NCBI GenBank assembly: GCA_016202605.1
Contig: JACQOJ010000055.1
Span: 1-61,349 of the forward strand
Direction of reading: 5' to 3'
Source: Betaproteobacteria bacterium
GTDB lineage: Bacteria > Pseudomonadota > Gammaproteobacteria > Burkholderiales > SG8-41
Length of the DNA: 61,349 bases
The notes beneath the pieces are model-generated. The model searched no databases. It was not told the DNA's origin and worked only from the letters and a program-made list of their open reading frames with translations. The position numbers and the translations under genes are program-made. This document shows, one piece after another, positions 1 to 61,349 of this stretch (its first letter is position 1; each line of letters begins with the position of its first letter).

Positions 1-128
1 CCGAGTGCGACGCCGCCGGCGATCCAACGCCCGCGCGCCGCAATGCCGCGGCTTGCGCCCATCACGATCGCGATGATCAGCGCCGCTTCAAGCGTTTCGC
101 GGAAAACGACGATGGCAGACCCGAGCAT
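1..128 (-). CDS. FTR1-family iron permease, N-terminal fragment cut by window edge
   Basis: About 42 residues are visible. They begin with a hydrophobic segment carrying the R-E-T-L-E signature (REXXE), which in FTR1/EfeU-type permeases helps bind iron for transport across the inner membrane. The ATG lies just downstream of a strong AGGAGGTGA ribosome binding site that overlaps the stop codon of the upstream exbD gene, so translation is probably coupled. Position at the end of a hemP-tonB-exbBD operon supports a role in iron uptake. The rest of the gene is outside the window, so intactness cannot be judged. Confidence 0.8.
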   Translation of the reverse strand, partial: MLGSAIVVFRETLEAALIIAIVMGASRGIAARGRWIAGGVAL

Positions 129-130
129 GG

Positions 131-553
131 TCACCTCCTCTCCTTGGGATCGGTCACGAAACCGATGCGCGTGAGACCGTATTTCGCGGCATCGGACATG
201 ACCTGCGCCACGCGCCGGTAGGCCACCTCGCCGTCGGCGCGGAGGTGGATCTCGGGCTGTGGCTGCCGGGCCGCGGCGGCCTGCATGCGCGAACGCCAGT
301 TCGGTCGGTCCACGATTTGGCCGTTCCAGTAGACGACGCCGTCCCGGTCAATCGCGAGCTGCAGGTTGTCGGGCTTGGTGAGGTTCGGTGCGCTCGAGGC
401 TTTCGGCAGATCGATCTTGACCGCGTGCGTGAGCAGCGGCGCGGTGATGATGAAGATCACCAGCAGCACCAGCATCACGTCGATCAGCGGGACCATGTTG
501 ATCTCCGCCATCGGCGAGCTATCGCCGCTTTTGCTGAATCCGCCAAAAGCCAT
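131..553 (-). CDS. exbD: ExbD/TolR-type biopolymer transport protein
   Basis: A 140-residue protein with the normal ExbD layout: a short cytoplasmic N-terminus, one membrane helix at about residues 20-45 containing the conserved Asp of the P-L-I-D-V-M motif (residue 25), then a periplasmic domain. With ExbB it uses the proton motive force to energise TonB. The start lies one base beyond the exbB stop, and the last codons contain the ribosome binding site of the downstream permease gene. TolR is the alternative, but the tonB and hemP neighbours favour ExbD. Confidence 0.92.
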   Translation of the reverse strand: MAFGGFSKSGDSSPMAEINMVPLIDVMLVLLVIFIITAPLLTHAVKIDLPKASSAPNLTKPDNLQLAIDRDGVVYWNGQIVDRPNWRSRMQAAAARQPQPEIHLRADGEVAYRRVAQVMSDAAKYGLTRIGFVTDPKERR

Positions 554-554
554 G

Positions 555-1304
555 TCACGCCGCTCCTTTCGCCTGCGCCAACGTTGCGGTGAGCGGCAGC
601 ACGGCAGCGACGTCGTTCATATGCGAGCCGGTGGTCAGGAACGCAAACAGGTCGTGTGCGAACGAATCGAGCTTGGCGAGTACCATGCGGTTGCTGCGCA
701 CGAAGGCGTTGTAAGCGAGTACCGCCGGGACCGCTACCGCAAGACCAGCGGCTGTCATGATCAGCGCCTCGCCAACCGGGCCGGCGACCTTGTCGAGCGT
801 ACCCTGTCCGCTCATACCGATATTGATGAGCGCGTGGTAGACGCCCCATACGGTGCCGAACAGGCCGACGAACGGCGCAGTGCTGCCCACCGAAGCGAGC
901 ACGGTCAGCCCTGTTTCGAGCCGCGCCGTTTCTTCGTCGATGACCTGGCGCATCGAGCGCGTCAAAAATTCTGTTGCGCTGCCGGCTTCGTTCAATTTGT
1001 TCGCGCTGTGCCGCTGGTGGTGGCGCGCCGCGACGATGGCATGCCAAGCAAGGTGGGAGAACGGTTCTTCCGGACGATGGTGTTCCTCAAGATCGGCGGC
1101 CACCGCCTGCAGCGACGGTGCGTCCCAAAAAGTCTCCAGAAAGCGCGTCGTGCGCCGGCACGCCAACCAGGTCTGAAGCGTCTTGATGATGATCAAATAC
1201 CAGGTCGCCACGGACATCACGAGCAACGTCGCGAAGACGGTCTTGCCCAGGCCGTCGGTCTGCTGCAGGAAATGGGCAAAGCCCACGGTTTGCTGCACAT
1301 CCAT
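555..1304 (-). CDS. exbB: ExbB/TolQ/MotA-family proton channel protein
   Basis: A 249-residue inner-membrane protein of the MotA/TolQ/ExbB family. Membrane helices lie near residues 20-40, 140-165 and 180-205; the later pair contains the Gly/Ala-rich conserved segment beginning L-A-S-V-G-S-T-A-P-F-V-G. It forms the channel with ExbD that powers TonB-dependent outer-membrane transport. The start has an AAGGAGC ribosome binding site made by the last codons of tonB, so the genes are tightly coupled. TolQ is unlikely because no tolA/tolB/pal genes are adjacent. Confidence 0.92.
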   Translation of the reverse strand: MDVQQTVGFAHFLQQTDGLGKTVFATLLVMSVATWYLIIIKTLQTWLACRRTTRFLETFWDAPSLQAVAADLEEHHRPEEPFSHLAWHAIVAARHHQRHSANKLNEAGSATEFLTRSMRQVIDEETARLETGLTVLASVGSTAPFVGLFGTVWGVYHALINIGMSGQGTLDKVAGPVGEALIMTAAGLAVAVPAVLAYNAFVRSNRMVLAKLDSFAHDLFAFLTTGSHMNDVAAVLPLTATLAQAKGAA

Positions 1305-1307
1305 TGT

Positions 1308-1940
1308 TTAGCTCCTTAAACTGAAAGAAATCGGTACCAGCACCCACGCACCGATGGGTTGTTCGCCGCGCCGCGCGGGCATGAATTTCCACTGCCTCAC
1401 TGTTTCCAGCGCCACGTTGTCGAGACGGCTGAAGCCGCTCGATGTCCGCAACTCGACTTGGGTTGGCAGTCCCTGCTGGTTGACGAAAACCCGCAACACG
1501 ACCCTGCCTTCCTCGCCCATGCGGCGCGATAACGCGGGATAGTGAGGCGCGGGGTTCTGCAGGTAATCGGCGTTGAAGCTCGGCGGGATCACCGGCGCGG
1601 GCGCCGCCGCAACAGGTGCAGGCGGCGGGGTGACCTTCGCCTCGGATGTGGGCGGCGCCTCGAAGCGCGCCGGCACCGGAGTCGGCTCCGTGATCGCCAA
1701 GATCGGCTGCGGTGGAAGCGGCTCGATCTTGCGGATCGGTTGCTTCACGACCGGCTTGGGCCTAGGCGCCTCCTGCGGCGGCGTGATGAGGCTCACCATC
1801 ACGGTACGGAGTTGGCTCATCGCCTCGCGCGCCGGCTGATATTGCGCCAGCCCTATCACGGCTCCAACGTGCAAGGCGAGCACGGCCGACAGCGCTGCGG
1901 CGGAATCGATGGTGCGGGAATTGTTGAAGAGCCGGGCCAT
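1308..1940 (-). CDS. tonB: Energy transducer TonB
   Basis: A 210-residue TonB protein. It has an N-terminal membrane anchor at about residues 11-32, a Pro-rich spacer (about 54-115, with repeated Pro/Lys/Glu), and a C-terminal TonB domain (about 120-210) with the Y-P-x-L-S-R-R-M-G-E-E-G-x-V and V-x-V-N-x-x-G features. It spans the periplasm and transmits ExbBD energy to outer-membrane iron/haem receptors. It is the second gene after hemP and ends in the ribosome binding site of exbB. No TonB-dependent receptor gene is present intact in the window. Confidence 0.93.
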   Translation of the reverse strand: MARLFNNSRTIDSAAALSAVLALHVGAVIGLAQYQPAREAMSQLRTVMVSLITPPQEAPRPKPVVKQPIRKIEPLPPQPILAITEPTPVPARFEAPPTSEAKVTPPPAPVAAAPAPVIPPSFNADYLQNPAPHYPALSRRMGEEGRVVLRVFVNQQGLPTQVELRTSSGFSRLDNVALETVRQWKFMPARRGEQPIGAWVLVPISFSLRS

Positions 1941-2019
1941 GCCATGTCTCCACTCTGGGCGGTAGGCTTGGCTGGCTTGGGCTTGATCGCCCTGGCTGGC
2001 TACGCGTCAGGACGCCTCG

Positions 2020-2241
2020 CTATGCAGTGAGTATCAGCTTTCCTTTATTAGTGATGCGCAAGCAGTAATCCTTGCCTTGGTGAACGATCACCAGTTCCCG
2101 CACCCCTGCAAACAGGTCCTCGCTCGTGATCCGCCGTAGTTTAACTACCGACCTACCCGGCATTTCGGGAGCCGTCTGCGCGGCAGTTAAAGTGGTCACT
2201 CTCCGTTTGGTATCGTTCATCCCAAATTTTCCATTTAACAT
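2020..2241 (-). CDS. hemP: Hemin uptake protein HemP/HmuP
   Basis: A 73-residue protein whose last 45 residues match the small HemP family: a K-L-R-R-I-T-S-x-x-L-F motif, then R-E-L-V-I-V-H and the terminal G-K-L-I-L-T. Members are linked to haem uptake genes and in some species act in activating the haem receptor operon. Two starts are possible: the ATG at 2241 or an internal ATG at 2220 (M-N-D-T-K); neither has a strong ribosome binding site. It is the first gene behind the Fur-box promoter, and tonB-exbBD follow after a 79-bp gap. Confidence 0.85.
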   Translation of the reverse strand: MLNGKFGMNDTKRRVTTLTAAQTAPEMPGRSVVKLRRITSEDLFAGVRELVIVHQGKDYCLRITNKGKLILTA

Positions 2242-2288
2242 CCCACAAAACTGGGCTTCCCTCTGTTTTTCAAATTAGGACTTTATAA

Positions 2289-2316
2289 ATGATAACGATT
2301 CTTATTTAATTGTCAA
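2289..2316 (-). promoter_or_regulatory. Probable sigma-70 promoter of the hemP-tonB-exbBD-ftr1 operon
   Basis: On the minus strand a perfect TTGACA (2316-2311) is followed after 16 bases by TATCAT (2294-2289). It lies about 50 bases upstream of the hemP start in a conspicuously AT-rich stretch and is overlapped by both Fur-box-like sites. This fits iron-repressed transcription of the operon. Confidence 0.65.
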
Positions 2317-2331
2317 TGAGAATCGTTCTCT
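2290..2331. promoter_or_regulatory. Tandem Fur-box-like operators
   Basis: Two 7-1-7 inverted-repeat sites resemble the Fur consensus TGATAATnATTATCA. One is TGATAACGATTCTTA at 2290-2304 (11 of 14 positions match) and the other TGAGAATCGTTCTCT at 2317-2331 (about 10 of 14). They cover the -10 and -35 of the leftward hemP promoter. A TATAAT at 2331-2336 abuts the second site and could be the -10 of a rightward promoter, so the operators may control both directions. Confidence 0.7.
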
Positions 2332-2364
2332 ATAATGTCATTCGTAATCAAATCAGACTAAGAT

Positions 2365-2410
2365 AAGGAGTTTTTTATGATGATCATCAATGGTTTATGG
2401 AATAAATATG
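2365..2410 (+). pseudogene. 5' end of a lost gene: ribosome binding site and first codons
   Basis: A clear AAGGAG (2365-2370) followed by six T and an ATG at 2377 lies 34 bases beyond the second Fur box, the arrangement expected for a rightward Fur-controlled gene. After roughly ten codons the sequence becomes IS110-type transposase in a different reading frame, so only the beginning of the original gene survives. In haem operons a TonB-dependent receptor often sits here, but too few codons remain to identify it. Confidence 0.4.
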
Positions 2411-3183
2411 GATGCCGCCGATGCCGCGGCCCTGTTGGAAGCGGCGCGTAGCGGTGGCATCAAGCCGGTGGCGGTGAAATCGATCGAGCAGCAGGCCTTG
2501 CAATCGCTGCATCGCACACGCGAGGCCTGGAAGAGCACGCGCACCCGGCGCATCAACACGCTGCGCGAATTCGGTCTTGTCGTGCCGCAGGGGGCGGTAA
2601 CCGGACTTGCGCAGATTGCACGCTATCTGGCCGATGAGCAGTCGGCGCTGCCGCAGATGCTGCGCGGCTCAATGCGTTTGCTGCTCGATGAGATCCGGCT
2701 CATGGAAGCGAGAATCGGGCAATTGGAGCAGCAGCTCTCCGAGGTGGCCCGACACAGCCCCGCCTGCCAGGTGCTGCTCTCCGTGCCGGGAATCGGATTG
2801 ATCACGAGCACCGCGATGGTGGCGGCAGTCGGCGACCCCAAGAGTTTTGATTCGGGGCGGCGCTATGCAAGTTTTTGAGGACTGACACCGCGGGAGTATT
2901 CCTCGGGCGCATCTCCAAGCGTGGGGATCGCTACATCCGCACGCTGCTCACGCACGGGGCGCGCTCCATTCTGCATGCGGCCACCGTCGCAAGACGCACC
3001 GGGCGCGATATCGATCGGCTGAGGACCTGGGCGCTTGAAGTGCAGAGCCGCACCAACCACAACAAGGCTGCCTGCGCGCTCGCCAACAAGCTCGCGCGCA
3101 TCGCATGGGCGGTGTGGGTGAAGCATGAGAAGTATCGTTCCACCATCGCAACAGTAATGCCCGCTGCAGTGCCGGCGGTGTAA
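2390..3183 (+). pseudogene. IS110/IS1111-family transposase, truncated and frameshifted
   Basis: The reading frame begins near the D-A-A-D-A-A-A-L-L-E-A motif, which in IS110 transposases is the last acidic segment of the DEDD catalytic domain, so roughly the first 100 residues are missing. A C-terminal Transposase_20 domain follows (V-P-G-I-G-L-I-T-S, then G-R-I-S-K-R-G-D-R-Y-I-R and H-G-A-R-S). Between these, a TGA at 2876-2878 replaces the residue between S-F and G-L-T-P, and after R-E-Y-S-S-G a few residues are lost with a frame change into the downstream frame that ends at 3183. It cannot make an active transposase. Confidence 0.85.
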
Positions 3184-3559
3184 TACCGAGCACCGAACCC
3201 TTCCACGGTTTGCGAAGAGAGACGACACCCATCATGGCAACAACGGTCGGACCTGCACGGGTGAAAGCCGATAACCCTGCTGATCGATGCTTGATCGCTC
3301 AGAGCGTGTGGCTACCCGTGCGCAGATTCCATGTCGGCACGAGCACACAGATGCTCACATCAGATGCCGGATATACGACTGCAACCGATTCCCGCGTTGA
3401 CCTGCTGTCTATGCCGTTTCTCTCGTGTCGCGGGGGGAGTCCATATACGATTAGCCCACCCGCCTTCACCCACTCGCCTCCGATTTTGCTATTTTCACCC
3501 CGATTTGCCCGCGTATGTGCTTGATGTAATTGGGGTGCGGTTTTCGTTTCGCCTGTAGT
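3184..3559. other. Non-coding mobile-element flank
   Basis: No convincing gene is seen here. The first part probably holds the residual right end of the IS110-type element. The open frames in this stretch lack recognisable motifs. The part from about 3490 leads without a start codon into the recombinase remnant. Confidence 0.5.
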
Positions 3560-3709
3560 GCAGACAAGGAATACCTGCGGCTGCTGGTGGATGAGATTCG
3601 CGTCGAGAAGAAAAGCGTCATGCTGCGCGGCAGTCACGCGGCGCTCGCGCACGCAGTGGCAGAGACGAATCCGGGCACCCTCGGCGGAGTGCCCAGATTT
3701 GCTCCTAAT
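3560..3709 (+). pseudogene. C-terminal remnant of a large serine recombinase
   Basis: About 50 codons (from D-K-E-Y-L-R-L-L-V-D-E-I-R-V to G-V-P-R-F-A-P) resemble the extreme C-terminus of large serine recombinases/resolvases with zinc-beta-ribbon domains. The catalytic domain and start are absent. The frame continues without a stop into the adjacent tRNA-like segment, giving the P-D-Q-G-S-N-L-G-P translation typical of read-through into a tRNA 3' half. It is a relic of an integrated element. Confidence 0.55.
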
Positions 3710-3749
3710 TGGCTCCCCGACCAGGGCTCGAACCTGGGACCTGCGGATT
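3710..3749 (-). other. 3' half of a tRNA gene (tRNA-Lys-like), probable attachment-site scar
   Basis: Read on the minus strand this 40-bp stretch gives the 3' side of an anticodon stem (AATCCGC), a five-base variable loop, a T-arm with CCAGG/TTCGAGC/CCTGG pairing, an acceptor strand TCGGGGA, a discriminator base and CCA. Homology stops before the anticodon; there is no matching 5' acceptor strand (TCCCCGA on the minus strand) within 100 bases. A tRNA 3' half next to a recombinase tail is typical of an att site left by an integrative element. The AATCCGC ending suggests tRNA-Lys, but identity is inferred. Confidence 0.55.
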
Positions 3750-3870
3750 GCTTGCCACGCTTCATTTCCGATCTCGCCCTATCTGATTCGAAAGTTTATT
3801 TGTGCCTGCCCTGGCACAAAATTGGCACAGTCTCCGCGAAGGCCAAGCTGTGAAGACAGCCGCGAGTCGT

Positions 3871-5028
3871 TCAACTGCGTTTCCCATTTCGATACGACTC
3901 GAACGCATTGCTGTCACGCGTGAGAAGCCTCATCAGCTTCGGATGAACGAAGAGCTTTTCCTTGCCAAATGCCTGCTCGCTCAGCACGTCGATTGAAACC
4001 AGGGCCTTGAGGTAGCGCGACGCGGCCTGGCGCTCGCCGATTCTGGCCTGCACGAGATTCGCGATCCGGCAGTACGGCTGCTCGAAGATCACATCCACCA
4101 GTTCGCGGCTGTAGATCTTCGGGAGCTTCGCTCGCACATACTCGGTGGTATCGCCTGCCAGTTTGCGAACGGCATCGATCTTTGCTGTTGTCCACGCCGC
4201 GGTGTCTTCGACCGCGCGCAGCATGTAGAGCAGCCACGGTTCCCAGGCGCGTTCACGCGTAACCGCAAGCAGCAGCCGGTAGTAGTCCGCCTTGTGCGCG
4301 ATGACGTAGCGACTGAGGTAGAGGATCGGCAGCGGCAGCAGGTCTTGCTCGACAAGGAAGAGGCTGTTCAGGATGCGCCCGGTTCGCCCGTTGCCATCGG
4401 TGAACGGATGAATCGCTTCGAACTGATAGTGCGCCGCGGCCATCCGGACAAGGGGATCGATCGTTTCTTCCTCGTGCAGGAAGCGCTCCCAGTTCGCGAG
4501 CAAATCGCGAATGAGGGTTTCGCCCTCTGGAGGTGTGTAGACCACCGTGCCGGTGGCGTCATTGGCGAGCGCGGTGCCCGGCACCTTGCGCACGCTCATC
4601 TCCACGCCTTTGATCTGGGTGCAGATCGACTCCGCCGTGCGCGTCGTCAACGGCCGGTTCTTCAGCGCCCTGACGCCTTCGAGCAGTGCGCGGCGATACC
4701 GTAGCGCCTCCTTGGTCGCGGGGTCGGCGCCTGCGTCGCCTTGCAGGTGACGGAACAGTTTGTCCGCGGTCGTAACGATGTTCTCGATCTCCGAACTCGC
4801 CCGAGCCTCAAGCAGCGGGAGGGTGTTGATCAGCATCGCGGGATTCGGGCTCAACTCCGCCGCCTTCTTCAGTTCGGCGAGCGTCGATCGCGCCGCAACG
4901 CATTGCTTCAAAACGGCTTTCGTCTCAAGCTCGGTGGAGGGGGGAAGGCGGGGCAGGTCGTTGTGAGGTCTGTCCGGCTGCCAATCCCGAGCTTCGCTCA
5001 TGTCGCCAGAAGTGGATTTTTGCACCAT
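3871..5028 (-). CDS. Fic-family protein adenylyltransferase with autoinhibitory helix
   Basis: A 385-residue Fic protein. The catalytic loop [12 protein letters not shown] (from His207) is intact, so AMP transfer from ATP to a target hydroxyl is expected. Near residues 78-83 an S-S-E-I-E-N segment fits the inhibitory [S/T]xxxE[G/N] motif, placed N-terminal to the Fic domain (class II). The last 100 residues look like a winged-helix region (from the R-E-L-V-D-V-I-F segment). The start may instead be the ATG at 5001 (M-S-E-A-R-D); neither has a good ribosome binding site. A TGTCGC operator array covers the upstream region, suggesting autoregulation. Targets are unknown. Confidence 0.9.
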
Positions 5029-5097
5029 GTTCGCAGCTTATGTCGCTGGCGGCGACACGTCAAGAGAACGTGTCGCCAAATATTCATTTCCGCGACA
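5001..5097. promoter_or_regulatory. Array of TGTCGC/GCGACA half-sites between divergent genes
   Basis: Forward half-sites TGTCGC lie at 5001, 5041 and 5071; reverse half-sites GCGACA lie at 5052 and 5092. They build a 17-bp palindrome TGTCGCTGGCGGCGACA (5041-5057) and a perfect 10-bp inverted repeat GGCGACACGT / ACGTGTCGCC with a 7-base spacer (5051-5077). Forward sites are 40 and 30 bases apart and reverse sites 40 apart, close to whole helical turns. The array covers the fic start region and runs to the start of the divergent gene, as expected of a cooperative repressor operator. Confidence 0.6.
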
Positions 5098-5798
5098 TGA
5101 TAAGGATACCGGGCCTGACGCACGACCTGTACCGGACGCCTCTCGGCGTTACGGACGAATCGGGCGTGCGCGTCGACTCCGCCGGGGAGGGGTACACGCT
5201 CAAGGAGGAGCAGGTGGCAATGAGCCTGCAGCCGTTGAGGCTGGACGCGCTGGCTATCGGATTCTTCAACGCGTATCAGGACGACCCGCAGCGCCTCCGG
5301 ACGTTCCGCGCCAGCATGCACGAAGTGGCGAGCAACGCCCGAATGCTCCTGCAGAATTACGAGCGAGAGCAGGTTCAGGAGGTGATGCGGCATGCGGCAT
5401 CTACCTTGCGCACTTGGGCGGGCCGAAACGCGAAACCGCAGCCACTGAAGGCGCACGTTCAGGACAGCCTCATGGAGCAGATCGCCCGTGCCTACGCAAG
5501 CACGGTGCGCGCATCGGTGCGCCGCGAGGGCGATTGGCATAACTTGAACTACCCCCACCATCTTGGCTACGGCGCGCGCAGGATGGCGGCGCTTTCGCTC
5601 GGGCGAGTCGTCGAAGGATTTTCCGAACTGTGCAAGAGGCACACGTACACAGCTTCGCGGTTGCGTCGGTGGTTGCGCAACAAGTATAAAGTCAGGCGGC
5701 GCAGGGGTGGGACCTATCCACTCTCACACCTCTACGGGTACTTCGGTCTCGTGCGCCTGACTGCGCTTGGGCACGACGTGCCGTGGGTGAAGGCGTGA
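5097..5798 (+). CDS. Unknown protein divergent from fic
   Basis: I do not recognise this 233-residue protein. It is predicted soluble, Arg-rich in its last third (a basic run near [16 protein letters not shown]) and rich in Ala/Arg/Leu helices in the middle. The frame is open further upstream to 5040, but that part lies inside the operator repeats, so the ATG at 5097 or the ATG at 5220 (preceded by an AAGGAGG-like site) is more likely. Codon choice (GC-rich third positions) supports real coding. Divergence from fic across a shared operator suggests co-regulation; a partner or target of the Fic protein is possible but unproven. Confidence 0.6.
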
Positions 5799-5904
5799 AG
5801 TGTTGTCCGAGAGCCGGATGCGAGAGATCTATCTGATTCGCATCATGCTGCCCGCTTTTCCTTTGCGTCCTTCGCGTTGATGCCTTGGTCTTTGCAGCAG
5901 TCGG

Positions 5905-7260
5905 CTACTTGCGCGTCGCGTTCGCCGGAACGTAATCATCCGCCGCCCCGGGCGGGATCGGCGGGTGCTGCTTCAGGCTCTGCTGGAACTCGTGGATCAT
6001 GCGGCGGATCGGGGTGCGCGCCCAGCTTGCCGCGGTGTTGACGTCGGTCTCTTCCTTCGGGTCCTGGATGAGATTGAAGAGGAGCGGCGACTCCAGGTGG
6101 TTCGGCCCCGCGTTCGGCTCCGGCTCCCAAATGAGGTGCATTTTCCAGTCGCGCCACTTCACCGCCCGCATTTCGGACTTGATGTAGTAGACGAAGCCTT
6201 CGCGGTTCGACGTTTCGCTCTTGCCCGTGAAGAAGTCGAGCTGATCGACGCCGTCGATCGGGCGGTCAGCCGGAACCTTGGCCCCCGCGACGCCGGCGAG
6301 CGTCGTAAAAAGATCGGTGATGTGCACGATTTCGTTCGATACGCGGTCCGCAGGCACTTTCCCCGGCCAGCGGATCATGCAGGGGGCTCGCAGCCCTCCT
6401 TCCATCGCGGTGTGATAGGTGCCGACCCACGGGCCCGCCGTGCCGCGCCACGGGCGGCGGAACTCCGGCCCGTTGTCGCTCGCGAAGATGACGAGCGTGT
6501 CGTTCGCGATCTTCAGGGCTTCGATCTCATCCACGATCTGGCCGACGCGGTGATCCGTCTCCGCCATGGAATCGGCGAAATCGCCGTTGCCGGTTCTGCC
6601 GGCGAAATCCGGATGCGGCAAAGTAGGGTAGTGCAGTTGCGTGACCGGCACGTAGGCGAAGAAGGGGCGCTTCGCCTTCGTCTGCCGGCGCATGAAATCG
6701 ACGGTGCGCCGCGTAAGCTCGCCGTCTATCCTGCGCCGCATTTCGAGGTCATAGACCGCGACGTTGCGCGCGGGCTTGCCCTTCACGCCCTCCATGACGT
6801 GCGGCAGCGGAACGATCTCGGGGTCGTAGCCGGGCGCAGTGGTGAACATGCTCTCGTTGGTGGTGCGCGGGATGCCGTACCACTCGTCGAAGCCGCGATC
6901 GATCGGCAGGCGCCCTTTGCGGTCGCCGAGATGCCACTTGCCGTAGATCGTGGTGGCATAACCCTGACCCGAGATCAACTGCGCGAGTGTCACTTCCCAC
7001 GGGTGAATGCCCTGCGGCAACCCGGCCGGCACCGACTGGAGCGCGCCGGTGCGGATCGGGTGCCGTCCTGTCATCAGCGCCGAGCGCGTGGGCACGCAGT
7101 CGCTCTCGACGTTGAAGTTGAGCAGCCGCAGGCCTTCCGAGGCGAGCTGGTCGATGCGCGGCGTCGGCGCGCCGCGCAGGATGCCGCCGCCGTAGCAGCC
7201 GAGCTCGCCCCAGCCCAGGTTGTCGGCGAGGATCAGTACGATATTTGGACGGCGCGCCAT
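5905..7260 (-). CDS. Type I sulfatase (arylsulfatase family)
   Basis: A 451-residue alkaline-phosphatase-superfamily sulfatase. The N-terminal metal site P-N-I-V-L-I-L-A-D-N is followed by the C-V-P-T-R signature with Cys55, the residue converted to formylglycine in active enzymes, and a T-G-R-H-P-I-R-T-G stretch. F-A-S-D-N-G-P-E near residue 260 supplies further metal ligands. It hydrolyses sulfate esters; the substrate cannot be read from the sequence. No signal peptide is evident, suggesting a cytoplasmic enzyme. It is divergent from the Bug receptor gene across a 98-bp gap. No formylglycine-generating enzyme gene is in the window. Confidence 0.9.
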   Translation of the reverse strand: MARRPNIVLILADNLGWGELGCYGGGILRGAPTPRIDQLASEGLRLLNFNVESDCVPTRSALMTGRHPIRTGALQSVPAGLPQGIHPWEVTLAQLISGQGYATTIYGKWHLGDRKGRLPIDRGFDEWYGIPRTTNESMFTTAPGYDPEIVPLPHVMEGVKGKPARNVAVYDLEMRRRIDGELTRRTVDFMRRQTKAKRPFFAYVPVTQLHYPTLPHPDFAGRTGNGDFADSMAETDHRVGQIVDEIEALKIANDTLVIFASDNGPEFRRPWRGTAGPWVGTYHTAMEGGLRAPCMIRWPGKVPADRVSNEIVHITDLFTTLAGVAGAKVPADRPIDGVDQLDFFTGKSETSNREGFVYYIKSEMRAVKWRDWKMHLIWEPEPNAGPNHLESPLLFNLIQDPKEETDVNTAASWARTPIRRMIHEFQQSLKQHPPIPPGAADDYVPANATRK

Positions 7261-7358
7261 GTTCGGTTCAGCCTTGGGTTATCATTCGTGAGCGGGATAC
7301 GACGACTGTAGTATAACAATCACGGTTGTGCCTGGACGCGTGTGGGAGGAGGAATCGA

Positions 7359-8342
7359 ATGTTTCGCCTCGTATGTATGTGGACAGCGGCCGTGCTCGCG
7401 GCTGCGCTCGCGCCGGCCGCGGGCGCGCAGGGCTGGAAACCCGCGCGTCCGGTCGCGTTCGTGGTCGGGGCGGCGCCCGGCGGGAGCATCGATCTCACCG
7501 CGCGCATCCTGCAGCGGATCTGGGACGACAACCGCACGGTCGGCACGCCGATCGTGGTCATCAACAAGCCCGGCGCCGGCAACGGCATCGCGTGGAGCTA
7601 CCTCAACGAACGCGGCGCCGACGGTCACGCGATCGCGATCGGCACCACCAACCTGGTATCGAACCCGGTCATCGGCTCGCACAGTATCGGACACCGCGAC
7701 ATCACGCCGCTCGCTCTTCTGTTCGATGACTATTTCATCCTGCTTGTCAAAGCCGACTCCCCGCTGAAATCCGTGGCTGATGTGCGGCAGCGGCTCGCGA
7801 AGGACCCGGCCGCGCTCGCCATCGGCTTCGGCCCCGGACTGGGCGCCGGATCGCACACCGCGGCGGCCGTCGCGGTCAAGGCGATGGGTGTCGATGTGAC
7901 CAAGGGGCGCTTCGTGCCGTACCGGTCGGCCGGCGAGGCGATCGGCGCAATGCTGGGCGGGGAGATCGACATCGTGAGCGGAACGGCGGTGAACGCGCCG
8001 CCGTTCCTCGCCGCAGGGCGGGTGCGCGCGATCGGTCTGATCGCACCCCAGCGCCTGGGCGGCGCGCTTGCGACCGTGCCGACGCTGCAGGAGCAGGGCG
8101 TCAACGCCCTGTTCACCAACTGGCGCACGGTGATCGGTCCCAAGGGCATGCGCAAGGACCACGTTGCCTACTGGGAAAGCGCGCTCGCCGCAGCGACCTC
8201 ATCGGAAGCATGGCAGAAGGAACTCGCGCGCAATTTCTGGCGGTCGAATGTCCTCACGGGTGAAGCGTTGGCCAAATTTCTGGACCGGCAGGCCGGGCAA
8301 TTCCGCGCGCTGTGGGCGGAAATCGGCGTCAGGAAGCCGTGA
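7359..8342 (+). CDS. Bug-family (tripartite tricarboxylate transporter) solute-binding protein
   Basis: A 327-residue periplasmic protein. The ATG at 7359 follows a GGAGGAGG ribosome binding site and gives a clean Sec signal peptide of about 23 residues ending A-G-A-Q. The mature part begins with the family pattern W-K-P-A-R-P-V-A-F-V-V-G-A-A-P-G-G-S-I-D. Bug proteins capture small organic acids or other solutes, usually for TctAB-type permeases, which are not in the window; orphan Bug genes are common in Burkholderiales. Its place between two sulfatase genes suggests a sulfated or carboxylated ligand. Confidence 0.88.
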   Translation: MFRLVCMWTAAVLAAALAPAAGAQGWKPARPVAFVVGAAPGGSIDLTARILQRIWDDNRTVGTPIVVINKPGAGNGIAWSYLNERGADGHAIAIGTTNLVSNPVIGSHSIGHRDITPLALLFDDYFILLVKADSPLKSVADVRQRLAKDPAALAIGFGPGLGAGSHTAAAVAVKAMGVDVTKGRFVPYRSAGEAIGAMLGGEIDIVSGTAVNAPPFLAAGRVRAIGLIAPQRLGGALATVPTLQEQGVNALFTNWRTVIGPKGMRKDHVAYWESALAAATSSEAWQKELARNFWRSNVLTGEALAKFLDRQAGQFRALWAEIGVRKP

Positions 8343-8382
8343 ATAACGAACATCTCTGTGGTTGAAGCCGTTCAGGACTTGC

Positions 8383-9924
8383 ATGGACCATAGACCCAAC
8401 ATCCTGCTCATCACTTCCGACCAGCAGCGCGCCGACTGCAACGGTTTCGAAAATCCGCTTATCCGCACGCCGCATATCGATCGGCTCGCCCGCGAAGGCA
8501 CGCGCTTTTCCGCTTGCATCACGCCCAATCTCGTCTGCCAGCCATCGCGCGCATCGATCCTCACCGGCCTGCTGCCGCTCACGCACGGCGTATGGGACAA
8601 CGGCGTCGATCTCGATCCTGCGGTCGGCGAGCGGGGCTTTGCCGGGACGCTTTCCCGCGCGGGTTACCAGACGGCCTTCATCGGCAAGGCGCATTTCGCG
8701 ACCAAGTCGACTTTCGCTCCCACCGGCACGCCCGAGTGCAACAAGAGCCAGGCGCGGTACGGACCGAACTGGTTCGGCCCGTACATGGGTTTTCGGCACG
8801 TCGAACTCACGGTGCTGGGGCATATGCACCGCACACGTCCGCTCGAACGTCCCCCGGTGGGCCATTACGAACGCTGGCTCGTCTTGCGCGGTGAAAATGA
8901 GCAAGGACTCAAGTTATGGGCGCAGGAGACGCGCCCCGGCACCGGGGCGGCGCAGACCTGGTATTCGGGGCTTCCCGCCGCCTGGCATTCGAGCACCTGG
9001 GTGGGTGACCGCGCGATCGACTGGCTTTTCCGGCAGGGAAAGCGAGATCGGCCGTTCTGCGCGTGGGTGTCGTTTCCCGATCCCCACCACCCGTTCGACT
9101 GTCCCGAGCCGTGGAGCGTGATGTATGACCCCGGGGGCATGGTGCTGCCGAGGAATCGGGTGCGCGATCTCGAGCGGCGACCGTGGTGGCACAAGGCCGC
9201 GCTCGAGAACAAGCCGCGGCTCTCCGATCCCGCGATGCTCAAGTTCCGCGCCGAAGGTTCGCGCATGCCGGACCAGACCGATGCGCAGCTCGCCGCAATC
9301 ACCGCGAACTACTACGGGATGATCTCGCTCATCGACCACAATGTGGGCCGCATCCTGACGGCACTGAACGATCTCGGGCTCGCCGACAACACGCTCGTCG
9401 TCTACACCACCGATCACGGCGACATGCTCGGCAACCACGGGCTCTATCTCAAGGGGCCGACGCCGTACGAAGATCTGATGCGCGTTACCCTCGTCGCGCG
9501 CGGTCCGAACGTGGCGGGGAATAAAGTCGTCTCCGAGCCCGTGTCCACGCTCGATCTCGCCGCGACGTTTTACGATGTGGCAGGAGTTTCGCAACCTGCG
9601 GACATCCAGAGCAGGAACCTCGGTGGATTGTTCGCCGGTAAGCCCGAATCGCGCGATGTCGCCTACAGCGAGTGGCACGTGCATCCTTCGCGCTGCGGCG
9701 TGGCGCTCAATTTGCGTTCGGTGCGAACGAAACGCTACAAATGCACGTTCGAACTTGCATCCGGCGCCGGCGAGCTCTACGACCTCGCCAACGACCCCGA
9801 TGAAATGAACAACCTGTTCGACGATCCGGGTTATGCGAAGGTGCGCAAGGAAATGGAAGACCTGATGCGCGCGCGCCCGGGAAAAGTGCGCGAGGACCTG
9901 CCCGAGCCGATCGGAATGGCGTAA
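8383..9924 (+). CDS. Second type I sulfatase
   Basis: A 513-residue sulfatase with the metal-binding P-N-I-L-L-I-T-S-D-Q-Q-R-A-D start, the C-Q-P-S-R signature (formylglycine Cys at residue 52) and Y-T-T-D-H-G-D-M-L-G-N-H-G near residue 345. The Q-Q-R-A-D and D-H-G-D-M-L-G motifs place it nearer the choline-sulfatase/heparan-sulfatase-like branch than the first sulfatase. No signal peptide is seen, so it is probably cytoplasmic. It starts about 40 bases after the Bug gene and is likely co-transcribed. The substrate is unknown. Confidence 0.88.
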   Translation: MDHRPNILLITSDQQRADCNGFENPLIRTPHIDRLAREGTRFSACITPNLVCQPSRASILTGLLPLTHGVWDNGVDLDPAVGERGFAGTLSRAGYQTAFIGKAHFATKSTFAPTGTPECNKSQARYGPNWFGPYMGFRHVELTVLGHMHRTRPLERPPVGHYERWLVLRGENEQGLKLWAQETRPGTGAAQTWYSGLPAAWHSSTWVGDRAIDWLFRQGKRDRPFCAWVSFPDPHHPFDCPEPWSVMYDPGGMVLPRNRVRDLERRPWWHKAALENKPRLSDPAMLKFRAEGSRMPDQTDAQLAAITANYYGMISLIDHNVGRILTALNDLGLADNTLVVYTTDHGDMLGNHGLYLKGPTPYEDLMRVTLVARGPNVAGNKVVSEPVSTLDLAATFYDVAGVSQPADIQSRNLGGLFAGKPESRDVAYSEWHVHPSRCGVALNLRSVRTKRYKCTFELASGAGELYDLANDPDEMNNLFDDPGYAKVRKEMEDLMRARPGKVREDLPEPIGMA

Positions 9925-10092
9925 GGCTCGCAACCAGCCGTCAGTCGTCAGTCGTCAGCAATCGGTGACTCGTGACGGGTGATGCACCGTGGTCCGGGCG
10001 CGCCGCGCGGTGAAGCTTTCCGGCGCGGGCGCTTTCGTTGATAATCCTGACTCCGCCTATTCGCCATTGCTTTGAACCGATCCACATCGACC

Positions 10093-10824
10093 ATGCGCGT
10101 CGGCCTTTTTGTCACCTGTCTCGTCGATCTGATGCGCCCGCGCATCGGATTCGCGGCGCTCACGCTGCTGGAAGCGGCCGGCTGCGAGGTCGTGGTGCCG
10201 GAGACGCAGACATGCTGCGGCCAGCCCGGTTACAACTCGGGCGATCGCAGGTCGGCACGGGTGCTCGCGCGCAAGCTGATGACGGAGTTCGAGGCCTGCG
10301 ACTACGTCGTGGCGCCCTCCGGCTCGTGCGCCGGCATGATCCGCACGCATTATCCCGATCTTTTCACGGACGATCCCGCTGAAGCCGAGCGCGTCAAGCG
10401 TCTGTGCGAACGTACCCGGGAGCTGACCGATTTTCTCGCGAACGTCGTGAAGCTCGAGCGCGTGCCGGGGACGTTCGAAGGGAAGGTCACGTACCACGAT
10501 TCGTGTTCGGGGCTGCGGGAACTCGGCGTGAAAACGCAGCCGCGCGCGCTGCTCGCCAGAGTGCCGGGTCTCACGCTCGAGGAAATGCCGGAGGCGGAAG
10601 TGTGCTGCGGCTTCGGGGGCGCGTTCGCGCTGAAGTTCGGGGACATCTCATCGCACATCGCCGAACGCAAGTGCGCGAATATCGCCGCGGCCGGGGCCGA
10701 TGCCGTGGTACTCGGCGACCTGGGATGCATGCTCAATATCGAGGGCCGGCTGCGACGCCGGGGCGACACCACGACCCGCGTGCTGCATGTCGCCGAAGTG
10801 CTTGCCGGCAACGTGGAAGGATGA
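10093..10824 (+). CDS. lutA: LutA/YkgE-type Fe-S oxidoreductase subunit (two CCG domains)
   Basis: A 243-residue protein with two cysteine-rich CCG domains: T-C-C-G-Q-P-G near residue 42 and V-C-C-G-F-G-G near residue 170, with D-S-C-S-G-L-R before the second. This is the layout of LutA, one of three proteins that together oxidise L-lactate to pyruvate in organisms with LutABC. The ATG at 10093 (M-R-V-G-L-F-V-T-C-L) is preferred over the one at 10072 by family alignment. lutB and lutC follow but are separated by two other genes. A related 2-hydroxyacid substrate is also possible. Confidence 0.85.
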   Translation: MRVGLFVTCLVDLMRPRIGFAALTLLEAAGCEVVVPETQTCCGQPGYNSGDRRSARVLARKLMTEFEACDYVVAPSGSCAGMIRTHYPDLFTDDPAEAERVKRLCERTRELTDFLANVVKLERVPGTFEGKVTYHDSCSGLRELGVKTQPRALLARVPGLTLEEMPEAEVCCGFGGAFALKFGDISSHIAERKCANIAAAGADAVVLGDLGCMLNIEGRLRRRGDTTTRVLHVAEVLAGNVEG

Positions 10825-10845
10825 AATTTGACCGGAGGAGCGGGA

Positions 10846-11775
10846 ATGAAAATTGCGGTAATGGGTTCGGGTGGCGTGGGCGGCTTCTACGGCGGGCGGC
10901 TGGCGCACGCGGGTTGCGATGTCACGTTTGTCGCCCGCGGCGCGCATCTCGAGGCGATGCGCGAAAACGGCCTCCTGATCGAAAACGAGGCGCAGGGCGA
11001 TATTCACCTGCCCAAGGTCAATGTCACCGACGATCCGGCGACCATCGGCCCCGTCGATCTCGTGATCATCGCGGTGAAACTGTGGGACACGGAGGCGGCG
11101 GCGCGGGCGATCAGGCCCATCGTGGGTCCCCGCACCGCGGTGCTGTCCATCCAGAACGGCGTGATCAAGGATGAAATCCTGCGCCGGGAATTCGGCGAGG
11201 CAGCGGTGATGGGCGGTGTCGCTTATGTCGGCACCCGGATCGCGCGTCCCGGGGTGATTCGCCAGACCGGAACGCTGCAGCGCCTCGTGTTCGGCGAGTA
11301 CGACGGGCGCCGCTCCACACGCGCCGAGGCGCTGCTGGAGGCGCTGTTGCGTGCGGGAATCCAGGCCGAACTCTCGACGGACATCCGCAGAACGCTGTGG
11401 GAGAAGTATGTCTTTCTCGTCGGGCTCTCGGGGACGACGGCCACCATGCGCGTGCCGATCGGCCCGATCCGCTCCAACCCGCAGACCCGCGCGTTTCTGC
11501 TGGACATGCTCGAGGAAACGGTGGCCGTCGGCCGCGCGCACGGCGTCGCGCTGCCGGAGAACTACGCCGAGGACCGCCTCGCGTTCGCCGACGGCGTTGC
11601 CGCCGACATGACTTCGTCGATGCATCACGACCTCGAACGCGGCAATCCGCTCGAAGTCGAATGGTTGAGCGGCGGCGTCGTCAGGCTCGGGCGACAGGTT
11701 GGCGTGCCGACGCCCGTCAACCGGGCGGTGTGGGACATCCTCGCGCTGCACGCCGCGGGGCGCAGGACGGGCTGA
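10846..11775 (+). CDS. Ketopantoate reductase family (2-dehydropantoate 2-reductase-like)
   Basis: A 309-residue NADP-dependent reductase with an N-terminal Rossmann motif G-S-G-G-V-G-G-F-Y-G-G (residues 7-17) and the ApbA/PanE C-terminal domain (W-E-K-Y-V-F-L near residue 185). The start at 10846 has a GGAGGAG site. PanE reduces ketopantoate in pantothenate synthesis, but many family members sit in catabolic operons and reduce other 2-keto acids. Its place between lutA and lutB argues for a catabolic 2-ketoacid/2-hydroxyacid role here, so I do not assign panE. Confidence 0.82.
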   Translation: MKIAVMGSGGVGGFYGGRLAHAGCDVTFVARGAHLEAMRENGLLIENEAQGDIHLPKVNVTDDPATIGPVDLVIIAVKLWDTEAAARAIRPIVGPRTAVLSIQNGVIKDEILRREFGEAAVMGGVAYVGTRIARPGVIRQTGTLQRLVFGEYDGRRSTRAEALLEALLRAGIQAELSTDIRRTLWEKYVFLVGLSGTTATMRVPIGPIRSNPQTRAFLLDMLEETVAVGRAHGVALPENYAEDRLAFADGVAADMTSSMHHDLERGNPLEVEWLSGGVVRLGRQVGVPTPVNRAVWDILALHAAGRRTG

Positions 11776-11780
11776 GCTGG

Positions 11781-11872
11781 AATGATGAATGCGGAATGAT
11801 GAATCGAAAGGCAAAGTCATGACCAGCGCTGCCGGGGTTTCGTTCATCGTTCATCGTTCATCGTTCGTCGTT
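11781..11872. repeat. Short direct and inverted GATGAAT/TTCATC repeats before lutB
   Basis: The gap holds AATGATGAAT twice (11781 and 11795, the second slightly offset) and then about three copies of the heptamer GTTCATC (11842-11865) plus a degenerate one. GATGAA and TTCATC are complementary, so transcripts could form a hairpin between the two clusters. The function is unknown; low-complexity intergenic sequence is the simplest view. Confidence 0.45.
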
Positions 11873-11880
11873 TGATCGTC

Positions 11881-13290
11881 ATGCAAGTCACGTCGATGCA
11901 CTTCAAGGCACGGGCCAAGGAGAAGCTCGCGGACGCGAAGCTTCAGGCCGCGCTCAGGAAGCTGCAGGGCAATTTCGTGAAAGGCCGCGCGGATCGCGTC
12001 GCCGAGCTGGATAATTTCGAAGCGATTCGCGAAGCGGGTGCGGAAATCCGCGAGCGCGCGCTTGCGAATCTCGACCTTTATCTCGCGGAATTCGAGAACA
12101 ACGCGACGGCCCGCGGCGCCGTGGTGCATTGGGCCGAAACCGCGGAACAGGCGAACCGCATCGTGTGCGAGCTCGCAGCGCAGTACAAGGCGCGCAAGGT
12201 CGTGAAGTCGAAGTCGATGGTGAGCGAGGAATGCGGGCTCAACGACGCGCTTGCCGCGGCCGGGATCGAGGTCATCGAAACCGACCTCGGCGAATACATC
12301 CTGCAGCTCGCGCACGAAGCGCCCTCGCACATCGTCGCGCCGGTGGTGCACAAGAGCAGGGACGAAGTCTCGGATCTGTTCGAGCAGAAGCACGGGAAGC
12401 CGCGCAAGACCGGCATCGCGGAGCTGACGCGGGAGGCGCGCGAGATGCTGCGCCCGCATTTTCTGGGCGCCGACATGGGAATTTCCGGCGCCAACTTCAT
12501 CATCGCGGAGACCGGGTCGACATTGATCGTCACCAACGAGGGCAACGGCCGGATGGTGACCACGCTGCCGCGCGTGCACGTGGCGATCACCGGCATCGAA
12601 AAGGTGGTGCCGACGCTGGAAGACGTCGCCACGCTGCTGCGGCTGCTGCCGCGCCACGGCACGGGCCAGACCATCACCAACTACGTCTCGGTGACGACCG
12701 GAATCCGGGGCGCCGGGGAGTCCGAGGGTCCGGAGCATTTTCACGTGATCCTGATGGATGCGGGCCGCACGCGGTTGATCGGCAGCGACCTGCAGCCGAT
12801 GCTGCGCTGCATCCGCTGCGGCGCCTGCATGAATCACTGTCCGGTCTATCAAAGCATCGGGGGCCATGCCTATGGCTGGGTTTATCCCGGCCCGATGGGT
12901 TCCGTGCTGACGCCCCTGTATGTCGGACTCGAAAATGCGCTCGACCTGCCGAACGCGGCCACCCTGTGCAACCAGTGCGGCGTGGTGTGCCCGGTGAAGA
13001 TTCCGCTGCCGGACCTCATAAGGAAAGTGCGCGAGCGGCAGTTCGAACGCGGACTCAAGCCCTGGTGGGAGCGGGCCGGACTCGCGCTGTGGGGCTGGAC
13101 CGCGCGGCACCCGGCGCTCTATGCGATCATGACCGCAATCGGCGCGCGGGCGCTGGCCTGGATGGGCGGCAGCGGCAAATTGATACACAATCTGCCCTTG
13201 GGCGGAGGGTGGACGGGCAGACGCGATCTGCCCGCCCCGCAGGGCAAGACGTTTCGTGAAATGTACGGACGGCACTGGCGAAGAAGCTGA
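11881..13290 (+). CDS. lutB: LutB-type lactate utilisation Fe-S protein
   Basis: A 469-residue protein: an N-terminal LUD domain (about residues 60-300, including I-A-E-T-G-S near 210), then a ferredoxin-like region with C-I-R-C-G-A-C-M-N-H-C-P-V (near residue 304) and C-N-Q-C-G-V-V-C-P-V (near 360), enough cysteines for two 4Fe-4S clusters, and a C-terminal tail. This is the LutB arrangement; it works with LutA and LutC in L-lactate (or related hydroxyacid) oxidation. The ATG at 11881 is chosen; a GTC/ATC run precedes it and the ribosome binding site is weak. Confidence 0.88.
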   Translation: MQVTSMHFKARAKEKLADAKLQAALRKLQGNFVKGRADRVAELDNFEAIREAGAEIRERALANLDLYLAEFENNATARGAVVHWAETAEQANRIVCELAAQYKARKVVKSKSMVSEECGLNDALAAAGIEVIETDLGEYILQLAHEAPSHIVAPVVHKSRDEVSDLFEQKHGKPRKTGIAELTREAREMLRPHFLGADMGISGANFIIAETGSTLIVTNEGNGRMVTTLPRVHVAITGIEKVVPTLEDVATLLRLLPRHGTGQTITNYVSVTTGIRGAGESEGPEHFHVILMDAGRTRLIGSDLQPMLRCIRCGACMNHCPVYQSIGGHAYGWVYPGPMGSVLTPLYVGLENALDLPNAATLCNQCGVVCPVKIPLPDLIRKVRERQFERGLKPWWERAGLALWGWTARHPALYAIMTAIGARALAWMGGSGKLIHNLPLGGGWTGRRDLPAPQGKTFREMYGRHWRRS

Positions 13291-13313
13291 GCACCGTTGT
13301 ATAGGAGATCGCA

Positions 13314-14834
13314 ATGAACAAACCGAGAGATATTCAAACGATGGAGACCGTGTCGTTGTGGGTGAACGGCAAGCGGATGGATGCCGCGAGCGGCCGCTGC
13401 GGCGAGGTGACCAATCCGGCGACCGGCGCGGTAACCCGCAGGGTGCCGTTCTGCAATCGCGCCGACATCGACGCGGCGGTGGCGGCGGCGAAGGCGGCGT
13501 TCCCGGCCTGGCGTGATACGCCGCCGCTGCGCCGCGCGCGCATCCTGATGCGCTATCGCGAGCTGCTGGAAGCGCACCGCGACGAACTCGCGCGGCACGT
13601 GACCGAAGAGCACGGCAAGACGCTCGCCGACGCCACGGGTTCGGTGCAGCGCGGCATCGAAGTGGTCGAGTTTGCGATGGGCATCCCGCATCTCGTCAAG
13701 GGCGAGCACAGCGAGGATGTCGGCACCGGCGTCGATTGCCATTCGATGCGCCAGCCGCTCGGAGTGTGCGCGGGAATTACACCGTTCAACTTTCCGGTCA
13801 TGGTGCCGCTATGGATGTTCCCGGTGGCGATTGCGTGCGGCAATACCTTCATATTGAAGCCGTCGGAGAAAGTGCCGTCGGCGTCGATGCGCATGGCGGA
13901 GCTGTTCAAGGAAGCGGGATTGCCGGACGGGGTCTTTAACGTGGTGCACGGCGACAAGGAAGCGGTGGACGCGATTCTCGGTCACCCGGACACCAGGGCG
14001 GTATCGTTCGTCGGCTCCACTCCCATCGCCAGGTACATTTACGAAACCTGTGCCCGCAACGGCAAGCGCGTCCAGGCGCTCGGGGGCGCGAAGAACCACG
14101 CGGTCGTGCTGCCCGATGCCGACCTCGATTTCGCGGCGGACGCCCTGATGGGCGCGGCTTACGGTTCCGCGGGCGAGCGCTGCATGGCGATCTCGGCGGT
14201 GGTGGCGGTGGGCGAGATCGGAGATGCGCTGGTCGCCAGGCTCAAGGACCGGGCCTCCCGCCTCAGGATCGGCCCGGGAACCGGCAAGGACATGGATATG
14301 GGACCGCTGGTGACGCGGGCGCACCGGGACAAGGTCGCGAGCTATGTCGACAAAGGCGTGGCCGAAGGCGCGACACTGGTGCTCGACGGCCGCGGGTTCA
14401 AGGTGGCCGGAAACGAGGACGGTTTTTTCCTCGGCGCGTCGTTGTTCGATCGCGTCACGCCGGAGATGACGATTTACAGGGACGAGATATTCGGTCCGGT
14501 GTTGGTCGTTCTGCGCGCCAGGACGCACGACGAGGCGATTCGCATGATCAACGGCAACCCCTACGCCAACGGCACGGCGGTGTTCACGCGGTCCGGGGGC
14601 GCCGCGCGCAGGTTCGCCCGCGAGATCGAGGTCGGAATGGTCGGCATCAACGTGCCGATTCCGGTGCCCATCGCGTTCTATTCGTTCGGTGGCTGGCGCA
14701 GTTCGCTCTTCGGCGACCAGCACGTGCACGGCATGGAAGGGGTGCGCTTCTACACCCGCGGCAAGGTGGTCACGACGCGCTGGCCGGCGACCGATACTGC
14801 CGCCCCGGGGCTGAACATGCCCACACTGGGTTAG
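13314..14834 (+). CDS. mmsA: CoA-acylating methylmalonate-semialdehyde dehydrogenase
   Basis: A 506-residue aldehyde dehydrogenase of the MmsA type. It has the F-N-F-P-V-M-V-P-L-W-M-F-P motif, the nucleotide-binding V-G-S-T-P-I-A segment, the A-L-G-G-A-K-N-H motif specific to this subfamily and the catalytic Cys at about residue 290 in G-E-R-C-M-A-I-S. MmsA converts methylmalonate or malonate semialdehyde to propionyl- or acetyl-CoA with NAD and CoA in valine, beta-alanine or myo-inositol breakdown. AGGAG precedes the ATG. No mmsB or iol genes are near; placement between lutB and lutC is unusual. Confidence 0.9.
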   Translation: MNKPRDIQTMETVSLWVNGKRMDAASGRCGEVTNPATGAVTRRVPFCNRADIDAAVAAAKAAFPAWRDTPPLRRARILMRYRELLEAHRDELARHVTEEHGKTLADATGSVQRGIEVVEFAMGIPHLVKGEHSEDVGTGVDCHSMRQPLGVCAGITPFNFPVMVPLWMFPVAIACGNTFILKPSEKVPSASMRMAELFKEAGLPDGVFNVVHGDKEAVDAILGHPDTRAVSFVGSTPIARYIYETCARNGKRVQALGGAKNHAVVLPDADLDFAADALMGAAYGSAGERCMAISAVVAVGEIGDALVARLKDRASRLRIGPGTGKDMDMGPLVTRAHRDKVASYVDKGVAEGATLVLDGRGFKVAGNEDGFFLGASLFDRVTPEMTIYRDEIFGPVLVVLRARTHDEAIRMINGNPYANGTAVFTRSGGAARRFAREIEVGMVGINVPIPVPIAFYSFGGWRSSLFGDQHVHGMEGVRFYTRGKVVTTRWPATDTAAPGLNMPTLG

Positions 14835-14889
14835 AGTCAAAAGCCTTGCCCGACCTTCGCGTCCATTGCGTTGCCGCTTTGCGATTGAC

Positions 14890-15540
14890 GTGAGCGCGCG
14901 GGGAAAAATCCTGGGGAGCATCCGCGCCGCGCAGGGAAAGCCGGCGGAAGCGGCTGCGGAAGAGCGGGAGCGGGTACGCGCGCACCTTGCCGCGCGCCCG
15001 GCGAACGCGCGTCCGGCGCCTCCGCGGGACTTGCGGGCCGAGTTTCGCAGCCGGGCGCTGGCGCTTTCGAGCACGCTGGACGACATCGCGGCGATGAGCG
15101 CGGCGCCACAGGCCGTCGCGGCGTTCCTCACGCGGAATGCGCTGCCGCTTACGGCGGTCTGCTGGCCCGAGCTTGACGATCTCGACTGGGCGGCGGCGGG
15201 GCTGCACGTCGCGGCGCGGACGGCGCGCGACGGCGATCTCGTCGGCATAACGGGTGCTTACTGCGGAATCGCCGAGACCGGCACGCTGATGCTGTTATCG
15301 ACGCCGCGCGCGCCCGCGACCGTGAGCCTCGTGCCCGAGACGCACATCGCGCTGCTGCGCGCCGGGCGTATCGTCAGCGGCATGGAGGAGGCCTGGAAGC
15401 TGCTGCGGTCGGAAATGCCGGCGCTGCCGCGAGCGGTGAATTTCGTGTCGGGGCCGTCGCGCACGGCGGACATCGAGCAGACGGTCACGCTGGGCGCGCA
15501 CGGTCCGTATCGCGTGCATATCGTGCTGGTGGGGTCGTAG
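14890..15540 (+). CDS. lutC: LutC-type lactate utilisation protein (LUD domain)
   Basis: A 216-residue LUD-domain protein. The GTG at 14890 (start M-S-A-R-G-K-I-L-G-S-I-R) matches the family N-terminus better than the upstream TTG at 14866. The C-terminal half carries the motifs I-A-E-T-G-T-L-M-L, V-P-E-T-H-I-A-L-L and S-G-P-S-R-T-A-D-I-E, all diagnostic of LutC/YkgG. It completes the LutABC set begun at lutA. It is the last gene of the block; a 268-bp gap with the glgB promoter follows. Confidence 0.88.
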   Translation: MSARGKILGSIRAAQGKPAEAAAEERERVRAHLAARPANARPAPPRDLRAEFRSRALALSSTLDDIAAMSAAPQAVAAFLTRNALPLTAVCWPELDDLDWAAAGLHVAARTARDGDLVGITGAYCGIAETGTLMLLSTPRAPATVSLVPETHIALLRAGRIVSGMEEAWKLLRSEMPALPRAVNFVSGPSRTADIEQTVTLGAHGPYRVHIVLVGS

Positions 15541-15808
15541 CCGGCATTCCGGCCGAATCGCACGCTGGGCTGCCGCCGCGGCGCGCGGGAACTTCGCGGC
15601 CCGGCGCTGTCGAATGAAAAACGAACACGATTTCCCGCGGCGACGGGATGCCGCTCGCATGTCGGGTATCAGCGGTTTTCCGCGGACGCTCGTACGTCTC
15701 ACAAGAATGGTGCGCCGCCGGGTCTGCTCGAACAACCAGGCGCCCCGCGGTCGCGGCGCCCTGCGAGGTCAGTATAATCTCAATGGCGGACAGGAAGGAG
15801 CGTGAATC
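15541..15808 (+). promoter_or_regulatory. Intergenic region with -10 element and ribosome binding site for glgB
   Basis: No gene is recognised in this 268-bp gap. A perfect TATAAT lies at 15773-15778, but no convincing -35 is present at the normal distance (GTCGCG would occupy it), so an activator or a non-standard promoter may be involved. AGGAAGGAG at 15792-15800 is the ribosome binding site for the GTG start of glgB. A long upstream frame reads through the region but shows no recognisable protein. Confidence 0.5.
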
Positions 15809-17731
15809 GTGAACCTGGCGGTTAAGGGCGAAGCTGCCGGCGCGGAGTACTTGACGCCTCATGACATTTATCTCTTTCGCGAGGGGAGCCATTGCCGCCT
15901 GTACGAAGGGCTCGGCGCGCACCCGGGCGCGGATGTTGCATCGCCGACCCGCTTCGCCGTGTGGGCGCCGAATGCCGAAACGGTGTCGGTGATCGGCGAC
16001 TTCAACGAATGGAATCCGGAGCGCAATGTCCTGTGCATTCGCGATGACGGTTCCGGCATCTGGGAGGGTGCGGTTCCGGGGATCGAACGCGGCGCGCGCT
16101 ACAAGTACCGCATCCGCTCGCGCGCGAACGGCCACGTCGCCGACAAGGCCGACCCGTTCGCATTCTGCACGGAACGGCCTCCGGACACGGCGTCGCGCGT
16201 CTGGGCGCTGGATTACGAATGGAGCGACGGCGAGTGGATGCGGACGCGGCGCGCGCGCAACGCGCTCGATGCGCCGATGGCGATCTACGAAGTCCACGCC
16301 GGATCGTGGAAGCGCAGGAACGGCGCGCCCCTCGATTACCGCGCGCTCGCGCACGAGCTGGCGGACTACGTGGGCAGGATGGGATTCACGCACGTCGAAC
16401 TGATGCCGATCACCGAGCACCCGTTCTACGGCTCGTGGGGCTATCAGACGACGGGATATTTCGCCCCGACGGCGCGCTACGGCACGCCCCAGGACTTCAT
16501 GTATCTCGTCGATCACCTGCATCGGAACGGGATCGGCGTCATCCTCGACTGGGTGCCTTCGCATTTCCCGGCGGACGGCCACGGACTCGCGTTCTTCGAC
16601 GGCACGTATCTGTTCGAGCACGCCGATCCGAAACAGGGCTTTCATCCGGAGTGGAACTCGAGCATATTCAATTACGGCAGGCACGAAGTGCGCGCGTTCC
16701 TGCTCTCGTCCGCGCTGTTCTGGCTGGACCGGTATCACGTGGACGGGCTGCGGGTGGACGCGGTCGCCTCCATGCTCTATCTCGACTACGCGCGCAGCGA
16801 GGGCGAGTGGATTCCCAACCGCCACGGCGGCAGGGAGAACCTGGAGGCGATCGAATTCCTGAAGATGCTCAATGAATCGGTGTATCGCGATCATCCCGAC
16901 ACGGTCACGATCGCCGAGGAATCCACGGCATGGCCGATGGTCTCGCGCCCGACCTGGCTCGGCGGGCTGGGGTTCGGCATGAAGTGGAACATGGGCTGGA
17001 TGCATGACACGCTCGCCTACATGCGCGAAGATCCCGTCCACCGCAAGTATCACCACGGCCGGCTCACGTTCTCCCTGATCTACGCCTTCAACGAGAACTT
17101 CGTGCTGCCGCTGTCGCATGACGAGGTCGTGCACGGCAAGGGTTCGCTCGTCGGCAAGATGCCGGGCGGCACCTGGCAGCAGTTCGCCAACCTGCGCGCG
17201 CTCTACGGCTACATGTGGGCGCATCCGGGCAAGAAGGTGCTGTTCATGGGAGGCGAATTCGGCCAGCGGCGGGAGTGGACCCACGAGGCCGAGCTCGAAT
17301 GGTGGGTCACCGAGTTGCGCGAGCACGCGGGGCTGCAGCGCTGGGTCGAGGACCTCAATCGGTTCTACCGCGCGGAACCCGCGCTCTACGAAGTCGATTT
17401 CTCGCACGAAGGGTTCGAATGGATCGACTGCAACGACGCGGAGACGAGCGCGATCGCGTTTCTGCGCCGGCCGCACGGGGGCCGCCACGCATTGCTGATC
17501 GCATGCAACTTCACGCCGCTACCGCGCACCAATTACGTGGTCGGCGTGCCGTGGGCCGGCGCCTGGCGTGAGCTTTTGAACAGCGATGCGAAGGAGTACG
17601 GGGGCCAGGGCTGGGGCAACCTGGGGGGCGTCGAGGCGGTTCCGGTGAGCGCGCATGGACGTCCTTGCTCGCTGAGCCTCACCCTGCCTCCGCTTTCCAC
17701 CATCGTGCTCAAGGGGGAGGCGCGTGCCTGA
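15809..17731 (+). CDS. glgB: 1,4-alpha-glucan branching enzyme
   Basis: A 640-residue GH13 enzyme with an N-terminal CBM48 domain ([11 protein letters not shown] near residue 60), a catalytic barrel with nucleophile Asp at about residue 317 (D-G-L-R-V-D-A-V) and acid/base Glu at about 370 (I-A-E-E-S-T), and [12 protein letters not shown] near 435. It creates alpha-1,6 branches in glucan. The GTG start follows AGGAAGGAG. It overlaps the next gene by 8 bases, matching the known partnership of GlgB and GlgE in building branched glucan from maltose 1-phosphate. Confidence 0.95.
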
Positions 17732-19733
17732 AGGGAACAAGAAGGACGCTCTTGCGGACGGCCGCATCCGCGCCGTCATCGATGCCGTGTATCCGGCCGT
17801 CGACGGCGGGCGCTTTGCGGTGAAGCGCGTCTGCGGAGAGCGCATGGTGGTCGAGGCGGACTGCTTTACCGACGGTCACGATGCGCTGCGCGTGATGCTG
17901 CGCTGGCGCGGCGAGAGGGAATCGGCGTGGCGCGAAACAGAGATGGCGCATCTGGGAAACGACCGCTGGCGCGGAGAATTCGTCACGGGCGATCCGGGGC
18001 GCTATCGCTATTCGGTTACGGCGTGGGTGGACCATTTCCTGTCCTGGCGCAGGGAGTTCATGCGGCGCGAGGACGCCGAGGACATCCGCACCGCGGCGCT
18101 GGTGGGCGCCGGTTTGCTCGGCGAGACCGCCGCGCGCGCGAAGGGCGCAGACCGGAAACGGCTGAGCGAGCGGGCGAATCATCTCAAGGCGGAGAGCGAC
18201 GTCGCGAAATTGCGCACGGCCGCGCTCGACGAGGAACTGGCCGCGGTCGCCGCGCGCTACCCCGACCGCGGCCTCGCGGCGGTATGGCCGACCGATATGC
18301 CGCTTACCGTCGAGCGCGAGCGGGCGCGCTTCAGCAGTTGGTACGAGCTGTTCCCGCGCTCGACCTCGCCGGAGGCGGGACGCCACGGCACGTTCCGCGA
18401 TTGCGAGGCGCGCCTTCCGTACGTGGCGGAGCTGGGTTTCGACGTGCTTTATCTGTCGCCGATCCATCCCATCGGGCGCGAGAAGCGCAAGGGCCGGAAC
18501 AACGCGCTCGCGGCCGGGCCGGACGACGTCGGGAGCCCGTGGGCGATCGGCGCCGCCGAGGGCGGGCACAAGGCGGTGCATCCCGCGCTCGGGACAATGG
18601 AGGATTTTCGCCGGCTCGTCGCGAAGGCGCGCGAGCATGGCATCGAGATCGCGCTCGACATCGCCTATCAGTGCGCACCCGATCATCCGTACGTGACGGA
18701 GCATCCGCAGTGGTTCCGCTGGCGCCCCGACGGCAGCGTGCAGTATGCGGAAAATCCGCCCAAGAAGTACGAGGATATCTTTCCGTTCAACTTCGAAACC
18801 GGGGACTGGCGCGGCCTGTGGCAGGAGCTGAAGAGCGTGATCGACTTCTGGATCGGGGAGGGCGTGAAGATCTTCCGCGTCGACAATCCCCACACCAAGG
18901 CCTTCGGCTTCTGGGAGTGGGCCATCGCGGAGATCGGGCAGGCCCATCCCGACGTCATCTTTCTTTCCGAGGCGTTCACGCGGCCGATGGTCATGCACCG
19001 GCTCGCGAAGCTCGGCTTCACGCAGTCGTATACGTATTTCGCCTGGCGCAATACCAGGCACGAGCTTGCCGAGTACTTCACCGAACTCGCGCAGGGTCCG
19101 GGGCGCGAATACTTCCGGCCCAACGTGTGGCCGAACACGCCCGATATCCTCACCGAGGCGCTCCAGTTCGGCGGGCGCCCGATGTTCATGGCGCGCGTCG
19201 TGCTGGCGGCGACGCTCGCCGCGAACTACGGCATCTACGGACCGGCGTACGAACTGATGGAGAACGTTCCCCGCGAACCGGGGAGCGAGGAATATCTGAA
19301 CTCGGAGAAGTACGAGCTGCGCCACTGGGACCTGGACCGCCCGGACAGCCTGCGCGCCTTCATCGCGCTCATCAACCGCATCCGCCGCGAAAACCCGGCG
19401 CTGCAGTCCGACGGGAGCCTGCGCTTTTTCCCGACCGACAACGACCAGCTCATCTGCTACGCCAAGATGGACGAGACCGGCGATAATGCGATCGTGACGG
19501 TGGTCAACCTCGATCCGCGAAACCCCCATTCCGGCTGGGTGGATCTCGATCTCGCGCTCCTCGGCATCGATTCGCACCTGCAGTACCAGATGCACGATCT
19601 GCTCACCGGCGCGCGTTACCTGTGGCAGGGGTCGCGCAACTTCGTGATGCTCGATCCGGCACGGGTCCCGGCGCATGTTTTCCGCGTGCGGCGGCGCGTG
19701 CATCGCGAGCAGGACTTCGACTACTTCGCCTGA
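17724..19733 (+). CDS. glgE: Alpha-1,4-glucan:maltose-1-phosphate maltosyltransferase
   Basis: A 669-residue GH13 subfamily 3 enzyme. Features are an N-terminal domain (about 1-110) and inserted helical region (about 115-190), the Y-E-L-F-P-R-S-T motif, nucleophile Asp at about 387 in F-R-V-D-N-P-H-T-K and acid/base Glu at about 416 in L-S-E-A-F-T-R-P. It extends alpha-glucan using maltose 1-phosphate, the product of the maltokinase fused to TreS next door. The GTG start lies inside the last codons of glgB, implying coupled translation. Length and motifs are intact. Confidence 0.95.
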
Positions 19734-19746
19734 ACACGGGGATCGC

Positions 19747-22700
19747 ATGGATGCACCAGGCACCCGGGCGCCGCGGCAGGCGCAGCGCGAACAGGAAGCG
19801 CCGGCGATCGAAGATGCGCTGTGGTACAAGGATGCGGTCATCTATCAGCTCCACGTCAAGGCGTTTTTCGATTCCAACGACGACGGCATCGGCGATTTCC
19901 GCGGCCTCACGTCCAGGCTCGACTACATCCGGGACCTGGGGGTCAACACGCTCTGGCTGCTGCCGTTTTATCCGTCGCCGCTGAAGGACGACGGCTACGA
20001 CGTCGCGGATTACCACAACGTCCACCCGCAATACGGCACGCGCAACGACTTCCGGTCGATGCTGCGCGAGGCGCATCGCCGCGGGCTCAAGGTGATCACC
20101 GAGCTCGTCGTCAACCATACGTCCGACCAGCATCCGTGGTTCCTGGCGGCGCGCCGGGCGCCGCCCGGCTCGACCAAGCGCAACTACTATGTCTGGAGCG
20201 ACACCGACCAGACCTACAGGGGCACGCGCATCATCTTCACCGACACTGAGACCTCCAACTGGACCTGGGATCCGGTGGCGCAGGCCTATTACTGGCATCG
20301 TTTCTTCAGCCACCAGCCGGACCTCAATTTCGGCAATCCGCGGGTGCTGAAAGCGCTCGTTCGCACCATGCGCTTCTGGCTCGACATGGGGGTGGACGGA
20401 TTCCGGCTCGACGCCATTCCCTACCTCTGCGAGCGCGAAGGCACCAACAACGAGAATCTCCCGGAAACGCACGCCGTGATAAAGCAGATCCGCGCTGCGC
20501 TCGATGCGCATTACAGGGGCCGCCTGCTGCTCGCGGAAGCCAATCAGTGGCCCGAGGACGTGCGCGAATATTTCGGCGACGGGGACGAATGCAACATGGC
20601 GTACCACTTTCCGTTGATGCCGCGCATCTACATGGCGATCGCCCAGGAGGACCGGCATCCCGTGGTGGAGATCATGCAGCAGACGCCCGACGTTCCCGAG
20701 GCGTGCCAGTGGGCGATCTTCCTGCGCAACCACGACGAGCTTACGCTGGAGATGGTGACCAGCAAGGAGCGCGATTACATGTACCGCATGTACGCGGCGG
20801 ATCCGCGCGCGCGCATCAACCTGGGAATCCGGCGCCGGCTCGCGCCGCTGATGGAGAACGATCTCGACCGCATCAAGCTCATGAACAGTCTGCTGCTGTC
20901 GATGCCGGGCTCGCCGATCATCTACTACGGTGACGAGATCGGCATGGGCGACAATATCTTCCTCGGCGACCGCAACGGGGTGCGAACGCCCATGCAATGG
21001 AGTCCGGACCGCAATGCCGGGTTCTCGCGCGCCGACCCACAGCGGCTCTATCTGCCGCCGATCATGGACCCGGTTTACGGCTACGAAGCGGTGAACGTCG
21101 AAGCGCAGCAGCGCGACCCGTCGTCGCTGCTCAACTGGAAAAGGCGCATGCTCGCCATACGCAAAACGAGCCAGGCGTTCGGCCGCGGGCGCCTGTCGTT
21201 CCTCAGGCCGGGCAACCGCAAGGTCCTCGCGTACCTGCGCGAGTTGGGTGACGAGGCGATATTGTGCGTGGCCAATGTCGCGCGCTCCGCGCAGCCGGCC
21301 GAGCTCGATCTCGCGCGCTTCCGCGGACGCGTTCCGGTGGAGCTGATGGGCCGCACCGCCTTCCCACCGGTGGGCGAGCTGCCTTACATGCTCACGCTTC
21401 CCGCCCACGGCTTCTATTGGTTCCGCCTCGCGGCCGACGTGGAAGTGCCGCGCTGGCACGAAGAACGTCTGGCGCGCGAGGATCTGCCGGTACTCGTCCT
21501 GTTCGACGGCTGGATGAGCTTCTTCCGCGACCGGGTGGTGCCGTGGCGCATCGGCATGGCGGAAAAGGTGCGCGCGCAGCTCGAGCGGGAAATCCTGCCG
21601 CGCTATCTGGAGCCGCAGCGCTGGTACGCGGCCAAGGGCGAAAAGGTCGCGCGTGCCGCATTGACCGATCACGTGCTGTGGCAGTCCGGACGGCACCAAT
21701 GGCTCGTTTCACTCCTGGAGACCGAGGGGAGCGCGGAACCCGCAACGTACTTCCTTCCCCTCGCCCTGGCGTGGGAGGACGGGGACGAGGAGCGCATGCG
21801 GGGTCTCGTGCCGGCGACGATCGCCAAGGTGCGGCAGCAGGCGAACGTCGGCGTGCTGGGCGATGCCTTCGCCGACGAAGCATTCTGCCGCGCCATCGTG
21901 GAAGCGATCGGTGCCGGCGGGGAAGTTCGCGCCGCGCGCGGGACGCTGCGCTTCACGCCGACGCGTGTGTTCGGCGAACTCGCGGGCACGGATGTCGCGA
22001 AACTCGCGGTCAGCCGCCCGCAGACGCAGAGCAGCAATACCATCGTGACCGTCGGTGAGCGGCTCTTCCTCAAGGGCTACCGCCGGCTGCGGCCGGGGGT
22101 GAATCCCGAAGTCGAGATCGGTCGCTTTCTCACCGAGGAAGCGCGGTTCCCGAACTGCGTGCCGCTCGCCGGTGCGCTCGACTACATCGCGGCGGACGGC
22201 ACGCCGATGACGCTCGCGCTGCTGCAGGCCTATGTTTCCAACCAGGGCGACGGCTGGAGCTACACGCTCGACTACCTGGAGCGCTTTCTCGAACAATGGC
22301 GCGATGCCGCTGACGCGCCCGGGGCCGACGTGCACGGCGCCTACCTCTCGCTCATCCATGCGCTGGGCACCCGCACGGCCGAGTTGCACCGGGCGCTTGG
22401 CACGAGTACCGGGAATCCGGACTTCGATCCCGAGCCGGTCGCTGTCGAGGACCTGGTTGCATGGCGCAGGACCGTGCAGGAGGAAGCGTTGGCGACGCTG
22501 GATCTGCTCGGCCGGCGCCGCGGCGAACTCACGCTGCCCGTGCGCAGTGAAGCCAGGGTGCTCGCGGACCAGAAGGACAAACTCCTGGCGCGCATCGAGG
22601 CGTGCACGGTGTCGGCGGGCCAGGCCCTCAAGATCCGCTACCACGGCGACTATCACCTGGGGCAGGTGCTGCTCGCTCGGAATGACTTCCTCGTCATCGA

Positions 22701-23082
22701 CTTCGAAGGCGAGCCGGCGCGCCCGCTCGCCGAGCGCAGGAGAAAACACTCGCCGTTGCGCGACGTGGCCGGCATGCTGCGTTCGTTCAATTACGCGCAC
22801 TGGACCGCGCTGCGCAACGCCGTGCACGGCAACGAGGACGCCCTCCGGCTGGCGCCGCTTGCGCGCAGCTGGGAAACCGAGGTGCGCCGCGAATTTCTCG
22901 CGGCCTATGACGCGCGCGCGCGCGGCAGCGGGCTGTATGCCTCGTTCGAGGCGGCGCGCGGGTTGCTCGAACTGTTCGAAATGGAGAAGGCGTTCTACGA
23001 GGTGCGCTACGAACTCAACAATCGTCCGGGCTGGGTGAGCATACCGCTGCAGGGCATCCTGGCCCTCGCGGGTCTCGCGTAG
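19747..23082 (+). CDS. treS: Trehalose synthase fused to maltokinase (TreS-Mak)
   Basis: A 1111-residue two-domain protein. The N-terminal TreS part (about 35-575) is GH13 with nucleophile Asp at about 222 ([11 protein letters not shown]) and Glu at about 264 ([11 protein letters not shown]); it interconverts maltose and trehalose. The C-terminal part (about 630-1105) is a Pep2/Mak-type maltokinase with K-L-A and G-Y-R-R-L regions near 755-780, the catalytic H-G-D-Y-H-L-G-Q near 968 and metal-binding D-F-E-G-E-P near 985; it makes maltose 1-phosphate for GlgE. The ATG at 19747 is chosen from the TreS N-terminus; the gap to glgE is 13 bases. Confidence 0.95.
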
Positions 23083-23111
23083 GCGCGTCCGGGAATTCCC
23101 GGTTCACCCCC

Positions 23112-23140
23112 CCGCCCCTCCTCCGAGGGGAGAGGGGCGG
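23112..23140. other. GC-rich hairpin after treS-mak
   Basis: CCGCCCCTC (23112-23120) and GAGGGGCGG (23132-23140) form a perfect 9-bp stem with an 11-base loop, 30 bases after the treS stop. There is no following T-run, so it is not a standard intrinsic terminator; it could be a Rho-independent-like attenuator, an RNA-stability element or a dispersed palindromic repeat. Confidence 0.4.
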
Positions 23141-23204
23141 TTCGTGGTGCACATGGGTTGTCGCCCGTTTGCACGAGGCTCAACAATAGGGGAAGGAGGC
23201 TTAC

Positions 23205-23888
23205 ATGGACAGGGTTGACATGTTGCTGGAACCGATACGCGCGTTTCTGGTGCAGGTCGGACAGTTTCTGCCGAAACTCGCGCTCGCCGTGGTGGTCCTG
23301 ATCGCCGGCTGGATGCTTGCCAAGCTTGCACGGTTCACCGTCGTCAAAGGGCTGCGCGCGATCAATTTCAACGTGCTTACCGAGCGCGCGGGGATGGACG
23401 GATTTCTCCAGCAGGGCGGCATCCAGAGCGATACCACCGACATCTTCGGCGCGCTTACATACTGGCTGGTGATCCTGGCCGCGCTGATCATCGCCTTCAA
23501 CAGCCTCGGTCTGACCTACATCACGGACCTTCTCGGCCAGGTCGTGTTGTTCGTGCCCAAGGTGATCGTGGCGTTGCTGATCCTCGCGTTCGGCGCGTAT
23601 TTCGCGCGTTTCATCGGCAACGCGGTGATCACGTATTGCCGGAACATCGACATGCAGGATGCCGAGCTTCTCGGCAAGCTCGCCCAGTACGCGATCCTCA
23701 CCTTCGTCGTTCTGATCGCGCTCGACCAGGTCAACGTCGGCGGGGAAATCGTGCGCCTGACTTTCCTCATCATGCTCGCCGGCATCGTCCTTGCCCTTGC
23801 GCTCGCGTTCGGTCTGGGCGGCCAGGGATGGGCGTCCGATCTGCTCGACCGCTGGTGGCCCCGGCGCGGCAAGGATGACGAACGATGA
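23205..23888 (+). CDS. MscS-related membrane protein with conserved TM helices, no channel domain
   Basis: A 227-residue membrane protein with about four to five hydrophobic segments (about 20-40, 80-105, 110-140, 160-180, 185-210). The pattern of A-G-W-M-L-A-K-L, then F-G-A-L-T-Y-W-L-V-I-L, then I-V-A-L-L-I-L-A-F-G-A-Y-F-A resembles the conserved TM helix family (MS_channel 1st) found beside MscS channels. It lacks the MscS beta domain. The ATG has an upstream GGGGAAGGAGG site. It lies between treS and glgX in the same direction, so it may take part in osmotic or membrane-tension responses; its activity is unknown. Confidence 0.75.
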   Translation: MDRVDMLLEPIRAFLVQVGQFLPKLALAVVVLIAGWMLAKLARFTVVKGLRAINFNVLTERAGMDGFLQQGGIQSDTTDIFGALTYWLVILAALIIAFNSLGLTYITDLLGQVVLFVPKVIVALLILAFGAYFARFIGNAVITYCRNIDMQDAELLGKLAQYAILTFVVLIALDQVNVGGEIVRLTFLIMLAGIVLALALAFGLGGQGWASDLLDRWWPRRGKDDER

Positions 23889-23910
23889 GCGGATCCGGCG
23901 GGGAACGCGC

Positions 23911-26127
23911 ATGAGCACCCTCGCGCCCATTACCGCGGTCTGGCCGGGACGTCCGTATCCGCGCGGCGCGATCTGGGATGGACAGGGCGTCAACTTCACG
24001 TTGTTCTCCGAGCACGCGGAGAAGGTGGAGTTGTGCATTTTCGACGACAAGGGCCGGCGCGAAATCCAGCGTATCGTGCTCAGGGAACAGACCGACCAGA
24101 TATGGCACTGTTACCTGCCCGAAGCGCGCCCCGGCATGCTCTACGGTTTCCGCGCCCACGGGCCGTACCGGCCGCAGGCGGGGCACCGCTTCAATCCCAA
24201 CAAGCTGCTTATCGACCCCTACGCGCGCTGGCTGGTGGGATCGATCAACTGGAGCGACGCGCATTTCGGCTACCGCGTCGGGCACGAGCGCGAAGACCTG
24301 TCATTCGACCGGCGCGACTCCGGGCCGGGAATGCCGAAGTGCCGGGTGATAGACCCGGCGTTCACCTGGAGCGACGACCGGAGCCCCGACGTGCCGTGGC
24401 ACGAGACCGTGATCTACGAGCTGCACGTCAAGGGCTTCACCATGCAGCATCCGGAGGTGCCGCCGGCGCTGCGCGGGACCTACGCGGGTCTTACGACCGC
24501 TCCCGCGATCGAGCATCTGAAGCGTCTGGGCGTGACGACCGTGGAACTGATGCCGGTGCACGCGTTCGTGGACGAGCGGCGCCTGGTGCAAAGCGGGCTT
24601 CGCAACTATTGGGGCTACAACTCGATCGGATTTTTCTCGCCGGACCATCGCTACTCGGCGACGGGGCGGGTTTCCGAGTTCAAGACCATGGTGAAGGCGC
24701 TGCACACGGCGGGAATCGAAGTGATCCTCGACGTGGTCTACAACCATACCGGAGAGGGCAACCGGCTCGGGCCGACGCTGAGCTTCCGCGGCATCGACAA
24801 TGCCTCGTATTACCGGCTGCAGCCGGACAACCCGCGCGAGTATGTCGATTTCACCGGCTGCGGCAACACGCTCAACATGCGGCACCCCCGGGTGCTGCAG
24901 CTCATCATGGATTCGCTGCGCTACTGGGTGACGGAAATGCACGTGGACGGTTTCCGTTTCGACCTCGCCTCGGCGCTCGCGCGCGAACTGCACGAAGTCG
25001 ATCGCCTCGGCGCGTTTTTCGACATCATTCGCCAGGATCCGGTGCTCTCGCGGGTGAAGCTCATCGCCGAACCATGGGATCTGGGCGAGGGCGGGTATCA
25101 GGTCGGCAATTTCCCGATCGGGTGGACGGAGTGGAACGACAAGTATCGCGATACCGTGCGCGCTTACTGGAAGGGCGACGGCGGCCTGATCGGCGAGTTC
25201 GCCCGGCGGCTCACGGGCTCGAGCGACCTTTACGGCAGAAGCGGGCGCCGCCCGCATGCCAGCATCAACTTCGTCACCTGCCACGACGGCTTCACGCTGC
25301 ACGATCTCGTCTCTTACAACGGGAAGCACAACGAAGCCAACCTCGAGGACAATCGCGACGGCCACAACAACAATCTGTCCTGGAATTGCGGCGCGGAAGG
25401 CGCAACCGACGACCCGCAGATCATCGCGCTGCGCGAGCGCCAGAAGCGCAATCTGATCGGCACCGTGCTGTTGTCGCAGGGCGTTCCGATGCTGCTCGCG
25501 GGCGACGAAATCGGCCGCACCCAGCGCGGGAACAACAACGGCTATTGCCAGGACAACGAAATTTCATGGCTCGACTGGACGCCAACGGCGGAACGCCAGC
25601 GCATGCTCGAGTTCGTCCGGCGCATGCTGCGGCTGCGGCGCGAGCACCCGATGTTCCGCAGGCGCAATTTCTTCGACGGCCGGCCGATCCACGGCTCGGC
25701 GGTCAAGGACATCGTGTGGCTCACCGAGGACGGCGCCGAGATGACGGAAGAGCAATGGACCCAGCACCACGCCCGCTGCCTGGGCGTGTATCTCGCGGGC
25801 GAAACGCTGACCGAGACCGACGAGTTCGGCCGGCTTCTGAGGGACGGCAACTTCCTGGTGCTGTTCAACGCGCACCACGAGGACATCGTGTTCCGCCTGC
25901 CGCGGTTCGCAGCCTCTTCGCGCTGGCTGGCGGTGATGGATACTTCGTATGAAGACGGGCTCGCGCGCGACGGCGTGTTCGATCCCGCGCAGCCCTACGC
26001 GCTCAAGGCGCGGTCGCTCGCGCTGCTGCAGGAACAGAAGCTCGCGGGCCCCGGTGCGCTTTCCGGCACCGCGCGCGGATCAAATCCGGCGCCCGCGGCG
26101 CGGAGCCAGGACGGCGGGCGACCCTGA
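23911..26127 (+). CDS. glgX: Glycogen debranching enzyme GlgX (isoamylase type)
   Basis: A 738-residue GH13 enzyme with a CBM48 domain (N-F-T-L-F-S-E-H-A near residue 28), catalytic Asp at about 351 (D-G-F-R-F-D-L-A-S), Glu at about 387 (I-A-E-P-W-D-L-G) and the debranching hallmark N-C-G-A-E-G near 490. It removes alpha-1,6 branches, producing linear chains that TreY can use. The ATG at 23911 (M-S-T-L-A-P) is chosen because the region before it is in another gene. The C-terminal 30 residues are Pro/Ala/Gly-rich and probably disordered. The next gene is treZ, as in TreYZ operons. Confidence 0.93.
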   Translation: MSTLAPITAVWPGRPYPRGAIWDGQGVNFTLFSEHAEKVELCIFDDKGRREIQRIVLREQTDQIWHCYLPEARPGMLYGFRAHGPYRPQAGHRFNPNKLLIDPYARWLVGSINWSDAHFGYRVGHEREDLSFDRRDSGPGMPKCRVIDPAFTWSDDRSPDVPWHETVIYELHVKGFTMQHPEVPPALRGTYAGLTTAPAIEHLKRLGVTTVELMPVHAFVDERRLVQSGLRNYWGYNSIGFFSPDHRYSATGRVSEFKTMVKALHTAGIEVILDVVYNHTGEGNRLGPTLSFRGIDNASYYRLQPDNPREYVDFTGCGNTLNMRHPRVLQLIMDSLRYWVTEMHVDGFRFDLASALARELHEVDRLGAFFDIIRQDPVLSRVKLIAEPWDLGEGGYQVGNFPIGWTEWNDKYRDTVRAYWKGDGGLIGEFARRLTGSSDLYGRSGRRPHASINFVTCHDGFTLHDLVSYNGKHNEANLEDNRDGHNNNLSWNCGAEGATDDPQIIALRERQKRNLIGTVLLSQGVPMLLAGDEIGRTQRGNNNGYCQDNEISWLDWTPTAERQRMLEFVRRMLRLRREHPMFRRRNFFDGRPIHGSAVKDIVWLTEDGAEMTEEQWTQHHARCLGVYLAGETLTETDEFGRLLRDGNFLVLFNAHHEDIVFRLPRFAASSRWLAVMDTSYEDGLARDGVFDPAQPYALKARSLALLQEQKLAGPGALSGTARGSNPAPAARSQDGGRP

Positions 26128-26192
26128 TCGGTGAACAAATGCTTTCGCCACGGCGAGGACGGGCGGTGACCGCGCGATCGGAGAACGATCAG

Positions 26193-28061
26193 ATGGCAGA
26201 GGAGCCGATCCACCCGCGCCGCCATGATATGCCGTTCGGCGCGCAATTCGTCGAACACGGTGCGGTGCGCTTCCGCCTGTGGGCGCCGCGCAGGCCGCGA
26301 GTGGCCCTTTGCCTGGATGCGCCGGGAGGCGAGGAAACGCTGCCGATGAATCCCGGCGCCGGGGGGTGGCACGAGGTGGTGACCGCGCGCGTCGGCTCGG
26401 GAGCGCGTTACCGCTTCGACATCGGCGCGGAGGCGCGTGTGCCGGATCCCGCGTCGCGCTACCAGCCGGAGGATGTGCACGGGCCCAGCGAAGTCATCGA
26501 TCCGTGCGCCTACCGCTGGCGGGATGCGGGATGGCGCGGGCGGGCGTGGGAGGAAGCCGTGATTTACGAGCTCCATGTCGGCGCGTTCACTCCCGAAGGA
26601 ACGTTTCGCGCGGTGATCGCGCGACTCGACGAGGTTGCCGATCTGGGCGTCACGGCGGTCGAGCTGATGCCGGTCGCCGATTTTCCGGGAGCACGCAACT
26701 GGGGCTACGATGGCGTGCTGCCGTTTGCGCCGGACAGCCGCTACGGCCGCCCCGAGGATCTGAAGGCGCTCGTTGACGCCGCGCACGCCCGCGGCATGAT
26801 GGTGTTGCTCGACGTCGTCTACAACCATTTCGGTCCGGAGGGCAACTACCTGCACTTGTACGCCCCCGACTTCTTCACGCAGCGCCACAGGACGCCGTGG
26901 GGCGCGGCGATCAACTTCGACGGTTCGAACGCGCGCCCGGTACGCGATTTTTTCATGCACAACGCCCTCTACTGGATCGAGGAGTACCACATGGACGGTC
27001 TGCGGCTCGACGCCGTGCATGCGATCGCCGACGATTCCGACCCCGACATCCTGCTCGAAATCGCCGCCACCGTGCGCCAGAGCGTGGCCCGCGAGCGCCA
27101 GGTGCATCTCGTGCTGGAAAACGACCGGAACGAGGCGCGTTACTTGAGGCGCGATCCGGACGGACGGGCTCGACATTACAGCGCCCAGTGGAACGACGAC
27201 GCGCATCACGCGTTTCACGTGCTGCTCACGGGCGAGACCGACGGCTATTATGGCGATTACGCGCCGGATCCGGCGCGACATCTTGGCCGATGCCTCACCG
27301 AAGGGTTCGCATACCAGGGCGAGGTCTCGGCATATCGGAACCGCGCGCGGCGCGGAGAATCGAGCGCGGGACTCGACCTCGGCGCATTCGTGTCGTTTCT
27401 GCAGACTCACGACCAGGTGGGCAACCGCGCGTTTGGCGAACGGCTCGCGACGCTCGCGCGCGAGCAGGCGTTGCGCGCGGCGACGACGGCATTGCTGCTT
27501 GCGCCCAGTCCGCCGCTGCTTTTCATGGGCGAGGAGTTCGGCGCGGTCACGCCGTTCCTCTTTTTCTGCGATTTCGGGCCGGAGCTCGCGGCGGCGGTGA
27601 CTGCGGGACGCCGGCTCGAGTTTGCGCGCTTCGGGCGTTTCAGCGATGCGGCGGCCCGCGCAAGCATTCCCGATCCCAACGACCCGGCAACGTTTGCGCG
27701 CAGCAAGCTCGACTGGACTTGCCGCTCGCGTCGCCCGCATGCGCAGTGGAGGGCGCTCTACCGCGCCGTGCTCGCGGTCCGCCACGAACACATCGCGCCA
27801 CGGCTGCGCGGCATGCGCGGACACGCGGGGCGCTTCACCGTGGTGGCGAAAGGCGCGCTCACGGCGGAATGGCTGCTGGGCGACGGCAGCCGCCTGCATC
27901 TGGTTCTGAACCTGTCGGCGCGTGAACACGCGTTGAGCGCCTGCCCGCCCGGGGACATGCTCCACTGCGAGCCGGCGGCCGCGGGGGTTGAAGTGCAGGC
28001 CGCGCGCCTGCCCGCCGCTGCGGCGGCCTGTTATCTCGATCGTGGTCCAGGGGTGATATGA
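26193..28061 (+). CDS. treZ: Malto-oligosyltrehalose trehalohydrolase
   Basis: A 622-residue GH13 enzyme with an N-terminal CBM48-like domain (G-A-V-R-F-R-L-W-A-P), nucleophile Asp at about 273 (D-G-L-R-L-D-A-V-H-A-I) and acid/base Glu at about 309 (L-V-L-E-N-D-R-N-E), plus the W-N-D-D-A-H-H motif specific to TreZ. It releases trehalose from the maltooligosyl-trehalose made by TreY. The ATG at 26193 or 26229 are both possible starts. It overlaps the malQ-treY start by four bases (ATGA), showing tight coupling. Confidence 0.93.
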   Translation: MAEEPIHPRRHDMPFGAQFVEHGAVRFRLWAPRRPRVALCLDAPGGEETLPMNPGAGGWHEVVTARVGSGARYRFDIGAEARVPDPASRYQPEDVHGPSEVIDPCAYRWRDAGWRGRAWEEAVIYELHVGAFTPEGTFRAVIARLDEVADLGVTAVELMPVADFPGARNWGYDGVLPFAPDSRYGRPEDLKALVDAAHARGMMVLLDVVYNHFGPEGNYLHLYAPDFFTQRHRTPWGAAINFDGSNARPVRDFFMHNALYWIEEYHMDGLRLDAVHAIADDSDPDILLEIAATVRQSVARERQVHLVLENDRNEARYLRRDPDGRARHYSAQWNDDAHHAFHVLLTGETDGYYGDYAPDPARHLGRCLTEGFAYQGEVSAYRNRARRGESSAGLDLGAFVSFLQTHDQVGNRAFGERLATLAREQALRAATTALLLAPSPPLLFMGEEFGAVTPFLFFCDFGPELAAAVTAGRRLEFARFGRFSDAAARASIPDPNDPATFARSKLDWTCRSRRPHAQWRALYRAVLAVRHEHIAPRLRGMRGHAGRFTVVAKGALTAEWLLGDGSRLHLVLNLSAREHALSACPPGDMLHCEPAAAGVEVQAARLPAAAAACYLDRGPGVI

Positions 28062-31000
28062 GCGCGGCAGGTCTCGATCGGTTGTGCGAACTTGCGGGCA
28101 TCGGCGTCGAATACGCCGACATCTGGGGCCGGATGCACCGGCCTCCGGACGGCACACGCGTCGCGCTCCTCGAAGCGATGGGTTTGATCGCGCGCGGAGC
28201 CGACATCGCGGCGGCGCTCACGGCTTGGGAAGAACGAGCAAGAAGCGAAGTGCTCCCGCCGGTCGTAGTTCTGCGCGAGGGCGCGACGCCGTATCGCGTA
28301 TCCGTGCGCCTGCCCGAACGGTCCTCGGAAAAGACTCACCGCTTCACGCTCGCGCTCGAGACGGGCGCGGCGCGCGACGGAGAATTCCGCCCGGCCGATC
28401 TGCCGCGGCGCGCCGCGCCCGAAGCGAGTGGCGCACGTCACGTCGAGTTCGGCTTCGAGTGGCGCGAGCGCCTGCCGCTCGGCTACCACCGTCTCGAACT
28501 CCATTTGCCCGATGGCGACGGGGCGGCGACGACGCTCGTCATCGTTCCGGAGCGCTGTTACGTTCCGGCGGCGCTCGAAAGCGAAGGGCGCACTTGGGGG
28601 CCGGCGCTGCAGCTCTACGGGGTGCGCTCGGAGCGCAATTGGGGCATCGGCGATTTCACCGATCTGCTCGCCGTCGTGGAGCAGTGGGGCCAGCGCGGCG
28701 CGGGCATTGTCGGTGTCAATCCGCTTCACGCGCTCTATGCGCATAACCCTTCGCACGTGAGTCCGTACAGTCCGTCGTCGCGCCTGTTCCTGAACGTGCT
28801 CTACATCGATATCGAGGTCGTGGAGGACTTTCGTGAAGGCGCCGCCACCGCCGCCGTGCGTTCGGCGCAGTTCCAGGCGCGCCTCGGGACGCTGCGCGAG
28901 GCCGATCAGGTCGATTATCCCGCGGCCGCAGAGTCGAAGTTGCCGGTTCTCGATGAACTCTACCGGCATTTCCGTGCCCGGCATCTGGCGGCTGACACGC
29001 CCCGTGCCCACGCCTTCCGGGAGTTCCAGCAGCATGGCGGCGAGCGGCTGCGCAGGCACGCCCTGTTCGAGACGCTCTGCGAGCGGTTCCGCACCGGGGA
29101 TCCCCCGGCATGGGGCTGGCAGGCGTGGCCGGAGGCGTATCGCGACCCCGCATCGCGCGCGGTCGCGGACTATGCCGCAGCCCGCATCGAACGGATCGAG
29201 TTCCACGAATACCTGCAATGGCAGGCGGACCTGCAGCTGGGTCGGGTCGGTGCGCGTTCCTGTCAGCTCGAGCTGGGGGTCGGTTTGTACGAGGATCTCG
29301 CGGTTTCGATCGACCGCGGCGGCGCGGACGCGTGGGCCGACCAGGATCTCTACGCGATTGACGCGAGCGTCGGCGCGCCGCCCGATGACTTCAACCTCGC
29401 GGGACAGAACTGGGGTCTGCCGCCGATGCGCCCGGCGCGTCTGCGTGCCGCCGCCTACGAGCCGTTCATCGCGCTGCTGCGCGCCAACATGCGTCACGCC
29501 GGCGCGCTCCGCATCGACCATGTCATGGGGCTTGCGCGCCTGTTCTGGATTCCGCCGGGCGGCCTGCCGGCCGACGGCGCCTACGTTCACTATCCCTTCG
29601 AAGATTTGCTCGGCGTCGTGGCGCTCGAAAGCCACCGCAACCGTTGCGCGGTGATCGGCGAGGATCTGGGCACGGTGCCCGACGAAGTGCGCCACGCCCT
29701 CGCGCGCACCGGAGTCCTTTCCTATCGCCTGCTCTATTTCGAACGCACGGCGGCGGGGGATTTCAAGCCGCCCCCGGAATATCCCGTCGACGCGTTGGTC
29801 GCCGCGAGCACCCACGATCTGCCCACGCTGGCCGGATACTGGGAGGGCCGCGATCTCGATCTGCGGCACGAGCTCGGCCTGTTTTCCGACGACGCGGTGC
29901 GCCAGGCGCAGGTGGTCGCCCGCGCACAGGATCGCGCGCGATTGCTGCTCGCCCTCGAGCGCGAGCGGCTGCTGCCGCAGGGCGCGGGCGTCAACCCGGT
30001 GTCGCTGCCTTCCATGACGCCCGAGTTCGCGCTCTCGATACACGAGTATCTCGCGCGCACTCCGGCGCGCATCCTGGTGCTGCAGCTCGAGGATCTGCTC
30101 GGCGTGCGCGAGCAGGCAAATCTGCCGGGGACCATCGATGGGCACCCGAACTGGCGCCGCAAGCTTCCGCTCGGACTGGAGCAGATCGTCCGCGATCCGC
30201 GGTTCATCGCCCTCACGCAGGCGCTGGCCAGAGCGCGTCCCGGAGCGCGGCTCACGGGGCATCATCCCGGCGCGCGCGCAATCGTCCGCATCCCGCGCGC
30301 GACCTACCGGCTGCAGCTCAATCGCGAATTCGGTTTCAGGCAGGCCGCCGCGATCGTTCCCTACCTCGCCGAGCTGGGCATCAGCCATCTTTACTGCTCG
30401 CCCTGTCTGCGGGCGCGTCCGGGCAGCACGCACGGCTACGATATCGTCGATCACCGCACGCTCAATCCCGAAATCGGCTCGCCCGGCGAGTTCGAGCACC
30501 TGGCTGCGCTTCTGCGCGAGCGCGGCATGGGCCAGATCTTCGACATGGTGCCCAACCACATGGGCGTGATGGGCAGCGACAACGACTGGTGGCTCGACGT
30601 ACTGGAAAACGGAGTGTCGTCGCCGTATGCGGGTTTCTTCGACGTCGATTGGCTGCCGGTCAACGCGGAGCTCGCCAACAAGGTGCTCGTGCCGGTGCTG
30701 GGGGACCATTACGGATCAGTGCTCGAACGCGGGGAACTGCGGCTCGAGTTCGACCGCGCCGCCGGTTCGTTCAGCATCCTTTATCACGAGCATCGCTTTC
30801 CGGTCGACCCGTGCGAGTATCCGCGCATCATCGAACCCGCGTTGAATGCCGCGGGGGTGCACGGCCTTCCGGAGCCGGAGCGGGCCGAACTCCCGAGTCT
30901 CTCCGCGGCATTCGGGCATCTTCCGCTGCGCCACGATCCGGCCCCCGAGCGCATGGCCGAGCGTCAGCGCGACAAGGAATTGCTCAAACGCCGATTCGCG

Positions 31001-33187
31001 CGTCTCGTCGCGCGCGCGCCGGGGGTCGACGAGGCGATCGGCAGCGCCTTGCGCGTGCTGAACGGCATTCCGGGAGAGCCGTCGAGTTTCGAGGCGCTGC
31101 ACGAATTGCTGGAGGTCCAGGCCTATCGTCTTGCCTATTGGCGCGTCGCTTCCGACGAGATCAACTACCGGCGCTTTTTCGACATCAATTCACTCGCCGC
31201 GCTGCGCATGGAAAACGACGCGGCGTTCGAGACGACGCACGGATTCGTGCTCGACCTGGCGGCGGCGGGAAAGATCGACGGCCTGCGCATCGATCATCCG
31301 GACGGGCTGTATGACCCGGAGCATTACTTCCGGCGCCTGCAGGAGCGTTACGCGCGGCTGGCGGGCGTCGAGCTGGTGTCCGCCGCCGACGGGCGTCCGG
31401 CCCGGCCGCTCTACATGGTTGCCGAAAAAATTACGGCGCATCACGAGTATGTTCCCGAGAGCTGGGCCGTCCATGGCACCACCGGGTATCGTTTCGCGGC
31501 GGTGGTCAACGGGCTTTTCGTCGATGCATCGGCCAAGGGGCGGTTCGATCGTATCTACCGGACGTTCGTGCGGGACGCCGAGGACTTCGAGGAAGCGGCG
31601 TACGACGCGAAGGGCGTCATCATGCGCAGCGCGCTGGCCTCGGAGCTGACCGTGCTCGCGGCCGAATTGCTGCGCATCGCGCGTGCCGACCGCCGCACCC
31701 GCGACTACACGTTCAACACGTTGCGCCGGGCGCTTGCCGAGGTGGTCGCCTGCTTTCCGGTGTACCGCACTTACATCGCCGGGAAGGCCTCGGCGCAGGA
31801 TCGCCGGTACATCGATTGGGCGGTCGGCCAGGCCCGGCGGCGCAGCCGCGACGCGGACGTGACCGTTTTTGAATTCGTCCGCGGCGTTCTGCTGGCTCAG
31901 GCGCCCGATGAGGCGCCGCCAGAACTGCGGGCGCGGCGGCTCGCGTTCGCGATGAAGTTCCAGCAATTCACCCCGCCGGTGACCGCCAAGGGGGTGGAGG
32001 ACACGGCGTTTTATCGCTACCACCGCCTGTTGTCGCTCAACGAGGTCGGCGGCGATCCGCGCGCATTCGGGATCTCGCTGCCGGCGTTCCACCAGGCGAG
32101 CCTCGATCGCGCCCGCAATTGGCCGCATACCATGCTCGCGACGTCCACGCACGACTGCAAGCGCGCGGAAGATGTGCGCATGCGTATCAATGCGCTGTCC
32201 GAGGTCCCGGCGGAGTGGGCCGCCAAACTCCAAAGATGGCGCCGGCGCAACCGCTCCAGGAAGCGGCTCGTGGACGATCGGCCGGCGCCGTCCGCGAACG
32301 ACGAATACTTCATCTACCAGACGCTGGTCGGCACCTGGCCGCTGGAGGAACCGGACGCGCTGTCGCTGCGCGCCTATCGCGAGCGGATCGGGCAGTATCT
32401 GATCAAGGCGGCGCGGGAAGCGAAAGTCCATACGAGCTGGATGAACGTGAACGAGGCGTACGAGGCCGCGATCGCCGGATTCCTTTCCGGGCTGTTGCGA
32501 ACGCCCGAGCGCAATGCGTTTCTCGCCGATTTCACCGGATTCGCGCGCCGCATGGCGCGCATCGGCATGTTTCACAGCCTGTCGCAAATCGCCATCAAGG
32601 CCGCCTCGCCCGGCGTGCCTGACTTCTACCAGGGCAGCGAGCTGTGGCAATTGCACCTCGTGGATCCCGACAATCGCCGGGCGGTGGACTATGAGGTGCG
32701 ACAGCGGTTGCTCGCGGAACTGCAGGCCGGGTTTGACGCAGCCCCCGAAGAGCGCGCTGTCCGCGCGCGCGCGCTCCTCGACCGGCTGGAGGACGGCCGC
32801 GCCAAGCTGTTCGTGACGTGGAAGTCGCTGGCCGCGCGGCGCGAACACCACGCCCTCTTCATGTCGGGGGACTATATTCCGCTCGCAACGAAAGGCGTGC
32901 ATGCGGAGCGGTTGTGCGCGTTTGCGCGGGTGCACGAAAGCGCCGCGGCGGTGCTCATCGCGCCGCGGCTGGCGGGCAGCCTGATCGAAACATCGGGCGC
33001 TCCGTTGGGCGGCGAGGTCTGGTCCGATACCTGCGTCGTGCTGCCCGCGAGCCTCGCGGGCCGCTATCACAACGTCTTTACCGCGGAAAGCGTGACGTCG
33101 AATGAGGATTGCGAGATGGCGGTGGCTGGAGCCCTGGCGAATTTCCCCGTTGCGATGCTGCTGCGCCGCGAACCCGGCGCCGCATGA
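28058..33187 (+). CDS. malQ-treY: Bifunctional 4-alpha-glucanotransferase / malto-oligosyltrehalose synthase (MalQ-TreY fusion)
   Basis: A 1709-residue protein without internal stops. Residues 1 to about 740 are a MalQ (GH77): L-Y-G-V-R-S-E-R-N-W-G-I-G-D, nucleophile Asp near 487 (R-I-D-H-V-M-G-L) and Glu near 535 (I-G-E-D-L-G-T-V-P). From about 745 a full TreY begins (I-P-R-A-T-Y-R-L-Q-L-N), with Asp near 1079 (D-G-L-R-I-D-H-P-D-G-L) and Glu near 1123 (V-A-E-K-I). MalQ lengthens short malto-oligosaccharides; TreY converts the reducing end into a trehalose unit. Both catalytic sets look intact, so it is probably functional rather than a sequencing join. The two are often separate neighbouring genes elsewhere. 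Confidence 0.92.
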   Translation: MSAAGLDRLCELAGIGVEYADIWGRMHRPPDGTRVALLEAMGLIARGADIAAALTAWEERARSEVLPPVVVLREGATPYRVSVRLPERSSEKTHRFTLALETGAARDGEFRPADLPRRAAPEASGARHVEFGFEWRERLPLGYHRLELHLPDGDGAATTLVIVPERCYVPAALESEGRTWGPALQLYGVRSERNWGIGDFTDLLAVVEQWGQRGAGIVGVNPLHALYAHNPSHVSPYSPSSRLFLNVLYIDIEVVEDFREGAATAAVRSAQFQARLGTLREADQVDYPAAAESKLPVLDELYRHFRARHLAADTPRAHAFREFQQHGGERLRRHALFETLCERFRTGDPPAWGWQAWPEAYRDPASRAVADYAAARIERIEFHEYLQWQADLQLGRVGARSCQLELGVGLYEDLAVSIDRGGADAWADQDLYAIDASVGAPPDDFNLAGQNWGLPPMRPARLRAAAYEPFIALLRANMRHAGALRIDHVMGLARLFWIPPGGLPADGAYVHYPFEDLLGVVALESHRNRCAVIGEDLGTVPDEVRHALARTGVLSYRLLYFERTAAGDFKPPPEYPVDALVAASTHDLPTLAGYWEGRDLDLRHELGLFSDDAVRQAQVVARAQDRARLLLALERERLLPQGAGVNPVSLPSMTPEFALSIHEYLARTPARILVLQLEDLLGVREQANLPGTIDGHPNWRRKLPLGLEQIVRDPRFIALTQALARARPGARLTGHHPGARAIVRIPRATYRLQLNREFGFRQAAAIVPYLAELGISHLYCSPCLRARPGSTHGYDIVDHRTLNPEIGSPGEFEHLAALLRERGMGQIFDMVPNHMGVMGSDNDWWLDVLENGVSSPYAGFFDVDWLPVNAELANKVLVPVLGDHYGSVLERGELRLEFDRAAGSFSILYHEHRFPVDPCEYPRIIEPALNAAGVHGLPEPERAELPSLSAAFGHLPLRHDPAPERMAERQRDKELLKRRFARLVARAPGVDEAIGSALRVLNGIPGEPSSFEALHELLEVQAYRLAYWRVASDEINYRRFFDINSLAALRMENDAAFETTHGFVLDLAAAGKIDGLRIDHPDGLYDPEHYFRRLQERYARLAGVELVSAADGRPARPLYMVAEKITAHHEYVPESWAVHGTTGYRFAAVVNGLFVDASAKGRFDRIYRTFVRDAEDFEEAAYDAKGVIMRSALASELTVLAAELLRIARADRRTRDYTFNTLRRALAEVVACFPVYRTYIAGKASAQDRRYIDWAVGQARRRSRDADVTVFEFVRGVLLAQAPDEAPPELRARRLAFAMKFQQFTPPVTAKGVEDTAFYRYHRLLSLNEVGGDPRAFGISLPAFHQASLDRARNWPHTMLATSTHDCKRAEDVRMRINALSEVPAEWAAKLQRWRRRNRSRKRLVDDRPAPSANDEYFIYQTLVGTWPLEEPDALSLRAYRERIGQYLIKAAREAKVHTSWMNVNEAYEAAIAGFLSGLLRTPERNAFLADFTGFARRMARIGMFHSLSQIAIKAASPGVPDFYQGSELWQLHLVDPDNRRAVDYEVRQRLLAELQAGFDAAPEERAVRARALLDRLEDGRAKLFVTWKSLAARREHHALFMSGDYIPLATKGVHAERLCAFARVHESAAAVLIAPRLAGSLIETSGAPLGGEVWSDTCVVLPASLAGRYHNVFTAESVTSNEDCEMAVAGALANFPVAMLLRREPGAA

Positions 33188-33465
33188 ACGCGTGAAGCGT
33201 TCTTTGTGCCGCACAAGAATACGGAAACTTATTTTTTCCCCCAGTGTCGTATCAAGACAAGTTTTTCCGTGGCTCAAGTTTTCGAGAGGTGCGGAGGGAG
33301 CAAAAAGAATGGCCGCGCGCATCGCGGCGACAAGTACTGGCACGGTGACCGGTGCAGTTCGACAAATAAACAAACACTTGACCGGATCCATGACCAATTT
33401 CCGTTTACCGCCCTGTGACGGCATGAATTCGACGGTACGCGCGCGATGAGCGCGGGAAGCCAGGC
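33188..33465 (+). other. 278-bp gap upstream of otsB, with a doubtful small frame
   Basis: No recognised gene. A 46-codon frame (33309-33449) has a GGAGGGAG sequence just upstream of its ATG, but its product matches nothing I know and the codon use is unremarkable. The stretch is lower in GC than the flanks (poly-T and poly-A runs around 33225-33310), so it likely contains the otsB promoter; a TTGACC at 33377-33382 lacks a clear -10 partner. Confidence 0.35.
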
Positions 33466-34260
33466 ATGCAGGTATTGAGCCCGGGACTCGATCTGCCCGA
33501 TTTCCTCGCGCGCATCCCGATCGTGAAGGAACGGGTGCTGATGCTCGATTATGACGGCACGCTCGCTCCCTTTCACGTGCGGCCCGAGCGCGCCGTTCCG
33601 TATCCCGGGATGAGAGAAGCGCTTCGGGAACTCATGGACGCCGGGGGCACGCGCGTCGTCATCGTCAGCGGCCGTCGTGCGGAGGAGATCGTTCCGTTGC
33701 TCGCGCTCGAGAAGCATCCGGAAATCTGGGGCGGCCATGGCTGGGAGCGGCTGCTGCCGTGCGGTGAGCTCAGCACGCAGGAGCCCTTGCCCCGAGAACG
33801 CCGCATGCTGGATGAAGCCCTCGAACTGGCCGAGGATCCGGTGCGCAATGGCGCCAGGGTCGAGCGCAAGCCGGCGAGTATTGCTTTACACTGGCGGGGG
33901 CTGCCCGCGCTTGCGATCGCCAGAATCCAGGCGCGCGCGCGGGCGAGCTGGTCCACGCTTGCCCGGGGCGACGGGCTCGATCTGCTGACGTTTGACGGCG
34001 GCGTCGAGTTGCGGGCGAAGGGATGCAACAAGCAGCACGCGGTCAAGGCCGTTCTCTCGGAGACGGCGCCGGACAGCGCGATAGCTTATCTCGGTGATGA
34101 CATCACCGACGAGGATGCCTTCGTCGCGGTCAAGCCGCGGGGCGTGGCGGTGCTGGTCCGGCCGCAGTTGCGTGAAACCGCGGCTGACATCTGGATCCGT
34201 CCGCCGCGCGAACTGCGGGCGTTCGTGCGGCACTGGCGGGTGAAAGGGAGCAAATCGTGA
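33466..34260 (+). CDS. otsB: Trehalose-6-phosphate phosphatase
   Basis: A 264-residue HAD phosphatase with the catalytic motif D-Y-D-G-T-L (Asp28 nucleophile, Asp30 acid/base), motif II V-I-V-S-G-R-R near residue 65, and motif IV Y-L-G-D-D-I-T-D-E-D-A-F near residue 206, a pattern typical of OtsB. It dephosphorylates trehalose 6-phosphate from OtsA. The next gene starts inside its stop codon (GTGA). It is the first of three overlapping genes otsB-mscS-otsA. Confidence 0.92.
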   Translation: MQVLSPGLDLPDFLARIPIVKERVLMLDYDGTLAPFHVRPERAVPYPGMREALRELMDAGGTRVVIVSGRRAEEIVPLLALEKHPEIWGGHGWERLLPCGELSTQEPLPRERRMLDEALELAEDPVRNGARVERKPASIALHWRGLPALAIARIQARARASWSTLARGDGLDLLTFDGGVELRAKGCNKQHAVKAVLSETAPDSAIAYLGDDITDEDAFVAVKPRGVAVLVRPQLRETAADIWIRPPRELRAFVRHWRVKGSKS

Positions 34261-35336
34261 AGCTTCTCTACGAGGCGTGGCGCGCGAACGAGCTCTACGA
34301 CTGGGCGGTCGCCGCCTTGATCATGCTCGGGATCGTGTTCGTTCTTGCCGCGTTCAAGTACGGCGCGGCGCGCGCCGTCGCCGCGCTCGCCAGACGAACG
34401 ATCACCTCGGTGGATGACATCCTGGCGCAGGTCATCGGTGTCACCAAGGTCTGGCTGCTGCTGCCGCTCGCGATCTACGCGGGCGCATCGGCGGTCGAGC
34501 TGCCGCGCAAGCTCGAGCGGCTCGTCGACACCGTCGTGGTCGTCGCGCTCATGCTGCAGGTGGCGCTGTGGGTGAACCGTTTCATCGGTTGCTGGCTCGA
34601 ACGGCAGATCGAAAGACGGCGCGGGGTGGATGGCGAGGGGGTCACCGCGCTCACGCTGCTCGGTTTCGGAGCCCGCGTGCTGGTGTGGGCGCTGACGCTG
34701 CTTCTCGTCCTCGACCATCTCGGGTTCGACATCACGGCGCTGGTCGCCGGGCTCGGCATAGGCGGAGTCGCCGTGGCGCTTGCGGTCCAGAACATCCTGG
34801 GCGACCTGTTCGCTTCGCTGTCGATCGTGCTCGACAAGCCGTTCGTGGTCGGCGATTTCGTCGTGGTGGGCGACCTGCGCGGCACGGTGGAAAACATCGG
34901 AATCAAGACCACGCGCGTGCGCAGCCTCGACGGCGAGTTGATCGTGTTTTCAAACGCCGACCTGCTGAAAAGCCGCATCCGGAACTTCAAGCGCATGCAG
35001 GAGCGCCGCATCGCGTTCTCCGTGGGCGTCACTTACCAGACGCCGCTCGAGAAGCTCGAGCGCATGCCGGCGATCCTGCGCGAGGCCGTGGAACACCGGG
35101 ACAGGACGCGCTTTGACCGGGCGCACTTCAAGGCTTATGGCGACTTCGCCCTGCAGTTCGAGGTGGTCTATTACGTGCTGAGTCCCGAATTCAACGCGTA
35201 TATGGATGTGCAGCAGGCGATCAACGTGGAGATCTACCGGCGCTTTGGCGAAGAAGGCATCGAGTTCGCCTACCCGACGCAGACCGTATTCGTGCAGGGC
35301 GCCGCGGCCCCGGCCGCCTCAGCGGCAGGAGGATAA
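34257..35336 (+). CDS. MscS-family mechanosensitive channel
   Basis: A 359-residue small-conductance mechanosensitive channel. Four or so N-terminal hydrophobic segments precede the pore-lining helix (G-L-G-I-G-G-V-A-V-A-L-A-V-Q-N-I-L-G-D near residues 165-185), then the beta domain (P-F-V-V-G-D-F-V near 195 and S-N-A-D-L-L-K near 235) and C-terminal alpha/beta domain. It opens on membrane tension to release solutes under hypo-osmotic shock. Its GTG start overlaps the otsB stop, and otsA begins three bases after it; sandwiching between the trehalose genes suggests trehalose efflux control. Confidence 0.92.
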   Translation: MKLLYEAWRANELYDWAVAALIMLGIVFVLAAFKYGAARAVAALARRTITSVDDILAQVIGVTKVWLLLPLAIYAGASAVELPRKLERLVDTVVVVALMLQVALWVNRFIGCWLERQIERRRGVDGEGVTALTLLGFGARVLVWALTLLLVLDHLGFDITALVAGLGIGGVAVALAVQNILGDLFASLSIVLDKPFVVGDFVVVGDLRGTVENIGIKTTRVRSLDGELIVFSNADLLKSRIRNFKRMQERRIAFSVGVTYQTPLEKLERMPAILREAVEHRDRTRFDRAHFKAYGDFALQFEVVYYVLSPEFNAYMDVQQAINVEIYRRFGEEGIEFAYPTQTVFVQGAAAPAASAAGG

Positions 35337-35339
35337 GAC

Positions 35340-36839
35340 ATGGGAGCGCGCGCCAGGCAACGCCTTGTCGTGGTATCGAACCGCCTGCCGTTCGTGTTCA
35401 AGCGCGGCAAGGGCGGGCGCTGGCGCATCGAACGGGGCTCGGGCGGGCTGGTGTCGGCATTGCTGCCGGTGCTGCGCAACCGCGGCGGCTCCTGGATCGG
35501 CTGGCCCGGCGCGGCGGAGACGGGCCCGGACCTGGAGCGCGCGGTTACCGCCGCCGGCGCCGAAGCCGGATTCGCGCTCAAACCGGTAACGCTCGACGCA
35601 AGAGCGGTGCACGAGTTCTACCAGGGCTTCTCCAACGAAATCATCTGGCCGCTGTTTCACGGACTGGCGTCGCTGTGCAATTTCGAGCCGTCCTACTGGA
35701 GCACCTACAAGGAAGTCAACCGCAAGTTCGCACAGGTGGTGATGGAAGACAGCGCGGCCTCGGACTTCATCTGGGTGCACGACTACCACCTGATGGGCGT
35801 CGCGGCCGAATTGCGCGGTCTCGGCTGTCGCGCGAAGGCGGGTTTCTTCCTGCATATTCCGTTTCCGCCGCCGGATGTTTTCTTCATTCTGCCGTGGCGG
35901 CTGACCCTGCTGCACTCGCTGCTGCAGTACGACCTGCTGGGGTTCCAGACCATGCGCGACCGGCGGAACTTCATACAGTGCCTGCGCGAGCTTGTCACCG
36001 ACGTCACGGTTCAGGGCAAGGGACAGGTGGTCACGGTCGCCACCGACCATCGTACCGTGCGCGTGGGCGGTTTTCCCATCAGCATCGACTACAACGCGTT
36101 CATGCGCCAGGCGGCGACCGACGACGTCGCGCGGCGGGCGCAGGAGCTGCACCGGCTGCTGCCCAGGCGCAAGCTCGTTCTGGGCGTGGACCGGCTCGAT
36201 TACACCAAGGGGATTCCGCACCGGCTGCAGGCCTTCCGCGCGGCGCTCGAACGCTACCCCGACTTGCGCGAGCGCATGTCCTTGATCCAGGTGGTGGTGC
36301 CGAGCCGCGAGGACATTCCGCAGTATCACCAGCTCAAGACCCGGATCGACCAGCTGGTCGGGCAGATCAACAGCAGTTACGTGCGGCCCGGCGGCTGGGT
36401 CCCGGTGTGGTACGTCTACGACAGCCTCAGCCGCAACGATCTGCTCGCGTACTACCGTGCCGCGGATATCGCCCTGATCACGCCGCTCAGGGACGGCATG
36501 AACCTGGTTGCCAAGGAATACTGCGCGTGCAGCATCGAGGAGGAATGCGTCCTCATCCTTTCGGAGTTCGCGGGGGCCGCCGCGCAGTTGCAGAACGGCG
36601 CGCTGCTGGTCAATCCCCACGATATCGAGGGTGTCGCGGACACGCTGCACCGCGCGTTCACGATGAGCGACGAGGAGCGGCGGGCGCGCATGCGGCGGAT
36701 GCGGCGCTCGATTCGCGAATCAGACATTTTCTGGTGGGTGGACAGTTTCCTGCGCGCCGCGATCGCCAAGGATCTCAGCGCTTTCCCGCAGCCGGAAAGT
36801 CACGTGATCGAGGCGGTGCCTGACTACGTGCCGATCTGA
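35340..36839 (+). CDS. otsA: Trehalose-6-phosphate synthase (GT20)
   Basis: A 499-residue GT20 glycosyltransferase. Motifs: V-V-V-S-N-R-L-P-F near residue 13, W-I-G-W-P-G near 60, H-D-Y-H-L-M near 150, H-I-P-F-P near 180, the catalytic-loop G-V-D-R-L-D-Y-T-K-G near 285, and S-E-F-A-G-A-A-A-Q-L near 405. It joins UDP-glucose (or another NDP-glucose) to glucose 6-phosphate. Glucosylglycerol-phosphate synthase is a close relative and cannot be fully excluded, but the neighbouring otsB favours trehalose. Confidence 0.88.
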   Translation: MGARARQRLVVVSNRLPFVFKRGKGGRWRIERGSGGLVSALLPVLRNRGGSWIGWPGAAETGPDLERAVTAAGAEAGFALKPVTLDARAVHEFYQGFSNEIIWPLFHGLASLCNFEPSYWSTYKEVNRKFAQVVMEDSAASDFIWVHDYHLMGVAAELRGLGCRAKAGFFLHIPFPPPDVFFILPWRLTLLHSLLQYDLLGFQTMRDRRNFIQCLRELVTDVTVQGKGQVVTVATDHRTVRVGGFPISIDYNAFMRQAATDDVARRAQELHRLLPRRKLVLGVDRLDYTKGIPHRLQAFRAALERYPDLRERMSLIQVVVPSREDIPQYHQLKTRIDQLVGQINSSYVRPGGWVPVWYVYDSLSRNDLLAYYRAADIALITPLRDGMNLVAKEYCACSIEEECVLILSEFAGAAAQLQNGALLVNPHDIEGVADTLHRAFTMSDEERRARMRRMRRSIRESDIFWWVDSFLRAAIAKDLSAFPQPESHVIEAVPDYVPI

Positions 36840-36866
36840 CAGCCGCCCGCCGCCGTCGCCGCACGC

Positions 36867-38066
36867 ATGAGCACGCTCAACTACCTGCCCTCGTTTCCGT
36901 TGCCGCCCGATCCGGTCCTGCTGTTCGGGTTGCTGCTGCTTTCCGGTTTTGCCGGCGGAGAAATCGCGCACCGCATGCTGCGGCTTCCGCGCATCGTCGG
37001 CTACGTGTCGGCCGGGCTCGCGCTCGGGGTGAGCGGACTCGGGTTGCTCGATTACGAGCTGGCCCGTCAGGCGCAGGTTTTCGTGGACATCGCCCTCGGC
37101 CTGATTCTCTTCGAACTGGGGCGGCGGCTGGATTTCAACTGGCTGCGGCGCGATCGCTGGCTCGCCGCGACGTCGCTCGCCGAATGCGCGCTGTCGTTTG
37201 GCTGCGTCTATCTCGCCCTGGTCTATTTCGATATCGCGCCGCTCTACGCGGCGGTGGCGGCGGCGATCGGTGTTTCCACCTCGCCCGCGGTGGTCATGCT
37301 GGTGGCGCAGGAACTGCGCGCCGAGGGCCAGGTGACCGAACGCGCGCTCAATCTCGTCGCCATCAACAGCGTGGTCGCATTCGTGCTCGCCACCATGCTC
37401 CTGTCGTGGATCCATCACGAATACCGCGCCGGCTGGGCCATCATGCTGTCGCACCCCGTCTACCTGCTGACGGGATCGCTGCTGCTCGGCTTTGTCGCGA
37501 GCTGGGCGGCGATCCTGTTCGGACGCTGGCTGGGCAAGCGCGAGGAGTTGCATCTCGTGATGCTGCTGGGGCTGATCGTGCTCGCGGTGGGCGCCGCTGC
37601 CGCGCTCAAGCTCTCGGTGCTGCTCGCGCTGCTTGCCTTCGGGGTCATCGTCAAGAACATGGACCGGAACCATGACCTGATGCAGGTCGATATCGGCAAA
37701 GTCGGCCAGATGTTTTTCATCGTGTTGTTCGTGGTGACGGGAGCCACGTTGCAGTTGGGCGAGCTCATGACCGGGGGCGCGGTCGCGCTGGTCCTGATCC
37801 TGGCGCGCTTCGTCGGCAAGTCGATCGGCGTGCTGGGCTTCGCCTATTTCAGCGGCATCCGGCCGGGCAGCGGCGGCCTGCTGGCGATCGCGTTGACGCC
37901 GATGTCCGGATTCGCGATCGTGATGGTGTACAACGCGACGGACCTCTATCCGGAGTTCGGCGCGAAGCTCGCCGCAATCGTGCTGTCGGCGGTGCTCATA
38001 CTGGAATTGATCGGCCCCATCGCGGTGCAGTTCGCGCTGAAGAAGGCGGGAGAAACTGCGGCATGA
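36867..38066 (+). CDS. CPA2-type cation:proton antiporter without regulatory domain
   Basis: A 399-residue integral membrane protein with about 12 hydrophobic segments and no C-terminal TrkA domain. The N-terminal L-R-L-P-R-I-V-G-Y-V-S-A-G-L, then F-V-D-I-A-L-G-L-I-L-F-E-L-G pattern is that of the Kef/CPA2 family (K+/H+ or Na+/H+ exchange). Its stop overlaps the ATG of the next gene by four bases. Placement after otsA fits osmotic ion adjustment. The transported ion is not readable. Confidence 0.88.
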   Translation: MSTLNYLPSFPLPPDPVLLFGLLLLSGFAGGEIAHRMLRLPRIVGYVSAGLALGVSGLGLLDYELARQAQVFVDIALGLILFELGRRLDFNWLRRDRWLAATSLAECALSFGCVYLALVYFDIAPLYAAVAAAIGVSTSPAVVMLVAQELRAEGQVTERALNLVAINSVVAFVLATMLLSWIHHEYRAGWAIMLSHPVYLLTGSLLLGFVASWAAILFGRWLGKREELHLVMLLGLIVLAVGAAAALKLSVLLALLAFGVIVKNMDRNHDLMQVDIGKVGQMFFIVLFVVTGATLQLGELMTGGAVALVLILARFVGKSIGVLGFAYFSGIRPGSGGLLAIALTPMSGFAIVMVYNATDLYPEFGAKLAAIVLSAVLILELIGPIAVQFALKKAGETAA

Positions 38067-39202
38067 CGGAAGAGACGCTGGAATTCAGGACTTCCGCGGG
38101 GTTTTCCATGGGGGTCGAGCTGGAACTGCAGATCCTCAACTCGCGCGACTACAATCTGGCGCGCGATGCCGCCGACCTCATCGGAATGCTCGAGAAGACT
38201 TTGAATTCCGGCGCGGTGAAGCCCGAGATCACCGAAAGCATGATCGAGCTCAATTCCTCGATCCATCATGAATACGGCGCTCTTGCGGAGGAATTGCGGC
38301 GCATCCGCGATGTCGTGGCCGAGTCCGCGGCGCGCATGAATCTGCGCATCGCGGGGGGAGGATCGCACCCCTTCCACAAATGGAGCGAACGCCGCATTTA
38401 TCCGACCGAGCGCTTCAAGCGCCTGCTCGAAGTCTACGGTTACCTCGCCAAGCAGTTCACGATATTCGGCCAGCACGTGCACATCGGCGTGCCCGACGGC
38501 GACGAGGCGCTCTACCTCACGCATATCCTGTCGCGCTACGTGCCGCACTTCATCGCGCTGTCGGCCTCCTCCCCGTTCCAGCAGGGCGAGGACACCTCGT
38601 ACCAGTCCTCCCGCCTCAATACCGTCAGCGCTTTTCCGCTGTCGGGTCAGGTGCCGTTCGTGCAATCCTGGGGCGAATTTCTGGACTATTTCAACCGGAT
38701 GCGCGGATTCGGCGTCGTTGAAAGCATGAAGGACTTCTACTGGGACATCCGTCCCAAGCCGGAATACGGAACGGTCGAAATCCGCGTGTTCGATACGCCG
38801 CTCACCGTGGACCGCGCGGCGCTGCTTGCGGCCTACGTCCAGTCGCTCGCCCGCTATATCCTCACCGAACGGCCGCTGGCGCCCTCGCGCGACGTGTATA
38901 CGCTGTACAACTACAATCGCTTCCAGGCATGCCGCTACGGGATGGAGGGCCGGCTCATCGACGCCTACACCCAGCGGCACGCGGCGATCAAGGAGGATAT
39001 ACTGGACATGCTGCGCGTGATCGCACCGCATGCGGCCGAACTGGGTGGGGGTGACGCCCTGGGGCAACTTGCCGGGGAGATCGAGGCTGGCCGCACCGAC
39101 GCCGGCTGGCTGCGCGAGGCCTATCGCACGCGCGGCTCGCTCAACGACGTTGCGCGCATGCAAAGTGAACGCTGGATGGGCAGCGCCCTCGCGAACATTT
39201 GA
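38063..39202 (+). CDS. YbdK-family carboxylate-amine ligase (GCS2)
   Basis: A 379-residue member of the glutamate-cysteine ligase type 2 family (YbdK). It begins with the F-S-M-G-V-E-L-E-L-Q-I metal/ATP site, then I-T-E-S-M-I-E-L and G-G-S-H-P-F near residue 100, and ends with the family W-x-E region. YbdK enzymes form a gamma-glutamyl-type or other carboxylate-amine bond with ATP, with weak glutamate-cysteine ligase activity in E. coli. The ATGA overlap with the antiporter gene and the following amidohydrolase-like gene suggest a two-step function, which is unknown. Confidence 0.85.
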   Translation: MTEETLEFRTSAGFSMGVELELQILNSRDYNLARDAADLIGMLEKTLNSGAVKPEITESMIELNSSIHHEYGALAEELRRIRDVVAESAARMNLRIAGGGSHPFHKWSERRIYPTERFKRLLEVYGYLAKQFTIFGQHVHIGVPDGDEALYLTHILSRYVPHFIALSASSPFQQGEDTSYQSSRLNTVSAFPLSGQVPFVQSWGEFLDYFNRMRGFGVVESMKDFYWDIRPKPEYGTVEIRVFDTPLTVDRAALLAAYVQSLARYILTERPLAPSRDVYTLYNYNRFQACRYGMEGRLIDAYTQRHAAIKEDILDMLRVIAPHAAELGGGDALGQLAGEIEAGRTDAGWLREAYRTRGSLNDVARMQSERWMGSALANI

Positions 39203-39206
39203 CTTC

Positions 39207-40049
39207 ATGCCTTTTGATTACACGCAATCCGTTCCCCTGGCCATGAACAGGCCTCTCAAGATCGGCCTCTCGCCGCGATTTCTGCACAACGTGCCCTCCC
39301 AGCTCGGATTCAAGGGCAAGACGCTGCAATACCTCGAGCAATCGGTGGCGCACTGGCTCATGACGGCCAATGCAATGGTGTTCATGATGCCGTCGATCGA
39401 GGGCGGCGGATTGCTGCGGCGCGGGAATATCCGCATCGCCGACTATGCCGCCGAACTCGACGCGCTGGTGCTGCAGGGCGGGGCGGACGTGAGTCCGCTC
39501 ACCTATGGGGAAACGCCGCTCAGGCCGGAATGGCGGGGCGACCGCATCCGCGACATGTACGAGATCGATCTGCTGCAGGAATTCGTGTCCGCAGGGAAAC
39601 CCGTGCTCGGAATCTGCCGCGGATTGCAGCTCATCAACGTGGCTTTCGGCGGCACGCTCTACCAGGACATCGCCCTGCAGCGTCGCGACGAGATCGACCA
39701 TCACAACGCGGATGCGTTCGACAAGAATTTCCACGCGCTTGCTTTCGTCGCGGGTTCGGGACTGGCCGTGCTGTATCCGAATGTCGCCGCCGTGCGCGTG
39801 AACAGCATCCATCATCAGGCGGTCAAGACGCTCGGGAAGGACCTGGTGGTGGAAGCGCTGTCCGTGCCCGACCGCATCATCGAGGCCATCCGGTGGCAGG
39901 GTCCGGGCTATGTCGTGGGCGTGCAATGGCATCCGGAATTCCATGATCCGGCGGATTCCGGGCTGCTTGACGGAGGGCCGCTGCTGCGGGAGTTTCTCGC
40001 GGAGGCGGAAAGAAATCGGGCCCGGGCGGCGCAACAGGTCGCCGTCTAG
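39207..40049 (+). CDS. Gamma-glutamyl-gamma-aminobutyrate hydrolase-family protein (class I GAT-like)
   Basis: A 280-residue class I glutamine-amidotransferase fold of the PuuD type. The nucleophile Cys137 lies in L-G-I-C-R-G-L-Q-L-I-N-V, and the catalytic His in Q-W-H-P-E-F near residue 243. PuuD releases GABA from gamma-Glu-GABA, but family members hydrolyse various gamma-glutamyl amides. It starts four bases after the ligase gene stop, so the pair may make and break the same amide. No other put/puu polyamine genes are in the window. Confidence 0.85.
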   Translation: MPFDYTQSVPLAMNRPLKIGLSPRFLHNVPSQLGFKGKTLQYLEQSVAHWLMTANAMVFMMPSIEGGGLLRRGNIRIADYAAELDALVLQGGADVSPLTYGETPLRPEWRGDRIRDMYEIDLLQEFVSAGKPVLGICRGLQLINVAFGGTLYQDIALQRRDEIDHHNADAFDKNFHALAFVAGSGLAVLYPNVAAVRVNSIHHQAVKTLGKDLVVEALSVPDRIIEAIRWQGPGYVVGVQWHPEFHDPADSGLLDGGPLLREFLAEAERNRARAAQQVAV

Positions 40050-40064
40050 GCTGTCCAAGGAATT

Positions 40065-41507
40065 ATGATGACGGTCTGCGAGCCGGCGGTGAATTCCCGA
40101 ATGCTGCGGCGGGTGCCGGGAGCGATGCGCACGCTGGCGGGCGGCCTGTTGTCGGTACTCGTGCTCGGGAGCTCGGCGCTGTGTGCGGCAACCGCCCCGG
40201 TGGTGGTGCTGACGCTGGAAGGCGCGGTGAGTCCGGCGACCGCGGATTACGTCGCGCGCGGCATACGGCGGGCCGGCGAACAGGGCGCGGGGCTTGTCGT
40301 GCTGCAGATGGATACGCCCGGCGGGCTCGATACGGCGATGCGACGCATCATCAAGGAAATTCTCGCCTCGCCGGTGCCGGTGGCGACTTTCGTGGCGCCG
40401 GGCGGTGCACGCGCTGCAAGCGCCGGGACCTTCATCCTGTACGCGAGCCATGTCGCGGCGATGGCGCCGGCCACCAACCTCGGCGCGGCGACACCGGTGC
40501 CGATCGGGATCATGCCGTCCGGCGAACCCGAGAGAAAGCCGGCGCGTCCGCCGGACAAGGACGCGGGTGAAAAGAAGGGCGCGAAACAGGACGAAGAAGC
40601 GAAAGCCGACACCCCGCCCAAGGGCAACCTCGCGCAAAAGCAGATCAACGACGCCGCTGCTTATATCCGCAGCCTCGCCCAGCTTCGCGGGCGCAACGCC
40701 GACTGGGGCGAGAAAGCCGTGCGCGAGGCGGTGAGTCTTTCGGCGGAGGAAGCGCGGCAGCTCAAGGTAATCGATCTCGTCGCGCACGACCTGACGGACC
40801 TGCTCAAGCAACTGCACGGCAGAAAGGTGACGGTCCAGGGCGTCGAGCGCGCGCTCGACACCGAAGGCGCTGCGGTGACCCGCGTCGAGCCGGACTGGCG
40901 CAGCAAGCTGCTCGCGGTGATCGCCGACCCGAGCATCGCGCTCATCCTGATGATGATCGGCATTTACGGCCTCATCTTCGAATTCTCCAATCCCGGGTTC
41001 GTGCTGCCGGGCGTCGTCGGCGCGATCTGCCTCCTGCTCGCGCTGTTCGCGTTCCAGCTGCTGCCGATCAACTATGCGGGGCTGGGCCTGATCCTGCTGG
41101 GCATCGCGTTCATCGTCGCCGAGGCGTTCCTGCCGAGTTTCGGGGCGCTGGGAATAGGGGGCGTGGTGGCGCTGGTGTTCGGCTCGGTGATCCTGGTCGA
41201 GCCCGAGGCCGGCGAATACGCGATGCCGCTGCCGTTCGTCATCACGCTCGGTGTCGTGAGCGCCGTGATCGTGTTCTCGATCGTCGCGCTCGCGCTGCAG
41301 GCCCGCAAGCGCCGGGTGGTGAGCGGCAGCGAAAACATCGTCGGGGCGCCGGGCGTGGTGCTGGAAGACATGCAGGCCGAAGGATGGGCGCAGGTGCAGG
41401 GCGAGCGCTGGCGCATCGTGAGCCGCACGCCGCTCGCGCGCGGGGCGCGGGTGCGCGTGACGCGGATCGACGGGCTTACGCTCGGCGTCGAGCCGGAGCG
41501 GGAATAA
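40065..41507 (+). CDS. Long-form NfeD protein with ClpP-like serine protease domain
   Basis: A 480-residue membrane protein. It has a signal or anchor sequence (about 20-45), a ClpP-like domain with Ser119 in A-A-S-A-G-T-F-I (nucleophile) and a candidate Lys near residue 191 (Q-K-Q-I-N-D-A), four to five membrane helices (about 285-415), and an OB-fold NfeD domain at the end (G-A-P-G-V-V-L-E-D near 428). Such proteins are encoded with stomatin/slipins and cleave them. The downstream gene is a slipin, so the partnership is consistent. Confidence 0.9.
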
Positions 41508-41523
41508 CCTCAAGGAGACTGAC

Positions 41524-42297
41524 ATGATCTGGGACTTTGGCCTGGGCGGTGTTCTGGTGCTGGTCGCAATACTGGTGATCGCGTCCTTCCGCATCCTGCG
41601 CGAGTACGAGCGCGGCGTGGTGTTCATGCTCGGCCGGTTCTGGAAAGTGAAGGGGCCGGGGCTCATCGTCGTCATTCCCGGCATCCAGCAGATGGTGCGG
41701 GTGGATCTGCGCACGGTGGTGATGGACGTGCCGAGCCAGGACGTGATTTCGCGCGACAACGTCTCGGTGAGGGTCAATGCGGTGATCTACTTTCGCGTGA
41801 TCGATCCGCAGAAGGCGATCATCCAGGTCGATAATTTCTACGAGGCGACGAGCCAGCTCGCGCAGACGACGCTGCGCGCGGTGCTGGGCAAGCACGAGCT
41901 CGACGAGATGCTGGCCGAGCGCGACAAGCTCAATCTCGACATTCAGAACATCCTCGACGCGCAGACCGACGCGTGGGGCATCAAGGTCGCGAACGTGGAG
42001 ATCAAGCACGTCGACATCAACGAGTCCATGGTGCGCGCGATCGCGCAGCAGGCGGAAGCGGAACGCACGCGGCGCGCCAAGGTGATCCACGCCGAGGGCG
42101 AGCAGCAGGCCGCGCAGAAACTGCTGGAGGCGGCGCAGTTGCTGGCGCAGCAGCCGCAGGCGATGCAGTTGCGCTACCTGCAGACGCTGAGTTCGATCGC
42201 CGGCGACAAGAGCTCGACCATCGTGTTCCCACTGCCGATGGACATGCTCTCGCCGCTGTTCGACCTGCTGAAGAAAAAGCCGGGGGCGCCCGGCTGA
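41524..42297 (+). CDS. Slipin (stomatin-like SPFH-domain membrane protein)
   Basis: A 257-residue SPFH/Band-7 protein. One N-terminal membrane helix (about 5-22) is followed by [17 protein letters not shown], the standard slipin start, and a coiled-coil rich in Glu/Ala/Gln (about 180-225), then a hydrophobic C-terminal tail. It likely organises membrane domains and is a substrate of the NfeD protease encoded 16 bases upstream; CAAGGAG precedes its ATG. Confidence 0.92.
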
Positions 42298-42428
42298 CCG
42301 CGCCGCCTGCCAGTGGCGTCCCGCGGTTGATCTGCGTCAAGCAGCGCGCATCGATCGATGCGAAAATCAAACTTTTGCAGATTCCTCCTGTCCCTCGTGG
42401 AGGGAACGGCCATGAAAGGAGATTCGCA

Positions 42429-42878
42429 ATGGCACTTGTGTCGCGTTGGAACATCGCGCCCGTCGTCCTCGCGCTTGCCCTGGGCGCCCCGCAGGCGCCG
42501 GCAGCCGAAACGGTGATGACGCAGAACAATGTATCGTTCATATCGGGTGGCGTGGGCCTTGACTCCGAGGAGCGTCTCAAGGCGCGCGAGAAGGAATTCA
42601 GCCTGAAGCTCGTGTTCACGCTCATCGAGGGGAACTACGTCGCCGATGTCGGCGTGAAGGTCGCGGACGCCGCAGGCCGGACGCTCGTCGAGCACGTGGC
42701 CGACGGGCCGTTCTTTCTGGCGAAGCTGCCCGCCGGCAGCTATTCCGTGACCGCCACCCACGAAGGCAGGACACACTCGCGCAAGGTGAAGGTGGCCGAA
42801 CGCCTGCGCACCGAATATTTCCGCTGGCCGAGCAACCCGCAGACCGATTTCGTCCTGCCGCCCGAGAACAGGAAGTGA
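42429..42878 (+). CDS. Secreted protein with carboxypeptidase regulatory-like (Ig-type) domain
   Basis: A 149-residue protein with a signal peptide of about 26 residues ending A-P-A-A-E. The mature part has one Ig-like fold of the carboxypeptidase-regulatory type: V-A-D-V-G-V-K-V-A-D-A-A-G-R, then L-P-A-G-S-Y-S-V-T-A-T-H-E-G. AAGGAG lies eight bases before the ATG at 42429. It probably acts in the periplasm or on the surface; the binding partner is unknown. Confidence 0.78.
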   Translation: MALVSRWNIAPVVLALALGAPQAPAAETVMTQNNVSFISGGVGLDSEERLKAREKEFSLKLVFTLIEGNYVADVGVKVADAAGRTLVEHVADGPFFLAKLPAGSYSVTATHEGRTHSRKVKVAERLRTEYFRWPSNPQTDFVLPPENRK

Positions 42879-42891
42879 GCCGCGCACGCGC

Positions 42892-43134
42892 TCAATTTCG
42901 CAGGCTCTGCATGTAGGCAACCAGGGCGTCCAGGTCTTCCCGCGGCAGCGCCCGGTATTTCTGCTTCATGCGGAACGGGCCGCCCGCGAGCTGACTCTTG
43001 ATCTCTCCGGTACCCACGATCCAGTTGCGGATTTCTTCCAATTTCCGGCGGGCGCCCACGCCGTCCAGGGGATAGCGCGGATTTCCGGTGCCGGCGACGG
43101 AGTGGCACATGGCGCACTGTTGCGCTTCATACAC
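42892..43134 (-). pseudogene. Remnant of a c-type cytochrome
   Basis: About 80 codons carry a C-A-M-C-H haem motif, G-V-G-A-R and the M-K-Q-K-Y ligand region (methionine near residue 57) and end Y-M-Q-S-L. There is no signal peptide or proper start: the frame begins at a GTG directly inside the end of the reductase remnant. It appears joined to the upstream reductase tail by a deletion, so the original 5' part is lost. A functional cytochrome is unlikely unless an uncharacterised start exists. Confidence 0.65.
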
Positions 43135-43230
43135 GGCACGCCCATGCCGTGCAGCCCCTGCTGCACGGTTTCACTCATTGGCTTGGGCCCGCAAAGGAAA
43201 TACTGCAGCTCCCGGTAATCCCGCGGGTGC
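43134..43230 (-). pseudogene. Remnant of the NAD-binding end of a ferric-reductase-like protein
   Basis: About 32 codons, H-P-R-D-Y-R-E-L-Q-Y-F-L-C-G-P-K-P-M to G-L-H-G-M-G-V-P, match the C-terminal nucleotide-binding end of FAD/NAD ferric-reductase or ferredoxin-reductase proteins. They are in a different frame from the membrane part upstream, with the FAD-binding section missing between them. Confidence 0.6.
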
Positions 43231-43920
43231 AAGCGCCAGGGTCCAGGTGCGGCCGCGCTCGGGCCGCACCTCGACGACGCGGTACGGGGTCTTCAGCATG
43301 CGCCAGGGCTTGATCAAACGCACGTAGGCGATGAGGAACACCCAGATCAGTGTGTAGCCGATCCACAACCCGCGCTTCCAGGGCGCTGCCGTGTAATATC
43401 CCACCCCTTCGATATGCACGACCGCGAGGATCAGCCCCGCAGTGGCCAACAACGCGTGCGCGACGCGCCAATGTTCGTAATCGATGCGAAGGAGCTTGCG
43501 CCACAAGGAGGTCACGATGAGGATGCCGAACAGGACAAGCGCAACTCGTCCCGCCATCATGTGGCGCGGAGCCTGCAACGGATCGAGCGCGCCAAGGGTG
43601 TCGGGGTAGGTGATGCGCAGGATCGCGTAGTGGAACAGGAGCAGACCGATGCCGATGATCGCTGCGAGGCGATGGAAGTAGTAGATGATGTCGATGCCGA
43701 ACGGCGCGCTGGCATGGCGGAAGCGGGCGGTGAGCGCGAACTGCACGCCCATGATCGCCAGGCCGGCGAAGCCCAGCGCCATCGACAGGTCCCACCACAG
43801 GCCGACGCCGGGCGGCATCGGCCCGACGAGCAGCAGGAACAGCGGGGCGGACACGAGGCCCAGGTAAACGCAAATCCAGAAGACGGCCGCAACGACGGGA
43901 CTCATGGCCCGGAGGATCAC
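43171..43920 (-). pseudogene. Ferric reductase-like transmembrane protein, lost its FAD/NAD domain
   Basis: A 249-residue frame of which about 230 residues are the membrane part of a ferric-reductase-like (FRE/NOX-type) protein, with six hydrophobic segments and His pairs for haem binding (F-H-R-L near 83, H-Y near 99, H-A near 151, V-H-I near 165). At T-W-T-L-A-L-A-P-A-G, where the FAD-binding P-G-Q-F region would follow, the frame switches to an unrelated tail and stops. The missing section is about 150-170 codons. The start ATG at 43920 or 43905 (M-S-P-V-V) is open. Confidence 0.65.
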
Positions 43921-43972
43921 CTGTTCGCTCCCGAGTGGCGAGATCGGCTGTTCCGCGATGCGCTGTGGACTG

Positions 43973-44548
43973 CTAACGCCCGCGGCTCTTCCCGCTCCTG
44001 ATGAGCGACAACAGCTCTGCCATCAGTTCGCCATTCACGGTCTGCGCATCCGCGGATATTTTCCAGCCCGTCGGACCGCGGTGCAAAGTAGCGACGCAAT
44101 GCAGCGTATGCCGATCGAGGGCGGTGAGTTCGAGCCGGACCCATTCACGTTCCGTGACGTGATCACTGACGTGACTGGACGCGCCGCGGACCTCGCCGAA
44201 AGCGCGGCCCGTGGCACTGGCCACGACAAACGTGATCGCGGAAACAGCTTTCGGCAACGCTTCCAGGAAAACAAAAATTCTTTCGTCATCCCACGCGCTC
44301 GCCCCCGTCCGGGAGTCCCCGGTATGGATGACGCTGCCATCGGCGTTACGCGGATGGGCCGGATGAATGACCTCCAGCACGCGGCGCTGCCCGTCGAACA
44401 GCACGCACAGGGCATCCAGGTCCCCGGGGTCGGCAGTGACGCCGTCCTGCGGGGGGTCCCAGTGCAAACCCATGACGATCTCTTTCAGATCGGATTCCGC
44501 GTCGGCGTACGCGCGGTCTTGCGAACCTACAGAATCATTGAGTTGCAT
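43973..44548 (-). CDS. TerD-domain stress protein
   Basis: A 191-residue protein with the TerD fold pattern: G-L-H-W-D-P, the Ca2+-binding-type D-L-D-A-L-C-V-L-F-D near residue 43, H-T-G-D-S-R-T-G near residue 75, W-D-D-E-R-I-F near 86, and V-R-L-E-L-T-A-L near 136. TerD proteins respond to membrane and oxidative stress, e.g. tellurite resistance, but no other ter genes are present. The start may be the ATG at 44548; the ATG at the M-G-L-H-W-D position would remove part of the fold. Confidence 0.78.
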   Translation of the reverse strand: MQLNDSVGSQDRAYADAESDLKEIVMGLHWDPPQDGVTADPGDLDALCVLFDGQRRVLEVIHPAHPRNADGSVIHTGDSRTGASAWDDERIFVFLEALPKAVSAITFVVASATGRAFGEVRGASSHVSDHVTEREWVRLELTALDRHTLHCVATLHRGPTGWKISADAQTVNGELMAELLSLIRSGKSRGR

Positions 44549-44710
44549 GGCTCTCCATCCTCACAAAGCTGAACCGGCTTGTTCCATTTCCGTGGACAAG
44601 GCAACGACGCAATGGTTCGGTGCGCCCGCGGGTGACAGCCGCCAATGTATCCTTCCCCAGTTCACTGGCGCCGGCAAACACGTCGCTGAAAAGCCGGCAG
44701 CTAACCCGCA

Positions 44711-45017
44711 TCAGCCGGAAGGCGCGGGCGTGCCGCCGAAGTCGATATGATCGGGTGCGCTGGTGCCTCCGGTGACGACAAAGCGCATGGCTTCGTCAAG
44801 CGTCCAGTCGGTTGGCACGATGCGGTCGGCAGGCACGATCTCCATGTAGCCGGATGTGGGTGAATACCTGCACCCGGGGTTTGCCGACGCGGGACAGCTG
44901 CGTAAACAGAACATTGAGCACAAGCCGGGTGACCCGGAGAGGAGTCAACATCAATACCCCGGCGATGAGATAGCGTCGTGCGCGCGACGGAAGTGATGGA
45001 TGAGAGTCGAGTTTCAT
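44711..45017 (-). pseudogene. DUF502 membrane protein, internally deleted
   Basis: The N-terminal frame (45017 leftward) begins with a DUF502-like segment, R-R-Y-L-I-A-G-V-L-M-L-T-P-L with its first membrane helix. It then stops resembling the family near G-K-P. A second frame resumes with the DUF502 C-terminus, P-T-S-G-Y-M-E-I-V-P to V-V-T-G-G-T-S-A-P-D. About 100 middle codons and the reading frame are lost, so no full-length product is possible. DUF502 proteins are normally about 200 residues and are of unknown function. Confidence 0.65.
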
Positions 45018-45154
45018 GATGATCCTTCCCGGCTGGCATATGAATTCGATATTCTAACGGTCGGTCGGGGCGCGTCGGGCATTGAGCATGTCCGGCCTCA
45101 TCACGTCCGCCGGAGGGGCGGTCGGTACTATATGCGCTCGATTTTTCATCGTTG

Positions 45155-47893
45155 ATGAACCAACCAGGTGAGATGATGCAACAGGCGGGCGACATGCCGA
45201 ATAAGGTGGCGCCGCGACTTTGGCACGCGCTCCCGGCGGAAGAAACCCTCACTGCGGTGGGCGCGGACCTGCACGGGCTTTCCGAAGCTGAAGCCAGGGA
45301 ACGTTTGGCGAGTTACGGGCCGAACCGGCTCCCGCCGCCGCAGCGGCGCGGCCCGCTGGCGCGCTTCGTGCTGCAATTCCACAACGTGCTCATCTACGTG
45401 CTGCTCGCGGCAGCCGCGGTGACGGCCGCGCTCGGCCACTGGATCGACACGGGCGTCATCGTGGCGGTGGTGCTGATCAACGCGGTCATCGGGTTCGTCC
45501 AGGAGGGTAAGGCCGAACGGGCGATCGAGGCGATCCGCAGCATGCTGTCGCTGCACGCGCTGGTGCTGCGTGACGGCCGCCGCCGCGAGATCCCGGCCGA
45601 CGAACTCGTCCCGGGCGATGTCGTGCTGCTCGCCTCGGGCGATAAGGTGCCGGCCGATCTGCGTCTTATAGAGGTCAGGACGCTGCGCGTCGAGGAGGCG
45701 GCGCTCACCGGGGAGTCGGTGCCGGTCGAGAAATCCCTGCGACCGGTAGCCGAGGCTGCGACGATCGGGGACCGCGCCTGCATGGCCTATTCAGGCACAC
45801 TCATCACCTACGGCCAGGCGAAAGGCGTGGTGGTCGCCACCGGCGCGCGCACGGAAATCGGGCGCATCAGCGGCATGCTGCACGAGGTGGTGGAGCTCGC
45901 CACGCCGCTCACGAGAAGGATGGAAGAGTTTGCCCGCTGGCTCACGGCGGCGATTCTCGGCAGCGCGGCAGTCACTTTCGCGTTCGGGCTGCTGGCACGC
46001 GACTACACGGCTGCCGACATGTTTCTCGCGGTAGTGGGTTTGGCAGTGGCGGCGATCCCCGAGGGCCTGCCGGCGATCATGACGATCACGCTTGCCATCG
46101 GCGTGCAGCGCATGGCACGGCGCAACGCGATCATCCGCCGCCTTCCCGCGGTGGAGACGCTGGGCTCGGTCACGGTGATCTGCTCGGACAAGACCGGCAC
46201 GCTGACGCGCAACGAAATGATGGTGAGCCGCGTGGTCACGGCCGACGCGTCCTATTCGGTGAGCGGCGCCGGCTACGCCCCGGAAGGCGGATTCTCGATC
46301 GCGGGAGATTCGGTGCTTGTCGCGGAGCACGCCGATCTCGTCGAGCTGGTCCGCGCCGGCCTCCTGTGCAACGACGCCGTTCTGACAGAGAGGAAAGGGG
46401 CCTGGCATTTGGAGGGCGATCCGACGGAAGGGGCGCTGGTGACGCTCGCGCTCAAGGCCGGTCTCGACCCGGCGTTCGAACAGCGATCGTCCCCGCGCAC
46501 CGATGTCATTCCGTTCGAATCCGAGCACCGTTTCATGGCGACTCTGCACCACGACCATGCCGGGCACGCGTACTCTTACGTGAAGGGCGCGCCGGAACGC
46601 GTGCTGGAAATGTGTTCTTTCGAGCGTCGCGGTGGCGAGGCGCGGCCAATCGACCCGCATTCGTGGCGGGCGGCCGTGGACCGGCTCGCCGCCGAAGGGC
46701 AGCGCGTGCTGGCGCTCGCCCTGCGCCCGTTCGAGGCGCCGCCGCTCGAGCTCAGGTTCGGCGAGATCGAGCAGGGCCTCGTGCTCCTTGGCATGGTCGG
46801 GATGATCGATCCGCCGCGAGTGGAGGCGATCGCCGCGGTGGCCGACTGCCGTCAGGCGGGCATCCGGGTGAAGATGATCACGGGGGACCACGTCGTGACC
46901 GGCCGCGCGGTGGGCCGCATGCTCGGCATCGGCGACGGAACCCGGGCGCTGGGCGGCGCGGAGATCGAGCAGCTCGACAGCGCGGCACTGCGTCGCGCCG
47001 CGCGCGACATCGATGTCTTCGCGCGCGCCAGCCCCGAGCACAAGCTGCGCCTGGTGGAAGCGCTGCAGGCCGAAGGCGCCATCGTCGCCATGACGGGCGA
47101 CGGCGTGAACGACGCGCCGGCGCTCAAGCGCGCCGAGGTCGGCGTGGCGATGGGTGTCAAGGGCACGGAGGCGGCGAAGGAAGCCGCCGAGATGGTGCTG
47201 GCGGACGACAACTTCGCCTCCATCGCCCATGCGGTGGAGGAAGGCCGCACCGTCTATGACAACCTGAAGAAGGCGATCCTCTTTATCCTGCCGACGAACG
47301 GCGGGGAGGCCGGGGTCATCATCACCGCGATCCTGCTCGGCATGGCGCTGCCGATCACCGCGGTGCAGATCCTGTGGGTCAACATGATCACCGCCGTGAC
47401 CCTGGCGCTCGCCATCGCCTTCGAGCCCGCCGAGTCGAACGTGATGCGCCGCCCGCCCCGCGACCCGCGCGAGCCGCTGTTGTCGGGGTTTCTGGTCTGG
47501 CGCATCGTGCTGGTTTCCCTGCTCCTGGTCGCCGCATCCTTCGGGCTGTTCATCTGGGAGCTGGAGCGGGGTGCCTCGATCGAGTCCGCGCGCACCGTTG
47601 CCGTGAACATGCTGGTGGCCGGCGAAATCTTCTATCTGTTCAACAGCCGGCACATCTACGAGTCGGCGCTTTCCGCCGAAGGCCTCCTGGGCAACCGGAT
47701 GGTCCTCTCCGCCGTCGGAATCCTTGTCGTGTTCCAGGCGATGTTCACTTACGTGCCGATCGCCCACCGGCTGTTCGGGACCGACGCGATCGACGCCGCC
47801 GCGTGGCTGCGCATCATCCTGTGCGCGACCGCGATTTTCTTCGTGGTTGAAGGCGAAAAATGGCTGCTGCGCCGGCGGCTGGCGCACGTCTGA
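45155..47893 (+). CDS. P-type cation ATPase (P2 family)
   Basis: A 912-residue P2-type ATPase. Motifs: actuator T-G-E-S near residue 192, A-A-I-P-E-G-L-P-A in the ion-binding helix near residue 305, phosphorylation site D-K-T-G-T at about 345, K-G-A-P-E near 475, and hinge T-G-D-G-V-N-D-A-P-A near 648. About ten membrane helices and an N-terminal cation-ATPase domain give the family architecture. P-E-G-L-P-A favours Ca2+ or Na+/K+ rather than heavy metals. The start (ATG at 45155, or 45173) is uncertain. Confidence 0.92.
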   Translation: MNQPGEMMQQAGDMPNKVAPRLWHALPAEETLTAVGADLHGLSEAEARERLASYGPNRLPPPQRRGPLARFVLQFHNVLIYVLLAAAAVTAALGHWIDTGVIVAVVLINAVIGFVQEGKAERAIEAIRSMLSLHALVLRDGRRREIPADELVPGDVVLLASGDKVPADLRLIEVRTLRVEEAALTGESVPVEKSLRPVAEAATIGDRACMAYSGTLITYGQAKGVVVATGARTEIGRISGMLHEVVELATPLTRRMEEFARWLTAAILGSAAVTFAFGLLARDYTAADMFLAVVGLAVAAIPEGLPAIMTITLAIGVQRMARRNAIIRRLPAVETLGSVTVICSDKTGTLTRNEMMVSRVVTADASYSVSGAGYAPEGGFSIAGDSVLVAEHADLVELVRAGLLCNDAVLTERKGAWHLEGDPTEGALVTLALKAGLDPAFEQRSSPRTDVIPFESEHRFMATLHHDHAGHAYSYVKGAPERVLEMCSFERRGGEARPIDPHSWRAAVDRLAAEGQRVLALALRPFEAPPLELRFGEIEQGLVLLGMVGMIDPPRVEAIAAVADCRQAGIRVKMITGDHVVTGRAVGRMLGIGDGTRALGGAEIEQLDSAALRRAARDIDVFARASPEHKLRLVEALQAEGAIVAMTGDGVNDAPALKRAEVGVAMGVKGTEAAKEAAEMVLADDNFASIAHAVEEGRTVYDNLKKAILFILPTNGGEAGVIITAILLGMALPITAVQILWVNMITAVTLALAIAFEPAESNVMRRPPRDPREPLLSGFLVWRIVLVSLLLVAASFGLFIWELERGASIESARTVAVNMLVAGEIFYLFNSRHIYESALSAEGLLGNRMVLSAVGILVVFQAMFTYVPIAHRLFGTDAIDAAAWLRIILCATAIFFVVEGEKWLLRRRLAHV

Positions 47894-47934
47894 TACCCTG
47901 GATACAACCAAGTCATACGGGGGAATCCTGGCCA

Positions 47935-49905
47935 ATGGGTGAACTGTTGCTGGAAACGCTCCTCCTGCTGGGCGTGGCGGTGTTTATCGTGACCGTGTTC
48001 CAGCGCCTGCGCATCCCTTCGAGTCTCGGCTATTTCCTCGTCGGCGTTGTCCTCGGCCCCCACACCGCGGGACCGGTCGTCGACGCCCAGCATATCCGTG
48101 TCGCGGCGGAGCTCGGTATCGTTTTCCTGCTGTTCACGATCGGGCTCAATTTCTCGTTGCCGCAGATCTACGCGCTGCGCCATCTGGTCTTCGGATTGGG
48201 AACGGGCCAGGTGCTGCTCACCACGACGATCTTCGGCTTCATCGCCTGGCTCGCCGGCCTGCCGCCAGCCGCGGCGTTCGTCGTCGGCGCGGTATTCGCG
48301 CAATCCTCGACCACGATCATCAGCAAACAACTCCTCGAGCAGGGCGAAGAACAGAGCCGGCACGGCCGGCTGGCGCTGGCGATGTCGGTGTTCCAGGATG
48401 TCACCGCCGTGCCGTTCGTGGTGATCATCCCGGTGCTTGCGGCCGCCGGCGCCGGCTCGCTCGCGCTGCCGCTGGCGTGGGCGCTGGCGAAGGCGTTGTT
48501 CGCGTTCGCCCTGGTCCTTCTGGCCGGCCTCTGGCTGTTGCGCCCTCTGTTCCATGAGATCGCCGCGCGGCATTCGCCGGAACTGTTCACGCTGACCGTG
48601 CTTTTCGTTTCCCTGGTTTCGGCGTGGATGACGCACAGCCTCGGCCTGTCGATGGCCTTCGGCGCATTTCTTGCCGGCATGATGCTGGGCGAGACCGAGT
48701 TCCGTCACCAGATCGAATCCGCCATCCGTCCGTTCCGGGATGTGCTGCTCGGTCTGTTCTTTGTTACCGTGGGGATGCTGCTCGATCCGGCGTCCCTTCT
48801 GCAACTGTGGCACTGGGCCGCGATCGGGGCCCTGGCGTTGCTCGCCGTCAAGGCGCTTCTCGTCGGGCTGATGGTGCGCTGGGCCAAGGTCGATGCCGCC
48901 ACCGCCTGGCGCACGGGTATCGTGCTGGCGGTGGGCGGAGAGTTCGGTTTCGCGCTGCTTGCCATTGCGCTCGAAGCCCGGGCGATTGCGCCGCAGGCTG
49001 CGCAGATCGCGCTCACCGCCGTGTTGCTCAGCATGATCGCGGGGCCGTTTATCATCCGCTATAACCATCGACTCGCCGTCAGGGTCGGCGGCAATGCAGG
49101 GCAACCGCCGCCCGACGTGCCGGCGGCGGGCATACCGGAAACCCCGGCCCTGCGCGACCACGTGATTATCTGCGGCTACGGCCGCATCGGCCAGAACGTC
49201 GGACACTTCCTGGAAGAGGAGCGGTTCCCGTATGTGGCGCTCGATCTTGACGCGGCCCGGGTGCGCGCGGCTCACACCGCGGGTGAACCGGTCTATTACG
49301 GTGATGCCGCCGAGCGCGACATCCTCGAGACCGTCGGCATCGGCACCGCGCGGCTCCTGGTGGTGAGTCATGACGATGTCGGCGCAGCGCTCAAGGTGTT
49401 GCATCACGTGCGTGCGCTGAGGCCGGATCTCCCGGTCATGGTGCGCACGCGGGACGAAAGCCATGTCGAGGAATTGCGGCGGGCCGGGGCGACCGAAGTG
49501 GTGCCGGAGACGCTTGAAGCGGGCATGATGATCGCCTCGCACGCCTTGCTGCTGCTGGAAGTTCCGCTGTCCCGGGTCGTTCGCCGCATGCGTGAGTCGC
49601 GGGCCGGCCGCCACCGCCTGCTGCGGGAATTCTTTCGTGGCGAGGGATCCTCTCCAAGCGATCAGGAGGACGAAACAGCCGATCGTCTGCGGCCGGTCTC
49701 CCTGGAGCCCGGAGCATATGCCGTGGGACGCTCACTTGCGGAGCTCGACCTCGGTCGCGATCATGTTCTGGCGACTGCATTGGTCCGGTCGGGGAAGCGC
49801 CATCTGGCGCCGGCGCCCGAAATACGACTCGAGGCCGGGGATGTGGTCGTGCTGTTCGGAACGCCCGAGGAACTGCAGCGCGCGGAATCCCGATTGCTCG
49901 GCTGA
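47935..49905 (+). CDS. KefB-like CPA2 cation:proton antiporter with TrkA-N and TrkA-C domains
   Basis: A 656-residue protein: a CPA2 exchanger (about 1-385, twelve or so membrane helices, with L-G-P-H and Q-D-V-T-A-V-P-F motifs), a TrkA-N nucleotide-binding domain (G-Y-G-R-I-G near residue 407, then D-A-A-E-R-D and D-D-V-G-A-A), and a TrkA-C domain at the end. This is the plan of K+/H+ antiporters such as KefB/KefC regulated by ligands. The ATG at 47935 is chosen. It follows the ATPase by 41 bases and is likely in the same operon. Confidence 0.92.
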   Translation: MGELLLETLLLLGVAVFIVTVFQRLRIPSSLGYFLVGVVLGPHTAGPVVDAQHIRVAAELGIVFLLFTIGLNFSLPQIYALRHLVFGLGTGQVLLTTTIFGFIAWLAGLPPAAAFVVGAVFAQSSTTIISKQLLEQGEEQSRHGRLALAMSVFQDVTAVPFVVIIPVLAAAGAGSLALPLAWALAKALFAFALVLLAGLWLLRPLFHEIAARHSPELFTLTVLFVSLVSAWMTHSLGLSMAFGAFLAGMMLGETEFRHQIESAIRPFRDVLLGLFFVTVGMLLDPASLLQLWHWAAIGALALLAVKALLVGLMVRWAKVDAATAWRTGIVLAVGGEFGFALLAIALEARAIAPQAAQIALTAVLLSMIAGPFIIRYNHRLAVRVGGNAGQPPPDVPAAGIPETPALRDHVIICGYGRIGQNVGHFLEEERFPYVALDLDAARVRAAHTAGEPVYYGDAAERDILETVGIGTARLLVVSHDDVGAALKVLHHVRALRPDLPVMVRTRDESHVEELRRAGATEVVPETLEAGMMIASHALLLLEVPLSRVVRRMRESRAGRHRLLREFFRGEGSSPSDQEDETADRLRPVSLEPGAYAVGRSLAELDLGRDHVLATALVRSGKRHLAPAPEIRLEAGDVVVLFGTPEELQRAESRLLG

Positions 49906-49952
49906 AGCATGACACGACAGCAGCAACGGATTGTGGCGGCAAGGAGATGGTG

Positions 49953-50117
49953 ATGAGCGGAATAACACACATACTTGTTGCCACGGACTTATCGCCGCGC
50001 GCCGAACTGGCGGCGGAGCAGGGAGCGCGGCTCGCCCGGCGGGAAGGGGCAACGCTTGATTTGCTGCACGTCGTCGGGAGGCTGCCGCTTGAAGCCGTCA
50101 AGCGCGGTCGCGGGTGA
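49953..50117 (+). pseudogene. Truncated universal stress protein (UspA-type)
   Basis: A 54-residue frame behind AAGGAG begins I-T-H-I-L-V-A-T-D-L-S-P-R-A-E-L and runs to D-L-L-H-V-V-G-R-L-P, the standard first half of a Usp domain, then ends at a TGA. Usp proteins are normally about 140-150 residues with a C-terminal ATP-binding G-x2-G-x9-G motif that is missing. The next gene begins shortly after, so a deletion or early stop has removed about two thirds. It may still be translated. Confidence 0.7.
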
Positions 50118-50166
50118 CGACAGGATCGTTACGGATGACTTCCCGAAGCGAACGGCGTCCGATGCC

Positions 50167-52830
50167 ATGGATGTGAAGAGCGTCTCCCGATCCGACTGGC
50201 ATTGCCTCGATTCCGGCGGGGCGGCCGACGCGTTGGACGTTGATGCGAGCTCCGGTCTGACGCCGGAGGAAGCGCGACGGCGTGTCGCGCGCCACGGCCG
50301 CAACGAGCTGCGCGAGGCCCGGCGCCGCCCGCCGTGGCGCATCCTGCTCGACCAGTTCGCCGATTTCATGATCCTCGTGCTGATCGCCGCGGCCATCATC
50401 TCGGGGTTGATCGGCGAGCTGCAGGACACCGTCGCGATCATTGCCATCCTGGCGCTCAACGCGGCGATCGGCTTCGTGCAGGAGTACCGTGCCGAACGCG
50501 CGATGGCCGCGCTGAAGCGCATCGCCGCGCCGACGGCCACCGTGCTGCGCGGAGGAAACCGGCTGACTCTCCCGGCGCACGACCTCGTCCCGGGGGACAT
50601 CGTGCTGCTCGAAGCGGGCAATGTCGTGCCGGCCGACCTGCGGCTCACGGAGGCGATACGGCTGAAGGTGAACGAGGCTGCGCTCACCGGCGAAGCGGCG
50701 GCGGTGGACAAGATCACGCGGACCGTCGCCGAGCGGGAAGCGCCGCTCGGCGACCGTCACAACATGGCCTACAAGGGCACGCTCGTCAGTTACGGCCGCG
50801 GGCAAGGCATCGTGGTCGCGACCGGGATGGACACGGAGCTGGGCAGGATCGCCGCGCTGCTTGCGGCCGAAGAGGACGTCAGGACCCCGCTCCAGAAACG
50901 GCTCGCAGCCTTCGGCGGGCGTCTCGCCATGGTGGTGCTCGCCATCTGCGCCATCATATTCATCGCCGGCCTCGTGCGCGGCGAGCCGCCGGTGCTCATG
51001 TTCCTCACCGCCGTGAGCCTGGCGGTGGCCGCGATTCCCGAGGCGCTGCCGGCGGTGGTGACGATCTCGCTCGCGCTGGGCGCCTACCGGATGGTGCAGC
51101 AGAACGCGTTGATCAGACGCCTGCCGGCGGTGGAGACGCTCGGTTCCATCACTTACATCTGCTCGGACAAGACCGGCACGCTCACCGAAAACCGCATGCG
51201 GGTCGATACCTGCTACGCCGCTGGCGATCTGATGCGGCCGGAGTCCGGGACCGGGGTCGCCGGGCGTCTCCTGCTGACCGCTCTTGCGCTGTGTAACGAC
51301 GCGGTCGCCGCGGGTGCGGAAGTGACCGGGGATCCCACCGAGGTTGCGCTGCAGGAAGCGGCTGCGCGCGCGGGTTTTGACAGGGCCGTCCTGGGGCAGC
51401 GGTCGCCGCGGCTCGCCGAGCTGCCGTTCGACTCCGAGCGCAAGCGCATGACGACGTTCCACGAACTCGAAGGCGAGATCGTGGGTTTCACGAAAGGCGC
51501 GCCCGAAGCGGTGCTGCAGCGGTGCGTGGCGCAGCTCGGCCGGGACGGAACGGCGCCGCTGGAGCGCGCATCCGTCGACAGGGTGACGGAGCGCATGGCC
51601 GCCGAGGGGCTGAGGGTGCTTGCCGTTGCCTATCGCGCGTGGCGCGAGCTTCCCGACCTCGAAGACGAAGAATCGATCGAGCGCGATCTGGTGTTCGTCG
51701 GTCTTGTGGGGCTCATCGATCCGCCGCGCGCCGCGGTGAGGGATGCGGTTGCCACCTGCCGCGCCGCGGGCATCGTGCCGGTGATGATCACGGGCGATCA
51801 CCCGGTCACCGCGCGGGCGGTGGCGCGCCGGCTCGACATCATCACGGATGGGGGCGAGGTGATGACGGGGCGTCAGCTTGCGCGCCTCGACGAAGCGGTG
51901 CTCGCGGAGCGCATCCACCATGTGCGCGTTTTTGCGCGCGTCGATCCGGAGCAGAAGATCCGCATCGTCAAGGCGTTGCAGGACAGGGGCGAGTACGTGG
52001 CCATGACGGGCGACGGCGTGAACGACGCGCCGGCGCTGAAACGCGCCGACATCGGCGTGGCCATGGGCACGGCGGGCACCGACGTCGCGCGTGAAGCGTC
52101 GGACGTGGTGCTGCTCGACGACAATTTCGCCACGATCGTCACCGCGGTGCGCGCGGGACGCCGCATCTACGACAATATCCGCCGCTTCATCAAGTACGCG
52201 CTGACCACGAACTCGGGGGAAATCTGGATCATCTTTCTCGCGCCCTTCCTCGGGCTGCCGATTCCGCTGCTGCCGGTTCATATCCTGTGGGTCAACCTCG
52301 TGACGGACGGCCTTCCCGGCCTGGCGCTGACGGTGGAGCCCGAGGCGCGCGCGACCATGGAACGCCCGCCGCGACCGCCCGGGGAGAGCATTTTCGCGCA
52401 CGGCATGTGGCAGCACATCGTGTGGGTCGGGCTGTTGATGAGCGGCGTCGTGCTCGCCATCCAGGCGTGGGCCTACCACGCGGGGTATCCGCACTGGCAG
52501 AGCATGGTGTTCACCGTGCTCACCTTTTGCCAGCTCGCCCACGTGCTCGCCATTCGTTCCGACCGCGAATCTTTGTTCGGTCTCGGGATCGCTTCCAACC
52601 CGCTGTTGCTGGGCGCGGTCCTCGTGACGGCGGCGTTGCAGGTGGCGATCCTGTACGTTCCCGCGCTCAACGGAATTTTCAAGACGGCACCGCTCGACGC
52701 GCCGGAACTGGCGTTGTGCGTGATCGGGGCCGGGATGATTTTCGTCGCGGTCGAAATCGAGAAATGGTTTGTACGCCGCGGCCGGCTTTATCGCGAGGAT
52801 ACGACCGGTCGCGGCGTAGTGCACCGATAA
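50167..52830 (+). CDS. Second P-type cation ATPase (P2 family)
   Basis: An 887-residue P2 ATPase with T-G-E-A in place of the usual T-G-E-S in the actuator loop near residue 178, A-A-I-P-E-A-L-P-A near 295, D-K-T-G-T at about 334, K-G-A-P-E near 445, and T-G-D-G-V-N-D-A-P-A near 620. The Ser-to-Ala change and the P-E-A-L-P-A (Gly to Ala) set it apart from the first ATPase, so the ion specificity may differ. The ATG at 50167 follows a frame from a different gene. The C-terminal four helices are complete. Confidence 0.92.
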   Translation: MDVKSVSRSDWHCLDSGGAADALDVDASSGLTPEEARRRVARHGRNELREARRRPPWRILLDQFADFMILVLIAAAIISGLIGELQDTVAIIAILALNAAIGFVQEYRAERAMAALKRIAAPTATVLRGGNRLTLPAHDLVPGDIVLLEAGNVVPADLRLTEAIRLKVNEAALTGEAAAVDKITRTVAEREAPLGDRHNMAYKGTLVSYGRGQGIVVATGMDTELGRIAALLAAEEDVRTPLQKRLAAFGGRLAMVVLAICAIIFIAGLVRGEPPVLMFLTAVSLAVAAIPEALPAVVTISLALGAYRMVQQNALIRRLPAVETLGSITYICSDKTGTLTENRMRVDTCYAAGDLMRPESGTGVAGRLLLTALALCNDAVAAGAEVTGDPTEVALQEAAARAGFDRAVLGQRSPRLAELPFDSERKRMTTFHELEGEIVGFTKGAPEAVLQRCVAQLGRDGTAPLERASVDRVTERMAAEGLRVLAVAYRAWRELPDLEDEESIERDLVFVGLVGLIDPPRAAVRDAVATCRAAGIVPVMITGDHPVTARAVARRLDIITDGGEVMTGRQLARLDEAVLAERIHHVRVFARVDPEQKIRIVKALQDRGEYVAMTGDGVNDAPALKRADIGVAMGTAGTDVAREASDVVLLDDNFATIVTAVRAGRRIYDNIRRFIKYALTTNSGEIWIIFLAPFLGLPIPLLPVHILWVNLVTDGLPGLALTVEPEARATMERPPRPPGESIFAHGMWQHIVWVGLLMSGVVLAIQAWAYHAGYPHWQSMVFTVLTFCQLAHVLAIRSDRESLFGLGIASNPLLLGAVLVTAALQVAILYVPALNGIFKTAPLDAPELALCVIGAGMIFVAVEIEKWFVRRGRLYREDTTGRGVVHR

Positions 52831-52967
52831 GGGTTGTCTCGGCGCCGTGCAGTTCGTAGAATTCGGCTACACTGCGCCTCGCAATAAATGAGCACGAACG
52901 CTGCCGGCGCGCCGATTTGTCCGGCGCCCGTTGCCTGCCGATCGAATTGGGGCGTTGGAGAAAGCCC

Positions 52968-53441
52968 TTGTACACGCTGAGTTCAATCCTGGTTCTCTTT
53001 GTCTTCTGGCTGCTGCTCTCGGGTAACTTCACCGCGTTCCTCATCGCGGCGGGAGCGGGCTCGGCCATCGGTGTGGTGTTGCTCGCGCGGCGCATGGAGG
53101 TGGTGGACCACGAAGGCCATCCCATTCACCTGAGCTGGCGGCTCGTCACTTACTGGCCATGGTTGTTCAAGGAAATCGCCAAGAGCGCCTGGGGTGTGAC
53201 GAAGATCATCCTCAACCCGCGGCTGCCGATCAGCCCGACGCTCGTTCGCGTGCCCACTTCCCAGAAATCCACCGTTGGCGTGGTAACTTACGCGAATTGC
53301 ATCACGCTGACACCGGGCACGATCTCGGTGGAAGTGAAGGAGGGCGAGATCCTGGTCCACGCGCTGACGCGCGAGAGCGCTGACGGGCTGCTCGAGGGCG
53401 AGATGGACCGGCGCGTCACGCGCTTCGAAGGGAGGCGATGA
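52968..53441 (+). CDS. mrpE: Mrp-type Na+/H+ antiporter subunit E
   Basis: About 157 residues: two N-terminal membrane segments (L-V-L-F-V-F-W-L-L-L-S-G-N-F and following), then a soluble part with T-L-T-P-G-T-I-S-V-E-V, the MrpE signature. The start is probably the TTG at 52968, preceded by a GGAG, since the upstream extension to 52917 has no counterpart in the family. It opens a ten-gene module and overlaps mrpF by four bases. Confidence 0.88.
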   Translation: MYTLSSILVLFVFWLLLSGNFTAFLIAAGAGSAIGVVLLARRMEVVDHEGHPIHLSWRLVTYWPWLFKEIAKSAWGVTKIILNPRLPISPTLVRVPTSQKSTVGVVTYANCITLTPGTISVEVKEGEILVHALTRESADGLLEGEMDRRVTRFEGRR

Positions 53442-53728
53442 TGTTTGGGGCTGCCGCCGCCGCTCTGCTGGTTGCGCTCGCGCTGGCATTGACGCGCGCC
53501 TGCCTCGGCCCGACGGTCTTCGACCGCGCGCTCGCGGCCAACACGGTGGGCACGATCGCGGTCCTGCTGCTTGCCGTCATCGGTTTCCTCACCGACCGTC
53601 CCGAGTTCCTCGATCTCGCCATCGTCTACGGGCTGCTCAACGTCGTGGGCACGATCGCAGTGCTCAAGTATTTCGAATATGGCAACCTGGGCGACCCGGG
53701 CGACGCCGAGGAGGAGTCGAAGGCATGA
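53438..53728 (+). CDS. mrpF: Mrp-type antiporter subunit F
   Basis: A 96-residue three-helix protein with R-A-C-L-G-P-T-V-F-D-R-A-L-A-A-N-T (near residue 20), the MrpF hallmark, and D-L-A-I-V-Y-G-L-L-N near 60. The ATG overlaps the mrpE stop; its own stop overlaps mrpG, so the operon is translationally coupled. Confidence 0.9.
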   Translation: MMFGAAAAALLVALALALTRACLGPTVFDRALAANTVGTIAVLLLAVIGFLTDRPEFLDLAIVYGLLNVVGTIAVLKYFEYGNLGDPGDAEEESKA

Positions 53729-54054
53729 GCGTGTTCGTCGATGCGGTGAGTTGGGCCTGCCTGATTGCGGGCGGCGTCTTCTGCGTCATCGGTGCGGTAG
53801 GCCTGATTCGCATGCCCGAGTTTTTCACCCGCATCCATGCGGCGGGCGTCACCGATACGCTGGGCGCGGGGCTCATCCTCTTGGGGCTCATGCTGCAAGC
53901 GGGGTTCACGCTGGTGGCGGTGAAGCTCGCGATGATCGGGGTGTTGATCCTCTTCACCAGCCCGACGGCGACGCATGCGCTGGCCAAGGCAGGACTCGCC
54001 CGCGGCCTGAAGCCGCTGCTTGCGGAAGACAGGAGCAAGCCATCGAACCCGTAA
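53725..54054 (+). CDS. mrpG: Mrp-type antiporter subunit G
   Basis: A 109-residue protein with three helices and R-M-P-E-F-F-T-R-I-H-A-A-G-V-T-D-T-L-G-A near residue 30, which is diagnostic of MrpG. It overlaps the previous gene by four bases and its stop lies just after the proposed AUC start of the next gene. Confidence 0.9.
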   Translation: MSVFVDAVSWACLIAGGVFCVIGAVGLIRMPEFFTRIHAAGVTDTLGAGLILLGLMLQAGFTLVAVKLAMIGVLILFTSPTATHALAKAGLARGLKPLLAEDRSKPSNP

Positions 54055-54587
54055 TCATCACGACCCTGCTCGTCATGATGGCGGTGGTCACGGTGGTGAT
54101 CGCGCGCCAGCGCAACCTCTTCGCGGTGGTCATCCTGTTCGGCATCTACAGCTTCCTGATGGCGACCGTGCTGGTCGCGCTCGACGCGGTGGATGTGGCG
54201 ATGACCGAAGCTGCGGTTGGAGCCGGAATTTCTACCATCCTGTTCTTGAGCGCGCTGCACCTCGGCAAGGGAATCGAGATGAAGCCGTTGCACAGACCGT
54301 TCCTGCCGCTGGTGGTCGCGTTGGCCACTGGTGCGGCACTTGCCTATGGAACCCTCGGGCTGCCCGCGTTTTCCGATTCCGAGGCGCCAATCCATCAGCA
54401 CGTGGCAAAGCGCTACGTCGAGGAAGGTGCGCGCGAAACGGGGGTTCCCAACATCGTGACGGCGGTCCTGGCGAGCTACCGTGGCTATGACACGCTGGGC
54501 GAAGTGACCGTGGTGTTCACCGCCGGAATCGGGGTGATCGCGCTCCTGCGGCGAGTGCGCGGCCGCAGGCGGGGAGGCAAGCCGTGA
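54042..54587 (+). CDS. MrpA C-terminal-type subunit (DUF4040/MbhD plus MbhE-like fusion) with apparent AUC start
   Basis: About 181 residues: an N-terminal MbhD-like (DUF4040) part, R-N-L-F-A-V-V-I-L-F-G-I-Y-S-F and T-E-A-A-V-G-A-G-I-S-T (residues 20-65), and an MbhE-like second half with V-T-A-V-L-A-S-Y-R-G-Y-D-T-L-G-E-V (near 145). Family proteins begin M-E-P; here the corresponding codon is ATC at 54042, six bases after an AGGAG (54031-54035). No ATG or GTG occurs there in frame. The nearest in-frame ATG is near 54075 and would remove the first helix. A sequencing error, an AUC start or a decayed start are all possible. Confidence 0.82.
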   Translation: MEPVIITTLLVMMAVVTVVIARQRNLFAVVILFGIYSFLMATVLVALDAVDVAMTEAAVGAGISTILFLSALHLGKGIEMKPLHRPFLPLVVALATGAALAYGTLGLPAFSDSEAPIHQHVAKRYVEEGARETGVPNIVTAVLASYRGYDTLGEVTVVFTAGIGVIALLRRVRGRRRGGKP

Positions 54588-55012
54588 GGAATTATCTCGT
54601 CCTGCGCGTCATCGCGAAGCTCATGATCATGTTCATGGTGTTGTTCGCGCTCTACGTGCAGTTCCACGGCGACTTCGGTCCGGGCGGCGGCTTCCAGGCG
54701 GGGGTGATCTCGGCCGCGGCGATCGTGTTCTACGGGATCATCTTCGGATTGCCGGCGGCGCGCGAAGTCGTACCCGACCGGCTGGTCGAAGTCATGATCG
54801 CAGCCGGCGTGCTGCTGTACGCCGGCGTCGGCGTCGCCGGCTTGCTGCTGGGCGGCAACTATCTCGACTACTTCGTGCTCGGGGCCGATCCGGTCGATGG
54901 CCAGCACCGCGGCATCTTCTGGATCGAGATGGGTGTGTTGATCACCGTCGCCGGGGTGATGCTCAAGATCTTCTACATGTTCGCCGGACGGGGCGATGGA
55001 GGCGGCGAGTGA
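54584..55012 (+). CDS. mrpB: Mrp-type antiporter subunit B
   Basis: A 142-residue protein with a GTG start overlapping the previous stop. It has about four helices, and the MrpB/MbhF motif H-G-D-F-G-P-G-G-G-F-Q-A-G-V-I near residue 23, then W-I-E-M-G-V. It belongs to the core membrane module that conducts Na+/H+ exchange. Confidence 0.92.
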   Translation: MRNYLVLRVIAKLMIMFMVLFALYVQFHGDFGPGGGFQAGVISAAAIVFYGIIFGLPAAREVVPDRLVEVMIAAGVLLYAGVGVAGLLLGGNYLDYFVLGADPVDGQHRGIFWIEMGVLITVAGVMLKIFYMFAGRGDGGGE

Positions 55013-55392
55013 CCGCGATCGCCAATCACTTCAGCTACTGGGCAACGTTGTTCATCGCGATCGCGGGGCTCTACATCGTGATCGCGCGCGGCAACCTCGT
55101 GAAAAAACTCGTGGGCCTGGCGATCTTCCAGACTTCGGTCTATCTGCTCTACATCGCGCCCGGGAAGCTCATTGGGGGTACGGCGCCGATCATTGCGGAC
55201 AAGTTCGCGGTGTACTCGAACCCGCTGCCCCACGTGCTGATCCTCACCGCGATCGTGGTCGGCGTGGCTACGCTTGCGCTGGGACTTGCGATCGTGGTCC
55301 GGATCAAGGAAGCCTACGGCACCATCGAGGAGGATGAGATCCTGGCGCAGGAGCAACCTGCCCTTCAGCAAACCGCCGATAACAAGATGTAA
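55009..55392 (+). CDS. mrpC: Mrp-type antiporter subunit C (NuoK-like)
   Basis: A 127-residue NuoK-like protein with three helices; the family signature N-L-V-K-K-L-V-G-L-A-I-F-Q is near residue 25 and H-V-L-I-L-T-A-I-V-V-G-V near 78. The GTG start overlaps the mrpB stop. The C-terminal 20 residues are Glu/Gln-rich and likely cytoplasmic. Confidence 0.92.
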   Translation: MTAIANHFSYWATLFIAIAGLYIVIARGNLVKKLVGLAIFQTSVYLLYIAPGKLIGGTAPIIADKFAVYSNPLPHVLILTAIVVGVATLALGLAIVVRIKEAYGTIEEDEILAQEQPALQQTADNKM

Positions 55393-55396
55393 TATC

Positions 55397-56878
55397 TTGA
55401 TCTCACAGAATTATCCCATATTGCACGTGGTGGTGCCGCTGATCGCTGCGCCGTTGATGGTGCTTTTGCGGCACGGCGGCTTCGCCTGGCTCCTCGCCGC
55501 CGTCGCAAGCTGGTCTTCACTCGCGGTATCGGCTGCGCTGCTGGCGGAAGTCGCCGGCGGCGGCGTGATTTCGTACGCCATCGGCAGCTGGGCGCCGCCG
55601 TGGGGAATCGAGTACCGCATCGACAGCGTGAACGCGTTCCTGCTGGTGCTCGTATCGCTGATCGCGTCGGTCGTCGTGATCTACTGCCGCGAAAGCGTTG
55701 AGGCCGAGGTCGCGCCGGAGCAGCACTACCTGTTCTACACGATGTATGTGCTGTGTCTCGCGGGGCTGCTTGGAATTGCGGCCACGGGCGACGGATTCAA
55801 TCTGTTCGTGTTTCTGGAAATCTCCTCGCTGTCGAGCTACGTGCTGATCGCGCTGGGGCGCGACCGGCGGGCGCTGGTGGCGTCCTATCAGTATCTGATC
55901 ATGGGCACGATCGGGGCGACTTTCATCGTGATCGGCGTCGGGCTGCTCTTTCTCATGACCGGTACGCTCAATCTCGCGGACATGGCGGCGCGGCTGCGGG
56001 AGGTGACCGATACACGCCCGATCCTGGCCGCGCTCGCTTTCCTCACCGTCGGCATCTCGCTGAAGCTGGCGCTCTTTCCGCTGCACCTGTGGCTGCCCAA
56101 CGCCTACGCCTACGCGCCATCCGCGGTGACGGCCTTCCTTGCGGCGACCGCGACCAAGGTGTCACTGTACGTGCTGTTGCGGTTCTACTATTCGGTTTTC
56201 GGCGAGAGCGCGGTATTCATTGCGCATCCGACGAGCGATATCCTGCTCGTGCTGTCGCTCGCGGCGATGTTCATCGCGTCGACTGTCGCCATCTTTCAGG
56301 ACAACATCAAGCGCCTGTTCGCGTACTCGAGCGTGGCGCAAATCGGCTACATCACCCTCGGCGTGAGCTTCGACAGCCTCACCGGGCTCACCGCCGCCAT
56401 CGTGCATCTCTTCAACCATGCGCTCACCAAGGGCGCGATCTTCCTGCTGCTGGGCGGAATCGCGCTGCGCCTGGGCGCGGTCCGCTTCCAGGACATCGGT
56501 GGCATCGCACGGGTGATGCCGCTGACCTCGTTCGGCATCGTGCTCGCGGGCCTGAGCCTGATCGGCGTGCCGGGCACGGTCGGATTCGTCAGCAAGTGGT
56601 ATCTCGTGCTGGCGGCTATCGAGAGCGGTGCGTGGTGGCTTGCGCTGCTCATCGTGTTGAGTTCGCTGCTTGCGGTGATCTACGTCTGGCGCTTCGTCGA
56701 GGCGGCGTACTTCCAGGTGCCAAGCGCGTCCGTCTCGCGACTCAGGGAGGCGCCTCTTTCCATGTTGGTGCCGGCCTGGTTGATGGTCGCGGCCTGCCTC
56801 TATTTCGGGCTTGATGCCTCGCTCACGCTGAGCGGCGCCTCGCAGGCGGCGGCGGAACTTCTTCCGGGGAGCAGATGA
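55397..56878 (+). CDS. mrpD: Mrp-type antiporter subunit D, first copy
   Basis: A 493-residue NuoL/M/N-like subunit, about 14 helices. It has the TM5 Glu (L-E-I-S-S-L-S-S-Y), TM7 Lys (S-L-K-L-A-L-F-P-L-H-L-W-L-P), TM8 Lys (A-T-K-V-S-L-Y) and TM12 Lys (H-A-L-T-K-G-A-I-F), i.e. the full proton-path set. Start is taken as the TTG at 55397, just after mrpC, with a weak ribosome binding site; no better codon is available in this frame. Confidence 0.9.
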   Translation: MISQNYPILHVVVPLIAAPLMVLLRHGGFAWLLAAVASWSSLAVSAALLAEVAGGGVISYAIGSWAPPWGIEYRIDSVNAFLLVLVSLIASVVVIYCRESVEAEVAPEQHYLFYTMYVLCLAGLLGIAATGDGFNLFVFLEISSLSSYVLIALGRDRRALVASYQYLIMGTIGATFIVIGVGLLFLMTGTLNLADMAARLREVTDTRPILAALAFLTVGISLKLALFPLHLWLPNAYAYAPSAVTAFLAATATKVSLYVLLRFYYSVFGESAVFIAHPTSDILLVLSLAAMFIASTVAIFQDNIKRLFAYSSVAQIGYITLGVSFDSLTGLTAAIVHLFNHALTKGAIFLLLGGIALRLGAVRFQDIGGIARVMPLTSFGIVLAGLSLIGVPGTVGFVSKWYLVLAAIESGAWWLALLIVLSSLLAVIYVWRFVEAAYFQVPSASVSRLREAPLSMLVPAWLMVAACLYFGLDASLTLSGASQAAAELLPGSR

Positions 56879-58335
56879 CGCCCGAGGCGACGATCCTGCT
56901 CGCGATTGCCGTGCCGGCGGTGGGGATGGGGCTGATCGCCGCCGCCCATCGCATGCCGGACCTGCGCGAGGCGATCACGCTGGCGACCGCCGGGCTGCTT
57001 TCCGTCCTGGTGGCGTCCCTCACGCCCCTGGTGCTCGACGGCGCGCGCCCCGGCGTGACGGTCTTCGAAATGATGCCGGGGCTTGCGCTCAGATTCGAGG
57101 TTGAGCCGCTCGGTATGCTGTTCGGACTGGTCGCGTCCGGCCTGTGGATCGTCAATTCGCTCTATTCGATCGGCTACATGCGCGGCAACGAGGAGAAGCA
57201 CCAGACCCGCTTCTACGTGTGTTTCGCGGGCGCGCTCGCTGCGACGATGGGGATCGCGTTCGCCGGCAATCTGCTGACGCTTTTCCTGTTCTACGAAGCG
57301 CTCACTTTGATCACGTATCCGCTGGTCACGCATCACGTTACGCCGGGGGCGGTCAGGGCCGGACGGCTGTATCTCGGGCTGCTCGTCGGCACATCCATCG
57401 TGTTCCTGCTGGTCGCGATCATCTGGACCTGGCAGCTCGCCGGCACGATCGACTTTACTCCGGGCGGCATCCTCGGCGGCGAGGTGCCGAACGCGACGGT
57501 CGGCGTGCTGCTGGCGCTCTACGTGTTCGGGGTCGGCAAGGCTGCGGTGATGCCGGTGCACCGGTGGCTGCCCGCGGCGATGGTCGCGCCCACGCCGGTA
57601 TCCGCGCTGCTGCACGCGGTGGCGGTGGTCAAGGCGGGGGTGTTCTCGGTGCTGAAAATCGTGATCTACGTCTTCGGCGTCGAAGCGACGGCCGGCGTGA
57701 AAAGCGTTGACTGGCTGCCGTTCATGGCCGGGTTCACCATCATCGCCGCCTCCATCGTCGCGCTGCGCGCCGACAACCTGAAGCGCCGGCTTGCCTACTC
57801 GACCGTGAGCCAACTGTCGTACGTGGTGCTGGCTGCCGCGCTGCTGACGCCGCTCTCGGTCATCGGGGCGGCGCTGCACATCGCCGCGCACGCGCTCGGC
57901 AAGATCACGCTCTTCTTCGCCGCCGGCGCGATTTACACGGCCGCGCACAAGACCGAGGTGAGCCAGCTCGACGGCATCGGGCGGCGCATGCCGTGGACGA
58001 TGGGTGCTTTCACCGTGGGTGCGCTGTCGATGATCGGGCTGCCGCCGGCGGCGGGGTTCGTGAGCAAGTGGTACATACTGCAGGGCGCCATGGCGACCGG
58101 CCAGTGGAACGCGGTCGCCGTTGTCGTGGCGAGCACGCTGCTCAACGCCGGCTATTTTCTTCCCATCGTCTACCGCGCCTTTTTCGTCGCGCCGCCGGAT
58201 GACGGGCATCGCGCCCACGGCGAGGCGCCTTTCACCATGGTCGCGGCGCTGACGCTCACCGCCGCGGGCACCGTGGCGCTATTCTTCTTTCCTGACGTGC
58301 CGCTCGCGCTCGCGCGGCAGCTGGCGGGAGGCTGA
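56875..58335 (+). CDS. Mrp-type antiporter subunit D-like, second copy
   Basis: A 486-residue NuoM/N-like membrane subunit overlapping the first copy by four bases. TM5 Glu (Y-E-A-L-T-L), TM7 Lys (G-K-A-A-V-M-P-V-H-R-W-L-P), TM8 Lys (V-V-K-A-G-V-F) and TM12 Lys (H-A-L-G-K-I-T-L) are all present. The residues around them differ clearly from the first copy, so it is a paralogue rather than a recent duplication. It probably forms a second proton or ion pathway. Confidence 0.9.
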   Translation: MTPEATILLAIAVPAVGMGLIAAAHRMPDLREAITLATAGLLSVLVASLTPLVLDGARPGVTVFEMMPGLALRFEVEPLGMLFGLVASGLWIVNSLYSIGYMRGNEEKHQTRFYVCFAGALAATMGIAFAGNLLTLFLFYEALTLITYPLVTHHVTPGAVRAGRLYLGLLVGTSIVFLLVAIIWTWQLAGTIDFTPGGILGGEVPNATVGVLLALYVFGVGKAAVMPVHRWLPAAMVAPTPVSALLHAVAVVKAGVFSVLKIVIYVFGVEATAGVKSVDWLPFMAGFTIIAASIVALRADNLKRRLAYSTVSQLSYVVLAAALLTPLSVIGAALHIAAHALGKITLFFAAGAIYTAAHKTEVSQLDGIGRRMPWTMGAFTVGALSMIGLPPAAGFVSKWYILQGAMATGQWNAVAVVVASTLLNAGYFLPIVYRAFFVAPPDDGHRAHGEAPFTMVAALTLTAAGTVALFFFPDVPLALARQLAGG

Positions 58336-58336
58336 C

Positions 58337-58585
58337 ATGCAGCAGCACTGGCTCACCCGACCCGCGGCCACCCAGCGCCTGTGGTGGATATTCATCGCCA
58401 TCCTGGCGGCCACCGTCGCGGCGGAATTCTTCGTCGAGCACGAGGCGAACTTCAGCGTCGAGGCGATCTTCGGCTTCAACGCCTGGTACGGGTTCATCGC
58501 GTGCGCGGCGCTGATCCTTTTCGCCAAGGCACTCGGCCTCATGCTGAAGAAGCCGGATACCTACTACGAGAAGCGCGATGGCTAG
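58337..58585 (+). CDS. Small two-helix membrane protein of the Mrp operon
   Basis: An 82-residue protein with two hydrophobic helices (about 15-35 and 45-70) and an acidic short loop between. It starts one base after the previous stop and overlaps the next gene by eight bases. I do not recognise the family; a structural or accessory role in the antiporter complex is inferred only from its position. Confidence 0.7.
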   Translation: MQQHWLTRPAATQRLWWIFIAILAATVAAEFFVEHEANFSVEAIFGFNAWYGFIACAALILFAKALGLMLKKPDTYYEKRDG

Positions 58586-60260
58586 CCTGCTCGCACATCC
58601 GGGCCTGATCCTCATCGCCGGGGCATTCCTGCTCGTCTGGCTCCGCGGCGGCGCGCGATCCGCGGTGGCGCTCGCCGCGCCGATGGCGGCGGTGGTGCTG
58701 GCGTGGAACGTGCCGGAGGGGGTGGCGGTCCAGGCGCATTTCCTCGACTTCGAGCTCGCGCTGTTTGCGACAGACAAGCTCTCGCGGCTGTTCGCCATCA
58801 TCTTCGCGCTGATGGCTTTCGGCGGCGCGCTGTTCGCGCTCAATCAGAAGAGCCCACTCGAGCTGCCGGCGGCGCTGCTCTATGCCGGCGCGGCGATCGG
58901 CGTCGCCTTCGCCGGCGACCTCGTCACGGTATTCGTGTTCTGGGAGCTGATGGCGATCGGCTCCGCGCTGGTCGTCTGGAGCGCCGGCCGCACGGCCTAC
59001 GCCGCGAGCCTGCGTTACATGATGATCCACCTGCTGGGCGGCGTTCTGCTGATGGCAGGCATCGCGGGCCACGTCGCCGAGTTCGGCTCGATCGCGTTCG
59101 AGCGCATGACGCTCGATTCGCCCTCGCATTGGCTGATTCTCGCGGGATTCCTGATCAACGCCGGTGCGCCGCCGCTGTCGGCGTGGCTGCCCGATGCGTA
59201 TCCCGAGGCCTCGTGGAGCGGTACCGTATTCCTGTCGGCATTCACCACCAAGACCGCGGTGTACGTGCTGCTGCGCGGATTCCCCGGCACCGAGTTGCTG
59301 GTTTACGTGGGCCTGTTCATGATCTTCTACGGCATCGTCTACGCGCTGCTCGAGAACGACATGCGCCGGATTCTCGCCTACAGCATCGTAAACCAGGTCG
59401 GCTTCATGGTGACGGGCGTCGGCATCGGCACGGAGATGGCGCTCAACGGCGCGGCCGCGCACGCTTTCACGCACATCATCTACAAGGCGCTGCTGTTGAT
59501 GTCGGCCGGGTCCGTCCTGCTCATGACCGGCAGGCGAAAATGCACCGACCTCGGAGGGTTGTTCCAGTCGATGCCGCTGACGGCGGCGTGCGGCATCATC
59601 GGCGCGCTCTCGATCTCCTCGTTTCCGCTGACCTCGGGCTTCGTCAGCAAGTCGATGATTTCGCAGGCGGCCGTCGACCTGAACCTGTTCTACGTCTGGA
59701 TCGCGCTCGCCGCGGCCTCGGCCGGCGTGTTTCTGCACGCCGGGATCAAGTTCCCGTGGTTCGTGTTCTTCCAGAAGGACTCGGGTCTGCGCCCGCCGGA
59801 GCCGCCGCTCAACATGCGCGTCGCGATGATCTTCTTCTCGGTGCTGTGCATCGGGCTCGGCGTCGCGCCCGGGGCGCTCTATGAGCTGCTGCCGTACGCG
59901 GTCGATTACGTGCCGTACACCGGCGCGCATGTGGTGGCGCAGCTGCAGCTCCTGCTTTTCTCGGGGCTTGCCTTCTTCGTCATGCTCGACTACCTGCGGC
60001 GCACGCTGACCATCACTCTGGATGTCGACTGGCTGTACCGGCGCCTCGGGCCGGCCGTCTGCGGTGTTGCCGCGCGGGCGCTGGCGCGGATGTTTGCCGC
60101 ACTTGCAAGCGCGGCGCCAGCTCGCATCATGGATATCGTTTCGGCGCTGCGCCGGCACCATGGACCGGAGGGCGTGCTGGCCCGCACCTGGCCGACAGGC
60201 AGCATGGCGCTGTGGGTAATGGTGCTGCTGCTTGTTTACCTGCTGCTCTACTATCTGTAG
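58578..60260 (+). CDS. Mrp-type antiporter subunit D-like, third copy, lacks TM7 Lys
   Basis: A 560-residue NuoL/M/N-like subunit. TM5 Glu123 (F-W-E-L-M) and TM8 Lys (F-T-T-K-T-A-V-Y) are kept, as is the TM12 Lys (H-I-I-Y-K-A-L-L). But where the other copies have K-x5-P-x-H-x-W-L-P, this protein reads N-A-G-A-P-P-L-S-A-W-L-P: Asn194 replaces the Lys and Ser the His. The C-terminal 120 residues, after the main core, end in a Leu-rich helix. It overlaps the small protein by eight bases. The site is unusual for a proton-conducting subunit; it may be a structural or coupling copy. Confidence 0.9.
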   Translation: MASLLAHPGLILIAGAFLLVWLRGGARSAVALAAPMAAVVLAWNVPEGVAVQAHFLDFELALFATDKLSRLFAIIFALMAFGGALFALNQKSPLELPAALLYAGAAIGVAFAGDLVTVFVFWELMAIGSALVVWSAGRTAYAASLRYMMIHLLGGVLLMAGIAGHVAEFGSIAFERMTLDSPSHWLILAGFLINAGAPPLSAWLPDAYPEASWSGTVFLSAFTTKTAVYVLLRGFPGTELLVYVGLFMIFYGIVYALLENDMRRILAYSIVNQVGFMVTGVGIGTEMALNGAAAHAFTHIIYKALLLMSAGSVLLMTGRRKCTDLGGLFQSMPLTAACGIIGALSISSFPLTSGFVSKSMISQAAVDLNLFYVWIALAAASAGVFLHAGIKFPWFVFFQKDSGLRPPEPPLNMRVAMIFFSVLCIGLGVAPGALYELLPYAVDYVPYTGAHVVAQLQLLLFSGLAFFVMLDYLRRTLTITLDVDWLYRRLGPAVCGVAARALARMFAALASAAPARIMDIVSALRRHHGPEGVLARTWPTGSMALWVMVLLLVYLLLYYL

Positions 60261-60538
60261 GCGCATATGGGGGCGCATCGCTTCTGCGCAGAGTTGCGGT
60301 TTGGGTTGTTCACCAGCGCGGCCCCAAGTCCGGAGAAACAGCCCGATGCACTCCTGCGATGCGCTTGAATTATCTTGATTTCGCGTAAATCGCGGTCTAT
60401 GATTGCCGTGCTGCAGTAGGACATCCCGCATTATGAGAAATTGCCGATGCTGCCATCGGGCGGAATGCCAAGTTGCGCAAATCTAAGTATCATGGGCAGG
60501 CAGCTTCATTTCCCTAATCACGCCTTTGGAGGAAAACA
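60261..60538 (+). other. 278-bp gap before the TRAP receptor gene
   Basis: No gene is recognised. The stretch holds the promoter described at 60375-60403 and a ribosome binding site (TTTGGAGGA) just before the ATG at 60539. I see no terminator with a clear hairpin and T-run after the Mrp operon. Confidence 0.5.
60375..60403 (+). promoter_or_regulatory. Probable sigma-70 promoter for the TRAP receptor gene
   Basis: TTGATT at 60375-60380 is followed after exactly 17 bases by TATGAT at 60398-60403, both one to two mismatches from consensus. The spacer holds two copies of TCGCG. It lies about 135 bases upstream of the start codon, giving a leader long enough to carry further control. Confidence 0.6.
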
Positions 60539-61349
60539 ATGAGCAAGCAAGAGTTGAAGGAAAAACCCGCCGATTTGAAGCCGAGCGCATCGCGCCGGAA
60601 GTTCCTTACCGGGGCGTCGGTTGCGGCGGCGGGCGCCGCAATCACCGGCTTCCCGATGATTTCGGTCGCCCAGTCGCCGGTCGTGCTGAAAATGCAGGGG
60701 GCGTGGGGCGCCAAGGACATCTTCAACGAGATGGCCGAGCAGTACGTCAAACGCGTCAACGACATGGCGGGCGGGCGCCTGCGCATCGATTACCTGGTGG
60801 CCGGCGCGGTGGTGAAGGCGTTCGAGGTGATGGACGCTGTGCACAAGGGTGTGCTGGACGGCGCGCACACAGTGCCTGTTTACTGGTACGGCAAGCATAA
60901 GGCAGCGTCGCTCTTCGGCACGGGACCGGTGTTCGGCAACGACGCGCACCACACGATTGCATGGTTCTACGAGGGCGGCGGGCAGCAGCTCTACAACGAA
61001 CTGGTGCAGAAGCAGCTGAAGCTGAACGTGGTGGGCTTCCTGAACTTCCCGATGCCGACCCAGCCGTTCGGCTGGTTCAAGAAGCCGCTCAAGGATGCGG
61101 CGGGGCTGAAAGGCCTCAAGTACCGCACCGTGGGCCTCGCGGCCGACCTGTTCCAGACGATGGGCGCGAAAGTGACACAGTTGCCGGGCGGCGAGATCGT
61201 CCCGGCGCTCGAGCGCGGCGTCATCGACGCTTTCGAGTTCAATAATCCAACCTCGGACATGCGCTTCGGCGCGCAGGACGTCATCAAAAACTACATGATG
61301 GGGAGCTATCACCAGGCGTCCGAGAGCTTCGAGATCGTCTTCAACAAGA
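60539..61349 (+). CDS. TRAP transporter solute-binding protein (DctP family), partial at window edge
   Basis: About 270 residues are visible and the gene continues past the edge. A twin-arginine signal (S-R-R-K-F-L-T-G-A near residue 18) suggests export by Tat, then the mature part starts M-Q-G-A-W-G-A-K-D-I. The family segment R-T-V-G-L-A-A-D-L-F-Q-T-M-G-A-K-V near residue 197 and A-L-E-R-G-V-I-D-A-F-E near 222 identify a DctP-type receptor. A GGAGGA precedes the ATG. It likely binds a carboxylate; the membrane subunits are outside the window. Confidence 0.9.
   Translation, partial: MSKQELKEKPADLKPSASRRKFLTGASVAAAGAAITGFPMISVAQSPVVLKMQGAWGAKDIFNEMAEQYVKRVNDMAGGRLRIDYLVAGAVVKAFEVMDAVHKGVLDGAHTVPVYWYGKHKAASLFGTGPVFGNDAHHTIAWFYEGGGQQLYNELVQKQLKLNVVGFLNFPMPTQPFGWFKKPLKDAAGLKGLKYRTVGLAADLFQTMGAKVTQLPGGEIVPALERGVIDAFEFNNPTSDMRFGAQDVIKNYMMGSYHQASESFEIVFNK

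Follow-up and report, generated by a model that had tools for sequence, protein, structure and literature searches.

What kind of complex is encoded by an operon that has the subunits of an Mrp antiporter, a gene order resembling that of a membrane-bound hydrogenase (MBH) and three antiporter-like subunits? The operon is carried on contig JACQOJ010000055.1 of a Betaproteobacteria bacterium (assembly GCA_016202605.1), and the window analysed, 61,349 nucleotides, is the whole contig. Ten co-directional genes occupy positions 52968-60260 of the + strand, most neighbours overlapping by four to eight bases. The MrpE-like subunit (52968..53441; Pfam MNHE, E=2.5e-32) begins at a TTG; a second in-frame TTG is present further upstream at 52917. 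It is followed by the MrpF-like (53438..53728; MrpF_PhaF, 5.1e-17; aligned with PDB chains) and MrpG-like subunits (53725..54054; PhaG_MnhG_YufB, 1.9e-25), a 178-aa fusion of MbhD and MbhE (54051..54587; MbhD, 1.5e-16; MbhE, 9.1e-14; aligned to 7qru_A and 6cfw_E), and the MrpB/MbhF-like (54584..55012; MnhB, 3.4e-26; 7qru_B) and MrpC/NuoK-like subunits (55009..55392; Oxidored_q2, 1.5e-19). Three Proton_antipo_M proteins complete the series: the MrpD-like D1 (55397..56878; 4e-62; best PDB match MbsH, 3.8e-64), whose start is most likely the TTG at 55397, D2 (56875..58335; 1.5e-52; best PDB match MbhH, 8.8e-37) and D3 (58578..60260; best match MbsH'). An 82-aa protein, s (58337..58585), lies between the second and the third and has no match in Pfam or NCBIfam, so that a family was assigned for nine of the ten proteins.

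NCBIfam cut-offs were passed by five of them, namely the MbhDE fusion (PRK12504), B (PRK12508), C (PRK07375.2-3), G (TIGR01300) and D3 (PRK12668, 693.7 bits against a cut-off of 564); E, F, D1 and D2 gave strong matches below cut-off. PDB matches support F, MbhDE, B, C and D1 as subunits of the Mrp/MBH type. The preliminary description had placed these ten genes in this order from the reading frames and had pointed to the Mbh-like arrangement and the three antiporter-like subunits, all of which the family matches bear out. It had also proposed a search for the same order in other genomes, and the complete ten-gene order was found at 61 of 80 named loci and at 15 of 20 loci in a second set of genomes. 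As five proteins exceed the cut-offs and the order is recurrent, the operon is not a chance assembly.

Group 3 Mrp systems are defined by the absence of mrpA together with one or several mrpD genes (PMC8415708), and are described as irregular in gene order (PMC5703873). In the window, Pfam and NCBIfam matches show the genes for the MrpE, F, G, B, C and D subunits lying side by side, mrpD-type genes included, with no mrpA. The absence of the large MrpA, claimed earlier, was confirmed: there is no MrpA-sized antiporter reading frame in the operon or in this stretch, and the 178-aa fusion is the sole match to PF13244 (MbhD) in the assembly at E <= 0.001. The operon represents a widespread form of the bacterial Mrp cation/proton antiporter, one that has three pump-like subunits. 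The assignment to the group 3 Mrp cation/H+ antiporters is read from the sequence, and antiport activity itself is predicted.

The antiporter half of the P. furiosus MBH (6cfw) has the same order as the window operon, but MBH and MBS of this organism (6cfw, 6u8y) possess hydrogenase or sulfur-reductase subunits that the window operon lacks. The expected lack of a hydrogenase held: NiFe hydrogenase subunits are absent beside the operon, and PF00374 gave 0 matches in the 73.7%-complete assembly. Membership of MBH is rejected, hydrogenase subunits being absent at the operon. The next gene after D3, in the window as in 10 other loci, encodes a TRAP transporter solute-binding protein (DctP; 60539..61349, + strand; Pfam DctP, 1.4e-23), which is incomplete at the contig end and was not counted as part of the antiporter system. 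The right edge of the window is the contig end, so the sequence available stops there.

The module had been viewed as ancestral or hybrid; its order is not peculiar, however, and has published precedents. The stand-alone Mrp of P. furiosus is reported as mrpEFGBB'CD, with an MbhD+MbhE fusion as its B and Na+ as its coupling ion (PMC8415708). According to this report it resembles the window operon in its first seven genes and their order, in the fusion serving as MrpB, and in having neither mrpA nor a redox module; it has one antiporter-like subunit, whereas the window adds D2, s and D3. For the haloalkaliphilic Verrucomicrobiota member Verruconatronum alginivorum, a 2026 paper gives MrpEFGBCD1D2D3 (PMC13274419). 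In Ca. Nitrospira alkalitolerans, mrpD is reported to be followed by two NuoM/NuoL-like genes (PMC7784846), and the arrangements mrpFGBCDDAE and mrpCDCDEFGBB are reported for Microbacterium and cyanobacteria, respectively (PMC5703873). Going by the reported gene content, these four resemble the window operon in having more than one D-type subunit alongside E, F, G, B and C. The full operon is present in Bradyrhizobium retamae Ro19, Magnetovibrio blakemorei MV-1, Haliea salexigens DSM 19537 and Thiorhodococcus minor DSM 11518, and the operon type occurs in Pseudomonadota and a haloarchaeon. The nine-gene operon of Halomontanus rarus matches the window in gene order and in its Asn/Gln substitutions (see below); it differs in having no s gene, and none of its nine proteins contains an s-like sequence. 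No transport data for any member of this operon type were found in the literature searched. This gene order has thus been described before, in other organisms, but the putative cation-carrying residues are altered in every copy compared.

The relationship of the antiporter-like subunits to MrpA was addressed with the tree of D-like proteins that had been suggested at the outset. In this unrooted tree of 67 rows, in which deep branches are long or open, D1, D2 and D3 each form one branch at 100/100. The two MrpA rows pair at 99/96 and, joined by NuoL_Ecoli and HyfD, make up a group of four at 100/99. D2 or D3 as orthologue of the N-terminal half of MrpA was rejected on these separate branches. 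The group 1/2 Mrp complexes of Bacillus, Anoxybacillus and Dietzia (7qru, 6z16, 7d3u) share with the window the small subunits, MrpD and a lateral helix on the outermost subunit (predicted for D3), but differ in having MrpA.

The AlphaFold model of D3 (pLDDT 88.4) has a 45-residue lateral helix at 484-528 and a last transmembrane helix at 540-559, the block pLDDT of this part being only 57-78. In VIA-align comparisons the model matched NuoL (8e9g_L; Z 45.1, 4.3 A, 524 residues), MrpA (7qru_A; Z 43.6, 2.4 A, 500 residues, model 3-508) and MbsH' (6u8y_X; Z 42.4, 4.6 A, 485 residues, model 4-560). The structure does not single out MrpA, since the MrpA match ends at model residue 508 and an MrpD chain (9a6h_B) matches the D3 core at an equal Z of 43.6. 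These results suggest that D3 has the predicted NuoL/MrpA/MbsH' architecture, lateral helix and last transmembrane helix included, without MrpA orthology. The C-terminus of D2 is short and leaves no room for a lateral helix.

The protein s is modelled as two long helices, 9-29 and 47-70 (pLDDT 78.7, pTM 0.48), and was aligned to two sets of its homologues at other loci, one of 17 sequences and one of 55. Within one locus, s and D3 have been exchanged together. The D2-s-D3 cassette is present in two operon types, Mrp and the "green" complex I of rhizobia (nuo2; described in PMC9040806 and PMC7415380), which is proposed to serve nitrogen fixation (PMC7415380). The earlier proposal that D2, s and D3 stand in place of hydrogenase subunits is not borne out by any comparison; in the rhizobial complex the cassette takes the place of NuoL. 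The green complex I D3 is 50-52% identical to the window D3 among the rhizobial rows listed and has the same TM7 Asn, but the complex includes the nuo redox part and its D3 tail is 25 residues longer (97 vs 72). The window operon as a green complex I was rejected, given the Mrp genes in front, the TRAP gene behind and the Mrp-type D3 tail. The shared cassette nevertheless ties Mrp to rhizobial complex I.

The operon probably encodes a stand-alone group 3 Mrp (CPA3) cation/H+ antiporter, powered by the proton-motive force, that combines three antiporter-like subunits with an altered cation path. In such a complex, the cation-translocating half would consist of the MbhDE fusion together with E, F, G, B and C; next to it would lie D1, then D2, with D3 at the outer end. 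The amphipathic lateral helix of D3 would run back along the antiporter-like subunits, anchored by the last membrane helix, and D3 would take over the job of the MrpA N-terminal half. The protein s may associate with D3, perhaps where D2 meets D3. Under the membrane potential, an inflow of protons by way of D1 and D2, and perhaps also D3, would drive the cation out. Gene content, conservation, the tail-length rule (see below), the joint exchange of s and D3 and the residue changes are observed, and the D3 architecture is a model prediction; from these we infer how the subunits are ordered in the membrane, which way transport runs, which cation is moved, what s does and any stoichiometry beyond 2 H+ per cation.

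Three working proton channels, giving electrogenic antiport of about 3 H+ per cation, are a possible but less likely reading of this arrangement, which would allow a cation gradient to be set up or maintained when the proton-motive force is low. It is consistent with the three antiporter-like subunits at 61 of the 80 named loci and with a 2 H+ per Na+ model for two-pump Mrp (PMC9568556), although the same source states the stoichiometry of Mrp antiporters to be unknown. All four key residues are present in D1 (E142, K224, K255 and K401, in a 494-aa frame counted from 55394) and in D2 (E141, K222, K253 and K398), and the key Glu and Lys residues of both are retained in most rows. Tail length points the same way. 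Of the 98 bacterial D3 copies that are not part of complex I, 96 have a tail, taken as the residues after Arg488, of 70-75 residues, and two have shorter ones (loci L126, 65, and L129, 64). In all five complex I copies, where four pumps (NuoM, NuoN, D2 and D3) are present, the tail measures 96-97. A haloarchaeal D3 with the same three pumps in its operon has a tail of 103 residues containing a Gly/Ser-rich stretch, and a further 26-residue insert is reported for a five-pump complex (PMC9040806). Tail length would thus act as a ruler, and that of the window D3 favours three pumps in a row. However, a third working pump is doubtful, because the window D3 lacks the TM7 lysine, replaced by Asn194. 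The same Asn is found in 90 of 101 D3 copies, the window copy included, in a sample drawn largely by similarity to the window D3. Extra ion stoichiometry, raised in the preliminary description, is possible given the tail length, but the missing lysine may silence one pump.

The substitution could instead mean that Asn-type D3 is a brace, its lateral helix and s holding the complex together, with only D1 and D2 conducting protons; this is possible but unlikely. On the D3 tree the TM7 residue switches a single time, and Asn occupies the position throughout one clade that includes rhizobial complex I and a haloarchaeon. On the other hand, the TM5 Glu (E123), TM8 Lys (K225) and TM12 Lys (K358) are kept in 101/101 copies, needlessly for a pure brace, and MbsH has Glu in place of the TM7 Lys, yet is proposed to pump (PMC7684303).

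The altered cation path of the favoured antiporter reading is seen in the small subunits. MrpF Asp35 (A. flavithermus numbering) has been called invariably conserved and placed on the cation path (PMC7419157). It is Asn in the window and in 76/76 loci with a matching F, as against Asp in 28/28 other MrpF examined and in MbhB and MbsB. In MrpC, His37 and His40 of A. flavithermus are replaced by Thr42 and Tyr45. Neither column holds His in any of 77 rows, the first being Thr in 56, Val in 9, Ser in 8 and others in 4, and the second Phe in 38, Tyr in 37 and Ile in 2. MrpC Gln41 is invariant (77/77 rows), where MbsG has Glu and MbhG has Asp. The haloarchaeon shows the same MrpF and MrpC changes. 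The residue pattern of group 1/2 Mrp (6z16, 7qru) is thus not kept; its loss denies the pattern, not group 3 membership. With MrpF Asp35 changed to Asn and the MrpC His pair lost, the cation path may differ from that of the solved Mrp structures. The substitutions might further reflect a changed cation (K+, Ca2+ or another ion instead of Na+) or a different coupling, K+ or Ca2+ being reported to be moved by some Mrp (PMC5703873). Such a change is possible but unlikely: Asn at MrpF Asp35 is reported to be mild (PMC7419157), and the stand-alone P. furiosus Mrp couples Na+. Moreover, MbhDE Glu53 and Glu151 are invariant (76/76 rows), and MrpF keeps Asp29, invariant in the loci compared, along with Asp59 in the window.

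An ancestral Mrp/Mbh intermediate, also put forward earlier on the Mbh-like order, and to which the fused MbhDE protein and the presence in Pseudomonadota and a haloarchaeon might point, is very improbable: it is unsupported because the trees are unrooted, with long or open deep branches, and gene order is a poor guide to age when D2-s-D3 is found in two kinds of operon and s and D3 have been exchanged within a locus.

Taken in full, the findings would describe, as a speculative proposal, a group 3 Mrp branch of Pseudomonadota and at least one haloarchaeon with three antiporter-like subunits in a row. Its cation-entry path would be neutralised (MrpF Asp35 to Asn, MrpC His pair lost, MbhG/MbsG acid to Gln), as would the TM7 lysine of the outermost pump in the clade of the window D3. 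D2-s-D3 would serve both this branch and complex I as a plug-in "distal pump", with a lateral-helix ruler of ~25 residues per pump. The 72/97 tail rule allows pump subunits to be counted from sequence alone in uncharacterised complexes. Ion coupling in Mrp and complex I is disputed, and one argument is built on residues called invariant. If the proposal is true, this branch is a natural experiment in which either the accepted Mrp cation route is wrong or dispensable, or another ion is moved at another coupling ratio. A widespread branch without those residues, available in named strains, can test that argument directly.

The ten-gene Mrp operon lies at 52968-60260 on the forward strand, with its three antiporter-like subunits at the place where the preliminary description had put them. 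Its genes, neighbours of which mostly overlap by 4-8 bases, run mrpE, mrpF, mrpG, an MbhD+MbhE fusion, mrpB, mrpC, D1, D2, s (82 aa) and D3. The window is the complete contig C18 of a 2.8 Mb assembly of 156 contigs, which is 73.7% complete. The same order, looked for in other genomes, recurs in full at 15 of 20 loci and at 61 of 80 named loci, these being the best 80 of 581 by D3 similarity; two of the 61 have extra Mrp-like genes alongside. In the set of 20, the contig of L075 begins inside D2, complex I operons are found at L066 and L077, and L085 holds a distant D2 and D3 only. At 15 of the 80 named loci the D3 match starts at most 4.3 kb from the contig end, with the remainder beyond reach. 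By class, the 80 comprise 32 Alpha-, 30 Gamma- and 15 Betaproteobacteria and three others. D3 was above the PRK12668 cut-off in 11 of 60 relatives and in 21 of 398 genomes sampled across the phylum. The haloarchaeon Halomontanus rarus has the identical order (E, F, G, MbhDE, B, C, D1, D2, D3) without s, and the annotation of Haloferax volcanii likewise has three D subunits.

Smaller and unusual units were also seen. At three of the 80 named loci, L122, L126 and L129 (about 6400-11700), a reduced C-D1-D2-s-D3 unit is situated downstream of ORFs that by eye are nuoL/M/N-like, and E, F, G, B and MbhDE were not matched in the fetched stretch. At L082 (9904-13307; set of 20) and L102 (about 8200-11665; named set), D2-s-D3 was found and no further Mrp gene was matched in the fetched stretch. 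The full ten-gene operon is present in L140, from a metagenome-assembled genome titled Klebsiella pneumoniae, a title that probably arose from a mistake in binning or naming.

The operon belongs to a type already in print as annotation, and its gene order is not new. Group 3 Mrp systems are defined, in the relevant part of PMC8415708, by the lack of mrpA and the presence of one or several mrpD. The same source describes the stand-alone Mrp of P. furiosus, coupled to Na+, as mrpEFGBB'CD with an MrpB that is an MbhD+MbhE fusion; this order corresponds to the first seven genes of the window operon. Passages of other papers list further group 3 clusters with an irregular layout and multiple D genes (PMC5703873), two NuoM/NuoL-like genes after mrpD in Ca. 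Nitrospira alkalitolerans (PMC7784846), and a named MrpEFGBCD1D2D3 in Verruconatronum alginivorum (PMC13274419). Searches of the open-licence PMC literature found no functional study of a member with three D subunits, and no paper on the MrpF asparagine, the s protein or the rule of tail lengths (72 residues in Mrp-type D3, 97 in complex I) described below.

The idea of a redox partner, hydrogenase or other, was rejected, as none was seen in the window. The hydrogenase that the preliminary description had reported as missing was indeed not seen by the operon, and PF00374 had no match in the 73.7%-complete assembly. The same assembly (contig C137) encodes L003, a 672-aa antiporter-like protein that groups with E. 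coli HyfB (100/100), yet this incomplete assembly yielded no PF00374 hydrogenase. Since L003 is thus HyfB-like, it could not be used as a NuoL control in the tree. The preliminary observation is confirmed and its interpretation supported in part: no redox partner was seen, and the order is already known from other organisms.

To place the D-like proteins among their relatives, a tree of 67 antiporter-like proteins was used. D1, D2 and D3 each form a single branch (100/100). Neither D2 nor D3 joins MrpA, and the tree does not support MrpA orthology for either. With long branches and open forks in the tree, the exact sisters of the two proteins are not settled, and the long branches make the deep order unsafe; the position of MbsH' beside D3 was flagged as a long-branch join. 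By sequence, the nearest solved relatives are MbsH' for D3 and MbhH for D2. On plasmids of S. meliloti, R. lentis and Pararhizobium the genes run nuoJ, nuoK, D2, s, D3, nuoM, nuoN and nuoA onward, and D2-s-D3 occupies the place of NuoL in these operons. They correspond to the 'green complex I', described in part of PMC9040806 (see also PMC7415380), in which two MrpD-like subunits replace NuoL.

The small protein s matched neither Pfam nor NCBIfam families. Its identity with MbhI or another known subunit was rejected, there being no family and no credible match among PDB sequences, where two taste-receptor chains came up (E 0.93 and 0.98). Structural comparison with the single Foldseek candidate chain gave no match with Z of at least 2, a result that leaves room for a known fold. 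Seventeen closely related loci group together in the D2 tree (98/95). Four of them group in the D3 tree instead with distant D3 proteins having lysine at the TM7 position (100/100), and an AU test (p 1.0e-5) rejected a D3 tree with all 17 together. On the D3 tree a single change accounts for the Lys/Asn state, as against seven on the D2 tree. L071 and L121 present the reverse case, an Asn-type D3 next to a D2 from the lysine-type set. Compared with the remaining 13 loci, the four show a mean identity of 68.9% in D1 and 70.5% in D2 but of 48.4% in D3 and 33.8% in s; they are closer to the distant lysine set in D3 (57.0%) and, less clearly, in s (38.7%). These relationships are most simply explained if s and D3 were exchanged together at their locus, which would make s a partner of D3.

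The residues of the proton and cation paths were compared next to those of solved complexes. TM5 Glu, TM8 Lys and TM12 Lys are kept in all rows of D1 (87), D2 (94) and D3 (101). TM7 Lys is kept in 85/87 D1 and 92/94 D2; among the 101 D3 rows, 90 have Asn at this position, that of the window (Asn194) included, and 11 have Lys, a ratio from a sample drawn largely by D3 similarity and not a population estimate. At MrpF position 35, Asn is found in the window and throughout the 76 compared loci that gave an F match, nine lysine-type rows included; the first alignment held 69 rows with the window, without L117 and rows of less than 75% F coverage. The position is Asp in 28/28 other Pseudomonadota MrpF, taken from 30 loci plus the neighbouring canonical operon L170, with L192, L195 and L198 (3/30) dropped because they yielded no motif; L171 yielded none either. 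It is Asp also in the aligned solved MrpF, MbhB and MbsB. On contig C60 of G010, the ten-gene operon L072 stands back to back with L170, an Mrp operon having a long fused MrpA; MrpF has Asn in L072 and Asp35 in L170. In the pertinent part of Steiner and Sazanov (PMC7419157), MrpF D35 is described as invariably conserved and on the cation path, D35L as inactive, and substitutions by Glu or Asn as mild in B. subtilis itself, whereas substitutions are reported to be highly detrimental upon expression in E. coli. In the window MrpC, Thr42 and Tyr45 replace His37 and His40 of A. flavithermus MrpC, and His is absent from both columns in 77 rows. Gln41 of MrpC is present in 77/77 rows, the same place being Glu in MbsG and Asp in MbhG. 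MrpF Asp29 and Asp59 and fusion Glu53 and Glu151 are invariant in the rows aligned. The same residues occur in the haloarchaeon: Asn in MrpF, Gln in MrpC and Asn in D3.

D3, modelled with AlphaFold from 50 sequences (pLDDT 88.4, pTM 0.85), is predicted to consist of an antiporter core followed by a helix of 45 residues (484-528) and a final helix at 540-559, both helices with block pLDDT 57-78. By VIA-align the model matched mycobacterial NuoL with Z 45.1, MrpA with Z 43.6 (aligned only up to residue 508), an MrpD chain with Z 43.6 in the core region and MbsH' with Z 42.4 (residues 4-560). Helix HL of MrpA braces the complex according to the part of Steiner and Sazanov concerned (PMC7419157); according to a passage of PMC7684303, the length of HL tracks pump number, HL being short in MBH but long in complex I. 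The D3 tail was counted by alignment from the Arg488 column in 105 rows, none lost (a motif-anchored measure lost 27): 98 bacterial rows, and, kept apart, five complex I copies, L085 and the haloarchaeon. The tail measures 96 or 97 residues in 5/5 complex I copies, complexes with four antiporter-like subunits, and 70-75 in 96/98 other bacterial copies. The exceptions, L126 (65) and L129 (64), are also reduced units; L085 has 70. The 25-residue step is close to the 26-residue insert reported, in the section of PMC9040806 concerned, for five-pump complex I. These lengths suggest that Mrp-type D3 is sized for a row of three antiporter-like subunits. The haloarchaeal tail (103 residues, with a Gly/Ser-rich stretch) counts against a strict rule.

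Three cation transport genes directly precede the operon on the same strand: a P-type cation ATPase (45152-47893), a CPA2-type antiporter carrying TrkA domains (47860-49905) and a second P-type cation ATPase (49975-52830), matched in 2 of 100 compared loci, many of them short upstream. Downstream, a TRAP solute-binding protein gene (60539-61349) is cut by the contig end. In the window, and at 10 of 92 loci where 1.5 kb or more of sequence was available, such a gene directly follows D3, of either Lys or Asn type; one of the ten is a weak 27% match. A general rule was rejected on this count, and the TRAP neighbour is a local link outside the system; that the cation gradient feeds the TRAP transporter is a guess. 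The window as a whole had no RNA elements at gathering thresholds. Elsewhere in it, 28058-33187 is a single 1709-aa ORF combining a MalQ-type 4-alpha-glucanotransferase with an alpha-amylase-family domain.

Most likely, the operon encodes a group 3 Mrp antiporter powered by membrane potential. D1, D2 and D3 would stand in a row with the lateral helix of D3 as a clamp, and with three pumps the number of protons per cation could be higher. As this D3 has no TM7 lysine it may be idle or altered, and as the cation path is changed the transported ion is uncertain. The parts worth following are the altered residues, the helix ruler and the joint exchange of s and D3.
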